Positions 1 to 64,000 of a DNA stretch of 64,000 bases are shown in pieces. Position 1 is the stretch's first letter; the number at the start of each line of letters is the position of its first letter. The DNA comes from Hymenobacter wooponensis (lineage in GTDB: Bacteria; Bacteroidota; Bacteroidia; Cytophagales; Hymenobacteraceae). The stretch covers positions 186,001 to 250,000 of the forward strand of contig NZ_SRKZ01000006.1 of NCBI RefSeq assembly GCF_004745865.1. Reading direction: 5' to 3'. The translations under genes were made by a program, and so were the position numbers. The notes beneath the pieces were generated by a model, which ran no database searches, was not told the origin of the DNA, and saw only the letters and a program-made list of their open reading frames with translations.

Positions 1-28
1 AGTGTTACTCAGTACCAGAAAGCCAAGG

Positions 29-70
29 CAGCCCGCTGCGCCGTGCGCTGAAGCGACGCGCAGCGGGCTG
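29..70 (-). terminator. Stem-loop downstream of atpE
   Basis: Perfect 13-bp inverted repeat (29-41 with 58-70) with a 16-nt loop, just beyond the atpE stop in the direction of transcription. There is no strong T-run after the stem, so it looks more like an intercistronic mRNA-stabilising or attenuating hairpin than a full terminator. That would suit subunit c, which is needed in more copies than the other F0 subunits. The role is inferred; the inverted repeat is seen directly. Confidence 0.55.
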
Positions 71-90
71 CTCCTGTACTATCTCAATGC

Positions 91-1460
<1,370 letters not shown>

Positions 1461-1493
1461 TCAGTGGGATTTAGGGTGGGCTTCACAAAAAAC

Positions 1494-1901
1494 TCATTTT
1501 GTGGTTTCACCCGGTTTTGAAAACGGGCGCAAGTTACTCAGAACGCTCCAGACTTCAAACCCAGCAAAGAGAAAATACAGGACGAAGAAGCTCCCTAGGA
1601 AGGCCCAGCGGGCGTCGCCTTCTTTCCCTCCTCCCTTAAAAAGGTACACTAGCACCAGTACCAGCGATAAAAGTAGCCGCACAACCATGGTGCCGAAGTA
1701 GGCCACTAAAAAATTATCGGGGTTCGCCTGCACCAGCTTTGCCGTCACCCGATAAGTCAGGAAGGTGAGTACGGCGAAGAAGGCAAATGTGTAAGGCGTG
1801 AACGGATGGATGATGCGCGGCCCAAACTGGCTGTGCAGCGCATACAACACAAAACCGATCAGTAGGCAGAAAATCAGGTAAGAGCGAAGAAATGCTTTCA
1901 C
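1494..1901 (-). CDS. Small four-helix membrane protein in the atp operon
   Basis: A 135-residue hydrophobic protein with about four predicted transmembrane segments (near residues 7-25, 37-55, 66-90 and 100-122) and a charged KGGGKEGDAR loop. It sits between atpZ (8-nt gap) and atpB (33-nt gap), the place where many bacteria carry an AtpI-like assembly or ion-supply protein. I cannot assign a sequence family with certainty. A role in F0 assembly is inferred from position and topology. Confidence 0.7.
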   Translation of the reverse strand: MKAFLRSYLIFCLLIGFVLYALHSQFGPRIIHPFTPYTFAFFAVLTFLTYRVTAKLVQANPDNFLVAYFGTMVVRLLLSLVLVLVYLFKGGGKEGDARWAFLGSFFVLYFLFAGFEVWSVLSNLRPFSKPGETTK

Positions 1902-1909
1902 GGGCGAGG

Positions 1910-2161
1910 CTATTGATCTTTCGTGACGGAGCGAATCACATTATATAAGGCGGCGAACAGGCCTAGCAGCATCAGGGCCACCGTAAACCAGGGCGTTTTG
2001 GTTTGAAAGTGCCCGTCGAGCCAATAACCCGCCCAAGTACTCAGGCCAATGGTAGCCAGCATTTGGATACCGATGCCCGAATAGCGGGCAAAGCTGCGGA
2101 GCCGATCAGATGAGGAGTCTGCCTCGGTGGGTTTGCGGGGTGCAGGGGTGGGCGTTGGCAT
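1910..2161 (-). CDS. atpZ: AtpZ/AtpI-type F0F1-ATPase accessory protein
   Basis: An 83-residue protein with a Pro/Lys-rich N-terminus and two transmembrane helices around residues 32-50 and 57-76. The GYWLDGHFQTKTPWFTVALM stretch is typical of the AtpZ/AtpI family found first in atp operons, which helps assemble the c-ring or supply Mg2+/Ca2+ to the enzyme. It is the first gene of this atp transcription unit, with a candidate promoter immediately upstream at 2186-2193. Confidence 0.8.
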   Translation of the reverse strand: MPTPTPAPRKPTEADSSSDRLRSFARYSGIGIQMLATIGLSTWAGYWLDGHFQTKTPWFTVALMLLGLFAALYNVIRSVTKDQ

Positions 2162-2185
2162 GGTGGGGAGCTACCAAATGGGATG

Positions 2186-2193
2186 CAAAAGTA
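2186..2193 (-). promoter_or_regulatory. Candidate -7 element for the atp operon
   Basis: On the minus strand this reads TACTTTTG, matching the Bacteroidota -7 consensus TAnnTTTG, 24 nt before the atpZ start codon. No convincing -33 TTG was seen at the usual distance, so the call rests on the -7 box and its position. Confidence 0.45.
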
Positions 2194-2356
2194 CGAGGAT
2201 GCGCGTAGGTAGTTGGCTACCCTGACCTAGGCCACTGCCAGAACCCGAAAAAGCTGGGAATCTGCGGCTAACGATGGTCAAAAATTAATGCCGTAATTTT
2301 ACCCGTAGTGGCGCGTTACAGGAAAGAGTGCCTTTGCCCCGAACGAACTGGGGCAG

Positions 2357-5300
2357 ATGGCGCGTTTTCTGTTTGCTCTCCCTCCCGAGCCTTTAAGCTG
2401 CCTTGTGACGAAACCGACGACTCTTTCGCTTCTCCGTTTTCTCTCTGCTCCTACCGCAGCATTGCTGCTGGCTGGCGTGGTTAGCTGTTCCTCGGAGCGC
2501 CGCTCTCTGGTAGGCCACGCCTATGACAACGTAGTAGCTCGCGACAACGCGTATTTCTTGGCGCGCGAGAAGATGCACGCCACCGAAGAAGCCTTATACA
2601 AGGCTCGCGTGAATGACTACAACCGGGTGCTGCCGCTCTTCCCCACCCTCGACGAGGCCACCGTGGGGCGCATTGCGGCGGATATGGAAGACATCATTAA
2701 GAAGTCGTCGCTGCCTATCCAACACCGCCCCGGCTCCGACTGGACCGATGACAGCTATATATTAGTAGGCAAAGCCCGCTTTTATAAAGCGGAGTATGAG
2801 GATGCAGCCAAGACGTTTAAATACGTTAACACCACCAGCACCGACCCCAATGCACGGCACGAGGCCTTAATATGGCTGATGCGCACTTTTTTAGCGACCA
2901 AAGAGCTGGAAAGCGCCGCGGCCGTGTCAGATATTCTCGATAAAGAGCAAGGTACCCCGCTCAATGCCCGGGAGCTGTTCCTGACGCGGGCCGAGTACTA
3001 TTTGCTGACCGGCGACCAGCCTAAGGCTATTGACCAGCTAGAACGCGCCATTCCGCTTATCACGCCTAAAAATGAGCAGTCGCGCACGCGCTACATTCTG
3101 GCGCAGCTATACCAAGCCCAAGGCGACGACAAGAAAGCCTATGCGGAGCTGAATCAGATCCTGAAGAAAAACCCGCCCTACGAGCTAGACTTCTTCAGCA
3201 AGCTCATGCTAGGCCAGGTATCCGACCTTAACCAAAATGATCGGGCGCGGCTGGATAAGTATTTCACGAAGCTGCTCAAGGATACCAAGAACAAGGAGTA
3301 TCAGGATAAGATTTACTACGAAATGGCGCGGCTTAACTACCGGCAGCAGCGCTACCCAGAGGCACTGGCGCTGCTGGAGAAATCGGCCCGCGTCCCTACT
3401 CCTAGCCGTACGCAGAAGTCATACACCTATTTATTAGCAGGGCGCATTTACTACGAGAACCTGCAGCGCTACCGTTTAGCCGCGGCTTATTACGATAGTA
3501 CGGTGCAGGCCATGCCCAAGGAAGCGCCGGAGTACGCAGCCATTTCGGAGCGAGCTGCCACACTAAAGGATTTTGCCCAGCAGATCAACATTGTTGAAAC
3601 TCAGGATAGCTTGCAGGCTCTGGCCCGCTTAGATACTGCTACGCTCAGAACGCGGTTAGTGGCCTACGCCCAAGCCGAACTAGATGTGCGGCGGAAGGCA
3701 GAAGAGGCTGTAGCAGCGCGGCAGGCCCGGGATGCCCAACGCGACCTGCAGACCTCTACCGGTGTTAGCACGGCCCGCGACGGCCAGCCGAACATTGACC
3801 CCATGGCCTTCGCGGACATGAGCACGGGAGCTAAGTGGTACTTCGACAACCCTACCTCGCTGAGCACTGCTCGTAGCGAGTTTATCCGGAAGTGGGGCGA
3901 CCGTCCGCTGCAGGATAACTGGCGCTTTGTAACCCAAGCCAGCAACTCAGCGGTTACCCAGCAAGGTGGCAACGTGCCAGTATCTATTGCCGGAACCAGT
4001 AATACAGTTGTTAATGCCCCAGGTCTAGGTTCCCAGGGCACGTCAACTGATGCCATCGACCCAACGGCGGCACTGGTGGCCGGTTATCGGCAAAACATTC
4101 CGCTCACTGAAGTGCAGATGCAGGCTTCCCAGGCCCAAGTACAGGAAGCGCTTTACCAGTTGGGCGGTATCTATAATCAACAGTTGCGGGAGCCAGTTCC
4201 GGCCGCAGAAACCTACGAGAAGCTCCTAACACGCTTCCCGAAAGGCACCCATACTGCCGAAACGCTCTACATCCTCTACCTAATCCATAAAAACCAGAAC
4301 CAGTCTGCCAAAGCCGAGGGCTACGCTGAACGTCTGCGGCAGGGTTACCCCAATTCCTCCTACGCCCGTCTAGTCGCGGACCCGGAGTATCTGCGCCATA
4401 CATCCATTGCCAATGCGCAGGTGAGCATTCTGGTCGACTCGGCCTTTACCTTCTATAAAAAGCAGGAGTTTACGAAGGCCTCTGCCGTATTAGTTCGTGC
4501 CAAGAAGCAATATCCGGAAAACGACCTCAACGACCGGGTGGCCTTCCTCAACACTTTACTCTCCATCCGGACCCAGCCGCCTGCTACTGCCAAGGCTTCC
4601 GTAGAGAAGTTCGCTAAAGATTATCCGGAAAGTGCCTTGGCCCCTCAGGCGGCTACCCTGCTTACGGTATACAACGATTATGAAGCAGGCAAAATAACGG
4701 GGGCCTTGGCTTCTATGGACAAGCCTGTTGTGTCGGCTTTCAAACCGGGAGAAGTAGAGAATCGGATGCGTATTTACTACGCCGAGAATGAGTCGCCGGT
4801 GCAACCTAAGGCAACTAACGCAGCAGTTCCCGCCGCTTCAACCCCGCTCGCTACACCAGGTAGCGCGCCTGCCAGCAGTCCCTCACGGCCTGGGGCCATT
4901 ACGCCTGGCAAAGCAGCGCCTGAGGTGCCCACCGCTCCGGTTGCCCCTGTACCGGAGCCCGTCACTGCTCCTGCAGAACCCTCTGCTACTCCAGTAGCAC
5001 CGCCAGTTGATCCGGTTAAAGCGGCACGTATGGCGGCAGCCCAGGCTCGAGCACGTGGTAAAAAGGTGCCAGCTCCCGCAAAAACGCCTGCTACCTCTAC
5101 TGCCCCGGCCCCAGCACCTACCACAGCACCGGACGCTACTACAACTCCAGTAGCAACTCCTCCAAGTGCTTCACCCTCATCTGCAGCTCCGGCCTCGGCT
5201 CCCACTACTCCTGTAACCCCGCCGGCCAAGCCTGCTACTCCCTATAAAGCTGATCAGGCTAGTGCGCATGTTGTTGCCTTGGTATTTCCGAAAGGAGCAG

Positions 5301-5605
5301 CACCACTCCAAGACCTGCCCAACCAATTAGGGGCCTACAACACTCGTTACTTCAAGGTAAACAACCTACAGGTGGCGCAACAGCCCTTAGGCGATACCCA
5401 GGAACTTGTGCTAATTCAGAGCCTGCCTGGTGCGAAAGTTGCTCAGAGCTACGCCACCAAACTGCGGGGCCCTCAGTCGCCCATGAGCAAGTTGCGTGGC
5501 GCGGGTTACCAAACCCTTGTAATCAGTATTGATAACTTGCCGCTTCTTCTCCAGACCAAAGACCTGGAGGAATACCAGCGTTTTTACCAGCAGAACTACC
5601 GCTAG
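2357..5605 (+). CDS. porW: T9SS-associated TPR lipoprotein PorW/SprE-like
   Basis: A 1082-residue lipoprotein with lipobox AGVVSC (Cys44). It then has a region characteristic of PorW/SprE (AYDNVVARDNAYF and following) and many tetratricopeptide helices from about residue 100 to 790. A low-complexity Ala/Pro/Thr linker follows (about residues 815-965), then a compact C-terminal domain. PorW/SprE lipoproteins are needed for type IX secretion and gliding and are thought to link the PorKN ring to the translocon. The listed start is an ATG at 2357. An in-frame GTG at 2405 would give a more usual signal peptide (Cys28) and is a credible alternative. The gene is unlinked from gldKLMN, as is common. 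Confidence 0.85.
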   Translation: MARFLFALPPEPLSCLVTKPTTLSLLRFLSAPTAALLLAGVVSCSSERRSLVGHAYDNVVARDNAYFLAREKMHATEEALYKARVNDYNRVLPLFPTLDEATVGRIAADMEDIIKKSSLPIQHRPGSDWTDDSYILVGKARFYKAEYEDAAKTFKYVNTTSTDPNARHEALIWLMRTFLATKELESAAAVSDILDKEQGTPLNARELFLTRAEYYLLTGDQPKAIDQLERAIPLITPKNEQSRTRYILAQLYQAQGDDKKAYAELNQILKKNPPYELDFFSKLMLGQVSDLNQNDRARLDKYFTKLLKDTKNKEYQDKIYYEMARLNYRQQRYPEALALLEKSARVPTPSRTQKSYTYLLAGRIYYENLQRYRLAAAYYDSTVQAMPKEAPEYAAISERAATLKDFAQQINIVETQDSLQALARLDTATLRTRLVAYAQAELDVRRKAEEAVAARQARDAQRDLQTSTGVSTARDGQPNIDPMAFADMSTGAKWYFDNPTSLSTARSEFIRKWGDRPLQDNWRFVTQASNSAVTQQGGNVPVSIAGTSNTVVNAPGLGSQGTSTDAIDPTAALVAGYRQNIPLTEVQMQASQAQVQEALYQLGGIYNQQLREPVPAAETYEKLLTRFPKGTHTAETLYILYLIHKNQNQSAKAEGYAERLRQGYPNSSYARLVADPEYLRHTSIANAQVSILVDSAFTFYKKQEFTKASAVLVRAKKQYPENDLNDRVAFLNTLLSIRTQPPATAKASVEKFAKDYPESALAPQAATLLTVYNDYEAGKITGALASMDKPVVSAFKPGEVENRMRIYYAENESPVQPKATNAAVPAASTPLATPGSAPASSPSRPGAITPGKAAPEVPTAPVAPVPEPVTAPAEPSATPVAPPVDPVKAARMAAAQARARGKKVPAPAKTPATSTAPAPAPTTAPDATTTPVATPPSASPSSAAPASAPTTPVTPPAKPATPYKADQASAHVVALVFPKGAAPLQDLPNQLGAYNTRYFKVNNLQVAQQPLGDTQELVLIQSLPGAKVAQSYATKLRGPQSPMSKLRGAGYQTLVISIDNLPLLLQTKDLEEYQRFYQQNYR

Positions 5606-5708
5606 TCTGAGAGTGGGGTAACCGCTGTACTCGCCTGCAGTGGCCTAGAGCCCGGTGGTCAGCAAACGCCCTGCTTTAGTCAAGCATTTTTCAACACTTA
5701 TCACACCA

Positions 5709-8054
5709 ATGGCTTATCCTGCCACCAAGAAAGCTAAATCAACTGCCCGAAAGCCTAACTCTAGCGGCCGCTTCACGGGTATCACCCGCACCTTCTGGGT
5801 GTTGTTTGGCGCCGGAATCTTGGGGCTGATTTTATATGTGCTGGCCGTTAGTGTCAATTTCCTGAATCTCTTTGGGCGTATGCCCAACCTCAAGACTTTA
5901 GAGAATCCCAAGAGTGAGCTAGCTTCTGAAATCTACTCGGCAGATGGGGTACTCATGGGTAAGTATTTTCATGAAAACCGCACTCCCGCCGAATATGAGG
6001 AATTGCCTCAGCACCTCGTCGATGCCCTTATAGCAACTGAAGACGCTCGGTTCGAGGAACACTCTGGTATTGACCTGAAAGGACTTGGCCGGGCCGCCAT
6101 GGGCATCGTAACGTTCCGCAAAAGCGGCGGAGCATCTACTCTTACCCAGCAAGTAGCGAAGATGCTCTTCCGCACTCGGGAAGACCTGAACGATGGCGCA
6201 CTGAATGATGTACCTGGCCTACGCATGATTATCATCAAGACCAAGGAATGGATCATGGCGGTGCGCCTGGAGCGAAACTATACTAAGCGCGAAATCTTGC
6301 GCATGTACCTCAATACGGCTGAATACGGGTCTAACGCCTTCGGTATTACGGTAGCCGCTAAAACCTTCTTCAATAAGAAGCCTGCCAACCTCAAGCTAGA
6401 AGAAGCTGCTCTGCTGGTAGGCGTTGTAAATGGTCCTTCCTGGTTCAATCCGGTGCGGAACCCCGAGCGCTCTAAGCGCCGGCGCAACTGGGTACTGAGC
6501 CAGATGAACAAGTATCATTACATCGACGAGCCCACTTATCAGAAAGCAGTTGCTAGGCCTATTGCCCTAGACTATAAGGTAGAAAACCAGAACGAAGGTA
6601 TTGCGCCTTACTTCCGGGTGGAGGTTAGCAAAATGCTGAAAGCCTGGGCTAAGGAAACCGACCATGATTTGTATGCCGATGGTCTGAAAATCTACACGAC
6701 CATTGATTCTCGCATGCAGAAGTATGCTGAGGGGGCAGTAGCAGAGCATATGAAACTGCAGCAAAAATGGTTTGACCAGCAATGGAAAGGCCAGCAGCCC
6801 TGGCGAGATGAAAACGGCAAAGTCATTCCAAACTTTCTCAGTTCCAGCATCCAGCGCACTGAGCGCTATAAGTCGCTCTTCAACCGCTACGAGGGTAACA
6901 AGGACTCCATCAAATACTATCTGAACAAGAAGTATAAGATGAAGGTGTTCACCTGGCAGGGTGGCGAGAAGGAAGTACTCATGTCACCGATGGACTCCCT
7001 GGCTTACTACAAGCGCATTCTGCATTCCGGCTTCATGGCCATGAACCCCCTGAATGGGCAAGTAAAGGCTTGGGTGGGGGGCATCAACTTCAAATACATC
7101 AAGTATGACCACGTAAAGCAGGGCAAGCGGCAGCCGGGCTCCACGTTCAAGCCCTTCGTGTATGTCGCGGCTATCGACCAGGGCTACTCCCCTTGCTACC
7201 AGCGCCCTGATGTGCCCACCACCTTCCCGGCAGAGCGGGGCCGCCCAGCTTATACGCCCAAGAACTTTGAAGGCAGCTACTCCGGCCGCTCGTTTACGCT
7301 ACGCCAAGCGCTAGCGCGCTCCATGAACTCTATTACGGCGTGGCTGGTGCAGAAGCTGGAGCCCGCAACAATTGTGAGCTACGCTAAACGCCTAGGCATT
7401 ACGTCTCCTATTGAAGCAGTGCCAGCCGTTGGTTTCGGCTCTTCTGATGTGAGCATCTACGAGCTGGCTGGGGCCTACAGCACCTTCGTAAATAAAGGGG
7501 TGTGGACTTCCCCCATGATGGTTACCCGAATTGAGGACAAGAATGGCAACGTACTGCGTGACTTCATGCCACAAACCCGCGAAGCCCTCAGCGAGGAAAC
7601 CGCTTATCTAATGACCTATATGCTCCGTGGTGCTACCGAGGAGCAGGGCGGCACTTCTATCATCCTAAAGAACGGTTTCAAATTTCCTTATGAGATGGGG
7701 GCGAAAACCGGTACCACTAGCAACTACTCCGACGGCTGGTTTATGGGCCTAACGCCGGATCTGGTTTGTGGTATGTGGGTAGGTGGTGAAGACCGCAGCG
7801 TCCACTTCCGCACGGGCGCCTACGGTCAGGGGTCACGCTTGGCACTGCCTATTTATGGGTTGTTTATGCGGAAGGTATACTCCGATAAAAGCATTGGCAT
7901 TAATACCGGTCCGTTCCCAAAACCAGAGAAGCCGCTCAGCATAGAAATTGACTGCTCTCGCTACTATGGTGGCAGTGCTCAGCGCGACACCATTCCTTAT
8001 GACCAAAAGCTGAACCAAGTGGATTTGAATGATCTACAGGATCAGGACATTTAA
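5709..8054 (+). CDS. Penicillin-binding protein 1A (bifunctional transglycosylase/transpeptidase)
   Basis: A 781-residue class A PBP that polymerises lipid II and cross-links peptidoglycan. After one N-terminal transmembrane segment it has GT51 motifs (ATEDARFEEHSGIDLKG, GGASTLTQQVAK, REILRMYLN). The transpeptidase domain follows, with the catalytic serine in PGSTFKPF, the SxN motif as SMN, and the KTGT box in GAKTGTTSNYSDGWFMG. I start at the ATG at 5709. An upstream in-frame GTG at 5655 would only add 18 residues without family character. A strong terminator follows at 8080. Confidence 0.95.
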   Translation: MAYPATKKAKSTARKPNSSGRFTGITRTFWVLFGAGILGLILYVLAVSVNFLNLFGRMPNLKTLENPKSELASEIYSADGVLMGKYFHENRTPAEYEELPQHLVDALIATEDARFEEHSGIDLKGLGRAAMGIVTFRKSGGASTLTQQVAKMLFRTREDLNDGALNDVPGLRMIIIKTKEWIMAVRLERNYTKREILRMYLNTAEYGSNAFGITVAAKTFFNKKPANLKLEEAALLVGVVNGPSWFNPVRNPERSKRRRNWVLSQMNKYHYIDEPTYQKAVARPIALDYKVENQNEGIAPYFRVEVSKMLKAWAKETDHDLYADGLKIYTTIDSRMQKYAEGAVAEHMKLQQKWFDQQWKGQQPWRDENGKVIPNFLSSSIQRTERYKSLFNRYEGNKDSIKYYLNKKYKMKVFTWQGGEKEVLMSPMDSLAYYKRILHSGFMAMNPLNGQVKAWVGGINFKYIKYDHVKQGKRQPGSTFKPFVYVAAIDQGYSPCYQRPDVPTTFPAERGRPAYTPKNFEGSYSGRSFTLRQALARSMNSITAWLVQKLEPATIVSYAKRLGITSPIEAVPAVGFGSSDVSIYELAGAYSTFVNKGVWTSPMMVTRIEDKNGNVLRDFMPQTREALSEETAYLMTYMLRGATEEQGGTSIILKNGFKFPYEMGAKTGTTSNYSDGWFMGLTPDLVCGMWVGGEDRSVHFRTGAYGQGSRLALPIYGLFMRKVYSDKSIGINTGPFPKPEKPLSIEIDCSRYYGGSAQRDTIPYDQKLNQVDLNDLQDQDI

Positions 8055-8079
8055 TCTACTTTTTGGGCGCGATTTACGG

Positions 8080-8110
8080 GTGGCAGGTGTTTTTCACCTG
8101 CCACTTTTTT
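8080..8110 (+). terminator. Rho-independent terminator after the PBP gene
   Basis: A 10-bp perfect stem (8080-8089 with 8095-8104, GTGGCAGGTG/CACCTGCCAC) around a five-T loop, followed directly by a run of T. It lies 26 nt after the stop codon. Confidence 0.85.
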
Positions 8111-8201
8111 GTTATTACCGCTCAATTCTGCCTGCTGCACTGGCCTAGCCGAACAAAAGGCGCGCAACTGAGTACTCTGACAACACCCCGATTCAAGCAT
8201 A

Positions 8202-10004
8202 ATGGCTGCCAAAGACCATCTACAGGATCAAATTCGCCAGCTTCCCCACCGGCCTGGCGTGTATAAGTATTTCGACGTTACGGATACCATCATTTACGTG
8301 GGTAAAGCCATTGACCTGCGCAAGCGGGTGAGTAGCTACTTCACGAAGCAGGACCACAATAAGAAGACCCAACAACTGGTCAAGAATATTGACCGGATTG
8401 AGTTCACTATTGTTGACTCCGAGTCAGATGCCTTTCTGCTGGAAAATAACCTGATCAAACAGCATCAGCCGAAGTACAATATTCTACTGAAGGATGGTAA
8501 AACATACCCTTACCTGCTGCTGACAAACGAACGTTTTCCACGGCTCATTCCTACGCGTAACAAGAAGCCCGGCGATGGCCGCTACTATGGACCTTACGCT
8601 AACGTAACCGGTATGAACCTGCTGCTGGAACTGATTAGGTCACTATATCCGCTCCGCACCTGTACCTACAACCTATCACCCCAAAACGTAGAAGCCGGCA
8701 AGTTCAAAGTGTGTCTGGAATACCACTTGGGCAATTGCAAAGGCCCATGTGAAGGTCTGCAGGATGAGGAAACCTATAACCAGTATATCCAACAGATCCG
8801 GCAGATCCTGAACGGCGACCTACGCCTGCCCAAACAGTACTTCCGTGAGAAGATGATGCAGGCCGCGCAGGATCAGCAATATGAGCTAGCCCATCAATTC
8901 AAGCAGAAGCTCGACAAGCTCGATGAGTTTCAAGCTAAGAGTACTATCGTTAACGCTTCGCTTTCTAACATCGACGTCTTTAGTATCGCCTCGAACGAAA
9001 AGTCTGCCTTCATCAACTATCTCAAGGTGATGAATGGCAGCATTATCTTGACTCAGTCAGTGGAGGTACAAAAGAAGCTAGATGAGCCTGATGAAGAGAT
9101 TCTAACTTCTATGATTATGCAGATGCGGGAGGAGTTTGAAAGCCAGTCGAAGGAAATCCTTACGAACGTAGCAGTTCCGACTTTGCCTCTTCCGTCTGTT
9201 ACGGTCACTCAACCCCAAATTGGCGACAAACGCAAACTGTTAGAGCTTAGCCTGAAAAACGTGCTTTACCTGCGCAAGGAGAAGGAAAGCATGAATGACC
9301 GGAGCAAAGACCTGAATGAAGTCCGCATCATGGAGACTATCAAGAAGGACTTACGCCTTACGGAGCTTCCTAAGCACATTGAATGCTTCGACAACTCTAA
9401 CTTCCAAGGCGACAATCCTGTGGCTGCCATGGTGTGTTTCCGTAACGCTAGGCCTAGTAAGAAGGATTACCGGCATTACCACATCAAAACCGTAGTCGGT
9501 CCCAACGACTTCGACTCTATGTATGAAGTAGTAAGCCGCCGGTACCGGCGTTTGGTTGATGAAGGGGCCAGCCTTCCGCAACTTGTTATTGTCGACGGCG
9601 GCAAAGGCCAATTGAGCATGGCAGTAAAAGCGTTGAAAGACCTGAACCTGTGGGGTCAGATAGCAGTGATTGGTATTGCTAAACGCCTAGAAGAGATCTA
9701 TGTCCCCAACGACCCGTTACCGCTTTACATTGATAAGAAAAGCGAGTCCCTACGTCTGTTCCAGCGTATGCGCGACGAAGTTCACCGCTTTGGCATCACC
9801 TTCCACCGCAGCCGTCGTGATGCGGCTACGTTGAAAACAGAGCTTACTGATGTAAAAGGCCTAGGCCCCATAACTGCTGATAAGCTGCTGACTAAGTTCA
9901 AATCTGTCAAAAAGATTAAGGAACTCTCGGAGCCAGAATTAGTCGCAGAAGTAGGAAAAGCTAAAGCTAGAATCCTGTTGGACTATTTTAGCCAGAACGA
10001 ATAG
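8202..10004 (+). CDS. uvrC: Excinuclease ABC subunit C
   Basis: A 600-residue nucleotide-excision-repair endonuclease that makes both incisions around UvrB-bound lesions. The N-terminal GIY-YIG domain shows PGVYKYF and IIYVGKAIDLRKRV (residues about 18-45). A UVR-type UvrB-binding segment lies near residues 205-245. The RNase H-like domain shows ECFDNSNFQG and IVDGGKGQL. A C-terminal helix-hairpin-helix (KGLGPITADKLL) lies near residue 555. Length and domain order are standard. It shares a bidirectional terminator with the convergent gldN. Confidence 0.97.
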   Translation: MAAKDHLQDQIRQLPHRPGVYKYFDVTDTIIYVGKAIDLRKRVSSYFTKQDHNKKTQQLVKNIDRIEFTIVDSESDAFLLENNLIKQHQPKYNILLKDGKTYPYLLLTNERFPRLIPTRNKKPGDGRYYGPYANVTGMNLLLELIRSLYPLRTCTYNLSPQNVEAGKFKVCLEYHLGNCKGPCEGLQDEETYNQYIQQIRQILNGDLRLPKQYFREKMMQAAQDQQYELAHQFKQKLDKLDEFQAKSTIVNASLSNIDVFSIASNEKSAFINYLKVMNGSIILTQSVEVQKKLDEPDEEILTSMIMQMREEFESQSKEILTNVAVPTLPLPSVTVTQPQIGDKRKLLELSLKNVLYLRKEKESMNDRSKDLNEVRIMETIKKDLRLTELPKHIECFDNSNFQGDNPVAAMVCFRNARPSKKDYRHYHIKTVVGPNDFDSMYEVVSRRYRRLVDEGASLPQLVIVDGGKGQLSMAVKALKDLNLWGQIAVIGIAKRLEEIYVPNDPLPLYIDKKSESLRLFQRMRDEVHRFGITFHRSRRDAATLKTELTDVKGLGPITADKLLTKFKSVKKIKELSEPELVAEVGKAKARILLDYFSQNE

Positions 10005-10020
10005 CGTATAGGCAACAATA

Positions 10021-10055
10021 AAAAAGCCCTCACAGAATATCCGTGAGGGCTTTTT
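10021..10055. terminator. Bidirectional terminator between uvrC and gldN
   Basis: Perfect stem AAAGCCCTCAC/GTGAGGGCTTT flanked by A-run and T-run, placed between the convergent uvrC and gldN stop codons. It would work on either strand. Confidence 0.9.
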
Positions 10056-10073
10056 ACTTAACTCTGTTGTGGT

Positions 10074-11018
10074 CTAGAAGCTCCAGAGGTTATACTCATA
10101 TTCGATCAGGTCGGCTGCAGCTTGCTGCGAAGCAAGGATACCTTCCCGCTCACCACCATAGATGTCCGAGAGGCGGGCATCATTGGGGTTAGAAACTTTC
10201 ACGATATAGGAGTTGAACAACCAGAGTTCGAAAGCATCCGCCAGGTTTTTATGCTGAGCGTCGTTCTGTGGATTGAACCAAATGGCTTTGTCTGGATTGG
10301 CGCGGAATACCTTTACAAGGTCGCTGTATTTGAAAGTACCGATTGGCTTTTCAATACCCGAAACGTTAGAGCTCAACGTAGACGGAACTAGCAGCGTGAT
10401 GCACTTGATATCGTGATACATCCGCGACCGTTTCTTGTCGAAGATCATATCTTCCTTCAATTCCATCTGGTAGATGTCCTTGGGACGATACTCGTAGCTC
10501 GGCGCAGCAGCTGGCTTCGCTGGAGCAGCAGCTACCGTTTCATAAATGATCCGGCCTTTGCTATCCTTCAACGGCTTGCCGTTAGCGCCAAGTTTAGGAC
10601 GCTTGGTGGCCGCAGGCTTTGGGCCCCAATCGTCTGCTCCCGTGTCTTCGGTAAAACCGGCAGCTCTTTCCTCATCGCTCAAACCAGCATTGGCCTCAGC
10701 ATATGATACGTTAGAGGTAACCTCCTTTGAAGAGAAAGTAGATGTTAATGAGTCGTTCCGATAGGCCTGCAGCTCACCGCGTTTTACGGCGTCCAAGATT
10801 ACCTTGCTAATTTCCCTGCCTTCAGAGAACATTGGTTTGTTCTGCTTTTCGCGCAGGTCAATTGCACGCCAAATCGTTTTCCGGAACATAATGTCCGAGT
10901 TCGGAATTGGGCGGTACGAGCCATTGCTGCTCGCGGTGGTAGCTTGTTCCTGAGCCGAAGCTGCCACCGACAGCGCTAGGCCAGCCGTCAGAGCGGCAAA
11001 GGAGAGGAATTTGTTCAT
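10074..11018 (-). CDS. gldN: T9SS ring protein GldN/PorN
   Basis: A 314-residue exported periplasmic protein with a signal peptide cleaved near ASAQ (about residue 22). The family core includes the YRPIPNSDIMFRKTIWRAID region and YQMELKEDMIFDKKRSRM. GldN/PorN binds GldK/PorK to form the large periplasmic ring of the type IX secretion apparatus. It is the last gene of gldKLMN, 47 nt after gldM, and ends at a bidirectional terminator. A low-complexity Ala/Pro/Lys insert lies around residues 125-175. Confidence 0.93.
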   Translation of the reverse strand: MNKFLSFAALTAGLALSVAASAQEQATTASSNGSYRPIPNSDIMFRKTIWRAIDLREKQNKPMFSEGREISKVILDAVKRGELQAYRNDSLTSTFSSKEVTSNVSYAEANAGLSDEERAAGFTEDTGADDWGPKPAATKRPKLGANGKPLKDSKGRIIYETVAAAPAKPAAAPSYEYRPKDIYQMELKEDMIFDKKRSRMYHDIKCITLLVPSTLSSNVSGIEKPIGTFKYSDLVKVFRANPDKAIWFNPQNDAQHKNLADAFELWLFNSYIVKVSNPNDARLSDIYGGEREGILASQQAAADLIEYEYNLWSF

Positions 11019-11065
11019 ACCAGGGTAATCAAAAAAACGTAGCGGTTAGTTCAGATCAATAACGC

Positions 11066-12646
11066 TTAGAGTAGCGGAATATTGAACTGCTTGGAAACGT
11101 TTACTTGCTCCGTGTTGCCTTGGAAGTTCATACGCTGCACCTCTTTTACTTCGATGTACAGACGGTCACCTTCGCGAGCTGAGTTTACTACGCTGCTCAG
11201 GTCGACGTTAGGACCATTTACAGGTATAGTTGGTAGAGCAGGACGACGGCCACGTACCAGGGTTACTTCGTAGCGAGTTACACGGAACTTAGCATCGTCC
11301 GGCAGGAAGGTAGAGAAGCCGGCATCAGCTACGGCACGAAGCTGCATGTTACGCACAGCCGTGATAGGAGTACCCTGCTTTTCGTTAGCCTCGCGGCCAC
11401 CTACGATGCACTTAATTTCAGGCTTAGGAATCGGACGAACTTCGAACGTCTGCGAGCCGATAGCATTACCACCGCTGCTAACACTTAGCGTTACTTGCTT
11501 CGAGTTCGGTACCAGAGTAACCTCGCCCTTAGCTGAACCTTTAATTGTGCTAGCACCCGAAGCCGAGAAGCTAGGATCATACTGAGCACCTAGAGCAGGT
11601 ACCTGTACGCTCAGCTTGTTACCGCACTTGAAATAAAGAGCTTGTACAGAAGCCGACTGGATCTGCATTACAGGCTTAGTAACAGTATAAGGAACCGTTA
11701 CTTTGAAGGTCGTGTCACGACCGTTCTGCTTGAAACGGATGGTGCCAGTCCACTGTGCCTTAGCGTTACCAGCTGCATCAAAGCTACCGGGGCGGGCCGT
11801 GAATTCAACTTTACCTTTACCGTCAGATCCTACTGACAGGGGCGAACCATTCAGCGTCATGCTTGGGTTCAGGCCCGAAGCAGATGCCGTCAGAAACAAT
11901 TCTGCTTTGTATTTCGTACCAGCAGCAACGGTATTCGATTCTGCGCTAGCGAAGGCACCGATCTTGTCAAATACAATTACGCTACCACCAACCTTTGCGG
12001 CCTGTGCAGCTAATGCATCAGACTCGTACTTTAATACTTCGGCTTCTTTCTGAGAAAGAACAGCTAGTGCTGCTACAACAGGCGTGTTCTCGAAGTTCAG
12101 TTCAGCAAAATTCTTGCTTTTCTGCTCCGGATCAGTCACCATAGCATCTTCACGAGCATCAAGCGCTAAAGGACCAGCATTAGGAACGAATTGCTTGATG
12201 TAGGAAGAATACTTATTAAGTTCTTCCTTCATCTTATATGCCTCGCCATTACGGGTGCCACCAAGCATGGTGATGGCTACCTTGTCTTCGGCGCTCATAT
12301 TTTTAAATTCGTTTTTGCCTTTGTTCTCCGTAGCGGTGAGCAGTTTGCTACGTACCTCGTCCAGATACGAAACCATTTGTTTCGTACGGTCCCGGATCTC
12401 CTGGCTCTGCTTCAGAACTGCAAGGTCCCGAGCCTGGTTACGGTTCTTTTCAACTTGCGCTTGAATTCCTTTTACTGCTCCTTCGTTCGCATTCGATACT
12501 TTATCGTTGATGGAGCCGAGGCTTTCGTCGAGGAATTTAAATTTAAGTAGAATTGCTGAGTTTACTTGAAGGGCCAGAAGAGCGGTGAGTACCAAGTACA
12601 TCATCCCGATCATCTTCTGCCGTGGAGTCTCTTTACCTCCCGCCAT
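11066..12646 (-). CDS. gldM: T9SS motor protein GldM/PorM
   Basis: A 526-residue inner-membrane protein with one N-terminal transmembrane helix (MIGMMYLVLTALLALQV) and a long periplasmic part made of a helical domain followed by several beta domains. With GldL it forms the proton-powered rotary motor that drives type IX secretion and gliding, and its tip contacts the PorKN ring. Length and architecture match the family. It lies 59 nt after gldL and 47 nt before gldN. Confidence 0.95.
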   Translation of the reverse strand: MAGGKETPRQKMIGMMYLVLTALLALQVNSAILLKFKFLDESLGSINDKVSNANEGAVKGIQAQVEKNRNQARDLAVLKQSQEIRDRTKQMVSYLDEVRSKLLTATENKGKNEFKNMSAEDKVAITMLGGTRNGEAYKMKEELNKYSSYIKQFVPNAGPLALDAREDAMVTDPEQKSKNFAELNFENTPVVAALAVLSQKEAEVLKYESDALAAQAAKVGGSVIVFDKIGAFASAESNTVAAGTKYKAELFLTASASGLNPSMTLNGSPLSVGSDGKGKVEFTARPGSFDAAGNAKAQWTGTIRFKQNGRDTTFKVTVPYTVTKPVMQIQSASVQALYFKCGNKLSVQVPALGAQYDPSFSASGASTIKGSAKGEVTLVPNSKQVTLSVSSGGNAIGSQTFEVRPIPKPEIKCIVGGREANEKQGTPITAVRNMQLRAVADAGFSTFLPDDAKFRVTRYEVTLVRGRRPALPTIPVNGPNVDLSSVVNSAREGDRLYIEVKEVQRMNFQGNTEQVNVSKQFNIPLL

Positions 12647-12705
12647 CTTGTCTTACCTATCTATATGGGGTGAACTAAACCTGAAGTTGTCAAGCAAGAC
12701 TAGCC

Positions 12706-13515
12706 TTAGCTGGTAGCGCGCATGGCGTTCAGCATGTTGCCGTACACGCGGTTGAGCGAGCTGAGGTTGGTAGTCAGGCTGGTAACTTCCTGCTTGAACT
12801 GCTCAGTCTCTTTACCGGCTTCAGTCAGGTTTTCCATAGCCTGCGACAGAGTGCCATAGAACTTGTTCATGGATTTGAGGTGCGTGTTAGCATCCTGCAG
12901 TTCCATTTCGTACACTGCATTCAGAGCGCCCAAGTTCTTGGTTACGTTCTGCACTTGCAGGTGGTATTCTTTAGCATCGCTCGTAGCGTCGGCCATAGCC
13001 GTCATAGCCTGAGCAGTTTTGCCGTAAGCCTCATTGATACGCTCCAATGACTGGGCAGCCGAACGAACTTTCGTCGTATACTCGTCGGTAGCGCTAGTAG
13101 CATCACCGAGAGTCGAGAGTTGCTGAGTAGTAGTGCTCAAGCGGTTCAGGCCCTGGCCCAGCGAAGCAATAGCCTCTGGAGTTACGTTAGCATCTTTCAG
13201 CATGTCGTCCAGCTTACGGGTCAGGCCCGTGCCGGTGCTGCTTTGCTCAACGAATTTATTGCTATTAGTAGAGGGGTCGTAACCTTCGCTCAGCTCGGGA
13301 TACACCAGTGACCAGTCTACCTCTTTAGCATTGGGTTGGAATGCGCTCAAGAAGAAGATCAGGGCTTCAGTGCCTAGTCCAACCATCAGCATTACGTCAG
13401 CACCTTTCCAGTGCAGAATTTTAAACAATGCTCCGATGATTACGACTGCGGCCCCGATGCCATACACCTTGGGCATAACCACGTCATACATGAAGTTACC
13501 GCCTTTTGCTGCCAT
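12706..13515 (-). CDS. gldL: T9SS motor protein GldL/PorL
   Basis: A 269-residue inner-membrane protein with two N-terminal transmembrane helices (about residues 17-34 and 41-58) and a long helical cytoplasmic tail. Glu50, in GLGTEALIFFLSAF, matches the membrane glutamate proposed to carry protons in GldL. The tail (residues 85-269) is rich in Thr/Gln/Asn heptads and likely forms a coiled coil. It lies between gldK and gldM, as in other T9SS operons. Confidence 0.95.
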   Translation of the reverse strand: MAAKGGNFMYDVVMPKVYGIGAAVVIIGALFKILHWKGADVMLMVGLGTEALIFFLSAFQPNAKEVDWSLVYPELSEGYDPSTNSNKFVEQSSTGTGLTRKLDDMLKDANVTPEAIASLGQGLNRLSTTTQQLSTLGDATSATDEYTTKVRSAAQSLERINEAYGKTAQAMTAMADATSDAKEYHLQVQNVTKNLGALNAVYEMELQDANTHLKSMNKFYGTLSQAMENLTEAGKETEQFKQEVTSLTTNLSSLNRVYGNMLNAMRATS

Positions 13516-13636
13516 GTTAGTAAGAAATTAAAAAAGAGAAGTTGGTGAGTTGATTGACTAAGAAGAAAAATGCAGAAGGTGTAAGTAGGGGGTCGTTAGG
13601 TTAAGAAACGAAGCTCAAGGACTTAGAAAGCAGAGC

Positions 13637-14656
13637 TTAGTTTAGGCTACCATTTGTTCCCATGCCAATTTGGATCATGGCAGTGCGGAAGCCGATATAG
13701 GAGCGGGCTGAATCTTGGTATTCGAAGTTGCGGGTGCCAGTTTCCAAGAAATAAGCGATGTCTTTCCAAGAACCACCACGCACTACTTTGCGGGGCTCGT
13801 TATCATCTGGGTTAGTTGGGTTCATGTCCCACACTACAGGTACAGAAGCTTCCATGTAAGCATCATCGCACCACTCGGATACGTTGCCGGACATGTCGTA
13901 AAGGCCAAAGTCGTTGGGGAAGAAGGCACCTACTGGTGAAGTGTAAGCGTAGCCATCAGATGCGTAGTCGCCGCGGCCAGGCTTGAAGTTAGCCAGCATG
14001 CAGCCTTTAGAGTTACGCAGATAAGGGCCACCCCATGGGTAAGTAGCGAGGTCACGGCCACCGCGAGCTGCGTATTCCCACTCAGCCTCCGAAGGCAAAC
14101 GGAAGTTAGGCGTAGGTGCCAAGCCGGCTTCTTCGTTGGCAGCATTCTTATGCTTAGTGCGCCAGTTGCAGAAATACTTGGCAGCAAACCAGTCAACACC
14201 TACCACAGGGTAGTCGTCGAAGGCTGGGTGAGTATAATAGTACTCCATCAGCGGATCACCCATGTGGTAAGTGAAGTCACGCACCCACACCGTAGTATCA
14301 GGATAGAGCTCCGTCATTACATACTCTTCCCCTAAGACATCAATGGAGTCTTGGCGAATAGCGTTCATAAACTGACGATACTCATTGTTGGTAATCTCGG
14401 TCTCATCCATGTAGAAGCCGGCAATAGTTACCTGCTTATTCATGTTGACCATAGAGGCCGAAATGTCTTGGTCGGTCTGTCCCATGTGGAACGTACCGCC
14501 TGGGCATGGCACCATACCATAAGGAACCTCCTGTGGATTGAACTCAGGACGATCCTCAGCTCCGACTAGGTCGCCTTGCGGTCCTTTGCCAAAACCACAG
14601 CCTCCCAGCAAGAGCGTCGAGAACGCAACGAGAGGCAAAATGAGAAACTTGTTCAT
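13637..14656 (-). CDS. gldK: T9SS lipoprotein GldK/PorK
   Basis: A 339-residue outer-membrane lipoprotein (lipobox LLLGGC) whose body is a formylglycine-generating-enzyme-like (SUMF1) fold. Motifs include FHMGQT, FRLPSEAEWEYAARGG, YDMSGNVSEWCDD and RKVVRGGSWKD. GldK/PorK makes the periplasmic ring with GldN. I start at the ATG at 14656 because it begins a clean lipoprotein signal. The longer frame to 14749 overlaps the predicted promoter. It is first of the gldKLMN block, with its own promoter at 14719-14749. Confidence 0.94.
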   Translation of the reverse strand: MNKFLILPLVAFSTLLLGGCGFGKGPQGDLVGAEDRPEFNPQEVPYGMVPCPGGTFHMGQTDQDISASMVNMNKQVTIAGFYMDETEITNNEYRQFMNAIRQDSIDVLGEEYVMTELYPDTTVWVRDFTYHMGDPLMEYYYTHPAFDDYPVVGVDWFAAKYFCNWRTKHKNAANEEAGLAPTPNFRLPSEAEWEYAARGGRDLATYPWGGPYLRNSKGCMLANFKPGRGDYASDGYAYTSPVGAFFPNDFGLYDMSGNVSEWCDDAYMEASVPVVWDMNPTNPDDNEPRKVVRGGSWKDIAYFLETGTRNFEYQDSARSYIGFRTAMIQIGMGTNGSLN

Positions 14657-14718
14657 GTGAGGAAGAGAAAAAGACTTTTCAGGCGGCGATACCCAAAGAT
14701 TACAATTTTGTGAGTCGG

Positions 14719-14749
14719 CAAATCTAGCTATTTGTACGTTCGTACGCAA
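14719..14749 (-). promoter_or_regulatory. Promoter of gldKLMN
   Basis: On the minus strand, TTG (14749-14747), a 20-nt spacer, then TAGATTTG (14726-14719), matching the Bacteroidota -33/-7 pattern TTG-N19-21-TAnnTTTG. The start codon is 63 nt downstream. It implies gldKLMN can be transcribed independently of porP. Confidence 0.65.
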
Positions 14750-14895
14750 GCCTTTTGCTCAATGCATTCCGAATGTTTTTAAACCGAAGCACGCGTCGGT
14801 TAAACGATGGAAGGCAAGGAGTTAGTACAGGGAAACCAAAATTCATAGATAACACGTACTCAGGGCGCCCATAAACCCTGTTTTTAGCTTTTTAT

Positions 14896-15888
14896 TTAAA
14901 AGCTGTAGCGTGGAGTGCGAATTGCAGGCTTAATCGAAAGCCCTGGCTTAGGCAGACGGTAAGACAGCAAAATCTCAAATGAGTTCAGAGCACGGGCATC
15001 TGGGTTAAATGCAACTAAGTCGTAGGCTAGTCCCACGCGCATAGCGTTATCCTTAGCAAAACTCAGGCCAGCCATACCCGTGAACGACTCATCATACCGA
15101 TACCCAATTCCACCCCAAAAACGGTCGTTGAAAGTAGCACGTGCGCCCACCTCATATGAGTTGTTTTTCAACGCAAACTTATTGTTGTCCCCGAACTTGC
15201 CCGGCAGCACCATTTTTACCAACACCGTAGGTGTTACCACAACGGAAGAAGAGGCCTCAATATTGTAACCAGCAGTAAGATAGGCATGGTTCTCATTGAT
15301 ATATTCAGCCGTTTTACCTCCAGCTACTTCGCTCTTAAACTTATAACCGGCTCGGAGTAGGTTATTGAAGTTCAACCCAGCATACAGCTTTTCTGACTCA
15401 TACCATACTCCAGCACCAGCGTCAAACTTTTGGTCTGATCCTTCCCGCGGTATCTTAACGTCTCCTTCGTCTATAAAACGGTATGAGCCCTGGTAAATAT
15501 TATTAAATATAGCTTGCACCCCTAGACCTAACCGGCCCTCTCCCACTTTAATATGCTTGGAGTATGAGAGTTGCGCGTTAGTCGTGGAAAGCTGCGCTAC
15601 CTTATCGCGGTAAATGCCAATACCCAAACCGCCACCAATTGCAGCTATTGGCAAAGAGGCGGTTAACGAAGCTGTTTGCAGGGATCCACCACTATCAAAA
15701 GTGGCGTCGTACCCATAATATTGTGAACGGCCAATTGCCGTTATTTCTCCCTGTCCCTTTATCCCGGCATACGCTGGGTTCAGGTACATCCCATTGAAGC
15801 CATAGTGGCTGAACTGAGGCTGTTGCTGGGCTAGCACAGATCCAGCAGTACTAAAAAATAAGAAAGCAGGAAGTAAAATCTTCTTCAT
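14896..15888 (-). CDS. porP: PorP/SprF family T9SS outer-membrane protein
   Basis: A 330-residue outer-membrane beta-barrel with signal peptide (cleavage after VLAQ). It opens with the family hallmark QFSHYGFNGMYLNPAYAG and ends with the barrel strand SFEILLSYRLPKPG. PorP/SprF proteins dock secreted T9SS cargo or link the core to the outer membrane. I choose the ATG at 15888, 22 codons inside the longest frame, for its signal peptide. It stands directly upstream of gldK in a porP-gldKLMN order, separated by a 239-nt spacer holding the gldK promoter. Confidence 0.9.
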   Translation of the reverse strand: MKKILLPAFLFFSTAGSVLAQQQPQFSHYGFNGMYLNPAYAGIKGQGEITAIGRSQYYGYDATFDSGGSLQTASLTASLPIAAIGGGLGIGIYRDKVAQLSTTNAQLSYSKHIKVGEGRLGLGVQAIFNNIYQGSYRFIDEGDVKIPREGSDQKFDAGAGVWYESEKLYAGLNFNNLLRAGYKFKSEVAGGKTAEYINENHAYLTAGYNIEASSSVVVTPTVLVKMVLPGKFGDNNKFALKNNSYEVGARATFNDRFWGGIGYRYDESFTGMAGLSFAKDNAMRVGLAYDLVAFNPDARALNSFEILLSYRLPKPGLSIKPAIRTPRYSF

Positions 15889-15941
15889 AGAAGCGGCTGA
15901 CCTCGCGTAAGTTACACAGGATTCAGGAAGACGGCAGCTTC

Positions 15942-15971
15942 CAAATGTATACAAAAAACCTCTGTAACCAA
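15942..15971 (-). promoter_or_regulatory. Promoter of porP
   Basis: On the minus strand TTG (15971-15969), exactly 19 nt, then TACATTTG (15949-15942), a full match to the Bacteroidota consensus. The chosen porP ATG is 53 nt downstream, which supports the shorter start. Confidence 0.75.
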
Positions 15972-16026
15972 TCCTGGATAAAGATCAAACGGGAAAACCA
16001 CCGTGGTAGTTCTCCCGCTCTCAGGA

Positions 16027-16857
16027 TCAAGCGCTTTGCTTACCGCTTTTGTTCTTTTCCTTACTACTGTCAGTTCCGTGGTGCAGTCGAATGTAGGCCT
16101 CAATTGCCCCCGTCATTGACGGGGCATTAGGTTGAGGGGCTTCGATATCTAACTCTAAGCCAGCATCAAGTACAGCCTTGGCAGTAGTTGGCCCGAAGGC
16201 AGCAATGCGAGTGCCGTTCTGCTCAAAATCAGGAAAATTGATGAAGAGCGAGCTGATGCCGGAAGGACTGAAGAAAGCAATGCAGTCGTACTTCACATCC
16301 GATAAATCGGACAGATCACTGGCAACTGTACGGTAGATTACCGCTTCTGTGAATTTGAAGCCATTGGCCCGCATGAACTCCGGGATATCGTCCTTGCGGA
16401 TATCGGAGCAGGGATACAAGAACTTCTCGCTCTTATGCTTCTTAATTACCTCAAACAGGTCAACAGCCGTACGCTGGCCTACGAATAACTTGCGCTTGCG
16501 GAGCACAATGTACTTTTGCAGGTAGTTAGCCGTTTGCTCAGAGATGCAGAAGTACTTCATCTCAGCAGGCATCTCAATCTTGGCTTCCTGGCACGTGCGG
16601 AAGAAATGGTCTACGGCATTACGGCTCGTGAATATGATAGCCGTATGATCAAGGATGTTGATCTTCTCTTTGCGGAAATCCTTATAGGAGACCGGCTGCA
16701 CCTCAATAAACTCACGAAAATCTACTTTGATGCCATACTTCTCGGCTATAGCAAAGTAGGGGGAAACGTCGTTCGTGGGCTTGGGCTGGGTGACAAGAAT
16801 GCTGGAGATACGCTTGGCATGACGGCCCGTCCCCGGTTTGTCGTTGCTTTCGGCCAT
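16027..16857 (-). CDS. hemD: Uroporphyrinogen-III synthase
   Basis: A 276-residue protein of the Bacteroidota-type HemD family, which closes hydroxymethylbilane into uroporphyrinogen III for heme and corrinoid synthesis. Recognisable pieces are ISSILVTQPKP near the N-terminus, TAIIFTSRNAVDHFF, the lariat-like CSDIRKDDIPEFM region, and FFSPSGISSLF with FGPTTAKA toward the C-terminus. I start at the ATG at 16857 (MAESNDKP), which matches family N-termini better than the longer frame to 16902. It follows the DUF4271 gene, an arrangement common in this phylum. The C-terminus is Lys/Ser-rich. Confidence 0.85.
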   Translation of the reverse strand: MAESNDKPGTGRHAKRISSILVTQPKPTNDVSPYFAIAEKYGIKVDFREFIEVQPVSYKDFRKEKINILDHTAIIFTSRNAVDHFFRTCQEAKIEMPAEMKYFCISEQTANYLQKYIVLRKRKLFVGQRTAVDLFEVIKKHKSEKFLYPCSDIRKDDIPEFMRANGFKFTEAVIYRTVASDLSDLSDVKYDCIAFFSPSGISSLFINFPDFEQNGTRIAAFGPTTAKAVLDAGLELDIEAPQPNAPSMTGAIEAYIRLHHGTDSSKEKNKSGKQSA

Positions 16858-16935
16858 AAGTAAAAAAGTAAGTCTAGGGCAATAAGTCGGCTTTGCGGAC
16901 ACTACTGAGCGGCAGCACCGATAGTAATGTGTTGT

Positions 16936-18120
16936 TCAGTAGGTAAAAACGATCAGCTTGAGCAGAATGACCAAGGGTATCACTTCTGTGGCGCAAAGGT
17001 ACGAAAACAAATGTAGATTCAGTAGAGATGCCTTTCTGTGTAGTGTGCGGGCCACGCGGATAACTGAACCCACCAACAGCAAGGAAACCACCCCGTTGGA
17101 TACCCACAATACTGTTTCTGGTAGCCGTTGGTTAAGCCCTAGATAGAGGAACATTACCAAAGGCAGAAACAGCCCCATAAATAAAATAGTGCGGATAAAC
17201 TCACGGTATTGTACCATAACTAGTTCGGTTACATCAAAAATGTATCCCATTAGCTCCAAAAACAGGTACTTCCCTATTACGAACCCAGCAATAAGCGCTG
17301 TGTATAGCAATACACGCAATACAATAGCTGACTCTGGCACATCAAACAGACGCCGCAGAATAACGATACTCTGAATGTTGGTATGAATAGCTACCAGAAG
17401 CAGAGCAAATGACAAGGAGAAAAGCAGCACTAGGCCCAGGTTGAGCCATGTAATAGTAGGCTTGGTTAGGAAATCTTGTTCAGCGGCAGCTTTTCCCCAT
17501 AGGCCTTCTACCTGATAGATACGGGCAAAGCCTGGTTGGTACGTAGCTCTAATTCCTCCGTAGGCCATACCAATTACAAGCAGAAAGCACAGAAATACCG
17601 TTTGCCCCTGATGGCCTCGGGGGCGTGGCTGCGCTAATAAAGGTGCGGCGGTAGGCTTACCCTTGGGCGCTACAGGCGAGGAAGCAACATTACTGAAAGA
17701 TGCCAAATTAGGCACCGCTTCCCCCTGCCATACACAAAGCAGATGAGGGCCGCTGGAAGAGCCCACCGGAAGCAGTTGAGCTAGATCAACAGTGTAAGAA
17801 GCAGGAGTACGGGCTGTGAATACTAGCCGGTTGTCGATAAATAAGCTCAGCCCCTGGCGTGCCGTGAAGCTGATAGGCAATGGCTTATTGGGCCTAATTG
17901 TCAGCCATTGGTAATAGGCATGAGCCGGAGCGTGGTAGTCAGGCAGATACAGAACCAACCGATTACCTTGCTCATCATGAATAAGCCAGTCGGCTGTAAG
18001 GCCGCCGCGCGGGGCAGAGGGTAAGGGTCGGTACTCGACTGCTGAGGCAAGCTGGCCTACGCTTAAGAGCAGCCCTAACAACAGCAGGAAAGCACGTATA
18101 GCAGAGAAGCGCACAGCCAT
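16936..18120 (-). CDS. DUF4271 family membrane protein
   Basis: A 394-residue protein with a signal peptide and an N-terminal extracytoplasmic beta-rich part (to about residue 150). A transmembrane segment lies near 170-190, followed by five or six helices (about residues 225-390). The C-terminal membrane half fits DUF4271, a Bacteroidota-specific family of unknown function usually found next to hemD, as here. The gap to the upstream transferase gene is 18 nt, suggesting cotranscription. Confidence 0.75.
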   Translation of the reverse strand: MAVRFSAIRAFLLLLGLLLSVGQLASAVEYRPLPSAPRGGLTADWLIHDEQGNRLVLYLPDYHAPAHAYYQWLTIRPNKPLPISFTARQGLSLFIDNRLVFTARTPASYTVDLAQLLPVGSSSGPHLLCVWQGEAVPNLASFSNVASSPVAPKGKPTAAPLLAQPRPRGHQGQTVFLCFLLVIGMAYGGIRATYQPGFARIYQVEGLWGKAAAEQDFLTKPTITWLNLGLVLLFSLSFALLLVAIHTNIQSIVILRRLFDVPESAIVLRVLLYTALIAGFVIGKYLFLELMGYIFDVTELVMVQYREFIRTILFMGLFLPLVMFLYLGLNQRLPETVLWVSNGVVSLLLVGSVIRVARTLHRKASLLNLHLFSYLCATEVIPLVILLKLIVFTY

Positions 18121-18138
18121 TATGGAGTAAAAAGTGGC

Positions 18139-19221
18139 CTAGGAAGCCACTCGCTGCTGAGCTGTACGGCTTTGGTAAACCCCCAGTAGAAAGCTTAACA
18201 GCACCGAGAACCCCACCAGCCCAATGATCAGCAACGTATTGCCCAGATAAGCGAAGTTAATAACGAAGAGAATTACTACCAGATTTAGTGCGCCAAGCAG
18301 CATTACAGTGCTGATCTGCTGGAAGCCCATAGCCAGAATACGATGGTGTACGTGGTTTTTATCTGGCGAGAAGGGCGAGCGACCCGCCATCATGCGCACA
18401 ATAAAGACGCGCAACGTATCGAACAAGGGTACGAACAGAATACCTACCGCTACGGAAGGCGCCGAAGAAGCAAATGGTTGCCCCACCTTCAGTCCCATTT
18501 CAATGAATTGGATGGTCAGGATGGAGACGATGAAGCCACACAGCAAGGAACCCGTGTCGCCCATGAAGATACTGGCCTTATGAAAGTTGTATCGCAGAAA
18601 GCCCAGCATCCCTCCTATCACACATACTGATACAAACGCGTAGTTCTGAAAGTTGGGCCCACCGTACTCGTAGAAGTAGTAGCCGAAGGTGCTAACAATA
18701 ATCAGCACGATAGTACCGGCTAGGCCATCTAGACCATCAATAAGGTTGATGGCATTGGTGATGCCCACAATGACTAGAAAGGTGAAGGCGTAGCTGATAC
18801 CGATAGGCAACTCCTGAATACCTAGAATGCCTTGGAAACTGGTGATGCGTACATCGGCCATAATCATAACGATGCCGGTGGCCAGCAACTGGCCTACAAA
18901 CTTCTTCGCAACGGAAATGGTCACTAGGTCATCTTTCAACCCCACGAAGAATAGCACAATACAGCCAGCTAGCAATTGCTGAATGCCGTGCGATAGGTCG
19001 GCGAAGATGGTGAGAGCCGACATGAAACCGGCAAACACCGCGACACCACCAAGGCGGGGAGTTAGGGACTCATGCACGGTTCGCACGTTGGGCGTGTCGA
19101 GCATGTTCTTCAGGTGGGCAATATAGATGATGGAAGGCACCGCAAACATCGATACCAGAAATGCCCAAAGAGAGGACAGGCCCAACTGAATTCCAAGGTG
19201 ACTCATGGTGGTTCGGCTCAA
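18139..19221 (-). CDS. WecA/MraY-family undecaprenyl-phosphate glycosyl-1-phosphate transferase
   Basis: A 360-residue polytopic enzyme that moves a sugar-1-phosphate (probably GlcNAc-1-P) from a UDP-sugar to undecaprenyl phosphate, starting a cell-surface glycan. Signature motifs are TPRLGGVAVFAG, NLIDGLDGLAG (catalytic Asp region), KASIFMGDTGSLL and HHRILAMGF. About eleven transmembrane segments are visible. An ATG five codons in (19206) is an alternative start. The TAG stop lies inside a GGCCTAG motif copy. The substrate is inferred from the WecA-like rather than MraY-like loops. Confidence 0.85.
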   Translation of the reverse strand: MSRTTMSHLGIQLGLSSLWAFLVSMFAVPSIIYIAHLKNMLDTPNVRTVHESLTPRLGGVAVFAGFMSALTIFADLSHGIQQLLAGCIVLFFVGLKDDLVTISVAKKFVGQLLATGIVMIMADVRITSFQGILGIQELPIGISYAFTFLVIVGITNAINLIDGLDGLAGTIVLIIVSTFGYYFYEYGGPNFQNYAFVSVCVIGGMLGFLRYNFHKASIFMGDTGSLLCGFIVSILTIQFIEMGLKVGQPFASSAPSVAVGILFVPLFDTLRVFIVRMMAGRSPFSPDKNHVHHRILAMGFQQISTVMLLGALNLVVILFVINFAYLGNTLLIIGLVGFSVLLSFLLGVYQSRTAQQRVAS

Positions 19222-19274
19222 GCAAAAACTACGCTCAACCGGTGATTTCCGATTGTAGCAATGAAAATATAGGC

Positions 19275-19694
19275 CTAGCTATGCAACACCCCAGAACGGT
19301 TGAGCATAGCTATATGGATGAGGTTATCGGGCACGATTGAATCGGGCACGAAGATGAATTTTTTATCGAAGATATTCTGGTCGCGGTAGTAGCTTACCCA
19401 GTACTGGTTGTTCAAGTGAAACAGGGCTGGGTCAATGGGCTCGATGGGCACGGCCGTATGAGGCTCCACTTCAAGTAGCACATGCCGCAAGGTGGAAGTA
19501 CGAATGGTGTTGCCATCAGCCGGATCAATGCCATAGCCATTAGAGCTGACGATGACATTGCTTATGGAATACTCGTTGTGGTTGAGCAGGTATACCAGCC
19601 AGCCCGGCTTGCCTTCTTCCGTAGCGGCAGCATCTTCCGGCACAATGGCGATAGATACGCCTTCTACCGGATCAAATGAGATATCTTTCTTCAT
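19275..19694 (-). CDS. Conserved small soluble protein of unknown function
   Basis: A 139-residue acidic cytosolic protein without signal or membrane segment. It is beta-rich (GWLVYLLNHNEYSISNVIV, VLLEVEPHTAVPIEPIDP, YWVSYYRDQNIFDKKFIFVP), suggesting a small Ig- or sandwich-like fold. It lies 9 nt after lipB and 53 nt before the WecA-type gene, so cotranscription is likely. I do not recognise a functional family. The stop is a TAG within CTAGGCC. Confidence 0.65.
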   Translation of the reverse strand: MKKDISFDPVEGVSIAIVPEDAAATEEGKPGWLVYLLNHNEYSISNVIVSSNGYGIDPADGNTIRTSTLRHVLLEVEPHTAVPIEPIDPALFHLNNQYWVSYYRDQNIFDKKFIFVPDSIVPDNLIHIAMLNRSGVLHS

Positions 19695-19703
19695 GCTAAA
19701 AAC

Positions 19704-20498
19704 TCAAGAGCAGAGCTCGGCGCCCAATAATCCGGCCAAATGCAGCAGCAGGCGCTCCTGAACTTCTGAAATCGATACTACCTGGCCTAGCTCCTGCTGC
19801 AAGGACGTAACAGCTTTATCAGTGATGCCACAAGGCACAATGTGCCCGAAGTATGAGAGGTCAGTGTTTACGTTCAGGGCAAAACCGTGCATGGTTACCC
19901 ATCTACTACATTTTACGCCCAGCGCACAAATTTTACGAGGGTTGGTAGCTCCTTCCTCGAAATCGAGCCACACTCCAGTGAGCCCGTCGATGCGGCCAGC
20001 GTGCAGGTTGTAGTCAGCCAGCGTCAGAATTACGGCCTCCTCCAGCACCCGCAGGTAGCGATGAATATCGGTGAAGAAGTTGTCGAGGTCGAGGATGGGG
20101 TATCCTACTAGTTGACCAGGACCGTGGTAGGTGATGTCGCCGCCACGATTGATACGGTGGAAGGTAGCGGCGTGGGCAGCTAGGCCAGTCTCATCAAGCA
20201 ACAGATGCTCTGGTTTACCACTCTTACCCAAGGTATACACGTGCGGATGCTCACACAGCAGCAGGTGATTAGGTGTAAGCTCGAGAGGCTGGTTAGCTTC
20301 CTGAGCAGCGCGATTCCGAGTTTTAATCGCCAGTGTATCAGCCAGCAGTTGCTCCTGCAGTTCCCACGTAGGAACATAGTCGACTAGGCCTAGCCGACGG
20401 ACTTGCAGTTGTCGGTTTTGCCCCGGCAGCGCAGGCGCTATCGTCGGAGTGGCCGCCACTTGGGTGGTAGGTGCTACGCAGGCTGAAAGAAAGTCCAT
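19704..20498 (-). CDS. lipB: Octanoyl-[acyl-carrier-protein]:protein N-octanoyltransferase
   Basis: A 264-residue LipB that transfers octanoate from ACP to lipoyl domains, the first step of lipoate assembly. It shows the family motif RGGDITYHGPGQLVGYPILD and the catalytic-Cys region GHIVPCGI, preceded by HGFALNVNTDL. The first 33 residues are an Ala/Pro/Thr-rich extension not usual for LipB, and a later start cannot be excluded. A TTG-N19-TACCTTTG promoter lies about 290 nt upstream at 20781-20810. Confidence 0.92.
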   Translation of the reverse strand: MDFLSACVAPTTQVAATPTIAPALPGQNRQLQVRRLGLVDYVPTWELQEQLLADTLAIKTRNRAAQEANQPLELTPNHLLLCEHPHVYTLGKSGKPEHLLLDETGLAAHAATFHRINRGGDITYHGPGQLVGYPILDLDNFFTDIHRYLRVLEEAVILTLADYNLHAGRIDGLTGVWLDFEEGATNPRKICALGVKCSRWVTMHGFALNVNTDLSYFGHIVPCGITDKAVTSLQQELGQVVSISEVQERLLLHLAGLLGAELCS

Positions 20499-20903
20499 GG
20501 GCAGGTATTATTAGCAGCAAAAGAGCGAGAGGCTAAAGACGTTGTATGATTGTAAAGCTCAACCATCATTGCCTTTATCATCAAGCAATTTAGCTATTTA
20601 GCGCAAAGAAACTAAGCTGGTACTGCCTGAGGTGAAGCCCAGTAATTCTCTTCTGTACAGCTAACAAAAAGCATTTGCTATCAGGTTATTGCTAGCCCGC
20701 AGCTTCTTTACCTCATTCGAAAGAGGAAATCTGACTGATAAAGGCCCGCACCCGCATCTTGTTGTCGCACAGAAAACGCGCAAAGGTACCATTTTTAGTC
20801 CCAACCTCAACGGAGGAGTTAGCTTTAAGGTGGGTCTTTACTCTCTAATACTAGACCTTACCCGGCTCACTATTACATCATTTTGCACTTGTTCTTATAA
20901 CTA
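20499..20903. other. 405-nt intergenic region between divergent lipB and yraN
   Basis: It holds a minus-strand promoter (20781-20810) and otherwise AT-richer sequence. A 71-codon plus-strand frame at 20689-20904 has no coding character. The long leader toward lipB (about 275 nt) could contain an unrecognised regulatory RNA, but I see no known riboswitch. Confidence 0.5.
20781..20810 (-). promoter_or_regulatory. Promoter directed toward lipB
   Basis: On the minus strand TTG (20810-20808), a 19-nt spacer and TACCTTTG (20788-20781), a full match to the Bacteroidota consensus. It would drive lipB and possibly the whole lipB to hemD run, leaving an unusually long 5' leader. Confidence 0.6.
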
Positions 20904-21263
20904 ATGCCTGCTACCGCACACATCCTTGGTCAAGCCGGTGAAGATGCGGCGCTAGAGTTTCTGCTGGCTCAAGGCTATGAGTTAGTACATCGGAATTACC
21001 GCTACCGTCGGGCCGAGGTTGATTTGATTGTGCGATTAGGCCAAGCACTGTTGGTGTTTGTAGAAGTGAAAACCCGCACAACCATTCACTATGGCTACCC
21101 TGAGGAGTTTGTGACTCCCCGCAAACAGGAGCTGTTCCGGCGTGCAGCCGAACAGGTACAGGAAGACCTCATCTGGACCGGTGACATCCGCTTCGATATT
21201 CTGGCGCTTACCCCCAGCAGCACTGGCCTACGAGTAGAGCATTTCGAAGACGCGTTTTATTAA
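20904..21263 (+). CDS. YraN/UPF0102 family endonuclease-like protein
   Basis: A 119-residue protein of the YraN family with a restriction-endonuclease-like fold. It shows GEDAALEFLLAQGYEL, RYRRAEVDLIV and LVFVEVKTR, carrying the E...D...ExK catalytic-type residues, and a C-terminal FDILA strand. The family is widespread and probably linked to DNA repair or recombination, but its function is not settled. The stop codon is the first part of a 78-bp palindrome shared with the convergent gene. Confidence 0.88.
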   Translation: MPATAHILGQAGEDAALEFLLAQGYELVHRNYRYRRAEVDLIVRLGQALLVFVEVKTRTTIHYGYPEEFVTPRKQELFRRAAEQVQEDLIWTGDIRFDILALTPSSTGLRVEHFEDAFY

Positions 21264-21340
21264 ATAGAGTGGCCTAGATAGATGAAGGGCCCCGCTCGCT
21301 GTAGCGAGCGGGGCCCTTCATCTATCTAGGCCACTCTATT
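21263..21340. terminator. 78-bp perfect palindrome, bidirectional terminator
   Basis: Arms 21263-21300 and 21303-21340 are exact reverse complements (38 bp each) around a 2-nt GT centre. The palindrome begins on the last base of the yraN stop codon and ends within the stop codon of the convergent lipoprotein gene. Each arm contains one GGCCTAG motif copy. The stem is far longer than a normal terminator. Confidence 0.85.
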
Positions 21341-22301
21341 ACTTTTTCATTCCTGGCCTAGCAGTATCGGCTTCGCCACGCTTATCCAGCTTATCCTTCT
21401 CGAAGATTAGCACCCCGTTGCGGTTGTACTCCTTTACCAGTACAGGGTCTGTTACTTCAGGATCGTAGCCGGTTTCGCCATACTGGTATTCATAGCGAAG
21501 GCGGTTGCGGGCGTTGCGGAAGCCCCAATACCGATTCCAGGTACCAATACGCTTACCGTTTTCAAATTGCCCGTCCCACTCCAGCTGCCCGTTTTCATTG
21601 TAACGCACATAGTCACCTTCCAGCTTTCCATTCACGAAGGGTATTACCTCTTTCACCTGCTTCTGAGCAGCATCGTAATACGTGATATTGGCGTCGCGTG
21701 GGAACCCCATCTCATAATGGGTCTTGGCAAGCAGGATATTATCTCGATTGAAGGTTTCCCAGCGAAGATGCTTAGTGCCAATAGCGTAGTACCCGGTTTC
21801 CACTACTTTACCCCCTTCAGTTTTTTTGTAGGGTCCGTGTAGTACTTTAAACTGGTTGCCATCAATTTCTCCAGTCGCCTTTAAAAGGCGACGCTTCTTT
21901 GGATCGTAGACGTAGCGGGCCGGAGCGTAAGGGTTGGGCTGTTGAAAAGTGCGCAGGTAATAAAACGTTTCGGTTTTCTGGTTTTTACCCTTGCCACCCG
22001 ACTTCACATACGCCTTTTTGATCCGCTCCCCGAGGAAGATGTTTTTCTTCTTCTTAGGCTTACGCTGAGCTGCTTTTTCTTTCTCCTTAGCGGCTCGCTC
22101 TTGCTCTTTGGTCAGAGCAACGCGTTTGGCCACCAAGGATGGTGCATTAGTTGTATCGCCGGCAGTAGTAAGCGTGTCAGTACCCGCAGCTAGGCCAGTA
22201 GTATCTGGTTTACTACTAAATGAAACTGTTTTCTTAGAACAAGCTGCCAGCGACAATGAAAGGCTAACAAGCAAAAACAGATACGGGTGGAACAGACGCA
22301 T
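21339..22301 (-). CDS. MORN-repeat (YwqK-like) lipoprotein
   Basis: A 320-residue lipoprotein (lipobox LSLAAC). A Lys/Ala-rich charged segment occupies residues about 55-95, then come beta repeats of the MORN/YwqK type such as GDYVRYNENGQLEWDGQFENG and GTWNRYWGF. Such repeats occur in many Bacteroidota exported proteins of unknown role. I use the internal ATG at 22301, which opens the signal peptide, rather than the longer frame to 22328. The stop overlaps the shared 78-bp palindrome. Confidence 0.75.
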   Translation of the reverse strand: MRLFHPYLFLLVSLSLSLAACSKKTVSFSSKPDTTGLAAGTDTLTTAGDTTNAPSLVAKRVALTKEQERAAKEKEKAAQRKPKKKKNIFLGERIKKAYVKSGGKGKNQKTETFYYLRTFQQPNPYAPARYVYDPKKRRLLKATGEIDGNQFKVLHGPYKKTEGGKVVETGYYAIGTKHLRWETFNRDNILLAKTHYEMGFPRDANITYYDAAQKQVKEVIPFVNGKLEGDYVRYNENGQLEWDGQFENGKRIGTWNRYWGFRNARNRLRYEYQYGETGYDPEVTDPVLVKEYNRNGVLIFEKDKLDKRGEADTARPGMKK

Positions 22302-22391
22302 TAGGAGTACAGGCAGAATTCGCAGCATCGAACGTAAATATAGACGTATTTGGTGCCCTGTATCTTAAACTGCTACTACTGCTACTACTGC

Positions 22392-23834
22392 TTAGTACTT
22401 GGCCGATGTCATAAGTTCTGAGTATGTAGTACGCCGATAGCTAGTAGTATCCTCAACGGGAAAAGGGAAGTACCGAGGCGGTAATTGCACGTAATCAAAT
22501 ACTCCCCAGGTGGCAATAAAAGATTGCGTCTTACCTAACGACCAAAGCTTTTCCTCAGGGTTCGTGCTGATGCAAATTGAACGTGCCTGTTTCTTACCCT
22601 CTAAGGAAGAAAGCAGCCAGAACTCGTAGGGTGTAGCCCAGGCCATCATAACGGTATCCATCGGAACTCCTTGTTCTGGCAACAAAAGCTTACGTTGGGC
22701 CAAATGCTCCGTTCGATGCAGCATTCGTTTAGCCCAGTTAATCCTGTTAGTGTACGGTGAATGAGCAAAGCCAATACTCACAATTCTAACAGCCAGTATG
22801 ACTAGTATTGTCGCCACTGCCCATCGCATTGGCAGCTCCGGTATTATATCAAAGGCCAGAGGTACCGCTACGAATATGGTAAGTGGTAGCAACAGGTTTT
22901 CCATATAAAACTGCGGGTCTTGGCCGTTGGGGTAAGAACCTGTTACTAGAATCGCGTAAGCGGCGAAAAACCCTCCTACTAATACTAACTGAAGCCACTG
23001 CCTCTTCCAGGTATAATAAGCCAAGGAGGCAAGCAGCCCGAGTGCTAGAATGTAGTAATCATGCAGAACCCAGCGGACAAAGTTGTGAAATGAGTTAGTG
23101 GTGAAGTAGTACGGAAATAAATTGATGAGCTGCTCAATTCGCTTTATATTCTCTGTATCATAAACGGTATGAAACACCTTGTTCTTGATGTAAGTCATTA
23201 AGAGCATAGCTGTTAGCAACCACATATGCCTTACACGCCCATGAGGATTGCGGAACACAAAAAACAAGCAACAAAAGGTAAATGGGATAAAGAGCGTTGG
23301 ATGGAAAAAACACAGGGTAAATAATCCCGCTGTTAGCACAGGAACACTCCAACCCGGCCATTGGTCGTGTAGCAACCACCGTTGGTATATGGCTAGAAAA
23401 AGCACCATAAAGGCCATACCTTGCTGCAACTCCGACTGCACCCAGTAGAACGTGTGAGTTACCATGAGTGTGCTCAGCAGCAACATCACTACTCCCCACC
23501 GCGCTGCCCGGCAAACCCATACGCAAAAGGCAAAAACAAATGCATACCAGCCTACGAAGGCCAATGAGTACAACAAGGCTACACTATGCAGGCCTAGGCC
23601 TAAGCGGCTGCTTAGCAAGGGTACTATCTGGGTGATAGCAGCTCCAAAACGGAAGTTCTGAATGGTGAGGTTATTTTCTTGAAGAATAGTAAATAGCTGA
23701 AACGACAGATCAACGAAGGCTACCCGCTCCTTATAAAAAACAACTGCCAACACAGCTAATACTATGTAAGTGGCTATACCAGCCCACGTGATAGTTTTTC
23801 GTAAGGGCGCGGAATAAGATAAGTGTTCAAACAT
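22392..23834 (-). CDS. Polytopic membrane protein, EpsG/glycosyltransferase-like
   Basis: A 480-residue protein with about ten hydrophobic segments spread over residues 15-355 and a soluble C-terminal tail of about 115 residues. The topology, with long loops between paired helices, resembles membrane glycosyltransferases or O-antigen/EpsG-type polymerase proteins, but I see no diagnostic motif. It is monocistronic: a terminator follows htpG upstream and the lipoprotein gene lies downstream. Confidence 0.6.
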   Translation of the reverse strand: MFEHLSYSAPLRKTITWAGIATYIVLAVLAVVFYKERVAFVDLSFQLFTILQENNLTIQNFRFGAAITQIVPLLSSRLGLGLHSVALLYSLAFVGWYAFVFAFCVWVCRAARWGVVMLLLSTLMVTHTFYWVQSELQQGMAFMVLFLAIYQRWLLHDQWPGWSVPVLTAGLFTLCFFHPTLFIPFTFCCLFFVFRNPHGRVRHMWLLTAMLLMTYIKNKVFHTVYDTENIKRIEQLINLFPYYFTTNSFHNFVRWVLHDYYILALGLLASLAYYTWKRQWLQLVLVGGFFAAYAILVTGSYPNGQDPQFYMENLLLPLTIFVAVPLAFDIIPELPMRWAVATILVILAVRIVSIGFAHSPYTNRINWAKRMLHRTEHLAQRKLLLPEQGVPMDTVMMAWATPYEFWLLSSLEGKKQARSICISTNPEEKLWSLGKTQSFIATWGVFDYVQLPPRYFPFPVEDTTSYRRTTYSELMTSAKY

Positions 23835-23927
23835 GCGAGATGATCAGAAGACTACTAACTATCCTTTTTGGAAAGCGGCCCAAGTTACTGACTATAGCCC
23901 TTCTCACTGCAGCATAACCAAAACACA

Positions 23928-23956
23928 AAAGCCCCGACTATTATAGCCGGGGCTTT
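23928..23956 (-). terminator. Terminator downstream of htpG
   Basis: A 9-bp perfect stem AAAGCCCCG/CGGGGCTTT with an 11-nt loop, 33 nt beyond the htpG stop codon. Confidence 0.75.
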
Positions 23957-23988
23957 GTACTACTTTAAACTATTAAGACTTTTTTAGA

Positions 23989-25824
23989 CTACTCAGCAGC
24001 TAGTAAATCAGCGCTACGCTTCACAAAGGCCGTTAATGCCTCTCCCTTTAACATGCCCTGCGCCAGCAGCGCGAGGTCGTAGGCCTGCCGAGCCAGCTTG
24101 CTACCAGCTTCTCCTTCAGCTTTCAGCACACGCTGCGCAATGGGGTGATTGGCGTTAACACTCACTGTGTAGCTGTCGGGTAGGTTGCCGAACATTTGCA
24201 TGCCGCCTCCGCCGCCAGTGCGCTGCATGTCCTTCATGCGGCGCATAAACTCAGGTAGGGTAATAATAACGGGAGCATCCTGCGGCGATAGGGCTTCTAC
24301 CTGCACGTGCATCTGCTCGTTGCTGATAGCGCCTTTGTAGAGCTCCTGCAGCTTGGTCTTGTCGTCGTCGCTGAGCACGCTTTCCTGCTGCTCATCCTTC
24401 TCGATGAGTTTGCCAACGGTGTCAGCATCAACGCGCTTGAAAGTGGTTTTTTCCAGCTTCTGCTCTAGCTGACCAATGAAATGCGGGTCAAGTACGGCAT
24501 CCAGCTTCAGTACATCGTAGCCCCGGTCTTGGGCAGCTTGTACAAAGGCGTGCTGCGACTCTGCGTCGGTGGTGTAGAGCACCACGGTCTGCTCGTTCTT
24601 GTCCTTCTGATTCGCCTGTACGAACTCCTGGTATTCCTTCAGCGTGAAGAATTTGCCGGCTACGTTCTGTACTAATGCAAAATCCTTGGCCTTCTCGTAA
24701 AACTTCTCGTCGGAAAGCATACCGTATTTCACGAACAGCCCGATATCCGACCACTTCTCCTCGAAGCCTGAGCGGTCTTTGCGGAACAGCTCCGCCAGCT
24801 TGTCGGCTACTTTCTTGGTGATGTAGGTGTTGATTTTCTTCACGGCCGCATCTGCCTGCAGGAAGCTGCGCGATACGTTCAGAGGAATATCAGGCGAGTC
24901 GATGACGCCGTGGAGCAGCATCAGAAACTCGGGCACTACATCTTTCACCTCATCGGTGATGAACACTTGGCGCGAGTAAAGCTGAATTTTGTTACGCTGA
25001 AACTGTAGCTCATCCTTCACCTTTGGGAAGTAAAGGATACCCGTCAGATTGAAGGGGTAATCGACGTTGAGATGAATCCAGAACAAGGGCTCATCCATCG
25101 ACATCGGATAAAGTTCGTGATAGAACTTCTTGTAGTCTTCGTCGGTCAGCTCTGAGGGCTGCTTGGTCCAGATGGGAGTAGTCTGGTTAATAACCTCGCC
25201 TTCGAACTCAATCTCGATGGGCAGGAATTTGCAGTACTTGGTTAGAATGGTGCGCAGACGAGCCGCTTCCAAGAACTCATCAGAGTCTTCGGCCACATGC
25301 AGTACTATGTCAGTGCCGCGGTCAGCCTTGTCAGTGGTTTCGAGCGTAAACTCCGTGCTGCCGTCGCAGGTCCAGTGGGCGGCTTCGGTGCCTTCCTGAT
25401 AGCTTTTGGAGAAGATTTCTACCTCGCTGGCTACCATGAATGCCGAGTAGAAGCCCATACCAAACTTACCAATGATCTGGTCTTTGGTAGCGGCATCCTG
25501 CTCCTTGTACTTCTCCACAAACTCAGAAGCGCCTGAGAAGGCAATCTGGTTGATGTATTTCTTAATTTCTTCGCCCGTCATGCCGAGGCCGCGGTCGGAG
25601 ATAGTGATGGTACGGGCTTCTTTATCCACGCTCACCTTCACCTTCAGCTCGCCCAATTCACCTTTAAACTCGCCTAACTGGCCTAGGCTCTTCAGCTTTT
25701 GCGTGGCGTCCACGGCATTGCTGACCAATTCCCGCAGGAAGATTTCGTGGTCAGAATACAGGAACTTCTTGATGATGGGAAAGATATTCTCGGTGTGAAT
25801 CGAGATGCTGCCTTTCTCTTGCAT
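23989..25824 (-). CDS. htpG: Chaperone protein HtpG (Hsp90)
   Basis: A 611-residue Hsp90-family ATP-dependent chaperone. N-terminal GHKL ATPase motifs include FLRELVSNAVDA (catalytic Glu and Asn), ISDRGLGM and GKFGMGFYSAF. The middle domain has NVSRSFLQAD, and the C-terminal dimerisation domain is complete. Length is normal for HtpG from this phylum. It is a single-gene unit ended by a clear hairpin. Confidence 0.97.
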   Translation of the reverse strand: MQEKGSISIHTENIFPIIKKFLYSDHEIFLRELVSNAVDATQKLKSLGQLGEFKGELGELKVKVSVDKEARTITISDRGLGMTGEEIKKYINQIAFSGASEFVEKYKEQDAATKDQIIGKFGMGFYSAFMVASEVEIFSKSYQEGTEAAHWTCDGSTEFTLETTDKADRGTDIVLHVAEDSDEFLEAARLRTILTKYCKFLPIEIEFEGEVINQTTPIWTKQPSELTDEDYKKFYHELYPMSMDEPLFWIHLNVDYPFNLTGILYFPKVKDELQFQRNKIQLYSRQVFITDEVKDVVPEFLMLLHGVIDSPDIPLNVSRSFLQADAAVKKINTYITKKVADKLAELFRKDRSGFEEKWSDIGLFVKYGMLSDEKFYEKAKDFALVQNVAGKFFTLKEYQEFVQANQKDKNEQTVVLYTTDAESQHAFVQAAQDRGYDVLKLDAVLDPHFIGQLEQKLEKTTFKRVDADTVGKLIEKDEQQESVLSDDDKTKLQELYKGAISNEQMHVQVEALSPQDAPVIITLPEFMRRMKDMQRTGGGGGMQMFGNLPDSYTVSVNANHPIAQRVLKAEGEAGSKLARQAYDLALLAQGMLKGEALTAFVKRSADLLAAE

Positions 25825-25996
25825 AGCGCGTTGGAAAAGAGGAGTTAAAAACAGGAAAACAGACTAATTGCCAGCACATATATCTACTGGCTGGTGAAAT
25901 TCCCGTCTTCAAACCATATTCCACTTCTACTGCGGCTGTCAGTTTGACAGCGCATTTCTCTTGCTTAGCCGAGGTATGACCGGCTATGCTAGTGGC

Positions 25997-26494
25997 CTAG
26001 CGACCCACCTCCCATAGCTGCCGCATAGCATTGCGATATATTCGCTGAGAAGGTGGAAGTGCCGCCTGCCACTCCTGCTCCAGGTTTTCCATCAAGGGGG
26101 TTGTTGACTTTGTGAGCCAGTCAAGCGCCGCGGGTATATCCGTGAAAAACTGCACGTTGGTCTTTGTATAACGCAGCCCTTCACTCAAGATGCTATCAAT
26201 CACTAGCTGATTATGCATGCTAGCAGGCTCAATGAGAGCTAGGTACTGTACTCCCAGTTTGCTGAACTGCGGTAGCCATATCTCACTAAGCCAGGTTTGT
26301 TCATCAATACCAATTAGTGGCATAGTACCAATATCTGCCAACCAACGCGTCAACTGGTGCTCACGCGATATATCAAGCAATTTTTCAAAAGCTTGCTGAA
26401 AATAACTATACGACATTGGTCCGCGCCACTCCCAACGGGCCATGTGGAGATGCGGTGATACCTGGATAAATAGTGAATCTAGTACCTGAATCAT
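25997..26494 (-). CDS. Unknown soluble protein, STAS-domain-like
   Basis: A 165-residue protein starting at the internal ATG at 26494. It reads as alternating strands and helices (HLHMARWEWRGPMSYSYFQQ, TRWLADIGTMPLIG, VQYLALIEPASM, VQFFTDIPAALDWL). This recalls SpoIIAA/STAS-like or CRAL-TRIO-like domains found in many Bacteroidota small proteins. No catalytic motif is evident. Codons are more AT-rich than in the neighbouring htpG. The stop is a TAG inside CTAGGCCACT. Confidence 0.6.
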   Translation of the reverse strand: MIQVLDSLFIQVSPHLHMARWEWRGPMSYSYFQQAFEKLLDISREHQLTRWLADIGTMPLIGIDEQTWLSEIWLPQFSKLGVQYLALIEPASMHNQLVIDSILSEGLRYTKTNVQFFTDIPAALDWLTKSTTPLMENLEQEWQAALPPSQRIYRNAMRQLWEVGR

Positions 26495-26542
26495 AGCTGA
26501 CTGCCAAATAAGCACCAGCATAGTACCTAGTGCATGACACAA

Positions 26543-26991
26543 AGCTATAATCTTATCTTCTTAGACAAATTCAATTTCGCTATCCGGTATAATTAACTCG
26601 CTAAACTCGTCCGTTTCTTCGTTTAGTGATGAATACCCTCTATAATAAGAGTATTATTTCCCAAACGTAGACTTGTCTTTTGCGTCTCCATCATCAGCCG
26701 TAAGTATGGTAGCCGCCAATGGAGCGCGGATGGACTGCTTGATATTCTCAGCCAGAGAGGCGGGGCTACGCCGTCACTTAATAGCGGCGAGGACCTTGGG
26801 CTTGCTGCTTATACAAACAGGGGGTCAGAGGTAGTGGCCGCAGTACGTGTAGTAGCTGGGCGCAAAGCAGCCGCTAAACGGCGCAACAGGTGAAAAGTGA
26901 TGGTTTTCATAGCTGATGATTTTGCAGACGAGGAACAGCACAAAGGTCCACTTATAGTATTGACTGCACGTTGTCAGGGCATTAAGCTTTT
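26543..26991. other. 449-nt spacer with a start-less coding-like frame
   Basis: A plus-strand frame is open from 26633 to a TGA at 26891-26893. From about 26696 its translation looks protein-like (RKYGSRQWSADGLLDILSQ; GEDLGLAAYTNRGSEVVAAV; VVAGRKAAAKRRNR). No ATG or GTG initiates it, and there is a stop just upstream. It may be the remnant of a decayed gene. I recognise no family and no insertion-sequence ends. Confidence 0.35.
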
Positions 26992-27016
26992 ATGAACCCG
27001 CTAAGGCTTTTCACAC

Positions 27017-27053
27017 TTTGGCGAAGGATTAGAAATTTTTCCTCCTACATTTG
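27017..27053 (+). promoter_or_regulatory. Candidate promoter of the metal-related island
   Basis: TTTG (27017-27020) and TACATTTG (27046-27053) match the two Bacteroidota promoter elements, but the spacer is 25 nt, longer than the usual 19-21. It ends 16 nt before the ATG at 27070, which favours that start over the upstream ATG at 26992. Confidence 0.45.
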
Positions 27054-27069
27054 CCTTGCTACTGATACA

Positions 27070-27420
27070 ATGTTGCAAATGCGTACCCTTCGGTCTCGTC
27101 TGGCTTTTGTGCTGCTCCTGTGCTTTGTGCGGGTGCTGCTGCCTGATGCGTGGGTATTAGCCTTGCACACACATGAGCACACTACCGAGGAGCCTACGCA
27201 ATCGGTGAAGTGGCCTAAGGGCAAAGCTCTGCTCTCAGCGAAGCACCAGCACTGCGATGTTGATCAGTTTTTCAAGGAAGCTTTCCAGACTCCGGAGCCG
27301 CTGGCGCTGTCAGCTGAGCTTACCAGCTACTCTTCTGTAGCAGCGCCAACGATGCTACCCGCGAGCGTGGCCGCTTTCACCCCCACCACTGGCCTACGCG
27401 GGCCACCTAGCCTACGCTAA
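27070..27420 (+). CDS. Small exported His/Cys-containing protein, possible metal-binding
   Basis: A 116-residue protein with a signal peptide (RLAFVLLLCFVRVLL...). A short mature chain follows with HTHEHTTEEP and KHQHCDVDQFF, clusters of His, Glu and Cys suited to binding Zn or Cu. Small His-rich exported proteins commonly sit upstream of TonB receptors in Bacteroidota, as here. I start at 27070 because a promoter overlaps the longer frame. The metal role is inferred from composition and context, not from a recognised family. Confidence 0.55.
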   Translation: MLQMRTLRSRLAFVLLLCFVRVLLPDAWVLALHTHEHTTEEPTQSVKWPKGKALLSAKHQHCDVDQFFKEAFQTPEPLALSAELTSYSSVAAPTMLPASVAAFTPTTGLRGPPSLR

Positions 27421-27568
27421 ACCTGCAATAAGCCAGCTGTAGCCCCGCCTGCCTCTGTTGAGGTTTAATGGGCGCGTGTACTCCGTAGGGAAGCTACGCC
27501 TCTCCCCTACCCACTGATGAAGTGTGCTACGCTGGTTGGTTTAGTTTCTTGGCGTCTCTCCTTTCTGT

Positions 27569-29977
27569 ATGCTTTTCCGTGTTCCGGGCACTCCGGACCG
27601 GTTTAGGTGCGTGTGGCTCTTGCTCCTGCTGTGGAGCACGGCCACGGTAGCCCTAGGCCAGTCGGGTACTTGTGCCCTGTCGCTGAGCGGCCGCGTTTCC
27701 GACCATGAGAGTCGGGAAGCGCTGGCCAGCGCGACGGTGGTAGTGCTGGAAACCCAGCAGGCCACCCAAACTGAGCCCGATGGCCATTACCATTTCGAGC
27801 TGTGCCCTGGTACGTATCACGTGCAGGTTACCTTCGTGGGCTATGCCCCCGAAACCGCGGAGGTGCGCCTGGGCCCCGCCGCGGTGCGCGACTTTAAGCT
27901 GCACCCAGATGCCATACTGTTGCAAGGCGCAACGATAAATGGTCAGCATGTAGAGGCCTCTACCACGCAAGCTACGGCTACGCTAAGCGGGCAAGCCCTG
28001 CAGCAAACACGCGGGCAAACACTAGGTGAGGCCCTGCAAAAGGTTTCCGGCGTAACGGCCATCCAGACTGGACCAAGCATCTTCAAGCCCATGATTCATG
28101 GGCTGCACTCCAACCGCGTGACCATTCTCAACAATGGCGTGCGGCAGGAAGGGCAGCAGTGGGGCCAAGAGCACGGACCAGAAATCGACCCGTTTATTGC
28201 CTCTCAGCTTACCGTGGTGAAGGGCGCTGCCAGCGTGCGGTACGGCTCCGATGCTATTGGGGGCGTGGTCTTGGTGCAGCCCAAAGCTTTGCGCGACTCG
28301 GCGGGCACAGGCGGGGAGCTTAACCTTGTGGGCATGAGCAACAACGGCTTAGGCGCGGCCTCGGGCACCGTAGAAGGAAACTTGGCCAAGCTACCAGCTT
28401 TAAGTTGGCGGGTGCAGGGTACGGCTAAACGGGCCGGTACTATGCGGGCCCCAGGCTACTACCTGAAAAACTCAGGCTTTGAGGAGTATGACTACTCGGG
28501 AGCTGTGGGCTGGCGCAAAGATACCTATGGTCTGGAAGTGTTCTACAGCCAGTTCAGCACGAAGCTGGGCATTTTGCCAGCAGCACATGCGGAAAGTCCA
28601 TCCGACTTATCTGCTGCCATTGCTCGGTCTAGGCCACTTGAAACCACAAGTTTCAACTACCACATCAGCCGGGCTTATCAGCAGGTAAGCCATGAGCTAT
28701 TGAAGCTGACAGGCTTTGTGAAGACCGGCTCGGTGGGGCGCCTGACGGCCACCTTAGGCCAGCAGACGGACTTCCGCGATGAGTATGACCTGTACTCAGC
28801 CCGCAATGCTGAGCGGGCGGCGCTGAACCGGCCCGCGCTAAGCTACTCCAACCGCACTACCACGGGAGAGCTCATCTGGGAGCATAAACCCCTAGGCCAC
28901 TTCACGGGCAGCGTAGGGCTGGCTGGCACCTATCAGTTTAACCGCTATGCCGATGGCACGAAGGGCTTTATTCCCTTCTACAACAACTATGTGGCGGGCG
29001 CCTTTGCTATTGAGCGCTGGCAGCAGGGCAAGTGGCAATTAGAAGGTGGCCTACGTGCCGACTACCGCGACCTGCAGACCCGCCGCGGTACCCGCAATGC
29101 ACAAGGCGTGTACTACGTGGACCGGCGTGAGTTCAGCTACGTGACGCCGGCCGCCTCACTAGGGGCCATCTATGACCCAGGGGCGCACCTCACGCTGAGC
29201 CTTACCACCAGCCTAACCCAGCGTGCCCCTGCCCCCAATGAGCGGTTCAGCGACGGAGTGCACAACGCCCAGTATGAACTCGGCTACGACTTGGTACCGG
29301 GTAATGGGGCATTGCATCCTGAAACCGCCTACCACACGGCCTTAACGGCTAACTGGCACGATAACCCACGCCTGAACGGAGAATTGACGGTGTATCAGAC
29401 TGTCATCAACGGCTTTATCTACCAGCAGCCCATACTGCCGCCAGTCATCAACATCCGAGGCACGCTCATTAGCTGGCAGTACTACCAGACCAATGCCACC
29501 TTGCGCGGCCTCGATTTGGGCCTCACTTACCGCTTGGCTCCGCAGTGGCTACTGGCCGGCAAAGCCTCTTTAGTGCGGGGCCGCGACACGAAAGCCGATC
29601 AGTGGCAGGTGTTTATGCCCGCCGACCGGGCGGAGCTTTCGGTGCGCTACGAAGCGCCCAACGGCAATGGCCGCCTCACCGGGCGCTACGTGAACCTGGG
29701 CGGCTATGCCGTAGCCCGCCAGACTCGCGTGCCCGATAATTACGCCGCTAAAGACTACGCCCTGCCGCCAGCTGGCTACGCCTTGCTAGGCCTAGAAACC
29801 GGTGCCACGGTGCATTGGGGCGGCTTACCCCTGGAGGTGAGCATAGCAGGCTCGAACCTGCTTAACCAACGCTACCGCGACTACCTCAACCGCTACCGCT
29901 ACTTCGCCGACGAAATGGGCCGCAACGTGACGCTCCGCGTGCGGGTGCCCTTGGAGTTCGGTCGCAGCCGACAATAA
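27569..29977 (+). CDS. TonB-dependent receptor (probable metal uptake)
   Basis: An 802-residue outer-membrane receptor: signal peptide, an N-terminal carboxypeptidase-regulatory-like domain (about residues 38-115), a plug with GEALQKVSGVTAIQTGP and NNGVRQEGQQWGQEHGPEID, then the beta-barrel, ending in RVRVPLEF. The plug QEGQQWG-EHG-EID block is shared with the second receptor in this island and resembles receptors linked to zinc or copper uptake. A lipoprotein gene follows after 40 nt. Substrate is inferred from neighbours (His-rich protein, CDF exporter). Confidence 0.88.
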   Translation: MLFRVPGTPDRFRCVWLLLLLWSTATVALGQSGTCALSLSGRVSDHESREALASATVVVLETQQATQTEPDGHYHFELCPGTYHVQVTFVGYAPETAEVRLGPAAVRDFKLHPDAILLQGATINGQHVEASTTQATATLSGQALQQTRGQTLGEALQKVSGVTAIQTGPSIFKPMIHGLHSNRVTILNNGVRQEGQQWGQEHGPEIDPFIASQLTVVKGAASVRYGSDAIGGVVLVQPKALRDSAGTGGELNLVGMSNNGLGAASGTVEGNLAKLPALSWRVQGTAKRAGTMRAPGYYLKNSGFEEYDYSGAVGWRKDTYGLEVFYSQFSTKLGILPAAHAESPSDLSAAIARSRPLETTSFNYHISRAYQQVSHELLKLTGFVKTGSVGRLTATLGQQTDFRDEYDLYSARNAERAALNRPALSYSNRTTTGELIWEHKPLGHFTGSVGLAGTYQFNRYADGTKGFIPFYNNYVAGAFAIERWQQGKWQLEGGLRADYRDLQTRRGTRNAQGVYYVDRREFSYVTPAASLGAIYDPGAHLTLSLTTSLTQRAPAPNERFSDGVHNAQYELGYDLVPGNGALHPETAYHTALTANWHDNPRLNGELTVYQTVINGFIYQQPILPPVINIRGTLISWQYYQTNATLRGLDLGLTYRLAPQWLLAGKASLVRGRDTKADQWQVFMPADRAELSVRYEAPNGNGRLTGRYVNLGGYAVARQTRVPDNYAAKDYALPPAGYALLGLETGATVHWGGLPLEVSIAGSNLLNQRYRDYLNRYRYFADEMGRNVTLRVRVPLEFGRSRQ

Positions 29978-30017
29978 CATCCTTCCTCCACTTACATCAT
30001 CCTCTCTCCTCCTTTTT

Positions 30018-30590
30018 ATGCAGAACCCAGTTTTCCTTCGCCCTACCCTCCTAGCCTTGCTAGCTTCCGCCACCGTTTTCTCGGCTTGTAAGAAAGACAA
30101 CGACGACCCTACCCCCGACGAAGACAACGAGCAAATCACGACGGTAACCTACACGCTGACTCCTCAGGGCGGTGGAACGCCCCTCTCTATTCAGTACCGC
30201 GACCCAGATGGCGACGGCGGTCAGCCGGGCGTTATTACGCCTGCCACGCTAGTGCTAGCACCCAACACCACCTATACCGGTACCCTGGCCCTGCTTGACG
30301 AGACCAAAACCCCAGCGGAAAACACTACGGCTGAGATTCTGGAGAAAGGTGATGAGCACCTGTTCGTCTTTACTCCGAGCAACGTCAACCTGACCGTTAC
30401 GGCCACCGACAAAGACAAGAACAACCTGCCAATAGGCCTTGCCACCCAAGCGGTTACAGGTGCAGCCAATGCTAGCGGCACCACCGGCAGCCTGAAAGTG
30501 GTACTGCGTCACCAGCCCAACTCCAAAAATGGCACGGCCACTCCCGGCAGCACCGATGTGGAAGTTGATTTCCCCACGGCAGTACGCTAA
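30018..30590 (+). CDS. Lipoprotein partner of the TonB receptor
   Basis: A 190-residue lipoprotein (FSACKK) with an acidic tract DNDDPTPDEDNE after the lipidated Cys. A beta-sandwich-like domain follows with TYTLTPQGGGTPLSIQYRD, DPDGDGG, APNTTYTGTLALLDE and VVLRHQP. This family recurs beside metal-type TonB receptors in Bacteroidota; its biochemical role is not established. The 40-nt spacing indicates cotranscription with the receptor. A terminator at 30779 ends this unit. Confidence 0.7.
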   Translation: MQNPVFLRPTLLALLASATVFSACKKDNDDPTPDEDNEQITTVTYTLTPQGGGTPLSIQYRDPDGDGGQPGVITPATLVLAPNTTYTGTLALLDETKTPAENTTAEILEKGDEHLFVFTPSNVNLTVTATDKDKNNLPIGLATQAVTGAANASGTTGSLKVVLRHQPNSKNGTATPGSTDVEVDFPTAVR

Positions 30591-30778
30591 CTGTAAATGA
30601 GTGAGTAGGTAATGAGTGAAGTGGCCTAGAGGGTCCCTACAGCATATGGCCGCGAATTGAAGCCGTGTCTCAACCTTGCTCATTCCTTTCTCTCTCAACT
30701 GCATTAGAAGAGGCTGGCTGCAAACAGCTTCTTCACCAAATTTTTCTCCCTGTTTGGTTGTGGAGAATTTTGGGGAAG

Positions 30779-30812
30779 GCACCGGCCAATGGCTGGTGCT
30801 TTCTTTTGTTTT
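30779..30812 (+). terminator. Terminator between the two receptor units
   Basis: A 9-bp stem GCACCGGCC/GGCTGGTGC (one G-U pair) with an AAT loop, followed by a T-rich run TTTCTTTTGTTTTG. It lies inside the upstream part of the longest receptor frame, which argues for the later start at 30876. Confidence 0.7.
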
Positions 30813-30875
30813 GTGCACTCGTGCAGCCTTTCTACCTCATCCTTCGTTCATTGGCTTCCGCGTAAATTGCCTTCT

Positions 30876-33317
30876 ATGTCTCGACTTCTCCTCACAACCA
30901 GCCTGCTACTGCTAACTGGCGGTGTACTTGCCCAAACTCCTGCTCCTACCTCTACTCGCGCCGCCCGCGTTGCTACAGCGCCCGTACGGGGACGGGTAAC
31001 CGATGCCGCTTCCGGCGACGCTTTGCCAGGCGCCACTGTAGTATTCCCTGACCTGCGCCAGGCCACGTCGGCGGATGCGGAGGGCAATTTTCAGTTTGCC
31101 AACTTACCTAAAGGTCGCTTCCTGATGCAGGTACGCTTTGTGGGCTTCACCACTGTGGCCCGCACCGTAGATACCAGCACCGGGCAGCCACTAGAGGTAG
31201 CCCTTACGCCCGCCGAGACGGAAATTGGGCAGGTAGTGGTAACGGGCGTGTCGGCCAGCACAGAAATGCGCCGCTCCCCTATCCCAACCAGCGTTATTGA
31301 TCAGACGCGCCTGCGCCAGACGGCAGTTACTAATGCCGTGGATGCTATTGCGCACACACCAGGCCTCAACCAGATTACCACGGGCGCGGCCATCAGCAAG
31401 CCCGTTATCCGAGGGCTGAGCTCTAACCGGGTTATCACGCTCAACAACGGCGCGAAGCAGGAAGGCCAGCAGTGGGGCGATGAGCACGGCATTGAGATTG
31501 ACGAGTTCAGCATTGATCGGGCGGAGGTAATTAAAGGTCCCGGCTCCTTGCTCTATGGATCCGATGGCCTAGCCGGTGTCATCAACTTTCTGCCCGCCGA
31601 CCCCGTGGAAGACGGCCGCATCATTGGCTCGGTAGCCGCTAACTACCAGACCAATAATTACCAGCAGGGCTACTCCCTGATGAATGCGGGCAACTTGAAT
31701 GGCTTCAACTGGCAGGTGCGCGGCTCGGGCAAAGTAGCCGCTGACTACCGCAACCGCTACGACGGCCGCGTGTACAACTCCGGCTTCCGGGAGCTAAACA
31801 GCAACGGCTACGTGGGCTTCAACAAAAGCTGGGGCTATTCTCACCTGACATATAATAGCTTCAATCAGATTCTAGGCCTCATTGAGGGTGAGCGAGATTC
31901 TACCTCGGGCCGCTTCCTGCGCACCAACGGCCTCGGCGACACTGAAATAGTAACCGGCCGTGGCTTCTCGGGCTACGGCATTGACGTGCCCCGTCAGCAG
32001 ATAAACCACCTGCGCATTGGCACCGACAACAACTTCATCCTGGGCCAGCACCGGCTTACCCTGAACGTGGGCTGGCAGCAGAACCTGCGCCGGGAATTCG
32101 GCAACCCGCTTGATTACTACGAGAAGTCGTTGTTTTTCCAGCTGCGCACCGTCGACTATGCCGTGCGCTGGTTCCTGCCCGAAATGCAGGGCTGGAACAC
32201 CACATTTGGGGTGAGCGGCATGCAACAGCAAAACCAGAACAAGGGCGTTGAATTCCTGATTCCCGCCTATAAGCTCTTGGACGGCGGCCTGTTTGGCGTC
32301 ACGAAGAAGTCGTTTGGCAAGCTGGATGTGAGTGGTGGCCTACGCTACGATATTCGCCGCATCAACGCCGATCCGTTGTACCTGAATGAAGACGAACAGC
32401 CAGTACCGGCTGGCCAGGGCGAAGCCAAGTTTACGGGCTTCAAAAGCACTTTCCGTAACGTGAGCGGCAGTGTAGGCGGGGCCTACAACATTAATGAGAA
32501 GTGGCTGATTAAAGCCAACGTAGCCCGCGGTTTCCGGGCCCCAAACATTGCCGAGCTCGGCTCGAACGGCGTGCATGAAGGTACCACGCGCTACGAGGTG
32601 GGCGAGCCCAACCTCAAGGCCGAAACCAGCTTCCAGCTGGATGGCGGCGTGAGCTACATCTCCGACCACGTAAGTCTGTCGGTAGATGCTTTTCGCAACC
32701 GCATCAGCAACTACATCTTCCCGCGCCGCATTTCCAACGCCGCTGGCGAAGATTCCATTGCCGTAACCGGCGACCGGCTGTTCCGCTACGGGCAGGGCGA
32801 CGCGCGCCTAGCGGGCGGCGAAATTAGCATTGACCTGCACCCCCACCCCCTCGACTGGCTGCACTTCGAGAACTCCTTCTCCATGGTACGGGCCATTGAA
32901 TATGACCAGCCCGAGGGCCAGAAATACCTGCCCTTCATTCCGGCCGACCGGCTGCAGTCGGAGTTGCGGGTGAACTTTCGGAAAGTGGGCACCACGCGCC
33001 TGCATAACCTGTACGCCCGCGGTGGCGTGGAGCACAACTTCACCCAAAACCGCATCTTCTCCGCCTTCGACACCGAAACCCGCACCCCCGGCTACACGCT
33101 GGTGAATGTGGGCGTGGGCACTGAAGTGACGAATGGCCAAGACAAAACGCTGTTTTCGCTGTATCTGGCAGCCAATAACTTGTTTGATGTGGCCTACCAG
33201 AACCACCTGAGCCGCCTCAAGTATACTGACATAAATTATGCTACCGGCCGGGTGGGCGTGTATAACATGGGCCGCACTATCAGCGTAAAGCTGGTGGTAC
33301 CGCTGAGCTTTAAATAG
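30876..33317 (+). CDS. TonB-dependent receptor (probable metal uptake), second copy
   Basis: An 813-residue receptor from the ATG at 30876. It has a signal peptide ending near VLAQ, then a carboxypeptidase-regulatory-like domain beginning VRGRVTDAASGDALPGATVV. The plug has PVIRGLSSNRVITLNNGAKQ, QQWGDEHGIEID and VIKGPGSLLYGSDGLAGVIN, and the barrel closes with ISVKLVVPLSFK. It is homologous to the receptor at 27569 but divergent, so it is not a recent duplicate. A CDF exporter follows 126 nt downstream. Confidence 0.9.
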   Translation: MSRLLLTTSLLLLTGGVLAQTPAPTSTRAARVATAPVRGRVTDAASGDALPGATVVFPDLRQATSADAEGNFQFANLPKGRFLMQVRFVGFTTVARTVDTSTGQPLEVALTPAETEIGQVVVTGVSASTEMRRSPIPTSVIDQTRLRQTAVTNAVDAIAHTPGLNQITTGAAISKPVIRGLSSNRVITLNNGAKQEGQQWGDEHGIEIDEFSIDRAEVIKGPGSLLYGSDGLAGVINFLPADPVEDGRIIGSVAANYQTNNYQQGYSLMNAGNLNGFNWQVRGSGKVAADYRNRYDGRVYNSGFRELNSNGYVGFNKSWGYSHLTYNSFNQILGLIEGERDSTSGRFLRTNGLGDTEIVTGRGFSGYGIDVPRQQINHLRIGTDNNFILGQHRLTLNVGWQQNLRREFGNPLDYYEKSLFFQLRTVDYAVRWFLPEMQGWNTTFGVSGMQQQNQNKGVEFLIPAYKLLDGGLFGVTKKSFGKLDVSGGLRYDIRRINADPLYLNEDEQPVPAGQGEAKFTGFKSTFRNVSGSVGGAYNINEKWLIKANVARGFRAPNIAELGSNGVHEGTTRYEVGEPNLKAETSFQLDGGVSYISDHVSLSVDAFRNRISNYIFPRRISNAAGEDSIAVTGDRLFRYGQGDARLAGGEISIDLHPHPLDWLHFENSFSMVRAIEYDQPEGQKYLPFIPADRLQSELRVNFRKVGTTRLHNLYARGGVEHNFTQNRIFSAFDTETRTPGYTLVNVGVGTEVTNGQDKTLFSLYLAANNLFDVAYQNHLSRLKYTDINYATGRVGVYNMGRTISVKLVVPLSFK

Positions 33318-33443
33318 TAAGCGGTGCAGTAGAGCGTTACGGCAACTTGAACGAGTGGCCTAGAGCAAGTTGTTTGCTTAGGAATACGGGCAAGCACCTT
33401 CCGAATTTCGCCTGACTTACAACTTCAGCCGTACCTGATTCCT

Positions 33444-34382
33444 ATGGCCCACGACCACCACGGACACGACCACGCTCACCATCACCACGGTCCGCCGGCC
33501 GATGGCAATTTCAGCCAAGCCTTTAAGTGGGGCATTGTGCTGAACCTCGTGTTTGTGGCGGGTGAAGTAGCGGGTGGCCTATGGGCCAACTCGGCGGCGT
33601 TGCTCTCCGATGCGGGCCACAACCTCTCCGATGTGCTCAGCCTAGCTCTAGCCTGGGCGGCTTCTCTGCTGGCCACGCGCCGGCCCACCGAGCGCTACAC
33701 CTACGGCTACAAAGGGGCCACCATTCAGGCGGCCCTGCTAAACGCGGCACTACTATATCTGGCGCTGGGCTTTATCCTTTGGGAGACCATCGACCACCTG
33801 CGCCACCCCGCTCCCGTAAATGGCCCCGTGGTCATGATGCTGGCGGGCTTGGGCATTTTGGTGAATGGCTTCACGGCTTGGCTGTTCCGCCGAGGGCAGA
33901 AGGGCGACGTGAACGTGCGCGGTGCTTACCTGCACATGCTGACGGATATGCTGGTCTCAGTGGGGGTAGTAGTGGGCGGCGCGCTGGTGTATTTTACGGG
34001 GTGGCAGTGGCTTGATCCGGCCATCAGCTTCATTATTCTGGCAGTAGTGGGCGTAAGCTCCTGGGGCTTGCTGCGCGAAACCGTGCAGCTTAGCCTGCAG
34101 GCCGCCCCCGAAAGCATTGATGTGGCCGAAGTACGGCGCTTCCTGCTCTCGCGCCCCGGTGTTACGCAAGTTCACGACCTGCACATCTGGCCCCTGAGCA
34201 CTCGTGACACCGCCCTCACGGCCCACCTGGTGCGCCCCGGCAGTGAAAACGGCAACCTGTTCCTGCGCGACCTGCAGCACGACCTTCAACACGAGTTCAA
34301 CATCAGTCACTCCACAGTGCAGCTAGAGGATGCGCTGCCGCTGATGGGCGCCCACGGCTGTTGCGACGAGCAAGTGGCCTAG
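33444..34382 (+). CDS. Cation diffusion facilitator (Zn/Co/Cd exporter, CzcD/ZitB type)
   Basis: A 312-residue CDF transporter exporting divalent metal in exchange for protons. The His/Asp-rich N-terminus (HDHHGHDHAHHHHG) precedes six helices. The membrane metal site is seen as LSDAGHNLSD in helix 2 and HMLTDMLVS in helix 5. The cytosolic C-terminal domain contains GVTQVHDLHIWPLS. Position after two TonB receptors supports a metal-handling island. The gene ends in GTGGCCTAG, a copy of the genome-wide heptamer that supplies the stop codon. Confidence 0.95.
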   Translation: MAHDHHGHDHAHHHHGPPADGNFSQAFKWGIVLNLVFVAGEVAGGLWANSAALLSDAGHNLSDVLSLALAWAASLLATRRPTERYTYGYKGATIQAALLNAALLYLALGFILWETIDHLRHPAPVNGPVVMMLAGLGILVNGFTAWLFRRGQKGDVNVRGAYLHMLTDMLVSVGVVVGGALVYFTGWQWLDPAISFIILAVVGVSSWGLLRETVQLSLQAAPESIDVAEVRRFLLSRPGVTQVHDLHIWPLSTRDTALTAHLVRPGSENGNLFLRDLQHDLQHEFNISHSTVQLEDALPLMGAHGCCDEQVA

Positions 34383-34449
34383 CACGCCGGGGCTGGAAGA
34401 GAAGAAGAAATTTGCGTAATCTGCATTTCGCAATTCCTTCCCACGTTTC

Positions 34450-35715
34450 ATGCAGCCCACCGCTCCTACTTCTCCTCCCAAAACTGCCCGTCTGTTTAGT
34501 GCCATTGTAGTAGTAGCCGCCCTTGGCTACTTCGTGGATATCTACGACCTGATTCTGTTCAGCATTGTGCGGGTGAAAAGCCTAAACGACCTGGGCATCA
34601 CCGCTAAAGACGCGGTTACTACCCAAGGCCTTTTCCTCATCAACATGCAGATGGGCGGTATGCTGCTCGGCGGTATTCTGTGGGGCATTTTGGGCGATAA
34701 GCGCGGCCGGCTGTCGGTGCTATTCGGCTCTATCCTGATTTACTCCTTGGCCAACATTGCCAACGGCTTCGTGCAAACGCTGGATCAGTATGCTTGGCTG
34801 CGCCTCATTGCGGGCATAGGCCTAGCGGGCGAGCTAGGGGCGGGTATCACGCTAGTTTCAGAAACACTACCCAAGGAAAAGCGCGGCTACGGTACCATGA
34901 TTGTGGCCACCGTGGGTGTTTCGGGGGCCATGCTGGCCTACTGGGTAGGTGAGCGGTTTGGCTGGCGCAATGCCTACTTTGTGGGCGGTGGCCTAGGGTT
35001 GGCGCTACTAGCGCTGCGGGTAGGGGTGTACGAGTCGGGGATGTTTGAGCAGGCCAAGAAGTCGCAAGTAGAGCGCGGGAATTTCTTCGCCCTGTTTACC
35101 AACGGCCCGCGGCTGGTGCGTTACCTCAAATGCCTGCTAATTGGGGTACCACTGTGGTTTGTGGTGGGCATTCTGATTACGCTGGCCCCGGAATTTGGCG
35201 AAGCGCTAGGCCTCACTGGCCCAGTCACGGCTGGCCTAGGAGTGTTCTGGTGCTACTTTGGGCTGGTATTCGGTGACTTTATCAGCGGCAGTCTTAGCCA
35301 GTTGCTCCGCAGCCGCACCCGTGCGCTGCAGCTGTTTCTGGCTTTTTGCGCAGTGATGGTAGGCGTATACTTGTTTGCTTTGCGTGGCGCCTCGCCCACT
35401 GCATTTTACACCGTGTGCTTTATACTCGGTATTTCAGTTGGCTTCTGGGCTCTGTTTGTTACGGTAGCAGCCGAGCAATTTGGCACCAACCTGCGGGCCA
35501 CCGTAGCTACTACGGCGCCTAACTTTGCCCGCGGCTCGGTAGTAGCGCTGGTACCTATCTTTAATGGCGTAGCAGCAGCCCTCAGCACTGCTGATGGTCC
35601 CAACCGCATCAGTAGTGGCGCTATCGTGGGAGGCATCTCACTACTAATAGCTTTTTGGGCTGTGAGCACTTTACCCGAGACTTTTGGTAAGGACTTAGAC
35701 TATGTAGAGGAGTAA
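34450..35715 (+). CDS. MFS transporter (metabolite:H+ symporter type)
   Basis: A 421-residue protein with twelve transmembrane helices. It carries the MFS loop 2-3 signature as GDKRGRLSVLFGS and the loop 4 motif RLIAGIGLAGELGAGITLVSE, as in the sugar/metabolite-proton symporter subgroup. The DIYDLILFSIV segment in helix 1 resembles that subgroup. Substrate cannot be read from sequence. It lies 67 nt after the CDF gene on the same strand and may or may not be cotranscribed. Confidence 0.85.
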   Translation: MQPTAPTSPPKTARLFSAIVVVAALGYFVDIYDLILFSIVRVKSLNDLGITAKDAVTTQGLFLINMQMGGMLLGGILWGILGDKRGRLSVLFGSILIYSLANIANGFVQTLDQYAWLRLIAGIGLAGELGAGITLVSETLPKEKRGYGTMIVATVGVSGAMLAYWVGERFGWRNAYFVGGGLGLALLALRVGVYESGMFEQAKKSQVERGNFFALFTNGPRLVRYLKCLLIGVPLWFVVGILITLAPEFGEALGLTGPVTAGLGVFWCYFGLVFGDFISGSLSQLLRSRTRALQLFLAFCAVMVGVYLFALRGASPTAFYTVCFILGISVGFWALFVTVAAEQFGTNLRATVATTAPNFARGSVVALVPIFNGVAAALSTADGPNRISSGAIVGGISLLIAFWAVSTLPETFGKDLDYVEE

Positions 35716-35786
35716 GCTTGCCAGCAATAAAGCTAAACTATTGCTTTTCAGGAACGTATCAGCAGTGAGCTTTTTCCTCACTACTC

Positions 35787-36164
35787 ATGAAACATTTCCT
35801 ATTAGGCACTGCCTTTGTCTTGGCAGCCCTCGGCAGCCATAGTATTCAAGCACAAGCAGTTGATTCTGCGCAGGTGCGCCTACAGCAACAGCAGCAGCGC
35901 GCCGCTGATGCCAAAGCTACCCTAGAAGCCCAGAAGCAACAAGCTGCCTCATCACGCAGCAGTGTAGACCAGACCAAATCTCAACTCAAGGACCAAGAAA
36001 ACGCTATGCGCGAGCAGAAGCGTCAACTGAAAGAGCAAAAGCTGGAGCTTCGGCGCCAGCAGGATGCCGCTAAGGAAGCCCGTCGTCAAGAAAGCGCAGC
36101 TAAATCAGCCCTGCGCGATGAAAAGCGCAAGGCCCGTGAAGCTAAGAAAGCTTCTAAGATGTAG
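35787..36164 (+). CDS. Exported coiled-coil protein
   Basis: A 125-residue protein with a signal peptide (to about residue 22). The mature part is almost entirely Gln/Lys/Arg/Ala/Glu heptads (QQQQQRAADAKATLEAQKQQ, EQKRQLKEQKLELRRQQD), predicted as one long periplasmic helix or coiled coil. No enzymatic motif. It is monocistronic with a clean terminator at 36200. Function unknown. Confidence 0.65.
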   Translation: MKHFLLGTAFVLAALGSHSIQAQAVDSAQVRLQQQQQRAADAKATLEAQKQQAASSRSSVDQTKSQLKDQENAMREQKRQLKEQKLELRRQQDAAKEARRQESAAKSALRDEKRKAREAKKASKM

Positions 36165-36199
36165 CTTTGCATAGCATTTCCGCTATATGATTACTTAAG

Positions 36200-36225
36200 A
36201 CTCCAGCCTATGGCTGGAGTTTTTT
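36200..36225 (+). terminator. Rho-independent terminator
   Basis: A 9-bp perfect stem ACTCCAGCC/GGCTGGAGT, 3-nt loop, then TTTTTC. It ends the coiled-coil protein gene. Confidence 0.88.
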
Positions 36226-36266
36226 CGTATTTGAGGATACCTGTCTTACTTTCTACTTACCATCCT

Positions 36267-36716
36267 ATGGCCAATCAGCCAACCAAGAATACCCCCATGT
36301 ATTACCCGTGGCACCACTTTGTGCTGCTGCCGGCGCTGCTCATCTTATCGGGCTACAGCATCAGGCGTTACCTAGCCGTGGCCGGCGACGACTCTGAAGA
36401 CTCTCGCTTGTGGTTCACGCTCATGGCCTTGGCAGTTGTGAGCTTTGGTGTACTCGTAATGCTGCGCCAGCACTATGCCCTGCAGCTCCAAGACCGTGTC
36501 ATTCGGCTGGAAGTGCGCCAGCGCTACTTTGAGGTTACCGGCCAGAGCCTTCGCCCGCTTGAAGATCAGCTGACCTTGAAACAGATCCTTTCGCTACGTT
36601 TTGCCGGTGATGCAGAGCTACCCGAGCTAGTGCAGGCGGCCATCCGTGAGAAGCTTGCTCCCAAGGATATTCAGGCTCGCATTCAGGATTTCCACTTCGA
36701 CCACCTGCGGGTCTGA
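36267..36716 (+). CDS. DUF6526-like membrane protein
   Basis: A 149-residue protein starting at the ATG at 36267; the longer frame from 36210 begins inside the terminator. Two transmembrane helices (about residues 17-34 and 50-68) are followed by a soluble helical tail (LRPLEDQLTLKQILSLRFAG, AAIREKLAPKDIQARIQDF). The pattern fits the DUF6526 family of Bacteroidota and Firmicutes; no function is known. Confidence 0.7.
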   Translation: MANQPTKNTPMYYPWHHFVLLPALLILSGYSIRRYLAVAGDDSEDSRLWFTLMALAVVSFGVLVMLRQHYALQLQDRVIRLEVRQRYFEVTGQSLRPLEDQLTLKQILSLRFAGDAELPELVQAAIREKLAPKDIQARIQDFHFDHLRV

Positions 36717-36848
36717 CGCAGAAATACCCGGGGCCGAGAGACTGAAATGGATGGTTGATCGGCGAACTTTGTTGCTTTAATTGTGCTTGTAAGCACTACT
36801 TCTGCTTTTTTACGGGCAACTTAATGGGTTGCCACTTCATACTGCCTC

Positions 36849-37151
36849 ATGATTCTGTACAACGTCACCACCAGCCTCGACCCGGAAATTGCCGACCAGT
36901 GGGTGGCCTACATGCGCGATACGCACATGCCGGAGGTAATGGACACCGGCTTTTTCCTGAAAAGCCAGCTCTGCCGCCTGCTCAACGAAGAGGATGGCGG
37001 CATCACATACGCCTCGCAATATTATTGCGTGAGCCTAGAGCAGCTGGAGGAATATCAGCGGGTAGCAGCCCCGGCCCTCATTCAGGAAATAGAAAAGCAC
37101 TTCGGCGGCCGCTATGCGTCCTTCCGCACTATGCTGGAAGTAGTAGACTAA
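36849..37151 (+). CDS. DUF4286 family protein
   Basis: A 100-residue cytosolic protein opening MILYNVTTSLDPEIADQWV and containing TGFFLKSQLCRLL and YCVSLEQLEEYQRVAAPAL. This is the DUF4286 dimeric alpha/beta-barrel-type fold widespread in Bacteroidota, function unknown. A bidirectional hairpin separates it from the convergent acetyltransferase gene. Confidence 0.85.
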   Translation: MILYNVTTSLDPEIADQWVAYMRDTHMPEVMDTGFFLKSQLCRLLNEEDGGITYASQYYCVSLEQLEEYQRVAAPALIQEIEKHFGGRYASFRTMLEVVD

Positions 37152-37165
37152 CCAAATGCTTCCTC

Positions 37166-37215
37166 TACCAACTAGAAGGGCCCGCTGAGCTATCAGCGGG
37201 CCCTTCTAGTTGGTA
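37166..37215. terminator. Bidirectional terminator, perfect 23-bp stem
   Basis: Arms 37166-37188 and 37193-37215 are exact reverse complements around a GCTA loop, between the convergent DUF4286 and GNAT stops. Confidence 0.85.
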
Positions 37216-37249
37216 CTGGCCTAGCGGCGGCCACAAGACGTGGAAAAGC

Positions 37250-37771
37250 TTATTTCCCCTCCTGCGGCTGCGTTACAATCATTTCCACTGCAGGGTCGCA
37301 GGTGTAGGCCTGTAGCTGCTCCATTGTGAGGTTGCCGTTGTGCCACTCGGGGTCGAGGTTGGCTCCTATTTTTTTGTAGAAGCCAATAGCGGGCTCGTTC
37401 CACTCCAGCACTTGCCACTTCATACGGTTGGCACCGGTATGGCGGGCTTCCGCCACCACGGCATCGAAAAGGCGCTTACCAATGCCGGTGCCGCGCAGCT
37501 CTTCCGTCACCACCAAATCCTCGAGGTAGAGCATCCGACCTTTCCAGGTAGAGTAGGCCGTGTAGTAGAGCGCGATGCCCTGAATCTTACCTTCCTGCTC
37601 GGCCACAAAGAACTTGAAAATGGCATCTGGCCCAAAGCCATCGCGCTGCATGTCTTCCAACGTATTCGTGACTTCATGCGGAGCGCGCTCGTACACGGCC
37701 AGTTCCTGAATGAGGGCCAATACTTGGGGTAAATCGGCCTCCTGGCCTCGGCGGATGGTGATAGTTGACAT
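37250..37771 (-). CDS. GNAT family N-acetyltransferase
   Basis: A 173-residue acetyl-CoA-dependent transferase resembling diamine/spermidine acetyltransferases. The acetyl-CoA loop is seen as ELRGTGIGKRLFDAVVAEA. Upstream strands include LYLEDLVVTEE, and RMKWQVLEWNEPAIGFYKKIGA follows. The C-terminal 25 residues continue past the usual end. The start codon lies only 5 nt after a TACATTTG -7 box, so the transcript may be leaderless. Confidence 0.88.
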   Translation of the reverse strand: MSTITIRRGQEADLPQVLALIQELAVYERAPHEVTNTLEDMQRDGFGPDAIFKFFVAEQEGKIQGIALYYTAYSTWKGRMLYLEDLVVTEELRGTGIGKRLFDAVVAEARHTGANRMKWQVLEWNEPAIGFYKKIGANLDPEWHNGNLTMEQLQAYTCDPAVEMIVTQPQEGK

Positions 37772-37776
37772 AGGTA

Positions 37777-37812
37777 CAAATGTAGTGGCCTAGGCCACTT
37801 TTCATACCTCAA
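37777..37812 (-). promoter_or_regulatory. Promoter of the GNAT gene with an internal palindrome
   Basis: On the minus strand TTG (37812-37810), a 25-nt spacer, TACATTTG (37784-37777). The spacer contains a perfect 16-bp palindrome, AGTGGCCTAGGCCACT (37784-37799). A further copy of its half-site lies at about 37821. The placement between the two promoter elements is operator-like. Confidence 0.45.
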
Positions 37813-37837
37813 CAATTGTTCTAGGCCACTATAAAAC

Positions 37838-37874
37838 GCAAGGCCCCTCCGCCTAGTAGGCAGAGGGGCCTTGC
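37838..37874 (-). terminator. Terminator after the small lipoprotein gene
   Basis: A 16-bp stem with one mismatch (37838-37853 with 37859-37874), followed on the minus strand by GTTTTATAG. It lies 22 nt beyond the stop. Confidence 0.7.
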
Positions 37875-37896
37875 TACAAATAGCCAAGGGCTAGAA

Positions 37897-38130
37897 TTAC
37901 ATTACAGGCTGCATCTTTTTGATGTCCTCCGTTGCGTTAACCGCGTTGATTTCGCGCGTAGCAGGAGTTTCAACTGCTTTTTTGCCACCCGTGGTGTCGG
38001 GAGCAGCCGGAATGGGAGGCAGCGGCTGATCTACAATATCTTCGTCCCGCTTGATATCGGGGTTACTGCAGGAAGTTACGGATAGCGTCATCGAGGCGGC
38101 CAGCAGACCGAACAGGAGCGTTTTTTTCAT
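37897..38130 (-). CDS. Small lipoprotein of unknown function
   Basis: A 77-residue lipoprotein from the ATG at 38130 (MKKTLLFGLLAASM..., lipobox VTSC). The mature chain is short, disordered-looking and rich in Pro, Asp and Thr. The longer frame to 38259 has no coding character. The upstream sequence TATCTTCG (minus strand) is one mismatch from the -7 consensus. Function unknown. Confidence 0.6.
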   Translation of the reverse strand: MKKTLLFGLLAASMTLSVTSCSNPDIKRDEDIVDQPLPPIPAAPDTTGGKKAVETPATREINAVNATEDIKKMQPVM

Positions 38131-38240
38131 ATCTGAATGCAAAAGAACAGAGGCAATTACGCGAGTTGCGGCCGCGAAGATACGGGTTGATGCGTTGATT
38201 GTTGATGTGTTAGGTGTTGATTGTTGCTGGTAGAGGTTTG

Positions 38241-38289
38241 TTGTTGGAGGGTGTTGCACCCATCAGGCTAGGCCTGTTCCCTCCAACAA
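38241..38289 (-). terminator. Hairpin downstream of the peptidase gene
   Basis: An 11-bp perfect stem TTGTTGGAGGG/CCCTCCAACAA with a 27-nt loop that itself contains an inner CAGGCTAGGCCTG near-palindrome. It lies 35 nt beyond the peptidase stop. No strong T-run. Confidence 0.5.
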
Positions 38290-38324
38290 TCAGTCATTTC
38301 AAGCTATAATCAACCGTTTAAGTA

Positions 38325-40526
38325 TTACTTCTTATACGGGTTTACGCCCATGTTCTGGTACGCAAACGCCCAGATGTCGGCCCACTCATCAATCTGTAGC
38401 TTGGTGCTTTTGCCGGCACCGTGGCCCGCATTCACATCCACCCGAATGAGCTGGGGCTTGGGGCCTGCATTAGCAGCCTGCAGCGCGGCGGCAAACTTAA
38501 ACGAGTGCGCCGGCACCACGCGGTCGTCGTGGTCGGCGGTGGTGATGAGGGTGGCGGGGTAGCTGGTGCCGGCCTTGAGGGTGTGCAGGGGCGAGAACTT
38601 GTACAGGTTCTGAAACTGGTCGTAGTTGTCGGAGGTGCCGTACTCCGGGGCCCAGTTCCAGCCGATGGTAAACTTCTGGTAGCGCAGCATGTCCATCACG
38701 CCCACAGCCGGGAAGGCCACCCCGCACAGGTCGGGGCGCTGGGTCATGGTGGCACCCACTAGTAGGCCACCGTTCGAGCCGCCAGCCATGGCCAGCTTCT
38801 CGGTGGTGGTGTAGCCCGTCACCTTCAGATACTCAGCGGCCGCAATAAAGTCATCGAACACGTTTTGCTTGTTGGGCGTCATGCCGGCTTTGTGCCAGGC
38901 CTCACCGTACTCGCCGCCGCCACGCAGGTTCGGAATTGCCAGGATGCCGCCATTCTCCAGCCACAGCATGCGGGCCACGCTGAAACCAGGCGTCAGGGAG
39001 ATGTTGAACCCGCCGTAAGCGTAGAGGTAGGTGGGGTTTTTGCCATCCAGCTTAATGCCCTTCTTGTGGATGATGAACATCGGAACCTTGGTGCCGTCCT
39101 TGCTGGAGTAAAACACCTGTGTGGTCAGGTAGTCATCAGGTTTCACATCCACCATCGGGGCCCGGAACACGGTGCTGGTGTTCGAGGCCAGGTCGTACTT
39201 GTAAATGGTGGTGGGATAGGTGAAGGAGGTAAACGCGTAGTACACCGACTTGGAGTTGCGTTTGCCGCCGAAGCCTGAGGCCGTACCAATAGCAGGCAGG
39301 GCTACGTCGTGCTTGAATACACCTTTCTCGGTGTACACTTTAATCAGGCTGCTGGCATCCTTTAGGTAAGAGGCCACCAGGTAGCCACCTACTTGGTCTA
39401 CGCCTTCCAGCTTGTTCTCGGTTTGGGGCAGTACTTCTTTCCAGTTGGCCTCCTGGGGCTTTTTAGGGTCGATGAGGACCACGCGGTAGCGGGGTGCCTT
39501 GTAGTTGGTGTGCACCAGCAACTGCCCGCCCACATTGCCTACCACCGAGTTGTTGTACTCGTAGCTGCTGATAAGGGGCGTGAAAGTGTTGGCCTGTTTA
39601 GGGTCGGTGAGGTCGCGCACTGAGAGGCGGTTGCCATCCGCTTTGCCATTGGTGAGGTAGAGCACCAAGAACCGCTCATCCTCGGTAGTTCCCACCGTGC
39701 GGAAGCCTAGGGCCATTTTGGGGTCCTCGTACACCAATTTATCCGTGCTCTGGGGCTTACCTAACTGGTGGTAGTACACTTTGTGGTACTCGTTCTTGCC
39801 AGAAAGCTGGTTTTGGCCGGCTTTGGGGGCATCATAGCGGCTATAGAAGAACCCATCCTTGTACCAGGCCGCGCCAGATACTTTCACCCATTGCAGCTCA
39901 TCGGCGAGCGGCTGCCGGGTTTTCAGGTCCAGCACTTTCATCTTCTGCCAGTCGGAGCCGCCGCCGCTGGTAGCGTAGGCCAGGTACCGATGGTTGGTGG
40001 AGAAGTAGGTGCCGGCCAGAGCCGTGGTGCCATCGGCGGAGAACTTGTTAGGGTCGAGCAGCACGTCGGGCTGACCTTCCTGCCCGTCTTGCTGGGTGTA
40101 CAGCACCGCCTGGTTCTGGAGGCCGTCGTTCTTGCTGAAGTAGAGCTGATTGCCCTCCTGCTGCGGAATACCGAACCGCTCGTAGTTCCAGATTTTGGTG
40201 AGTCGCTCCCGAATTCTATCTCGGAACTTAATCTGGCCTAGGTAGTCAAACGTGACCTTGTTTTCGGCCTCTACCCACGCTTTGGTTTCGGGCGAGTCGA
40301 GGTCTTCAAGCCAGCGGTATGGGTCGGCCACGGTGGTGCCGAAGTAGTCGTCTTTGTGGTCGACTTTCTTGGTTTGCGGGTATTGCACAGTTGAGCGGGA
40401 AGTAGAGGCCACCGCGTTACCAGCCGGCGCAGAAGCAGCGGCCGATGGGGCGGGAGCCGTGGTTTGCGCGGACCGGCAAGAAGCCAGCGCCGCCAGAGCT
40501 AATACGGAAACAGTAATTTTTTGCAT
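38325..40526 (-). CDS. Prolyl oligopeptidase family serine peptidase (S9)
   Basis: A 733-residue exported lipoprotein-like peptidase (N-terminal LAALASC) with a seven-blade propeller and a C-terminal alpha/beta-hydrolase domain. The catalytic triad is visible: Ser in GGSNGGLLVGA (about residue 578), Asp in DHDDRVVPAHS (about 667) and His in NAGHGAGKS (about 700). It cleaves short peptides after proline. DPYRWLEDLDSPETKAWVEA near the N-terminus is diagnostic of the S9A family. Confidence 0.93.
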   Translation of the reverse strand: MQKITVSVLALAALASCRSAQTTAPAPSAAASAPAGNAVASTSRSTVQYPQTKKVDHKDDYFGTTVADPYRWLEDLDSPETKAWVEAENKVTFDYLGQIKFRDRIRERLTKIWNYERFGIPQQEGNQLYFSKNDGLQNQAVLYTQQDGQEGQPDVLLDPNKFSADGTTALAGTYFSTNHRYLAYATSGGGSDWQKMKVLDLKTRQPLADELQWVKVSGAAWYKDGFFYSRYDAPKAGQNQLSGKNEYHKVYYHQLGKPQSTDKLVYEDPKMALGFRTVGTTEDERFLVLYLTNGKADGNRLSVRDLTDPKQANTFTPLISSYEYNNSVVGNVGGQLLVHTNYKAPRYRVVLIDPKKPQEANWKEVLPQTENKLEGVDQVGGYLVASYLKDASSLIKVYTEKGVFKHDVALPAIGTASGFGGKRNSKSVYYAFTSFTYPTTIYKYDLASNTSTVFRAPMVDVKPDDYLTTQVFYSSKDGTKVPMFIIHKKGIKLDGKNPTYLYAYGGFNISLTPGFSVARMLWLENGGILAIPNLRGGGEYGEAWHKAGMTPNKQNVFDDFIAAAEYLKVTGYTTTEKLAMAGGSNGGLLVGATMTQRPDLCGVAFPAVGVMDMLRYQKFTIGWNWAPEYGTSDNYDQFQNLYKFSPLHTLKAGTSYPATLITTADHDDRVVPAHSFKFAAALQAANAGPKPQLIRVDVNAGHGAGKSTKLQIDEWADIWAFAYQNMGVNPYKK

Positions 40527-40584
40527 GATAGGAGTAACATGGCAGGGCGCCGAAGATAACCCACAACTCCTAAAGTCGGGGTTA

Positions 40585-41271
40585 CTACATGCGGCCCACC
40601 TTCGGAATCACCTGAATCAGGAAGCGCTTATTATCCCCCTCGCGGCGGCCCTGGTAACGCCCAGTGCCATAAAACCCACTGCCGCCAATAATCAGTTCAA
40701 TGCTCCGGTCTTGCCCGAAGTTGATACCGTTCTGCTCCCAGAAGTTCAGCAGGTTGAGAGCCCGACGGTAGCTGAGTTGGTAAGTAGTCTGCTCCTCGGC
40801 CTTGTTGCGCGGGTCGCCCTGGGGGTAGCGGGCGGCCATACCTTCCACAATTACGAGGTAGCGCACGGGCTGGTCAGTTTTGATATTTTTCAGAACCGAG
40901 CGCAACGTGCGACCGGCTTGCAGCAAGGCCGGCTTGTAGGCCTCCTGTATCTCGTCGCGGCCCGCTTTGAACTGCACCGGTACCAGCAACTCGTGCCGCT
41001 CATTGGCGGGGTCGTACTTAAAGTATCTGCCCTCCAATTTCTGCAGAGAGCGGCGAATTTTGGTAATCTGCTCCAGCTCAATGGCCTTAGCTTTTAGCTC
41101 GCCGTTAGCCTGTTGCAGCTCTCCTTCCCGGTCTTTGAACAGCTTAAAACTGTACACAAACAGCACCAGCATCACCACGAACAAGGACGTCATCAGGTCT
41201 ACGTAGCTGGGCCAGAAGAAGTCGTTGCTTTGGCGTTTGTTGGAGGTGGTGTTGTTCATGGATATGGGCAA
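40585..41271 (-). CDS. MotB/OmpA/ZorB-like motor partner
   Basis: A 228-residue protein with one N-terminal transmembrane helix beginning FFWPSYVDLMTSLFVVMLV. Asp25 sits where MotB and ZorB carry the ion-conducting aspartate. A coiled segment follows (EGELQQANGELKAKAIELEQ), then an OmpA-C-like periplasmic domain (VQFKAGRDEI, YQLSYRRALNLLNFW, EGDNKRFLIQVIPK) predicted to hold peptidoglycan. An ATG four codons later (MNNTT) is an alternative start. It is last in the cluster, 6 nt after a small exported-protein gene. Pairing with the MotA-like protein upstream predicts an ion-driven stator or rotor unit. Confidence 0.82.
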   Translation of the reverse strand: MPISMNNTTSNKRQSNDFFWPSYVDLMTSLFVVMLVLFVYSFKLFKDREGELQQANGELKAKAIELEQITKIRRSLQKLEGRYFKYDPANERHELLVPVQFKAGRDEIQEAYKPALLQAGRTLRSVLKNIKTDQPVRYLVIVEGMAARYPQGDPRNKAEEQTTYQLSYRRALNLLNFWEQNGINFGQDRSIELIIGGSGFYGTGRYQGRREGDNKRFLIQVIPKVGRM

Positions 41272-41277
41272 TAGTTT

Positions 41278-41757
41278 CTAAAACTTATCGCTGGATGTTT
41301 TTCTATTGTTGAGCTTGATCAACTTAATGACTTGCGTATTCAATGAAACACTTGTGTCATAAGTGACACACTTATCGCTGTTAAGAGTCTTTGCATAGTA
41401 GTTGTTAACGAGTTGTTTATGTTCTAATTGACTTTTGCCATCTCGGGCATACTGTAATTCATCTCCAACCTTAATAGCAACCCGATACCTGGCGGAGGTA
41501 TGATCAGTTGGTCCTTGACCGAAATAGTATACGCCATTTCCTCCACATACTTCTAGCGTGGTTAAAGTAGTATCGGCGGCAAAAATGTACGCTGTCCTAT
41601 CAAGTTCTGGTAGAATCACTAGTCGCTTGATGAGCTCCTCGCTGTATAACTTGCTATACTGAACAGGAATTTTAATCCTAACTATTTCGCTTTGCTGAGC
41701 ATATCCAGCAAATGAAAAGCTCAGGCACAATCCTAAACCTACTTGAAACCTCTTCAT
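41278..41757 (-). CDS. Small exported protein inside the motor operon
   Basis: A 159-residue protein from the ATG at 41757 with a signal peptide (LCLSFSFAGYAQQ) and a beta-rich mature part containing LEVCGGNGVYYFGQGP and a second Cys in KCVTYDT. It lies 13 nt after the MotA-like gene and 6 nt before the MotB-like gene, an intimate position for a motor accessory. Its codons are clearly more AT-rich than either neighbour's, hinting at later insertion. No family recognised. Confidence 0.65.
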   Translation of the reverse strand: MKRFQVGLGLCLSFSFAGYAQQSEIVRIKIPVQYSKLYSEELIKRLVILPELDRTAYIFAADTTLTTLEVCGGNGVYYFGQGPTDHTSARYRVAIKVGDELQYARDGKSQLEHKQLVNNYYAKTLNSDKCVTYDTSVSLNTQVIKLIKLNNRKTSSDKF

Positions 41758-41770
41758 AAGCGCTGAGAAA

Positions 41771-43231
41771 TTATTGCGGCCGTACGCCTCCAAAAAGCTT
41801 ATCCATAAAGCGCTGGAAACGGTTCTTGGAAGTCGCTTTCACCAGCACTGTGTTCAGGTTGGAAAGCTCACTCAATAGCTTCGCCTGAATCTGTGAGTCT
41901 AGCTCTACTTTGCGCATCAGCTCGCGCTGGGTGGCCGTTACGTCGCGGCTGAGGTCAGCTTGCTGCACGTTGAGGTTCTGGAAAGGCTCCAGCTGTTTCA
42001 GCAGCTTATCGAAGATGTTGTCGGCGTTGAGGCGTTCGAAGTACTGCTGCCACTTCTCGTAGGCCAGTTGAGCCTGCCGCTCATTGTAGGCCAATCGTTG
42101 CGTCATCACGTCGGCCAGGGATACGCCGGCTTGGTCAATGTGCTGCTCGGCCCGGTCGCGGAGGTTGCGCAGCTCTACCTGGTGCTTCTGGAAGAAATCC
42201 AGCATGAGCTGCACTGAGTTGTTGTTGCCGCCAATGTACTGGCCTAGGTCGTTGATGCCCTTCTCAAAACCACGCAAACGGTCGAGAATACTGTTCACGC
42301 TTTCCGCCGATTGATAGCCTTTGGCTAGCATATCGTTGAGCTTCTGCTGGTAGCCTGTAAAGGCCGCAAACATCTCCGCCGACTCCCGCACTTTCTCAAA
42401 CACCAGAATATTAGCAGCGGCCATCTTATCGTAGCCAATCGTATCGAGCCGCTCCAGGAAGTCGCTCTGTACCTTGATGTTCTGGGTGACTTTGTCCATC
42501 AAGGGGTTGAACAACTCCACTTGGCCTACAAACTGCTGATTAAACGCATCCAACACCGACTTTAGGTTGGTGAGCGAGCTGGCCATATCGGCGTGCAGTA
42601 CCGGTAGCAGGCGCGCCTGCAGGAAGGTGTAGTACTGGTTCTGCTTGCGGTCGAGCTGCTCCCGGGCCTGGCGCAGTACTCCGTTACCGAGCAACGTCAG
42701 CAACAGGCCTACAAAGGAGCCTGTCATGGCAATCAGTACACCGGTCAGGAACGGCGTGAGGGCATTCTCATCCGACACGCCATTGCGGGCAATGCCCAAT
42801 AGGCCTAGAATTACACCTAGGAAAGTGCCCAACAGGCCTAGATAAAGCGGCGTGGCTACGTTGGCCTGCACGCTGTTGTCCAGCACTTCACTTTGCCGCT
42901 CCGATATATCCTTTAGAATCCCAAAGTCGGCGGCGGCACCTTTGTTGTGGCGTAGGTAGTCGTTGGTGTCAAGCAGGATTTCCTGGAACTCCGGCGAGGC
43001 ATTTTCAGCCTTGATGAGGTTGGAGGCAAAGGCATCAGCAGGCGCATCGGCGGCATAATCGGGCAAGTCGCGGCCGTCGGGCAGCACAATACGCTGCTCC
43101 ACACGCAACGCCTCCTTCGAGGGATACAGTTGGGCCAGCCGCTGGGCATTGGCCCGCGTCCGCAGAAACGTGCGGATCTGCAGGCCTACCACGATGGCCA
43201 CTACAGCAACTTCAAGAATGATTTCAAGCAT
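41771..43231 (-). CDS. MotA/TolQ/ExbB/ZorA-like proton-channel protein with long tail
   Basis: A 486-residue inner-membrane protein from the ATG at 43231. It has a helix at residues 2-18, then a pair at about 127-147 (PLYLGLLGTFLGVILGLLGI) and 160-186 (LTPFLTGVLIAMTGSFVGLL) that carry the MotA/ExbB signature. A cytoplasmic tail of about 300 residues follows, rich in helical heptads. The long tail is like ZorA of the Zorya system rather than flagellar MotA or ExbB. It is 8 nt after the small 43240 gene, in the same operon as the MotB-like partner. Confidence 0.82.
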   Translation of the reverse strand: MLEIILEVAVVAIVVGLQIRTFLRTRANAQRLAQLYPSKEALRVEQRIVLPDGRDLPDYAADAPADAFASNLIKAENASPEFQEILLDTNDYLRHNKGAAADFGILKDISERQSEVLDNSVQANVATPLYLGLLGTFLGVILGLLGIARNGVSDENALTPFLTGVLIAMTGSFVGLLLTLLGNGVLRQAREQLDRKQNQYYTFLQARLLPVLHADMASSLTNLKSVLDAFNQQFVGQVELFNPLMDKVTQNIKVQSDFLERLDTIGYDKMAAANILVFEKVRESAEMFAAFTGYQQKLNDMLAKGYQSAESVNSILDRLRGFEKGINDLGQYIGGNNNSVQLMLDFFQKHQVELRNLRDRAEQHIDQAGVSLADVMTQRLAYNERQAQLAYEKWQQYFERLNADNIFDKLLKQLEPFQNLNVQQADLSRDVTATQRELMRKVELDSQIQAKLLSELSNLNTVLVKATSKNRFQRFMDKLFGGVRPQ

Positions 43232-43239
43232 GGCTAAAA

Positions 43240-43647
43240 CTACGCAACTTGGCTGCGCTCGAGCCATTCGTTAGGCAAAAAGCTATTGTAGGGCAGAGCA
43301 AGCCGACTTCCTGAGCGAGAACCACAGGCTTTTTCCCGAATCCTTCGCTTCTGATAAAGATGAATGCTAAACAGATAAATATTACGCCGTCGATCTAAAT
43401 CTAGAACAGCTTTTTGCAAGAGCGAATCGCCCATTAGGGCATCTATGTCTGGCGTACTCAAACTAGCTAGCTTGAACTGCTCATTGTAAAATGGTAATAG
43501 CTGCCTTTCATACCAGTCTCGCGGCAGCACTTGATGCTGCCTTACCAACCACATACAACAAACTAGACAAGAACGAAATGAACTAAGCCGCCATGCCAAT
43601 GGCAAATCAGTTCGCCTTGCACGGTTCAGCTGTGCCCGATAACTCAT
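43240..43647 (-). CDS. Small unknown protein translationally coupled in the motor operon
   Basis: A 135-residue basic protein with one hydrophobic stretch near residues 20-36 (WRLSSFRSCLVCCMWLV) and a long polar C-terminus. Its ATG overlaps the stop of the upstream 495-residue gene in an ATGA, and its stop lies 8 nt before the MotA-like start. Such tight packing supports a real, coupled gene. Its base composition is more AT-rich than the flanks. No family recognised. Confidence 0.55.
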   Translation of the reverse strand: MSYRAQLNRARRTDLPLAWRLSSFRSCLVCCMWLVRQHQVLPRDWYERQLLPFYNEQFKLASLSTPDIDALMGDSLLQKAVLDLDRRRNIYLFSIHLYQKRRIREKACGSRSGSRLALPYNSFLPNEWLERSQVA

Positions 43648-45131
43648 TCAAATCGAATGGAGGCCTTCTGCTCGATCTGCCAGTTGCCGGCCACCTTGCG
43701 TAGCACCCCTTCTTCCTCCGTTACAATGCGCGTGACCGGGCCACTGGGCTGCTGGTACTTGCAGGCTTCGCGCAGGGAGTACTGGGCACTCTGGATGGCG
43801 TAGGCGTGTACTGCCGGGTTAGTGGTTACGCTGAACGTAGCCAGTTCCGGCCACTGCGGATCAAGGTGAATTTCATAGATGCTGTCGTGCTGAGGTTCAT
43901 CGCTGAAGTCGTACTCGTTGAAAGTACCATTCACGGGTACCTTCACGTAGCGCGTTTGCTGAACCGCAGCAGCCGGAGCAGCGGGGGCCGCCGGAGTGGG
44001 CAACTGCACCGGCGGTACTAGGCTCTCAAATTCGTCGCGGGGAGAAGCCGTAGGTGCACCAGCCGGTACTACCGGGGGCATGGAAGGTACTTCGGTCATC
44101 GGCACAGGCGCTGAGTAAACCGAGGCTACTGGCGCAGCCGGCTGGGGTTCAACACGTGGCGCTGGCGCAGGAGCTACCGGAGTGGGTTGTGGCGCCACCT
44201 TTTCTGGAGTAGAAGCTACTATGGCAGCGGGTGCCATGGCAGCCAGTTGGCCTCGTTGCTTTTTCACTTCTTCCTCCACGCGTTGCTGCACCAGCTTTTC
44301 TACCTCACGCTGCTGAGCAGGAGTCAGACGGTCAGCAGCCGGCGCAACACCTGGCCTAGGGCCACCGGCCGGAGCATTTTGCAGAGCCAGAATCTCATCA
44401 CGACGCTTGTCAATACGGGCGCCCAACTCTTTCTGGAAGCCATCAATATTGCGGCGCAGTAAGTAATAGAGCACTAAGCTTAGCAGCGACATAATCAGCG
44501 CCAAGGGCCCGAAGAACTTATTCATTAAGCTCTCCCCTGCCCCACTGCTGGTAGCACTGGCCGTGGTGGAGGCTACACCCGCTTCTGCTAAACCAGCATC
44601 CTGCGAGTCTGCCGTCATGGTATTGTCGGCAGCTGTAGTGGTATCTACCTGCTCCGTAGCCGCCTCAGCATTGCTTAGGTCGCCGATTGGCGTACCGTTT
44701 TGCACATAGTTGTTCAGGGCCGTTTCGAGGGTAGCCAGTCGCTGCATCCGGGCCGGGTTGGCACGACGGGCAGGCGAAGCCTTTAGCCGATTGATGATTT
44801 CCGTCGTCAGTTTCTGCAGCCGCGATGAGTTAGAGCCGAGGCCCTTATACATCGTGCCCTTGCCTTCCAGTGGCTGATATAAGGCGCTATACACTCGCTG
44901 GCTGTCGGCCTTGATGCTGGCTTCAAACGCATTTAGCGAGCTACCGCACTGCAACTGACTTTTAAGGTTGGAGCGCCCGTTGTCGTCGTACACATAGCGA
45001 GCCGTGGCACACCATATTTGCACCTTCTGTTCATCCAGCGTGGGCTGGCCTAGCGGCGTTTGGGCACGAGCGCCCGCTGCCAAAAGCAGTAGGCCAGTAA
45101 GCAAAGAAGCAGCGCGACGGGAAAGGATCAT
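43644..45131 (-). CDS. Single-pass envelope protein of the motor/cytoskeleton cluster
   Basis: A 495-residue protein with a signal peptide (1-23), a helical periplasmic domain with a Cys pair (Cys41, Cys62), and a Ser/Ala/Thr linker. One transmembrane helix (206-225) is followed by a charged coiled segment (NIDGFQKELGARIDKRRDEI), a Pro/Ala-rich linker and a beta-type C-terminal domain (from about residue 385: RYVKVPVNGTFNEYDFSD ... WQIEQKASIRFE). Topology would connect the periplasm to cytoplasmic filaments. It lies between the actin-like gene and the motor genes. No known family recognised. Confidence 0.7.
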   Translation of the reverse strand: MILSRRAASLLTGLLLLAAGARAQTPLGQPTLDEQKVQIWCATARYVYDDNGRSNLKSQLQCGSSLNAFEASIKADSQRVYSALYQPLEGKGTMYKGLGSNSSRLQKLTTEIINRLKASPARRANPARMQRLATLETALNNYVQNGTPIGDLSNAEAATEQVDTTTAADNTMTADSQDAGLAEAGVASTTASATSSGAGESLMNKFFGPLALIMSLLSLVLYYLLRRNIDGFQKELGARIDKRRDEILALQNAPAGGPRPGVAPAADRLTPAQQREVEKLVQQRVEEEVKKQRGQLAAMAPAAIVASTPEKVAPQPTPVAPAPAPRVEPQPAAPVASVYSAPVPMTEVPSMPPVVPAGAPTASPRDEFESLVPPVQLPTPAAPAAPAAAVQQTRYVKVPVNGTFNEYDFSDEPQHDSIYEIHLDPQWPELATFSVTTNPAVHAYAIQSAQYSLREACKYQQPSGPVTRIVTEEEGVLRKVAGNWQIEQKASIRFE

Positions 45132-45171
45132 AGGGTGTTGGGTAGGGAGTGCGGTAGAAAACTAGAATTAG

Positions 45172-45211
45172 AAACTAGCTCCCCTCCTCATCCGAGGAGG
45201 GGAGCTAGTTT
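45172..45211 (-). terminator. Intercistronic hairpin after the actin-like gene
   Basis: An 18-bp perfect stem (45172-45189 with 45194-45211, AAACTAGCTCCCCTCCTC and its complement) with an ATCC loop. It may partly terminate transcription between two cluster genes. Confidence 0.7.
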
Positions 45212-45232
45212 TAGCTCTGGTGACGTTTAATA

Positions 45233-48200
45233 CTACGACTGTAGCTCGCGGCTCAGGTTGTAGAGCGCCTGTTTCAGTGGCAGGAAGAACAGCGTTTCAG
45301 GCAGGGTTTCATCACTGGAAAGCTGGCGCTGGAACTGGTGCAGGCCTAGGCTTAAGCTATCTTCGATTTCGCGCTGCAGAATGTCCTTCACGCGCTGACG
45401 GTCTACGTCTACACCTACTTCGCGCAGGTAAGGCGCCACCTCGTCGCCTTCGAGTACGAGGGTGAGGTAGTTGCGCACGTTTTCCAGTACCGTGTCTTTC
45501 AGCGTGGCATCTACTTGGTTCAGTTTCAGACGCTGCTGGTTAAGCTCGGTACCATCTACAGCGCCGCTGTACTTCACGGGCTTGATGCTGTCGTAGTCCG
45601 ACGTGTTGGTCTTTTCCTCGAAGAGCACGCCGCCGTTGGTGGTAGCTTCTTTGGGGTTGTCGGCCAGGATGACGCGGAAGTTGTGCGGTGGCTCGGTGCC
45701 GGTTACAGCATGGAAGATGGCTTTGGTAATCTTCTCGATAGCTACCAGGGAGCTGCCACCGGCCAACAGACGAAGGTAGAGGCTGCCTTTGCCGGAGAAG
45801 CACAGGTAGCGCGGCGTTTTTAGGCCGAGGTGCTTCGTTAGTTGCGCCGTGTGGTAGATGATGCTAGTGTAGTGCAGGTAGAATAGCACTCGCAGCTGCC
45901 GCCCTTTTCCAAGGCCTAGGGCCTGGGTGAAGCGCAAGGCATCATCGTATTTAAACAGCAAGCTGGTCACGTCAGCAGAGCCAAAATCGGTGTTGCTGAG
46001 TGCGGCGCGCAGGTAGCCTTTGTACTCTTGGTTTTGCTCGGAGTCGGGCAGGCTTTCGGCGTGGCCTACGCCGAGGCGGAGCAAGCCGTTTTGCTTGGGC
46101 GCTCCTTGCACGCGGGCGTAACCATCACCCCACAGGTCGTCGCCGGCGAAGCGGAACGAGGTGCTGTAGGCCGGTTTTTGGTCGGCGAAGAGCAGCAAGT
46201 CGGTGGTACCGCCGCCGATGTCGATGTTCACCACGTTTTCGTCGCGGTTGGGCACTACCTGGTTGGTGGCCGTGAGGTAATAGTACGGCGCCACCGATTC
46301 GGTGAGGCAAATAGTGGGGCGACGAGCCTTGAACACCTGCTGGAACGACTCATCCCAGACCTGCTGGAACTGGTTGCGCAGGAAGCCATCAAAGCTCAGC
46401 GGGGCAAACCATACCACGCGGGTATCTTCCAGAATACCGCCGTGCAGCGCCGCTTTGTGGCGAAGCAATAGCAGAATTTCCTTGAAGAAGGCCTCAATGC
46501 GCGACACGCCCTGCGGGTCCAGCTCCGCCGACCACTTCAGGTTGGTGATGAAGCGGTTCTGTGGCAGCTCCGAAGCGTTTTCGGTGTTGATGCTGAAACC
46601 GATGTTGATGTTGCTCAACACCTTGGCGGGCTCATTGGCAAACGACGTGGTTTCGCAGACCGCCGTCCGAATCGGAAATTCATATACTGAGCCGCCTTCG
46701 CCCACAAACGAGGGCACAAACTCCCGATTCTGCAGAGTGGCAATGTAGGTCCAGATCTGGCCGGCACCCGTGCGGTAGCGTTGCGCGGCCGAGAGGCCCG
46801 CATCGGCTACCGGCGCGTGCAGCCACTCCACCTGCACATCGGCCTCGCCAATAGTCAGCGGGCGCGGGTGCGCGGTGGGCGAATCGGCGTAGGCAATGTG
46901 GGTGTTGGTGGTACCAAAGTCTACCGCGAAGGTGAAGCGACGGGTACCACGGTCCAGTTCGCGCCAGCGTGGCACGAACAGGCCGCGGGCCGGCTCAGCG
47001 CCAATGGTGGCGGGCGGGCAGGTCAACTCCACTAGGTCGAAGTGGGTGCCGGTAACCTCATAATAGGTGCTGCCTGCGGTGGCCATGCTCTTCTGAGTGC
47101 GCTCGTAGCGAGTGGCGCGGCGGGCGGCACCCTGCTCCGTGATTCGCTCCCCATTCACGAAGAACTGCAGGTCGTAGCGGCGGCTGAGCATGGTGGGCGA
47201 GTTGTCGGCATCCACTAGCATCACCTTGTAGAGGTCGTTGTACTCGGGCTGGTAGCGCACCTTGTAGAAGGGGAACACGCCCACGCCTACAGTAGCCTTT
47301 ACAATGCGGCCCTTCTCCAGAATCTCGCGGCCCTGGGCATCCTTCGGGTTCTGCGGATTGGTGTAGTAGCTACGCTCAAACGTAATGAAGCGCCCCGCCT
47401 GCACCGGCACCCGCAGCTGCACGCGCACGTGGCTCAGATCAATAGTGAAGGTGAGCAGCTCGGCCAGCTCATTCTCGGTGAAGTACTCGAAGAACGCCTG
47501 CTTCAGCGGCAGCAGGTAGGGGAACCGGGCGCGGCCCTGACCGTCAGCGCCGTACTGGAACGTGACTTTACCCGTGTGGAAACGCTGGGTATTCAACTCA
47601 TAGGGCAGTTCCACCAGCGAGTCTTCCAGCAAGTCGCCTACCGTCAGATAAGGGTACTTGAAGCCCTTGCCAGGCAGCACGCGGCTTTCCAGGGCTACTT
47701 CGTCGTAATACGGTACCGGCGTACGGTCGTCCCAGGGCTGGCCGTTGAGGTAATTCGCACCAGGCATCGTCAGGTTGGGGCGTAGCACCAATGGCCTAGG
47801 CCGACCGGCAATGGCTTCGCGCGTGGGCTGAATGAACAGGTCGGAGCTGGTTACGGCCGATTGATCGGCGCGGCCGGGCAGCGGCACGCCTTTCACGCTC
47901 ACTAGGTTGCCGTGCACGTCTACCAGCGCGGGGTAGCGGGCCGCAAACTGCTGCGCGCTCCGGTCGCCCTGCATCTGGAGCTGGTTGATTTTGCTACGGT
48001 CGAGGCCGGCATACACACTGCCAGCAAACTCGCGGCGCTGCAGCTGCGGGTAGGCCAGGAACAGCTCGTACACGAACTCCCGGAACTGCGGGTCGCGGTC
48101 TTCGAGCAGCACGGTTTGCTTGTCGAAATAGTGGCCGCGTGCCTGGGGGCGCTCCAGGTCTAGGGGCTTCACCTCGGGGCCCGTGAACAGGATCGTCAAC

Positions 48201-48700
48201 GGTGAGGTGCCGCCCAGCAGGCGCGTACCGCCCGCCAGCTCCGGCGACTCATAGTACACCAAATACATGTCGGTGAAGTCGCGGAAACGCTCGTCCTGCA
48301 TGTACAGCTGCAGGGTTTCGCCCAGCAGGCGCGTGCCCTCCTCCTGCCGCATCCGGCGGATTTCGGCCTCGGCATTCCAGCGGCGCAGCGTGATTTTGCG
48401 GCCAGCCTGGGTGTAGAGGTGGTAGTTGTAGAGTAGCTCCAGCAGATCCCAGAAGTGGGTCGTCAGCTCGTGGTACACCGAGCCGGGGTTACGCTGCCCT
48501 TCGCGGGCCAGGAAGTCGAAAGCCGTCTCAAACAGGTGCATCCGCGCAAAAGGCGTCGGGATGCTTACGGCCAAGTTACGGGACTTGCCCCCTGCCGGGT
48601 CCGTTACGGTATTGATTTCGGTGCTCGTTACCGGCGCCGTTTTCTGCCAGCCTTGAACCTGCTGGGAGCCATTATTATGTAAGCGAAGGACTTTGGCCAT
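45233..48700 (-). CDS. Giant actin/Hsp70-like ATPase
   Basis: A 1155-residue cytosolic protein. The actin-fold ATPase signature is in the second half: phosphate-1 loop FAVDFGTTNTHIAYADS (about residue 592), phosphate-2 VNIDIGGGTTDLLLFADQ (about 822) and an adenosine-type LCFSGKGSLYLRLLAGG (about 962). About 590 residues without a recognised domain precede the ATPase, and this N-terminal size is unusual. The overall plan recalls the SrfB family of large actin-like virulence-associated proteins, but I cannot confirm that. It lies between a tubulin-like gene and an envelope protein. Role inferred: nucleotide-driven assembly or chaperone-like scaffold. Confidence 0.8.
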   Translation of the reverse strand: MAKVLRLHNNGSQQVQGWQKTAPVTSTEINTVTDPAGGKSRNLAVSIPTPFARMHLFETAFDFLAREGQRNPGSVYHELTTHFWDLLELLYNYHLYTQAGRKITLRRWNAEAEIRRMRQEEGTRLLGETLQLYMQDERFRDFTDMYLVYYESPELAGGTRLLGGTSPLTILFTGPEVKPLDLERPQARGHYFDKQTVLLEDRDPQFREFVYELFLAYPQLQRREFAGSVYAGLDRSKINQLQMQGDRSAQQFAARYPALVDVHGNLVSVKGVPLPGRADQSAVTSSDLFIQPTREAIAGRPRPLVLRPNLTMPGANYLNGQPWDDRTPVPYYDEVALESRVLPGKGFKYPYLTVGDLLEDSLVELPYELNTQRFHTGKVTFQYGADGQGRARFPYLLPLKQAFFEYFTENELAELLTFTIDLSHVRVQLRVPVQAGRFITFERSYYTNPQNPKDAQGREILEKGRIVKATVGVGVFPFYKVRYQPEYNDLYKVMLVDADNSPTMLSRRYDLQFFVNGERITEQGAARRATRYERTQKSMATAGSTYYEVTGTHFDLVELTCPPATIGAEPARGLFVPRWRELDRGTRRFTFAVDFGTTNTHIAYADSPTAHPRPLTIGEADVQVEWLHAPVADAGLSAAQRYRTGAGQIWTYIATLQNREFVPSFVGEGGSVYEFPIRTAVCETTSFANEPAKVLSNINIGFSINTENASELPQNRFITNLKWSAELDPQGVSRIEAFFKEILLLLRHKAALHGGILEDTRVVWFAPLSFDGFLRNQFQQVWDESFQQVFKARRPTICLTESVAPYYYLTATNQVVPNRDENVVNIDIGGGTTDLLLFADQKPAYSTSFRFAGDDLWGDGYARVQGAPKQNGLLRLGVGHAESLPDSEQNQEYKGYLRAALSNTDFGSADVTSLLFKYDDALRFTQALGLGKGRQLRVLFYLHYTSIIYHTAQLTKHLGLKTPRYLCFSGKGSLYLRLLAGGSSLVAIEKITKAIFHAVTGTEPPHNFRVILADNPKEATTNGGVLFEEKTNTSDYDSIKPVKYSGAVDGTELNQQRLKLNQVDATLKDTVLENVRNYLTLVLEGDEVAPYLREVGVDVDRQRVKDILQREIEDSLSLGLHQFQRQLSSDETLPETLFFLPLKQALYNLSRELQS

Positions 48701-48704
48701 ATCG

Positions 48705-48837
48705 GAACCCCACCCCCCGGCCCCCTCCCCTTGGGGAGAGGGAGAGCCAGACGAAGGTCATTCGGGGTGACTTTTCTTTTAGACTAGAAACTAGAACTAG
48801 AGTCCCTCTCCTGTGGGGAGAGGTTGGGGTGGGGTTA
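48705..48837. repeat. REP-like imperfect palindrome in the cluster
   Basis: The 134-nt spacer between the tubulin-like and actin-like genes is an imperfect large inverted repeat. Its left arm contains ACCCCACCCC and CCCCTCCCC-TTGGGGAGAGGGA. Its right arm has TCCCTCTCC-TGTGGGGAGAGG and GGGGTGGGGTT. A small GTCA...TGAC stem and iterated CTAGAAA/CTAGAACTAGAG lie between. The pattern is like REP elements spread in Bacteroidota genomes. Confidence 0.6.
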
Positions 48838-50283
48838 TACCACCTTCACCTTCTCTGCAAACGCCTTATCTGTCACATCATAGAACAATTCCAGCATCTT
48901 GCGGAAGCTGTCGGGTTCTTGGATGGACTTCTCGGTTTTGTTGAGGTTGTCGAGGAGGTAGTTGTGGCTGAGACCTTTGTTGAAGAAGTCGTTCCACTTC
49001 TTTTCCACGGGCTTGCCGAGGATCATAGCGTTGAAATCATCGGTCTGGAGGTCGAAGGGGCGGAAGGAACGACGGTTCTGGGCCAGTTCCTGCAGCCACT
49101 GATCTACGCCCGAGTCCTGACTGTGCAGGAAGGTGTTTAGCTCCCGGAAGATGGGCTCGTTGCGCATGGCGTAGTCCAGCTTCAGGTTGTCGGCGTAGGG
49201 TGCCTTGTCGGTGGGCAGGTGCTGCTTGTGGTAGCGCGTGAAGTACAGGAACTGCGTGAGCTGCTTGGCAATGATTTCACGCGACTCATCGGGCAGGTGG
49301 CTGAACTGAATTTCCGGCGCGTCGGCTTGAAGGCCATACTCGTGGAAGTGCGGGCCACCAGTGCGCAGCTCGGCGGGCGAGTAGCGCATGAAGTCCACGA
49401 TGCTTAGGGCCGCCAGCAGCTCAATTACGTGAGCCTTGTTCTTCTGCTGGGTGCCGCCGGGCTGGTTTTCGTAGGGCGTATCGGGCGTGTCGGCGAGGTA
49501 GTACAGCGCGTCGAGGCCCTGGAGGTTGTGCTCGTAGTAGCTGAGCGCCGCCTTGGTTTTCGTCAGGAAGTTGTTGGAGTCAATGACGGCGTTGTCCTCG
49601 CTCTGCAGAGCGAAGTAGGGCATCACCGTCACGGCGCCGGTTGGTGCATCACGCAGATAGCGGGCATTGCTGAGGCGCGTGTTGGTATCCTTCAGGTTCT
49701 TGAGCATGAGCGGGAAGCCCGCGGCGCCTGTACCGCCGAAGATGCTCGACACGAAGAATACCCGGTCGCCGTCCTGGAAGTTATCGGCGAAAAACCGCAT
49801 TTCGGGGCTTTCCACTAGCTTGTTCAGCACAATGCTACCCACGTTCGGGGAACCGCGGAAGCCAATGGTTAGCGGGCTTTCTAGGTTATCCTGCGTGAAG
49901 AGCAAATCCACAAGGCCCTTGGAGTCAACCGACAGGCCATCGTAGCTCAGGTACTGCCGGAAGCTCTGGTTGATGCCGCCGAAGTCGAAGATAAAGGTAT
50001 CCTTCACCGAGCCGTTTACATCTTGCGAAATACCGCTCAAGGTGCTAATATCAGTCTTGAAAAAGCCTTCTTCACGAGGACCGAGGCGCTTATAAATCTG
50101 CTGGTAGCTCTGCAACAGCTGCACCGTGCGGTTCATGTCGCCGTTGTGGGCGTCGGGGTCGATGATAATGGGTACCACTCGGTCGCAGTTGGGCAGGTCA
50201 ACGCCCGCGGCCAGCAGCATAGTGAGCGAGCGAATCACGCGGGAGCCCGTGCCGCCAATACCGAATAAAAAGAGTTTAGCCAT
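48835..50283 (-). CDS. Tubulin/FtsZ-like GTPase (Tubulin_2-like)
   Basis: A 482-residue cytosolic protein starting at the ATG at 50283. It opens with a Rossmann-type glycine loop LFLFGIGGTGSRV (residues 4-16), equivalent to the FtsZ N-terminus. It carries SSIFGGTGAAGFPLM (183-189 GGTGAAG), matching the tubulin signature GGGTGTG with one Gly replaced. The C-terminal third is helical and charged. This fits prokaryotic tubulin-like proteins outside cell division. Genes for an actin-like ATPase and a vWA lipoprotein flank it. GTP binding is inferred. Confidence 0.82.
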   Translation of the reverse strand: MAKLFLFGIGGTGSRVIRSLTMLLAAGVDLPNCDRVVPIIIDPDAHNGDMNRTVQLLQSYQQIYKRLGPREEGFFKTDISTLSGISQDVNGSVKDTFIFDFGGINQSFRQYLSYDGLSVDSKGLVDLLFTQDNLESPLTIGFRGSPNVGSIVLNKLVESPEMRFFADNFQDGDRVFFVSSIFGGTGAAGFPLMLKNLKDTNTRLSNARYLRDAPTGAVTVMPYFALQSEDNAVIDSNNFLTKTKAALSYYEHNLQGLDALYYLADTPDTPYENQPGGTQQKNKAHVIELLAALSIVDFMRYSPAELRTGGPHFHEYGLQADAPEIQFSHLPDESREIIAKQLTQFLYFTRYHKQHLPTDKAPYADNLKLDYAMRNEPIFRELNTFLHSQDSGVDQWLQELAQNRRSFRPFDLQTDDFNAMILGKPVEKKWNDFFNKGLSHNYLLDNLNKTEKSIQEPDSFRKMLELFYDVTDKAFAEKVKVV

Positions 50284-50390
50284 GAGTTGGAAGGAAGAGC
50301 TTAGAGCGTAGAACTGAGCGCTAGTTGAGGGTATTTCCTCGCGGTAGAACATTTCTCAGTCCTACGGTCTCGGTTCTAAGTTCTCGAAAT
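50284..50390. other. Imperfect inverted repeat between tubulin-like and membrane genes
   Basis: The spacer holds CTTAGAGC...GTAGAACTGAG and, further on, CTCAGTCCTAC...GGTTCTAAG, partly complementary with a central gap. It is a likely mRNA stem-loop rather than a promoter. Confidence 0.4.
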
Positions 50391-50783
50391 CTAAAAGGGC
50401 GTAGTGCTCGCGTTAGTGGAGCCTTTGCGCAGAATCAGAGAGAAAATAAAGAACCAGAACAGGCCTAGAATGGCGTTCCAAGTGGCCAGCCAGTAGATGT
50501 AGCTGTGGTCTGTAACCTGCTGGGCGTGGGCCTGACTAACTGCCAAGCCGAAGGCAATTAGGCCGTTGATAACCAGGAAAATTGCCCAGTGCCGCCCCTT
50601 GTTAAAGGTAGCCACGCCCATCATCCGATTGATGACATAGTAGAATATCACCACTAGCGCCAGCGAAATGCCAATGTTCAGCAGTCCGATGTTGGGGAAA
50701 ATTACGTCGCGGTATACGGGTGTGTCGGCGGGCGGCTGAGGGGCACCGATGAGTTCGTAAATGGAGCGGAATAGTGCTTTCAT
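50391..50783 (-). CDS. Three-helix inner-membrane protein of the cluster
   Basis: A 130-residue protein from the ATG at 50783 with a short N-terminal soluble part. Three transmembrane helices follow (IGLLNIGISLALVVIFYYVI, WAIFLVINGLIAFGLAV, YIYWLATWNAILGLFWFFIF). It lies between the vWA lipoprotein and the tubulin-like gene on the same strand, so it may anchor the filament proteins to the membrane. No family recognised. The longer frame to 50861 adds a Cys-rich stretch of no coding character. Confidence 0.65.
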   Translation of the reverse strand: MKALFRSIYELIGAPQPPADTPVYRDVIFPNIGLLNIGISLALVVIFYYVINRMMGVATFNKGRHWAIFLVINGLIAFGLAVSQAHAQQVTDHSYIYWLATWNAILGLFWFFIFSLILRKGSTNASTTPF

Positions 50784-50960
50784 GGAAGGAAGTAGGACCA
50801 ACGAGCCGTTGGCAATTCGTTGAACGATAAGGGCGGAACGAAATTGTAAGCACAGCCACAACTCAGTAGCTGAAGCATTCGGCTTCGTTAATGAACGAAA
50901 ACCATTCCAATTGCGCTAAAATTCAGGCCCTGATAAAGTCCTGGGCAGGCCACTGAACAT

Positions 50961-52325
50961 CTACTCAGCTGGCTGTAAGGTCAATGGCACTTCGAAAATG
51001 GGCTTTTTTTCTGCGCCGCCTTGCGCTTCTAAACCATCCAGCAGCGAGCTTAATGCGAAGGTTTTGGGAGCGGGTGTGGCGTCGTTCTTGGTGGTCCACT
51101 GGGCTACCCAGGCGGGACGCTGGTCTTGCAGGCGCAACACAAGTGGCCTAGCGGCCTTTGGCTGCTTGGTGAGGCGCACTTTGGCAAAGTGGGTGAACTT
51201 GCTTTCGGGGCCGCTACTGGCGCGGTTCTGGTCGGTAGCCGCAAACACATCGAGTAGCTTAGCGTCCGTATCCACGCCTTGCAACTTGAGGTTCTGCTTG
51301 AGGTAGGCGGCATCTTGGTACTGGCCGGGCAACTGGCCTAGGTCTAGGCCTACTACAAACTCTATGGGTTGCTGGGGTGAGGCTTCCGACACAGCTATTA
51401 CACGGTACGACTCGGCGTTGCGCTTGCTGGCACCGGCGTCACCGTAGTACCAACTCCCTTTGTTCTGAAATTTGCTGAGCAGCGAGTAATTAGGCTGCGG
51501 ATATGTGACGCCGAAGTGAGCTTGCTTAGCAGGCTGCTGCTCTAACAAGGCCGCGTCGAACTGCCGCACGGCACCGGCGGGACCCACCACCCAGATGTAG
51601 TACGGAATTTCGGTGTCGCAGCAATTGGTTTTCTTACCTGAGGCTACCAGCGCTGGGTAGTAGGTGCCCCGGAAATCGGAGGTGTACCCATACACCGACA
51701 CGGCCAGATCCGACTTTTCGCCGCTTTGCGAAAGCGCATCGGCAATATCGGTCTTGATGTAAGGAATGGCGCCCGCGTTTTTCGGCGAGTAGATGAAGTC
51801 TGAAATCAGAATGCTTACGGTGCCGGGCCGGTAGTAATTCGTCATCAGCGTATCGAGCACCGAGGGTATATCAGTACTCTTGGCGGGCTGCTGAATGCCA
51901 CTGCGCACCGTTCCGGAAATGGCCTGGTACGAGTCCTTATAGGGCCGCTCTTTGATGCGGTAGAAGGTTTTCTGCCGGGCGGCTGAGGTGCGGTTTACCT
52001 CCGAGAGAAACTGCGCTACATGTTGCTGAAACTTAGTATTCTCACCACCAGCACCGGTTTTAGGCATAAAGCCTTCCATCGACCCCGACACTTCCAGAAA
52101 CACGTTCACGGCCTGTAAGGGTTGCGTGGTGGCAGCCTCAGCGGTTGGCTCTGGCGTTCTGACCGGTACAGCCCCCGGCACTTCGGTCGGTGGTACGTCG
52201 GAAGGCGTTTTGGTGGCTGTGCCCTCCTCCGTTTTCATATCGGAGCGGGAATAGCAGCCGGGTAACAGTAGCAGAGACAGGCCTAGAGCAGGCAGCAAGC
52301 GGGGAAAGGAAGAGAGGTAGCGCAT
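50961..52325 (-). CDS. vWA-like lipoprotein, first gene of the cluster
   Basis: A 454-residue lipoprotein (lipobox LLPGC, Cys24) with a Pro/Thr-rich spacer to about residue 70. A von Willebrand-A-type domain follows, with NVFLEVSGSMEGF (Glu78-x-Ser80-x-Ser82 in place of the MIDAS Asp-x-Ser-x-Ser) and VSILISDFIYSPKN as a second metal-site strand. Such domains bind protein partners through a divalent metal. The start is the ATG at 52325. It begins the co-directional run that ends with the MotB-like gene. The Glu-for-Asp change may alter metal binding. Confidence 0.75.
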   Translation of the reverse strand: MRYLSSFPRLLPALGLSLLLLPGCYSRSDMKTEEGTATKTPSDVPPTEVPGAVPVRTPEPTAEAATTQPLQAVNVFLEVSGSMEGFMPKTGAGGENTKFQQHVAQFLSEVNRTSAARQKTFYRIKERPYKDSYQAISGTVRSGIQQPAKSTDIPSVLDTLMTNYYRPGTVSILISDFIYSPKNAGAIPYIKTDIADALSQSGEKSDLAVSVYGYTSDFRGTYYPALVASGKKTNCCDTEIPYYIWVVGPAGAVRQFDAALLEQQPAKQAHFGVTYPQPNYSLLSKFQNKGSWYYGDAGASKRNAESYRVIAVSEASPQQPIEFVVGLDLGQLPGQYQDAAYLKQNLKLQGVDTDAKLLDVFAATDQNRASSGPESKFTHFAKVRLTKQPKAARPLVLRLQDQRPAWVAQWTTKNDATPAPKTFALSSLLDGLEAQGGAEKKPIFEVPLTLQPAE

Positions 52326-52438
52326 TGGGCTAAAGTAACGACAATCTGCCCTCCTCGGATACATGTGGCGGTTCAGAAGTTACAGCCCATCCGTTTCTCT
52401 TTTCTGAAGTAGTGCTACTATCCGTCGGATAAAGAGAG

Positions 52439-53164
52439 TTACGTACCCATTTCCACGTCGTCCCATGCATACTGGCGGTTGTAAATCCACTCCAGCGCTT
52501 TCCGCCGCTCATATACTAGGGATTCCGAAACGGTGGCCGCCCGGCCGTGCATCCGTTCATCTACACAGTACCAGTGCAGCCGGTAATAAAAGTCCAGCAT
52601 CCGGTACAGCTCAGCTGCTGGTCTTAGGGCGTTAAGGGTAGCAAGCTTTTCATTGCTCTGCCCGCGCTCTAGGTTTGGTAGCAACGACGCCATGTTATCG
52701 CCGCACCACTTACCGGGGTCCAGATCAGGCACCATACGCGTTGCCCACATCATAGCCCACAAGCTTTCCAGGTTCCAGCGCAAGTTTGCTAACTCCTGCT
52801 CCGTCAGATGCTCATCATCCTTTGCTAATATGGCCGCCTCTTCCGGCGAAAGGTGGCCTAGCAGGTTTTCCTTCGCGAGCCATGCGCTTATGACTGCAAC
52901 TGGCGCCTGAAAGGAAATATTGATAAGTGCATTTACTACGCTCATGCGGCCACGAACATCCACTACCTCGCGTAGTTCTGGTGCATCTAGTAATGGCAGC
53001 CAGTCGCAGATACGCCCACCAAGTGCCAGTACCTTCGCTTCAGACTCCTTTTTAACACGCTGACGGAACTGCTCAGTTATATCTTCATTAGGCAACGAAT
53101 GAGGTTGCTGCTCTGCTGGTGTGCTTGCAACTAGGCCCAGCAGTTTCTTCAGAGAATGGAGCAT
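52439..53164 (-). CDS. DUF4272 family protein
   Basis: A 241-residue cytosolic protein whose C-terminal part matches DUF4272. It shows AVISAWLAKENL, LSPEEAAIL, NLRWNLESLWAMMWA, LYRMLDFYYRLHWYCVD and VYERRKALEWIY, ending WDDVE. The family is of unknown function. It is 8 nt downstream of the nucleotidyltransferase gene and 113 nt upstream of the vWA gene, so it may or may not belong to the motor cluster. Confidence 0.82.
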   Translation of the reverse strand: MLHSLKKLLGLVASTPAEQQPHSLPNEDITEQFRQRVKKESEAKVLALGGRICDWLPLLDAPELREVVDVRGRMSVVNALINISFQAPVAVISAWLAKENLLGHLSPEEAAILAKDDEHLTEQELANLRWNLESLWAMMWATRMVPDLDPGKWCGDNMASLLPNLERGQSNEKLATLNALRPAAELYRMLDFYYRLHWYCVDERMHGRAATVSESLVYERRKALEWIYNRQYAWDDVEMGT

Positions 53165-53172
53165 AGCGGCTA

Positions 53173-54168
53173 TTAGCTGTAATCAATCTCCGTGTTGTCG
53201 CCGATATTGAGGCTGTGGCGGGTGCCTTTGAACAGGGCGTCGGAGCCGACGATGCAGTCGTGCATGACGGCGGAGCGCAGCTCGCTGTAGGAGCCGATGA
53301 TGGAGTCGCTGAGGATGGTATTCTTGACGATGGTCCGGTCGCCAATGGCCACGTTGGGGCCGATGATGGAGTTGCTGATCTGGCAATCCTTCCCGATGCT
53401 GACCGGTGGGATAATGATGGTATCAGGGAACTGCGGTACCTGGCCTAGAAACTCCGGCACGTTGAGCAGGCGGGCATTGGCCTCCAGCAGGCTTTCCTTG
53501 CGACCACAGTCAAACCAGTTATCCACCGAAACGGTGCTCATGTCGGCCCCGTCCTGAATCATGAGCATGAGCGCATCGGTGAGCTGAAACTCGCCATGGG
53601 TGCGCTGGTCCTGATCAATGATGCGCTCCAGGGCCGAGGCCAGCCAGTCGGGGTTGGCAATTTTATAGAGGCCTACGAGGGCGAAGTTCGACTTGGGAAT
53701 GCGCGGCTTCTCCACCACTTTGGTTACGCGGCCATTGCTGGCAGTTTCTACCAGGCCAAACATGGAGGGCGTTTTCACTTCCTTCACGGCCAGCACCGTG
53801 CCTTCCGTGCGCATCACGGCGGGCAAGTCTACGTCAACGATTGTGTCGCCGAGCAAGATCAGGATGCCGTCGGCTTCGTGGCGAAACTGGTCGCGGGCCA
53901 GCCACAGGGCGTGCGCAATACCTTCGCGGGGCTCTTGCACCACAAAAGAGCTGCGCAGCTGCGGATATTGGCGGCGCACGTAGCTTTCAATTTTCTCGCC
54001 CAAGTAGCCAATAATGAACACGAACTCCTCCACCCCGGCGCTAACGAGCCGGTCAATAATGTGGCCGAGAATAGTATTGCCAGCCACGGGCACCAGCGAT
54101 TTGGGCTGGGTGTGCGTGTGCGGCCGCAGGCGCGACCCAATACCGGCAACAGGAATAACTGCTTTCAT
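53173..54168 (-). CDS. Sugar-phosphate nucleotidyltransferase
   Basis: A 331-residue NDP-sugar pyrophosphorylase from the ATG at 54168. It has the activator loop IPVAGIGSRLRPHT with QPKSLVPVAG, the metal site LLGDTIVDVD and the sugar-binding KVVEKPRIPKSNFALVGLY. C-terminal left-handed beta-helix repeats follow (IGPNVAIGDRTIV, SIIGSYSELRSAV). It makes an activated sugar such as dTDP-glucose or UDP/GDP-sugar for surface glycans; the exact base and sugar cannot be read. It is divergent from lemA. Confidence 0.88.
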   Translation of the reverse strand: MKAVIPVAGIGSRLRPHTHTQPKSLVPVAGNTILGHIIDRLVSAGVEEFVFIIGYLGEKIESYVRRQYPQLRSSFVVQEPREGIAHALWLARDQFRHEADGILILLGDTIVDVDLPAVMRTEGTVLAVKEVKTPSMFGLVETASNGRVTKVVEKPRIPKSNFALVGLYKIANPDWLASALERIIDQDQRTHGEFQLTDALMLMIQDGADMSTVSVDNWFDCGRKESLLEANARLLNVPEFLGQVPQFPDTIIIPPVSIGKDCQISNSIIGPNVAIGDRTIVKNTILSDSIIGSYSELRSAVMHDCIVGSDALFKGTRHSLNIGDNTEIDYS

Positions 54169-54376
54169 GAACAATGAGCGTGGCGTAAGCACGCAAAATA
54201 GTGAATTGAGGCGGGAGCCAGCTATAACACAACCGCTATTGTCTGAATCCGTACTTTGCAGCGCACCGGTTCGCATCAACTCGATGGCTCCCGGCAGTAA
54301 CCGGCTGACCTGGCCTAGGGTTCAGCAAACTTCACATCGTTTCTCCTTTTCCCAACTTCCTACCTCTTTCCCAATC

Positions 54377-54955
54377 ATGAAACGCTTTCTCCTCTACTTC
54401 GCGGGCCTGGTAATTCTGCTCTCGCAATCTTCGTGTGGCTACAATGGCATGGTAAGCCGCGACCAGGCCGTGAAGGCTCAATGGGCCAACGTACAAAGCG
54501 CCTACCAGCGCCGTTCCGACCTGATTCCGAACTTGGTAAACACCGTGAAAGGCGCCGCCAACTTCGAAAAGTCGACCCTGACCGACGTTATCAACGCCCG
54601 CGCTAAAGCTACCAGCGTGCAACTCAACGCTGAGAACCTGACGCCCGAAAATCTGCGACAGTTCCAGGAAGCCCAAAGCCAAGTAGGAGCTGGCCTAGGC
54701 CGCCTGTTAGCCGTGTCAGAAAACTACCCCGAGCTGAAGGCTAATGCCAACTTCCAGGAGCTACAGGCTCAGATTGAGGGCACGGAAAACCGCATCAACG
54801 TGGAGCGGAACAAGTTCAACACCGTTACCAACGACTACAACGGCTTCGTGAAGTCGTTCCCCAACAACTTGTTTTCGGGTATGTTCGGCTTTAAAGAGAA
54901 GCCCTACTTCGAGGCTGACCCAGCTTCGCAGAAAGCACCTACTGTACAGTTCTAA
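54377..54955 (+). CDS. LemA family protein
   Basis: A 192-residue protein with an N-terminal membrane/lipoprotein signal (LLYFAGLVILLSQSSCGYNG). The LemA helical bundle follows: VKAQWANVQSAYQRRSDLIP, NLVNTVKGAANFE, AVSENYPELKANANFQELQ and EGTENRINVERNKFN. The start is the ATG at 54377; the longer frame from 54014 lies over the divergent gene. LemA is regularly followed by TPM-domain genes, as here. The pairing suggests a membrane stress or maintenance function, not yet defined. Confidence 0.9.
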   Translation: MKRFLLYFAGLVILLSQSSCGYNGMVSRDQAVKAQWANVQSAYQRRSDLIPNLVNTVKGAANFEKSTLTDVINARAKATSVQLNAENLTPENLRQFQEAQSQVGAGLGRLLAVSENYPELKANANFQELQAQIEGTENRINVERNKFNTVTNDYNGFVKSFPNNLFSGMFGFKEKPYFEADPASQKAPTVQF

Positions 54956-54959
54956 TTGA

Positions 54960-55032
54960 GTTGCCAGTTGCCAGTAGTCGGTTGCCAGTTTGTTTGTACT
55001 TCACTGACAGTCGCTTACTGGCAACTGGCAAC
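54960..55032 (+). repeat. Cluster of ACTGGCAAC/GTTGCCAGT repeats
   Basis: A 17-bp perfect inverted repeat (54960-54976 with 55016-55032) made of overlapping GTTGCCAGT units, plus a third unit at 54981-54989. It sits between lemA and the first TPM gene, 18 nt before the latter's ATG, and would form a stem in the operon mRNA. Confidence 0.7.
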
Positions 55033-55050
55033 CGTCAACTCGCAACTGAC

Positions 55051-55506
55051 ATGACTAACCCGCTAACCCCAGAGCAAGAAGCGGCCCTTGTGGCCGCCAT
55101 CAAGCAGGCGGAAATCACCACCTCTGGTGAAATACGTGTGCATCTGGAAGACACCTGCCCCACCCCCGAGCCCCTCGACCGCGCCGCCCAAGTGTTTGCC
55201 GATTTGGCCATGCACAAAACGGCTCAGCGCAATGGGGTGCTCTTTTACATGGCCTGGGAGAGCCGCCAGTTTGCCGTTATCGGTGACATTGGCATCAACT
55301 CCATGGTGCCCGACGACTTCTGGGAGACCACCAAAGAAACCGTGCTGCAACTCTTCCGGTCTGAGCGCTACGTGAATGGCCTGGAGCAAGGGGTGCGCAT
55401 GGTGGGTGAGCAACTGCAACGGTACTACCCGTACAATGCCGCCACCGACAAAAACGAACTTGACGACTCTATCTCGTTTGGCGACTCCAAGCCGCCACGT
55501 GTATGA
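55051..55506 (+). CDS. TPM domain protein (TLP18.3/Psb32/MOLO-1 type)
   Basis: A 151-residue soluble protein from the ATG at 55051 with the core of the TPM fold: AALVAAIKQAEITTSGEIRV, FADLAMHKTAQRNGVLFYMA, REFAVIGD-like RQFAVIGDIGI, and LEQGVRMVGEQLQRYYP. TPM proteins are periplasmic or membrane-associated phosphatase-like domains. It overlaps the next gene by an ATGA, showing translational coupling. It lies in the usual lemA-TPM-TPM order. Confidence 0.85.
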   Translation: MTNPLTPEQEAALVAAIKQAEITTSGEIRVHLEDTCPTPEPLDRAAQVFADLAMHKTAQRNGVLFYMAWESRQFAVIGDIGINSMVPDDFWETTKETVLQLFRSERYVNGLEQGVRMVGEQLQRYYPYNAATDKNELDDSISFGDSKPPRV

Positions 55507-56348
55507 TCCACTTACTCTCCCTTGCGTATCGCCGTTGGCTGCTAGTACTGGTGTTGCTGCTGGCCTTTGTGCCCGCCCTCAGCCAGCTGGCGCTAGGCCA
55601 AGACGTTTCGCCCCGTCCCAATCCACCTCGCCTTGTTAATGACCTGGCTGGGATGCTGCGCCCCGAAGAGGTGCAGCGGCTGGAAGATAAACTGGTGGCC
55701 TACAACGACTCCACCTCCTCCCAGATAGCCGTAGTGACCGTGCCCACGCTCGGCGACTACGAAATTGCCGACTATGCCCAGAAGCTCTACGAGACCTGGG
55801 GCATCGGCCAGAAGAACAACAACAATGGCGTGCTGATCTTGGTAGCGCAGCAAGAGCGCCAGGTACGGATTCAGCCAGGCTATGGCCTGGAAGGTGCTAT
55901 ACCTGATGCGCTAGCCAAAAGAATCATCTCGAATACCATAGCGCCTGCCTTCAAGGAAAACCGATATTACGACGGCATTGACCGCGCCACTGATCAGCTG
56001 ATTGCGCTAGCGAAAGGCGAATACAAAGCTGACCCTAGCACCATGCCCCAGCGGCAGCGCAGCCGTGATACCAGCGGCTCCGGCTGGACGTTCTGGCTGA
56101 TTATTGGCATGTTGATTCTGTTTATACTGCTCCGTAACCGGGGCGGCGGAGGCGGTGGCCGCCGCAACCGCGGCTTCGGTGGCTCTATGATTCCGCCCGT
56201 CATCTTCGGCGATTTCAGCGGCGGCCGTGGCGTGTTCGGCGGCGGTGGCTTCGGTGGTGGAGGCGGTTTTGGGGGCGGCGGAGGTGGTGGTTTTGGCGGC
56301 TTTGGGGGCGGAAGCTCCGGCGGCGGCGGCGCCAGCGGCAGCTGGTAG
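55503..56348 (+). CDS. TPM domain membrane protein, YgcG-like
   Basis: A 281-residue protein with a signal peptide and a TPM domain (NDLAGMLRPEEVQRLEDKLV, SQIAVVTVPTLGDYEIADY, NNNNGVLILVA, RIQPGYGLEGAIPD, DGIDRATDQLIAL). One transmembrane helix (about residues 195-212) and a Gly-rich C-terminal tail (GGGFGGGGGFGGGG...) follow, typical of YgcG-type members. Its start overlaps the previous stop. A strong terminator follows, closing the three-gene operon. Confidence 0.88.
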   Translation: MIHLLSLAYRRWLLVLVLLLAFVPALSQLALGQDVSPRPNPPRLVNDLAGMLRPEEVQRLEDKLVAYNDSTSSQIAVVTVPTLGDYEIADYAQKLYETWGIGQKNNNNGVLILVAQQERQVRIQPGYGLEGAIPDALAKRIISNTIAPAFKENRYYDGIDRATDQLIALAKGEYKADPSTMPQRQRSRDTSGSGWTFWLIIGMLILFILLRNRGGGGGGRRNRGFGGSMIPPVIFGDFSGGRGVFGGGGFGGGGGFGGGGGGGFGGFGGGSSGGGGASGSW

Positions 56349-56370
56349 AGTTAGCATAGGATATAGAATA

Positions 56371-56412
56371 TTAAAAAAGCCCTTAAGCACACATGCTCAA
56401 GGGCTTTTTTAA
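56371..56412 (+). terminator. Terminator of the lemA-TPM operon
   Basis: A 14-bp perfect stem TTAAAAAAGCCCTT/AAGGGCTTTTTTAA with a 14-nt loop and a built-in T-run. Confidence 0.88.
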
Positions 56413-56437
56413 TTCATACTCGCATTACTCTTGCTTT

Positions 56438-56474
56438 TTTGTAAACATTAAAATGTCTACTTGAACTACGTTTG
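56438..56474 (+). promoter_or_regulatory. Candidate promoter of the 56503 gene
   Basis: TTTG (56438-56441) and TACGTTTG (56467-56474) separated by 25 nt, followed by the ATG at 56503. The -7 box is a full consensus match; the spacing is long. Confidence 0.5.
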
Positions 56475-56502
56475 AGTAGTATACTCCTTCTCCTATTGCG
56501 CC

Positions 56503-56901
56503 ATGCGTAGGCTTCTCCAATCCTTCCTGTTTCTTGCTGTAGCTTGCTTGCTTTTCTGGCTGGTTCAACAAGGATATAACGCTGCTACGCGCAAGCCTGA
56601 AAGTCCAGTTGTGCTATTCGCCTCCTTTGAATCTGGGGTCAATGGCAGCTGGCTGCAGCTGCGCACGGACTCTACGTTTGATTTTACTCGAGCCTCCCTT
56701 GTGGGTGATGACGATGTTACACGCGGAAACTATCAGCGAATGGACAGCATACTTCAACTCGACCGACTGCCGACACAGGGTATGCTGAAAAGCCGTACGC
56801 TCTTGATCCGGTCTAACTCGCAGCACAAACCCTCAAGTGTGTGGCAACTCGATAAAAATGGGCAGGTAGACTCTTCCCTAGCTGTTTTTACCGTGTACTA
56901 A
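56503..56901 (+). CDS. Small membrane-anchored protein of unknown function
   Basis: A 132-residue protein with one N-terminal transmembrane or signal segment (LLQSFLFLAVACLLFWLVQQ). The beta-rich exported domain reads GSWLQLRTDSTFDFTRASL, RGNYQRMDSILQLDRLP and SRTLLIRSN, like small lipocalin- or META-type reporter folds. No lipobox is seen. Codons are more AT-rich than the lemA operon. It is followed after 14 nt by another small gene, likely cotranscribed. Confidence 0.6.
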   Translation: MRRLLQSFLFLAVACLLFWLVQQGYNAATRKPESPVVLFASFESGVNGSWLQLRTDSTFDFTRASLVGDDDVTRGNYQRMDSILQLDRLPTQGMLKSRTLLIRSNSQHKPSSVWQLDKNGQVDSSLAVFTVY

Positions 56902-56915
56902 ACATAAAACGACTT

Positions 56916-57317
56916 ATGGGACAGAATCTTGCTTTAGAAATAAAAGTCATTCAGCGTTTTATCAACAAGGCAAAACAAGACCGCTACATACAGTTTGTGA
57001 GCTCACCGAGGAACCGGAGAAAGTTTATTGCGGACCTATCGCATAGCGGTTTTCTGAAAGAAGAAACTTTTGAAATAGTCAACGGCATTGAAGAACAGGT
57101 GATTCGCCAAGCACTTCAGCGACACAGCGTAACAGCCAGCACGTGTTACGTCATTAGCGATAACCCACGCATTGATGCGCAGATCCTCGAGATAAGTGAG
57201 GCCATCCGAGTGACCGTAGGGCGGGGACTGGGGACTCTTCTCGTATTCGGCGACGCAGCGCTTGTATACTATGAGTCCGAGACGATGAACATCCGCTATA
57301 TCAGCACAGCAGGCTAA
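56916..57317 (+). CDS. Small cytosolic protein of unknown function
   Basis: A 133-residue protein without signal peptide, N-terminus helical and basic (IQRFINKAKQDRYIQFVSSP, NRRKFIADL). An alpha/beta region follows (CYVISDNPRIDAQILEIS, GRGLGTLLVFGDAALVYYES). Paired closely with the upstream small membrane protein gene. No family recognised; the fold would be worth modelling. Confidence 0.6.
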   Translation: MGQNLALEIKVIQRFINKAKQDRYIQFVSSPRNRRKFIADLSHSGFLKEETFEIVNGIEEQVIRQALQRHSVTASTCYVISDNPRIDAQILEISEAIRVTVGRGLGTLLVFGDAALVYYESETMNIRYISTAG

Positions 57318-57575
57318 GCCAGGTGAAACAGGATTTCTAAAATAGAGGACACGTGTAGGTAGTGCTATATCATTCTCAAAATAGTTGCTTTACATAAGTT
57401 TAGTTATACTCCTCGCCTTGGAAATACTCAAATCTCTAAACCCCTACTGTTGACTTATCAGATCTGTATTTTTCTCATAGCGGCTAAAGCTTCATTACTC
57501 TGCCGTATCGTTACAGTGGCCTAGCAAGCTACAACGGAGCTGTCAGCATAGACCTCTATGTGATGTAGGTAACTT

Positions 57576-58544
57576 CTACCAGAACCGGTTGGTACATACC
57601 ACCTGTGCTTTTTTCTTGAGGCGCAGGCCAAGCAGTATCTCGTGGCTGCCGCCATGGTAGCCGGCCAGTTGGGAAAGACCTGCATCATAAGAATAGCCCA
57701 CCGTGAGCTGCTCATAGCTGAGGCCCACCATGCCCACGAACGAGTCGAAGGCGCGCCACGAGACGCCAGCCCAGAGCAGATCCTGGTACTTGAGCTTGGC
57801 GTTTAGGTCAACTGAAAGTGGAGCCGGTTGCACTGCCTTCAACAGCACCGACGGTACCAACGACCAATCATCGCTAAGCGGCACCCGCACCCCACCCGTG
57901 GCGAAGTAATGGCGCTTCAAGGAGTTGCCCTCACCTGCATCAAGCGAGTTGGGCCCGTAGGAGAAGTCAAGCTTATTGGCCAGCAGTTGCGCGCCCGATA
58001 CCCCAAAGTAAAAATCGGAGCTGTATATCCACAGGCCTACCGACCCATCAAACACCCGCGAGGCGGCACTAGCTGCTACAGTGGTGGGGTCTAAGAACTG
58101 CAGTTTCTGCCCATCAACGGCAAACTGCTGCATGCCCGCCGACACGCCCAATGCCGCTCGCAGGTTGGGCCGCAGCACCAGGTTATACGCGTAAGAAAGA
58201 TAGGCCCCGGTCCGGCTGGTGGGCCCAGTTTCGTCCCTGTATACTAGGCCACCTATAGCATGAAATGGGCGACGCCGGTCGCGCAGGGTGCGCTTACTGG
58301 TGGTGCGCCACTTGCCCAGCGAGGAGCTGGCACTGGCATAGTATGTCTTAGGAGCCCCTTCTAGGCCAGTCCACTGGGTGCGGTAGCTGAACTTAACGTC
58401 AATGTAATCTTCAACCCCAGTTGCGCCGGGGTTGAGGATGTAATTGTTGTTCATGTATTGGCTGTACTGCGCCTGCTGCTGGGCCAGGGCCGGCACGGCG
58501 GCTACTAGCAGCGGGAGCAGCAGTAGAGTTAAAGCTCTTTTCAT
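57576..58544 (-). CDS. PorP/SprF family T9SS outer-membrane protein, adhesin partner
   Basis: A 322-residue beta-barrel from the ATG at 58544 with signal peptide (AVPALAQ) and the family start QAQYSQYMNNNYILNPGATG. Later strands include RTQWTGLEGAPKTYYASA. The family's SprF members are needed to export the adjacent large adhesins bearing type B C-terminal domains. This gene lies directly downstream of such an adhesin gene, separated only by a 28-bp palindrome. It is distinct from the porP copy near gldK. Confidence 0.9.
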   Translation of the reverse strand: MKRALTLLLLPLLVAAVPALAQQQAQYSQYMNNNYILNPGATGVEDYIDVKFSYRTQWTGLEGAPKTYYASASSSLGKWRTTSKRTLRDRRRPFHAIGGLVYRDETGPTSRTGAYLSYAYNLVLRPNLRAALGVSAGMQQFAVDGQKLQFLDPTTVAASAASRVFDGSVGLWIYSSDFYFGVSGAQLLANKLDFSYGPNSLDAGEGNSLKRHYFATGGVRVPLSDDWSLVPSVLLKAVQPAPLSVDLNAKLKYQDLLWAGVSWRAFDSFVGMVGLSYEQLTVGYSYDAGLSQLAGYHGGSHEILLGLRLKKKAQVVCTNRFW

Positions 58545-58578
58545 ATCAGTAGTTGCCTGAATGCTGATCAAGAAGATA

Positions 58579-58606
58579 GTCCTGCTGCGGCATGCCGCAG
58601 CAGGAC
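58579..58606 (-). terminator. 28-bp perfect palindrome between adhesin and SprF-like genes
   Basis: The sequence from 58579 to 58606 is its own reverse complement (GTCCTGCTGCGGCA joined to its complement). It lies 6 nt after the adhesin stop and 34 nt before the SprF-like start, with no T-run. An intercistronic attenuator is likely. Confidence 0.65.
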
Positions 58607-58612
58607 ATTTTA

Positions 58613-61600
58613 TTAATACAGAACCGTAATCGAACCGCTGTACGACTTACCCAGCGGGCCCTTCGTCACGACCACGTAGTAGTAAGTACCTACCGGAGCG
58701 GGCTTACCGTTCATGTCGCCGCGCCATTCGTTGGCCCGGCTGTAGTTCTCGGCGGAGAAGATCTTATTGCCCCAGCGGTTGAACACGGTCACCGTGTTTT
58801 CGGGGAACTGCTCAATGAACTCAATCTGCCAGGTGTCGTCGCGGCCGTCATCATTCGGGGTGAAGGCATTGGGAATCCGGATGGCCGGACGCACCGTTAT
58901 CGTTACCTGGTCGCTGTCGGCGCAGCCTCCTTCTCCAGCCGAGAGAGTGTAAGTGGTTGTTTCTGTGGGCGAGGCAATAGGCCGCAAAGGGTCGTTGTTC
59001 CGGAAGCTCAGGCTCGCCTGTGGCGTCCAGGTTACGGGGTAGTTACCGTCGGCGCGGCCTTCCAGCGTGATAGAGGTGCCCGCCAGAATTTCACGGTCGG
59101 GGCCGGCATCCACGTCAACTGGTGGCTGAATCCGCACGGGCACGCCATTAGAAGTCACTTCCACTGGCTGGCTGCACGTGTTGGTGGTGCGTAGGCGCAG
59201 CGTCACGGTCTGGCCTTCGCGCAGCGTAGTGCTAGTGAAAACTGGGCCCGTAGCCCCCGGCACATCGTTGCCATTCACCTGCCACTGATACTGAGGGGCC
59301 GGGCCGGCTTCCGTCACATTAGCAATGCTGAACGTGAGAGGCGCGCCTAAGCAAACGGGCCCGCCGGGCTGCACACTGATAGCCAAGGTAGGCAGCGGCG
59401 TAGGGGTGCGCGTCACCGTGACCGTGGCCACGGCCGGCCCCGTGCTGCACAGTCCCGCCGTAGCCGTTACCTCAACGGTCACTTGGTCGCCGGTGACGAG
59501 CGTGCTGCTGGTAAAGGTGGGGCCGCTGGCCACAGCGGCGTTGTTAACGAGCCAGCGAAACGTAGGGGCCGGGCCAGCATTCGTAAACACAGCCGTAAAG
59601 GTGAGCGGCGTACCGGGGCACTGCACGGGCGGCGTGGCCAGGGTTACGGTAGGCGTAACGGCTGGCTGCACCAGGATTGTCACCACGTTTGAAACCACCG
59701 TTGCGCAAGAGCCCGTCCCCGAAGTTACCCGTCGCCGGAAGTAAGTGGTTGCGGTAAGCGGACCCGGCGCAAAAGTGCCCTCAGTGGCGCCAGATATGGT
59801 AGTCCAGTTCGAGTTATCGGCTGATGACTCCCACTGATACGCATAGGTGCCAGTGCCCCCCGTGGCCGCGCCGCCGCTGGTAAGCGGCGCCGGCGCAGTA
59901 CCAGTACAGATTTCCTGATTCGCGCCAATACCCCCAGCCGTCAACACGGGTAGCACTGTCAGGATTACAGTGTTAGAATACTCTGGCCCACAGCTTCCCG
60001 ATGTTACCCGGCGTCGGAAATAAGTAGTGACCGTAAGAGGACCGGGCGCGAAGTCGGCACCAGTTGCACCTGCTATAGCCGTCCACGTCGACCCATTCGG
60101 CCCCGTCTCCCACTGATAGGTGAAGGTGCCTGTACCGCCCGTAGCCGGTGCCGTGCTCGTAAGCGGGGCAGGTGTGGCCCCGATACACACCGTTTGGTCG
60201 GCGGCAATGCTACCAGCGGTTAGCGCCGGTAACACAGTAATGGTAACGACATTGGATACAATTGGTCCGCAAGCTCCGGCAGTTACCCGGCGCCGAAAGT
60301 ACGTAGTAGCCGACAACGGGCCAGGGGCGAACGTGGGGTCGGTAGCGCCAGCTACAGCGCTCCAGTTCGAGTTGTCGGCTGATGATTCCCATTGATAGGC
60401 GAAGGTGCCCGAGCCGCCCGTGGCCGGAGCCGTGCTCGTAAGCGGAGCCGATGTAGCACCAGGGCATAAAGTCTGGTCAGCAGCGATAGTGCCTGCGGTT
60501 AGCGCTGGCAACACAGTTATGATGACGGTATTTGAAGGCGTGGTAGAGCACCCCCCTGAAGTTACCTGACGCCGGAAGTAGGTGGTAGCCGTGAGTGGTC
60601 CAGGAGTGAAGTCAGCACCTGTTGCACCCGAGATGGCTGCCCACGTAGTGTTGTTGGCTGATGACTCCCACTGATAGGCAAACGTACCCGTACCACCGGT
60701 GGCCGGGGCAGTGCTCGTGAGCGGAGCTGGAGTAGCGCCAGCACACAAGGTCTGGTCGGCGGCAATGCTACCGGCTGTAAGCGCGGGCAACACCGTCAGA
60801 GTAACCACCGGTGAGTATATGGGGCCACAGGCCCCCGTATTAACTGCGCGCCGGAAGTACGTAGTGACCGTAAGCGGCCCAGGCGCAAAAGTTAGGCTGG
60901 TAGCGCCAGCTATAGCCGTCCAGGTAGTATTGTTGGTTGACGACTCCCACTGATAAGCAAAGTTGCCGTTACCTCCGCTAGCTCCAGCCGTGCTGGTAAG
61001 CGGAGCAGGAGTAGCGCCAGGACATAATGTTTGGTCGGCGGCAATGGTACCGGCTGTTAGTACCGGTGCCACGATGATGGTAACCACATTGGAGACGGCC
61101 GGAGCACAAGCAGTGCCTGAGCTTGCCCGACGCCGGAAGGAGGTTGTTGCAGTAAGCGGACCAGGTGCGAAGGTTTCGCCGGTGGCGCCGTTGACGAGTA
61201 CCCAGATAGTGTTATCGGTTGATGACTCCCATTGGTAATCAATGGTACCCGCGCCACCCGTGGCCGGGGCCGTACTAGTGAGGGGGGCAGGCGTGCCGCC
61301 GGCACACACAGTTTGGTCAGCAGCAATAGTACCAGGTACTATGGCCGGCACCACCGTAATAGTGACAACGTTGGAGGACGTGGTGGTGCAAGGGCCGGAA
61401 GTTACCTGACGCCGGAAGTAAGTAGTGGCGCTAAGTGGCCCTGGCGCAAAGGTTTCACTAGTAGCATTACCAACGGGTGTCCAGTTGGTATTGTCGGCTG
61501 ACGACTCCCACTGATAGGCAAACGTGCCCGTGCCACCGGTAGCCGGGGAAGTGCTCGTGAGCGGCGCTACGGGGCTACCGGCACAAACAGTCTGGTCGGC

Positions 61601-63505
61601 GGCAATGGTGCCCGCTACTACGGCTGGCGTAATAGTGATGGCGACTGAAGCAGTAAAGCTAGGCGTACAGTAAGGGCCCGATTGGTCGGGCAACAGCAGT
61701 AGAGCGCGCCGCCGGAAATAAGTTATACCAACGGGTAGAGAAGCGGATGGCTGATAGGTTGGTCCGGTGGCAGCACCGGGAGCATTTGTCCAAGTAGCAT
61801 TATCTGTTGACGTTTCCCATTGGTACACGAGTGGTAGGCCAGCGTCACCCGAAGCATCGACGGAGCTAGTTAACGGAGCCGGGGCTGTGCCTGCGCATAG
61901 CGTTTGCGGGCTGGCGATGTTCCCCGGGTTCGGCAAATTTGGTACTTGAATGGTGCCCGAGCTTTCGCGGCAAAAGCAGTTAGTCGTGATGCGTAGTGTC
62001 ACGGTGTAGTTGCCGGGAGTAGCGTACACGTGAACGGGATTTTCTTCGGTTGAGGTGCTCCCGTCACCAAACGTCCAGGCATAAGTCTTCCCGTCGAAGT
62101 CAATGGGCGGGGCTCTAAAGGATATTTGCCGACACCCTGTTATCTGCGCACTAGGCCCCACGCGCAGCAGGGAGCTTTGGTTGAAGTTGACCAGGCCTAG
62201 GCCACTCAGGCGAGTGCCGCCTAGCTGCAGGCTATCATCGGCGTAGCCAATTTTGGCCCCGAGCGAGTCGGGGAAGGGAATAAAGCCTACGGCGGGTTGG
62301 TTGTCGCGGGCTACGTAAATCTTACCATCGGGCGCGGTCTGCATTGAGCCCAGATCGGCCGGTGTCTTCTGCTTAAGCGGAATATCCAGCTTGGTAACTG
62401 GCCCGTTGCCGCTAATGTCGAATTGCAGCAGTTTAGGAGGGTTGCGCACCGTGGCATAGAGGTAGCTGCCGGGCGAAAAGCTCACACCGTAGTATTTGCC
62501 GGCCCCACTGTCCACGATGTACGGCACCTGCGGGTTGGCGCTTACCTGGCCCGTGCCAGTGTCAAAGTTGAACAGCTCGACGGTGCTACTGCTGTCGCCC
62601 ACTGCTTCGCTATAGCGGGCCAGAGCCAGCCGTTGCCCTTCAGGGGTCACCCTCATCTGGCCTTTGTAGCCCAGGGCCGCCACGCTCGGCGCGTGCAGGC
62701 TACCGACGGTTGAAATAATGGGAGTAGTGTCTACGCCGGTTGTTCGCACACGATAGGCCAGGAAGGCATTACCCCGGTTGTTAAAGCCGGTTTTGGCGCT
62801 ACCCCAGCCGTGCGCAATAACCCAAATATCGCAGCCGTTTTTATGGAATACACCCGTTAACTTCTCCGCGGTGCCGCGGGCCAGGGGCGTGTTTTTGGTG
62901 GCGGCAATCACGGTGCCTGGTCCACCACCCGCAGGAATCTCTATTTCCGAATAGCTTAGGCCAACGGTGTCTTTCAGGGTGAAGAGCAGGTAACGCGTAG
63001 GTTGGCCCGCCGTGACTAGACCCGGTAGCTTGATAGGCAGGGGGCCATCGGTAGTGAAAATGCTGCCCGCCAGCCCTGTGCCGTTAGTCATCACGGTGCC
63101 GTCTCCGTTCCAAACGGTTTCGCCGTTGCTGTAAAAGAGAATTTTGCCGTCTTTATCCGACATCACCCCCGAGCCGGCAGGGGCATCCATGTCTCCATCC
63201 GTGAGCACCTTCGGTAGAGAGTCGGCGGAGGCCTGATTGAAATCTAGCCCCGCTTTAAAACCGAAATACCAGGTGTTGGCAAACTTCTCATCGGCCGCGC
63301 ACTCAGGGGATGTTGCTTGCGCAAGAGCCGTGGTAGCCGCGCCGCTCAGCAGTAGAATAGCCAGCGTTAACAGCCAACTCGCCGCCCGCTGTAGCGGCCG
63401 AAAGACGCTGGTATTGCCAGGGCATGCTGACTGGCCTAGCGAAGAAGTATGCTGGAACGAAAATGCGGTAGTAGGTAGGGCAGGATGCAGTAAGTTTTCG
63501 GGCAT
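58613..63505 (-). CDS. Large T9SS surface protein with tandem Ig-like repeats and gliding-associated C-terminus
   Basis: A 1630-residue exported protein. After an N-terminal signal (SWLLTLAILLLSGAATTALA) comes a beta-propeller-like region (about residues 70-450), then a PKD domain (TYAWTFGDGSTSTEENPVHV). About eight tandem ~93-residue Ig-like repeats follow (AGTIAADQTLCPGATPAPLT; YQWESSADN; GPLTATTYFRRQVTSG), then two further Ig-like domains. The gliding motility-associated C-terminal domain closes it (RIPNAFTPNDDGRDDTWQIE ... NRWGNKIF ... GTYYYVV). Type B CTD proteins of this sort go through T9SS with a PorP/SprF partner, encoded next. An ATG at 63547 is an alternative start. Confidence 0.9.
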   Translation of the reverse strand: MPENLLHPALPTTAFSFQHTSSLGQSACPGNTSVFRPLQRAASWLLTLAILLLSGAATTALAQATSPECAADEKFANTWYFGFKAGLDFNQASADSLPKVLTDGDMDAPAGSGVMSDKDGKILFYSNGETVWNGDGTVMTNGTGLAGSIFTTDGPLPIKLPGLVTAGQPTRYLLFTLKDTVGLSYSEIEIPAGGGPGTVIAATKNTPLARGTAEKLTGVFHKNGCDIWVIAHGWGSAKTGFNNRGNAFLAYRVRTTGVDTTPIISTVGSLHAPSVAALGYKGQMRVTPEGQRLALARYSEAVGDSSSTVELFNFDTGTGQVSANPQVPYIVDSGAGKYYGVSFSPGSYLYATVRNPPKLLQFDISGNGPVTKLDIPLKQKTPADLGSMQTAPDGKIYVARDNQPAVGFIPFPDSLGAKIGYADDSLQLGGTRLSGLGLVNFNQSSLLRVGPSAQITGCRQISFRAPPIDFDGKTYAWTFGDGSTSTEENPVHVYATPGNYTVTLRITTNCFCRESSGTIQVPNLPNPGNIASPQTLCAGTAPAPLTSSVDASGDAGLPLVYQWETSTDNATWTNAPGAATGPTYQPSASLPVGITYFRRRALLLLPDQSGPYCTPSFTASVAITITPAVVAGTIAADQTVCAGSPVAPLTSTSPATGGTGTFAYQWESSADNTNWTPVGNATSETFAPGPLSATTYFRRQVTSGPCTTTSSNVVTITVVPAIVPGTIAADQTVCAGGTPAPLTSTAPATGGAGTIDYQWESSTDNTIWVLVNGATGETFAPGPLTATTSFRRRASSGTACAPAVSNVVTIIVAPVLTAGTIAADQTLCPGATPAPLTSTAGASGGNGNFAYQWESSTNNTTWTAIAGATSLTFAPGPLTVTTYFRRAVNTGACGPIYSPVVTLTVLPALTAGSIAADQTLCAGATPAPLTSTAPATGGTGTFAYQWESSANNTTWAAISGATGADFTPGPLTATTYFRRQVTSGGCSTTPSNTVIITVLPALTAGTIAADQTLCPGATSAPLTSTAPATGGSGTFAYQWESSADNSNWSAVAGATDPTFAPGPLSATTYFRRRVTAGACGPIVSNVVTITVLPALTAGSIAADQTVCIGATPAPLTSTAPATGGTGTFTYQWETGPNGSTWTAIAGATGADFAPGPLTVTTYFRRRVTSGSCGPEYSNTVILTVLPVLTAGGIGANQEICTGTAPAPLTSGGAATGGTGTYAYQWESSADNSNWTTISGATEGTFAPGPLTATTYFRRRVTSGTGSCATVVSNVVTILVQPAVTPTVTLATPPVQCPGTPLTFTAVFTNAGPAPTFRWLVNNAAVASGPTFTSSTLVTGDQVTVEVTATAGLCSTGPAVATVTVTRTPTPLPTLAISVQPGGPVCLGAPLTFSIANVTEAGPAPQYQWQVNGNDVPGATGPVFTSTTLREGQTVTLRLRTTNTCSQPVEVTSNGVPVRIQPPVDVDAGPDREILAGTSITLEGRADGNYPVTWTPQASLSFRNNDPLRPIASPTETTTYTLSAGEGGCADSDQVTITVRPAIRIPNAFTPNDDGRDDTWQIEFIEQFPENTVTVFNRWGNKIFSAENYSRANEWRGDMNGKPAPVGTYYYVVVTKGPLGKSYSGSITVLY
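59660..61925 (-). repeat. Tandem 279-bp coding repeats in the adhesin
   Basis: The recurring (T)TTGGTCGGCGGCAATG-type segment appears at about 60193, 60472, 60751, 61030, 61312 and 61591. That is a spacing of 279 bp (93 codons), once 282. Inner copies are more alike than outer ones, pointing to unequal exchange. Confidence 0.8.
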
Positions 63506-63547
63506 AGAGAGGCAAGTAAGCAGGCGAAGTAGTAAGCGGATACTCAA

Positions 63548-64000
63548 AAAGATAAGTATTACTCACTGCCCTTAAGGAACGAAACCTGATAGCGAATTAG
63601 TGCTTAGAAAAACTCAACTATCCGGTTTTAGTAAAGCTAAGCACTGCCCGCCAGCTTTGTGCAAACTAATATCCGAATAGTGCCGCAACTTCCTCTATTC
63701 AATACCGTCTAGCTTAGCGAAGCCAACTTCCTGCTGTGACTTCGTATTTGCCGCTTTCAACCCACTCCTTCCCCTTTTCCCGCCGGCTTCTGGTTTGCCA
63801 TCTTTATTGCCCTTCGGCACCAACGCCAGCGGCAGCAAGTACGCTTTTCTTACAGCGTTGTATTGGAAATTGCCTCAGGAAAACCTGGGGTTAACTAGTC
63901 TGTTGGCTACTCTACAAGTACTCTTATTATGTTGCCACATGTGACTGACGCCTTTCATTAGCAACAGTTACTCTTATCTTAGTAAGCGCGGCTTCGTGAG
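63548..64000. other. Window-end intergenic region
   Basis: About 450 nt upstream of the adhesin. I see no gene, RNA or insertion sequence. It probably holds the adhesin promoter, but no full -33/-7 pair was found. Confidence 0.4.

Follow-up and report, generated by a model that had tools for sequence, protein, structure and literature searches.

A divergent tubulin-like protein and an actin/Hsp70-type ATPase in a conserved operon suggest an undescribed cell-envelope machine in Hymenobacteraceae

The original description of the FtsZl1 proteins, which we equate here with Pfam Tubulin_2 (PF13809), relied solely on sequence and genomic context (Makarova and Koonin, 2010; PMC2875224). As characterized there, they are about 1000–1200 aa long and combine an N-terminal tubulin/FtsZ nucleotide-binding domain, bearing GxGGTG and SSxxGGTG-type loops, with an extended coiled coil and an alpha-helical C-terminal domain; the T6-H7-T7 part is not recognisable, and polymerisation by a novel route was suggested. 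Their neighbours include VWA-type proteins, OmpA-domain proteins in several genomes and, frequently but not universally, a P-loop GTPase. Tubulins, HSP70 and vWA proteins have also been placed in conflict systems with a TRAFAC GTPase at the centre (Kaur et al., 2020; PMC7159879): the overview of that work names, as one class, GTPases that occur together with tubulin homologues and an HSP70 protein, and its section on GAP1-N2 systems covers vWA proteins and membrane segments, with tubulin and HSP70 as separate themes. A third described system, Zorya, depends on ion flow, on binding to peptidoglycan and on the tail of ZorA (PMC11890865).

Here we analyse an operon in a 64,000-nt stretch of Hymenobacter wooponensis DNA (the window). 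It suggests an undescribed cell-envelope machine comprising a tubulin cousin, an actin/Hsp70-type ATPase, a membrane protein, a lipoprotein and, in Hymenobacteraceae, a flagellar-motor-like proton motor. Among the open-licence PMC papers listed by our literature searches, none describes, by title or abstract, an operon joining tubulin and actin relatives to a MotA/ExbB-type motor.

Fold and relatives of the tubulin-like protein

The tubulin-like gene occupies positions 50283..48835 on the minus strand and encodes 482 aa counted from a conserved ATG; the program-made ORF is longer, reaching 50352. The initial annotation, which proposed a non-FtsZ tubulin-like protein here, gave the same interval, to which we add the strand and the start at 50283. 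Both glycine loops that it reported are present, as GIGGTGSR at residues 8–15 (T1-like) and SIFGGTGAAG at residues 180–189 (T4-like). It counted one changed signature glycine; relative to the classical GGGTG[S/T]G there are two, the first Gly being replaced by Phe and the last by Ala. All but one of the 93 homologues carry S[IV]FGGTGA, the remaining one SIFGGTGS; the loop itself is present throughout, and the classical form occurs in 0/93. The first loop matches a loose xxGGxG in 92/93 homologues and the stricter G[IVL]GG[TSV]G in 63/93. Counts over the 93 loci are dominated by Hymenobacteraceae, because the 80 loci taken from genome contigs, the top-scoring ones of at least 563, come almost entirely from that family. 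The full set of 96 loci includes the window's own (L016); in L037, L038 and L051, which are missing from the 93, the tubulin-like gene was found by the locus search and missed in greedy ORF picking.

The predicted model (pLDDT 84.7, pTM 0.89; longest helix 23 residues) gave Foldseek TM-scores of 0.20–0.28 by query length against the PDB, with just two rows at E 0.001. We base the superfamily assignment on structural realignment, which re-ranks only Foldseek's own candidates and yields Z up to 16.1 to FtsZ, CetZ and tubulin (218 residues aligned, rmsd 4.6). Among the 50 realignment rows listed, 49 bear the titles FtsZ, CetZ, tubulin, microtubule or gamma-tubulin complexes; the other is 9w2m (cytoplasmic lattice, chain unnamed), and no title in these 50 names a fold outside the tubulin superfamily. 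Structure prediction and fold comparison, set beforehand as the test of the initial proposal, thus returned a tubulin-type fold, and the same comparison led us to reject a plain Rossmann dehydrogenase. The match covers about residues 1–346; since it ends there, the comparison gives no sign of a C-terminal domain of the FtsZ or tubulin type, in agreement with the earlier remark that the C-terminal part is unlike FtsZ.

Invariant positions of the family lie in both nucleotide loops and in an H7-like helix. A proposed check for the T7 catalytic loop came out negative: in an alignment, not a superposition, of 17 diverse members, no Asp or Glu is invariant between Glu288 and residue 335, the best acidic candidate being D297 (13/17). 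Canonical turnover of FtsZ-type filaments is therefore not expected. By sequence, the single protein finds no PDB match at E 10, and a 17-row family profile reaches CetZ and FtsZ weakly (best E 0.019). NCBIfam, PADLOC, PHROGs and phage records yield no match to the protein, and a search of BFVD places viral tubulins among its best rows, none at E 0.001. Judged by its motifs and modelled fold, the gene product is a compact, divergent tubulin-superfamily protein with predicted nucleotide binding; we infer GTP binding for it and ATP binding for its actin-like partner (below).

The protein is distinct from division FtsZ, as first proposed. A canonical FtsZ is encoded in one copy elsewhere in the same genome (E 7e-50) and is present in 25/25 genomes checked. 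The likeness to FtsZ, CetZ and tubulin consists of the fold over the matched residues and the glycine loops, whereas the F-GGTGA-A signature, the unconserved T7 acid, the different C-terminal part and its not being a division gene set it apart.

The closest family is probably Tubulin_2/FtsZl1. The window protein scores 15 bits against PF13809, under the curated cut-off of 27 bits; at E 0.1 or better, matches to Tubulin_2 come from 15 of the 17 diverse members (best E 2e-10) and matches to Tubulin from 13, and one family member in a 296-genome phylum sample, G284, reaches the cut-off with 28.4 bits. Using small alignments, hhalign relates the N-terminal domain to five presumed FtsZl1 proteins, one of them lacking its N-terminus, at E 9e-5 and probability 59%, against E 8e-3 and probability 5% to 19 FtsZ (those of 24 loci where a motif pick found FtsZ). 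Shared with FtsZl1, as described in PMC2875224, are the N-terminal domain with both loop types, the unrecognisable T6-H7-T7 part, an OmpA-domain protein and, putatively, a VWA-type protein among the neighbours. The differences from that description are substantial. Members of the present family have about 465–600 aa, and the 482-aa window protein lacks the coiled coil and the alpha-helical C-terminal domain. The OmpA-domain neighbour is here a MotB/ZorB-like protein with LSxxRA, found in Hymenobacteraceae and absent in distant members. The P-loop GTPase is missing (the nine operon ORFs lack a Walker A motif, and neither Pfam nor NCBIfam scans pick up a GTPase family), and the constant neighbour is instead an actin/Hsp70-fold ATPase. 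In the 296-genome sample, the five proteins that match Tubulin_2 strongly have 982–1208 aa; the tubulin-like profile finds one of them (E 7e-4), and the other six operon parts occur at none of their loci.

A four-gene core with an actin/Hsp70-type ATPase

The tubulin-like gene belongs to a constant core in fixed order: VWA-like lipoprotein, small membrane protein, tubulin-like protein and actin/Hsp70-like ATPase. The initial annotation placed it among membrane and lipoprotein genes of an envelope-type cluster, which holds, but overlooked the ATPase and a MotA/MotB-like pair.

The lipoprotein gene (50961..52364, minus strand; 467 aa, with a probable start at an internal Met near 52325) encodes a signal peptide, a lipobox Cys37, a VWA-like domain at about 80–272 with E-V-S-G-S-M, and a beta-sandwich at about 288–467. 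Realignment of its AlphaFold model (pLDDT 83.9) produced 50 listed rows, of which 32 cover residues 80–272, mostly with VWA, integrin I or related titles (Z 5.5–6.6), and 18 are antibody-like (beta-sandwich); no chain reaches Z 8. Foldseek on the lipoprotein returned mostly antibody-like (beta-sandwich) rows, and no row at E 0.001. Thirteen diverse lipoproteins share invariant Cys, Ser and Asp residues, with [DE]xSxS-like and later S/T-D motifs, and none of the 13 matches Pfam VWA. The assignment as VWA-like is based on these motifs and on Z below 7. The small membrane protein (50391..50861, minus strand; about 130 aa from a conserved Met near 50783) has 2–3 hydrophobic helices by hydropathy and a homologue in 87/96 loci by six-frame search, and weakly matches a 4TM 'Effector' family in PADLOC (E 0.01). 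At L014, L015, L099, L100 and L102–L104, visual inspection places a small membrane ORF in the same position. Lipoprotein and membrane genes lie upstream even at 20–25% identity, in cyanobacterial plasmids and distant contigs.

The ATPase (45233..48700, minus strand; 1155 aa) is assigned to the actin/Hsp70 superfamily by profile matches and motifs. An N-terminal region of about 580 aa precedes an ATPase core with AVDFGTTNT (phosphate 1), NIDIGGGTTD (phosphate 2) and FSGKGS (adenosine-type motif). A 20-row profile matches MreB, Hsp70 and FtsA in the PDB (best E 1e-6); Pfam matches are to FtsA/EutA/Ppx-GppA, the window protein remaining under the cut-offs with FtsA as its best match (E 0.003). 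The gene lies directly downstream of the tubulin-like gene in 92/93 loci with a 1.5 kb limit (84/93 with a narrow gap limit), the sole exception being truncated by a contig end. Among 92 long members, the phosphate-1 pattern occurs in 87 and phosphate-2 in 90; the former was not found in cyanobacterial L102–L104, nor the latter in L100 and L102. Conservation within the operon is highest for the tubulin-like and actin-like proteins, whose median identities among ten near relatives are 99% and 98%; the other five parts have medians of 71–92% (the membrane protein from 7 relatives, MotB-like from 9).

This partner bears on two alternative readings. An accessory division or shape factor, in which a second FtsZ-like protein has its actin-like neighbour in the part of FtsA or MreB, would suit the FtsA and MreB matches; the canonical FtsZ in all genomes checked, the lack of any known division gene recognised in the operon by Pfam or NCBIfam, and the 288 of 296 phylum-sample genomes without the tubulin-like family make it very improbable. 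A chaperone-type platform without a cytoskeleton is also unlikely, if less far-fetched. The tubulin-like protein would then be a nucleotide switch that does not polymerise and the partner a chaperone-like ATPase, jointly assembling or gating the lipoprotein/membrane complex. The unconserved T7 acid, the end of the structural match, an ATPase core that matches Hsp70 as well as MreB, and cores that lack the motor all fit such a platform, but invariant positions in the nucleotide loops and the H7-like helix would also suit nucleotide-dependent polymerisation, and FtsZl1 proteins were suggested to polymerise.

Distribution and genomic context

Sequence, fold prediction and synteny establish the families, the fixed gene order, and the motor pair as an addition in Hymenobacteraceae. 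A homologue of the tubulin-like protein is encoded in 8/296 genomes of the phylum sample (the window's own included), in 176/204 family genomes and in 120/120 genomes listed as the same genus; of the 28 family genomes without a match, the 20 named ones all belong to other genera. In total, at least 563 genome-contig stretches encode a homologue. Compared with the Hymenobacter fodinae copy, the gene has 94 silent codon changes and 1 replacing change. This spread and this pattern of change argue that the gene is more than a chance reading frame.

Cyanobacteria and distant bacteria also have the core but lack the motor; in some of them TerD or TerD-like genes follow it. The sole firm TerD is downstream at the distant L015 (E 3e-68); the TerD-like protein of L014 has a weak PHROG TerD-like match (E 4e-4), and Pfam TerD is unmatched for L014 and L099. 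Some copies lie on plasmids, and L100 is near a recombinase-like gene (by eye). Outside Hymenobacteraceae, rarity in the phylum sample and the partly plasmid location fit an accessory or defence role. Absent neighbours at L012, L014, L091, L093, L094 and L096 carry no meaning, as these loci are on short or cut stretches; L012, L094 and L096 are nonetheless marked motor-free in the tree labels, and L080 is marked as having a motor though its stretch stops before a MotB-like gene could show.

Upstream, on the same strand and no more than about 5 kb away, 26/93 loci share a sugar-nucleotide transferase. G+C across the operon is 52–62%, with no clear island step; megablast of the operon against plasmids gave no match, and scans of the operon for promoters and terminators found no more than in shuffles.

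The motor pair and a possible role

The MotA/ExbB/ZorA-like membrane protein (41771..43267, minus strand; probable start near 43231) has three hydrophobic helices, a TPLYxGLLGTFxG channel motif and a coiled cytoplasmic tail of about 290 aa. It matches MotA_ExbB in Pfam (E 3e-4) and ZorA2 in PADLOC (E 2e-6), and its profile finds coiled coils alone, no motor chain, in the PDB. The MotB/ZorB-like protein (40585..41271, minus strand; ZorB1 in PADLOC, E 7e-14) has one membrane helix with an Asp (WPSYVDLMT) and an OmpA-type domain with LSYxRA. Asp25 and SYxRA are invariant in nine aligned rows, and the membrane Asp pattern and LSxxRA each occur in 68/69 MotB-like proteins. Its profile matches only three PDB sequences at E 0.01, which we take to be ZorB-type chains of Zorya entries. 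NCBIfam scores are far under the cut-offs, at 14.2 of 500 bits for ZorA and 25.3 of 400 bits for ZorB1, and Pfam has no match for the MotA- and MotB-like proteins of L043. L065 and L095 (21-kb stretches) have lost the MotB-like gene and carry altered channel motifs (GLAGSV, GLLAFI), with the tail kept; L036 and L071 have no MotB-like match on shorter stretches.

The pair thus resembles Zorya and other 5:2 motors in its three-helix channel protein, long coiled tail and MotB-like partner; the membrane Asp and the OmpA-type domain are common to all of these, the tail excepted. It differs from Zorya in scoring far below the family cut-offs and in having tubulin-like and actin-like proteins in place of ZorC, ZorD and ZorE, none of which has a PADLOC match among the nine operon proteins. 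A Zorya-like or Ter-linked defence or stress system is possible, if on the unlikely side: the ZorAB-like pair would sense an envelope breach (phage DNA entry or membrane damage), and its tail would trigger assembly of a tubulin/actin effector that blocks the intruder. The closest PADLOC profiles of the pair are indeed ZorA and ZorB, found weakly in NCBIfam too; the parts that Zorya requires, the three PDB matches, the 'Effector' match of the small membrane protein, the TerD gene at L015 and the copies on plasmids or near a recombinase-like gene point the same way. So does the assignment of tubulins, of HSP70 and of vWA proteins to conflict systems (PMC7159879). The operon differs from those systems: it lacks their central GTPase by Pfam, NCBIfam and Walker A, and it has tubulin and actin/Hsp70 as neighbours throughout rather than as separate themes. 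Against defence stand the missing ZorC–E, the sub-threshold ZorA/ZorB scores, and genus-wide presence, few replacing changes and the upstream transferase shared by 26/93 loci, which are unlike the usual shuffled defence island. Presence in every genome of the genus and the rarity of replacing changes between near species make housekeeping likelier than phage defence.

The reading we find most plausible, with slightly less than even confidence, takes the tubulin-like protein as the cytoplasmic half of an envelope machine that is coupled to the motor and serves routine envelope maintenance. The MotA/MotB-like pair would form a 5:2 ion-driven motor anchored to peptidoglycan, with the tail transmitting rotation or a conformational signal to the cytoplasm. 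On the cytoplasmic side, tubulin-like and actin-like proteins may co-assemble on the membrane protein under nucleotide control, and the VWA-like lipoprotein may be a periplasmic or outer-membrane sensor or adhesive arm. In Hymenobacteraceae the job would be to couple proton motive force and nucleotide state to wall and outer-membrane order rather than to division. The motor cannot explain how the core works in general, since cyanobacterial and other distant members lack it. A bolder proposal, which we hold to be improbable, is a peptidoglycan-anchored rotary proton motor of the inner membrane acting directly on a mixed tubulin-like/actin-like assembly, with an ancient, widely shared tubulin-actin-VWA core given different output parts (ion motor, TerD, others) by lineage.

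If true, this would be a motor-plus-cytoskeleton device with relatives of both eukaryotic cytoskeletal families as constant partners. The compact branch offers a tractable case of Tubulin_2/FtsZl1-type proteins: every searched genome of Hymenobacter, a culturable genus, has the operon, in which the tubulin-actin pair is fixed and the motor can be recognised. Whether bacterial tubulin and actin relatives work together becomes open to test, as does the role of a ZorAB-like motor without a known defence effector.

Three further ORFs lie on the minus strand downstream of the ATPase gene. The first encodes a 495-aa protein (43644..45131; homologue in 82/96 loci) with a signal peptide (by eye), a hydrophobic helix at 202–220, a Pro-rich/coiled stretch and a conserved C-terminal domain. 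Between it and the MotA-like gene is a 135-aa ORF of doubtful reality (43240..43647), which matches only itself among the 96 loci. A lineage-specific 171-aa secreted protein (41278..41793; signal peptide by eye) is found in 3/96 loci. A milder channel variant of the MotA-like protein, GLMGTF, occurs at five loci with a MotB-like gene and at one cut-off locus.

A compact tubulin-like protein distinct from FtsZ

The gene at 50283-48835 (- strand), on one contig of a 6.0-Mb genome, encodes a 482-aa protein whose nearest named relatives, among the matches listed, are from Hymenobacter species; 95 codons differ from the Hymenobacter fodinae homologue, one of them changing the residue. Both glycine loops noted in the initial annotation are present: the protein has GIGGTGSR close to its N-terminus and SIFGGTGAAG at residues 180-189. 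In 92 of 93 homologues, mostly from Hymenobacteraceae, the second loop reads S[IV]FGGTGA; the remaining one has SIFGGTGS, and no homologue carries the classical GGGTG[S/T]G. In the suggested check for a T7 catalytic loop, alignment of 17 diverse members shows no invariant acidic residue in the T7 region, where D297 is found in 13/17; Glu288 in an H7-like helix is present in all 17.

A structure model built from an alignment of 41 relatives (mean pLDDT 84.7, pTM 0.89) has the tubulin fold that the annotation anticipated. When Foldseek's own best PDB candidates were realigned, the top 50 carried FtsZ, CetZ, tubulin, microtubule or gamma-tubulin complex titles, the sole odd row being 9w2m, in which the matched chain carries no name. 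The best match has Z 16.1 over 218 residues (rmsd 4.6 Å), and the matched part spans approximately residues 1-346. By itself, Foldseek gives a weaker signal, with two rows reaching E 0.001 and TM ~0.25, although the titles of its 50 best rows are similar. The protein matches Pfam Tubulin at E 0.004 and Tubulin_2 at E 0.015, both below the cut-offs; among the 17 diverse members, Tubulin_2 matches 15 (best 2e-10) and Tubulin 13. Profile comparison, with small alignments, gave E 9e-5 and 59% probability against presumed members of FtsZl1, a family equated here with Tubulin_2, versus E 8e-3 and 5% against FtsZ. Thus, fold, Pfam and profile matches place the protein in the tubulin superfamily, probably nearest the Tubulin_2 group.

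The single canonical FtsZ of the genome is encoded on another contig, which bears out the earlier view that this protein is not FtsZ, and canonical FtsZ is found in 25/25 sampled genomes of the phylum; a division role for the tubulin-like protein is highly improbable. The protein also differs from FtsZl1, described as bearing an extended coiled coil, with a type protein of 1051 aa (PMC2875224): the longest helix in our model has 23 residues. The five strong Tubulin_2 matches in a 296-genome sample are 982-1208 aa long, against 482 aa here. A search around these five recovered no counterpart of the remaining six operon components, although a protein with a VWA-type motif occurs at two of the five loci.

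The operon and its conserved core

The operon (52364-40585, - strand) encodes a lipoprotein, a small membrane protein, the tubulin-like protein, a 1155-aa ATPase, a membrane-anchored 495-aa protein, and MotA/ExbB-like and MotB-like proteins; two additional ORFs (135 and 171 aa) have a narrow distribution. A DUF4272 gene just upstream (52439-53164, - strand; Pfam E 1e-35) probably lies outside the operon, since it is present in only 3/96 loci.

The ATPase bears phosphate-1, phosphate-2 and adenosine-type motifs, and its 20-row profile matches MreB (E 1e-6), Hsp70 and FtsA in the PDB over parts of ~575-900. The phosphate-1 pattern occurs in 87/92 long members and phosphate-2 in 90/92; the misses include the cyanobacterial loci L102-L104, L100, and L097/L098, a near-miss. 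Its gene directly follows the tubulin-like gene at 92/93 loci, the remaining one being cut by a contig end. A chaperone-like platform, which the Hsp70 match would suit, appears unlikely.

The predicted lipoprotein model (pLDDT 83.9) combines a VWA-like domain with a beta-sandwich. Of the 50 listed realigned rows, 32 cover the VWA-like part, and most of these bear titles of VWA, integrin I or related domains; with Z confined to 5.5-6.6, a VWA-like N-terminal part is likely rather than proven. Thirteen lipoproteins, down to those of cyanobacteria, share an invariant Cys as well as the first motif's Ser and the second motif's Asp.

The core order lipoprotein, membrane protein, tubulin, actin recurs in Hymenobacteraceae, Cesiribacteraceae, Prevotella (L101) and Picosynechococcus-type plasmids (L103, L104), and in L099 and L100 (tubulin identity 20-25%; first two genes assigned by eye); Gloeothece (L102) has its lipoprotein gene inverted. 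Gene content after the core varies. Hymenobacteraceae have the motor pair, L015 has a firm TerD (1672-3563; E 3e-68, one protein tested), and L014 (7877-8455) and L099 (15682-16863) have small TerD-like proteins, assigned by eye and a weak match; a link between Ter stress proteins and the core is possible. In a 49-row tree, whose deeper forks are unsure owing to long branches, Hymenobacteraceae, Cesiribacteraceae and Solirubrum fall together in a single starred group of 34 rows, all with the motor pair save L065 (MotA-like gene only) and L080 (cut). The core lies on cyanobacterial plasmids in L102, L103 and L104 and near a recombinase-like gene (by eye) in L100, and may therefore also move on mobile elements. 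Two IMG/VR records, L097 and L098, viral or host pieces, contain core and motor pair.

The system is present in 120/120 genomes listed under the same genus and 176/204 of the family, and in only 8/296 of the phylum-wide sample, this genome included. Median identity to ten near relatives is 99% for the tubulin-like and 98% for the actin-like protein versus 71-92% for other parts; in seven more distant relatives it is 56% (tubulin), 48% (actin), 43-47% (motor), 44% (membrane protein), 35% (lipoprotein) and 28% (495-aa protein). Presence throughout the genus and in most of the family, with tubulin and actin best conserved, argues for a routine role in Hymenobacteraceae. At 26/93 loci the same sugar-nucleotide transferase gene is located upstream, in the same orientation and no more than ~5 kb away; at three more it is further off on the opposite strand. 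Elsewhere in the window (27569-33317, + strand), two TonB-dependent receptors with a small lipoprotein between them, and a cation-diffusion-type transporter after the second, were recognized mostly by eye; the first receptor's best match is heme-type, below cut-off.

A ZorAB-like motor pair

The MotA-like protein combines three hydrophobic helices with a coiled tail of ~290 residues. The membrane-helix Asp of the MotB-like protein is invariant in nine aligned rows; its pattern occurs in 68/69 MotB-like proteins, the exception being an over-long ORF, and the OmpA-type LSxxRA motif also in 68/69. PADLOC matches MotB-like to ZorB1 (E 7e-14) and MotA-like to ZorA2 (2e-6), and just three PDB sequences, presumably Zorya structures, match the MotB-like profile at E 0.01. 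Against NCBIfam, both proteins score far below the Zor cut-offs. A defence system, which the Zor matches would fit, is in our view rather unlikely. In Zorya, the ZorA tail is required for function, as are ion flow and binding to peptidoglycan (PMC11890865).

The MotA-like channel motif is GL[LV]GTF in 71/79 and GLMGTF in 6/79 proteins, five of the six accompanied by a MotB-like gene. In L065 (16331-17770) and L095 (16367-17821) it is altered to GLAGSV or GLLAFI with the tail retained, and six-frame search of 21-kb stretches found no MotB-like gene; these loci represent natural loss of the motor. Another 5:2 motor, that of type IX secretion/gliding, is encoded ~27 kb from the pair: GldK, GldL, GldM, GldN and a PorP/SprF-type protein (10074-15954, - strand) all exceed NCBIfam cut-offs, and a second PorP/SprF gene lies at 57576-58571.

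Proposed mechanism and relation to known systems

From the families, gene order, conservation, invariant nucleotide loops and membrane Asp we derive a tentative model, to which we give somewhat less than even chances. The MotA/MotB-like pair would form a 5:2 ion motor on peptidoglycan, the MotA-like tail would signal to a tubulin-actin co-assembly at the small membrane protein, and the VWA-like lipoprotein would sense or hold the outer envelope.

For FtsZl1, Makarova and Koonin predicted a system of membrane remodelling that includes VWA, OmpA and GTPase components (PMC2875224). The conflict systems of Kaur et al. are centred on GTPases, and their overview names a class in which tubulin homologues and an HSP70 protein occur together with GTPases (PMC7159879); tubulin and an HSP70-fold protein within one system are thus not new in themselves. 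The operon shares components with both systems, but the GTPase is theirs only: Pfam and NCBIfam scans and a Walker A motif search found none in the operon. The present system also differs in pairing a compact tubulin with a large actin/Hsp70-fold protein throughout and in adding, in one family only, a ZorAB-like motor. Titles and abstracts of open-licence PMC papers yielded no description of a tubulin-like, actin-like and MotA/ExbB-type motor combination. On these grounds we class the operon with the Tubulin_2-type membrane systems, as an apparently undescribed variant; that it forms a separate category is a real possibility.
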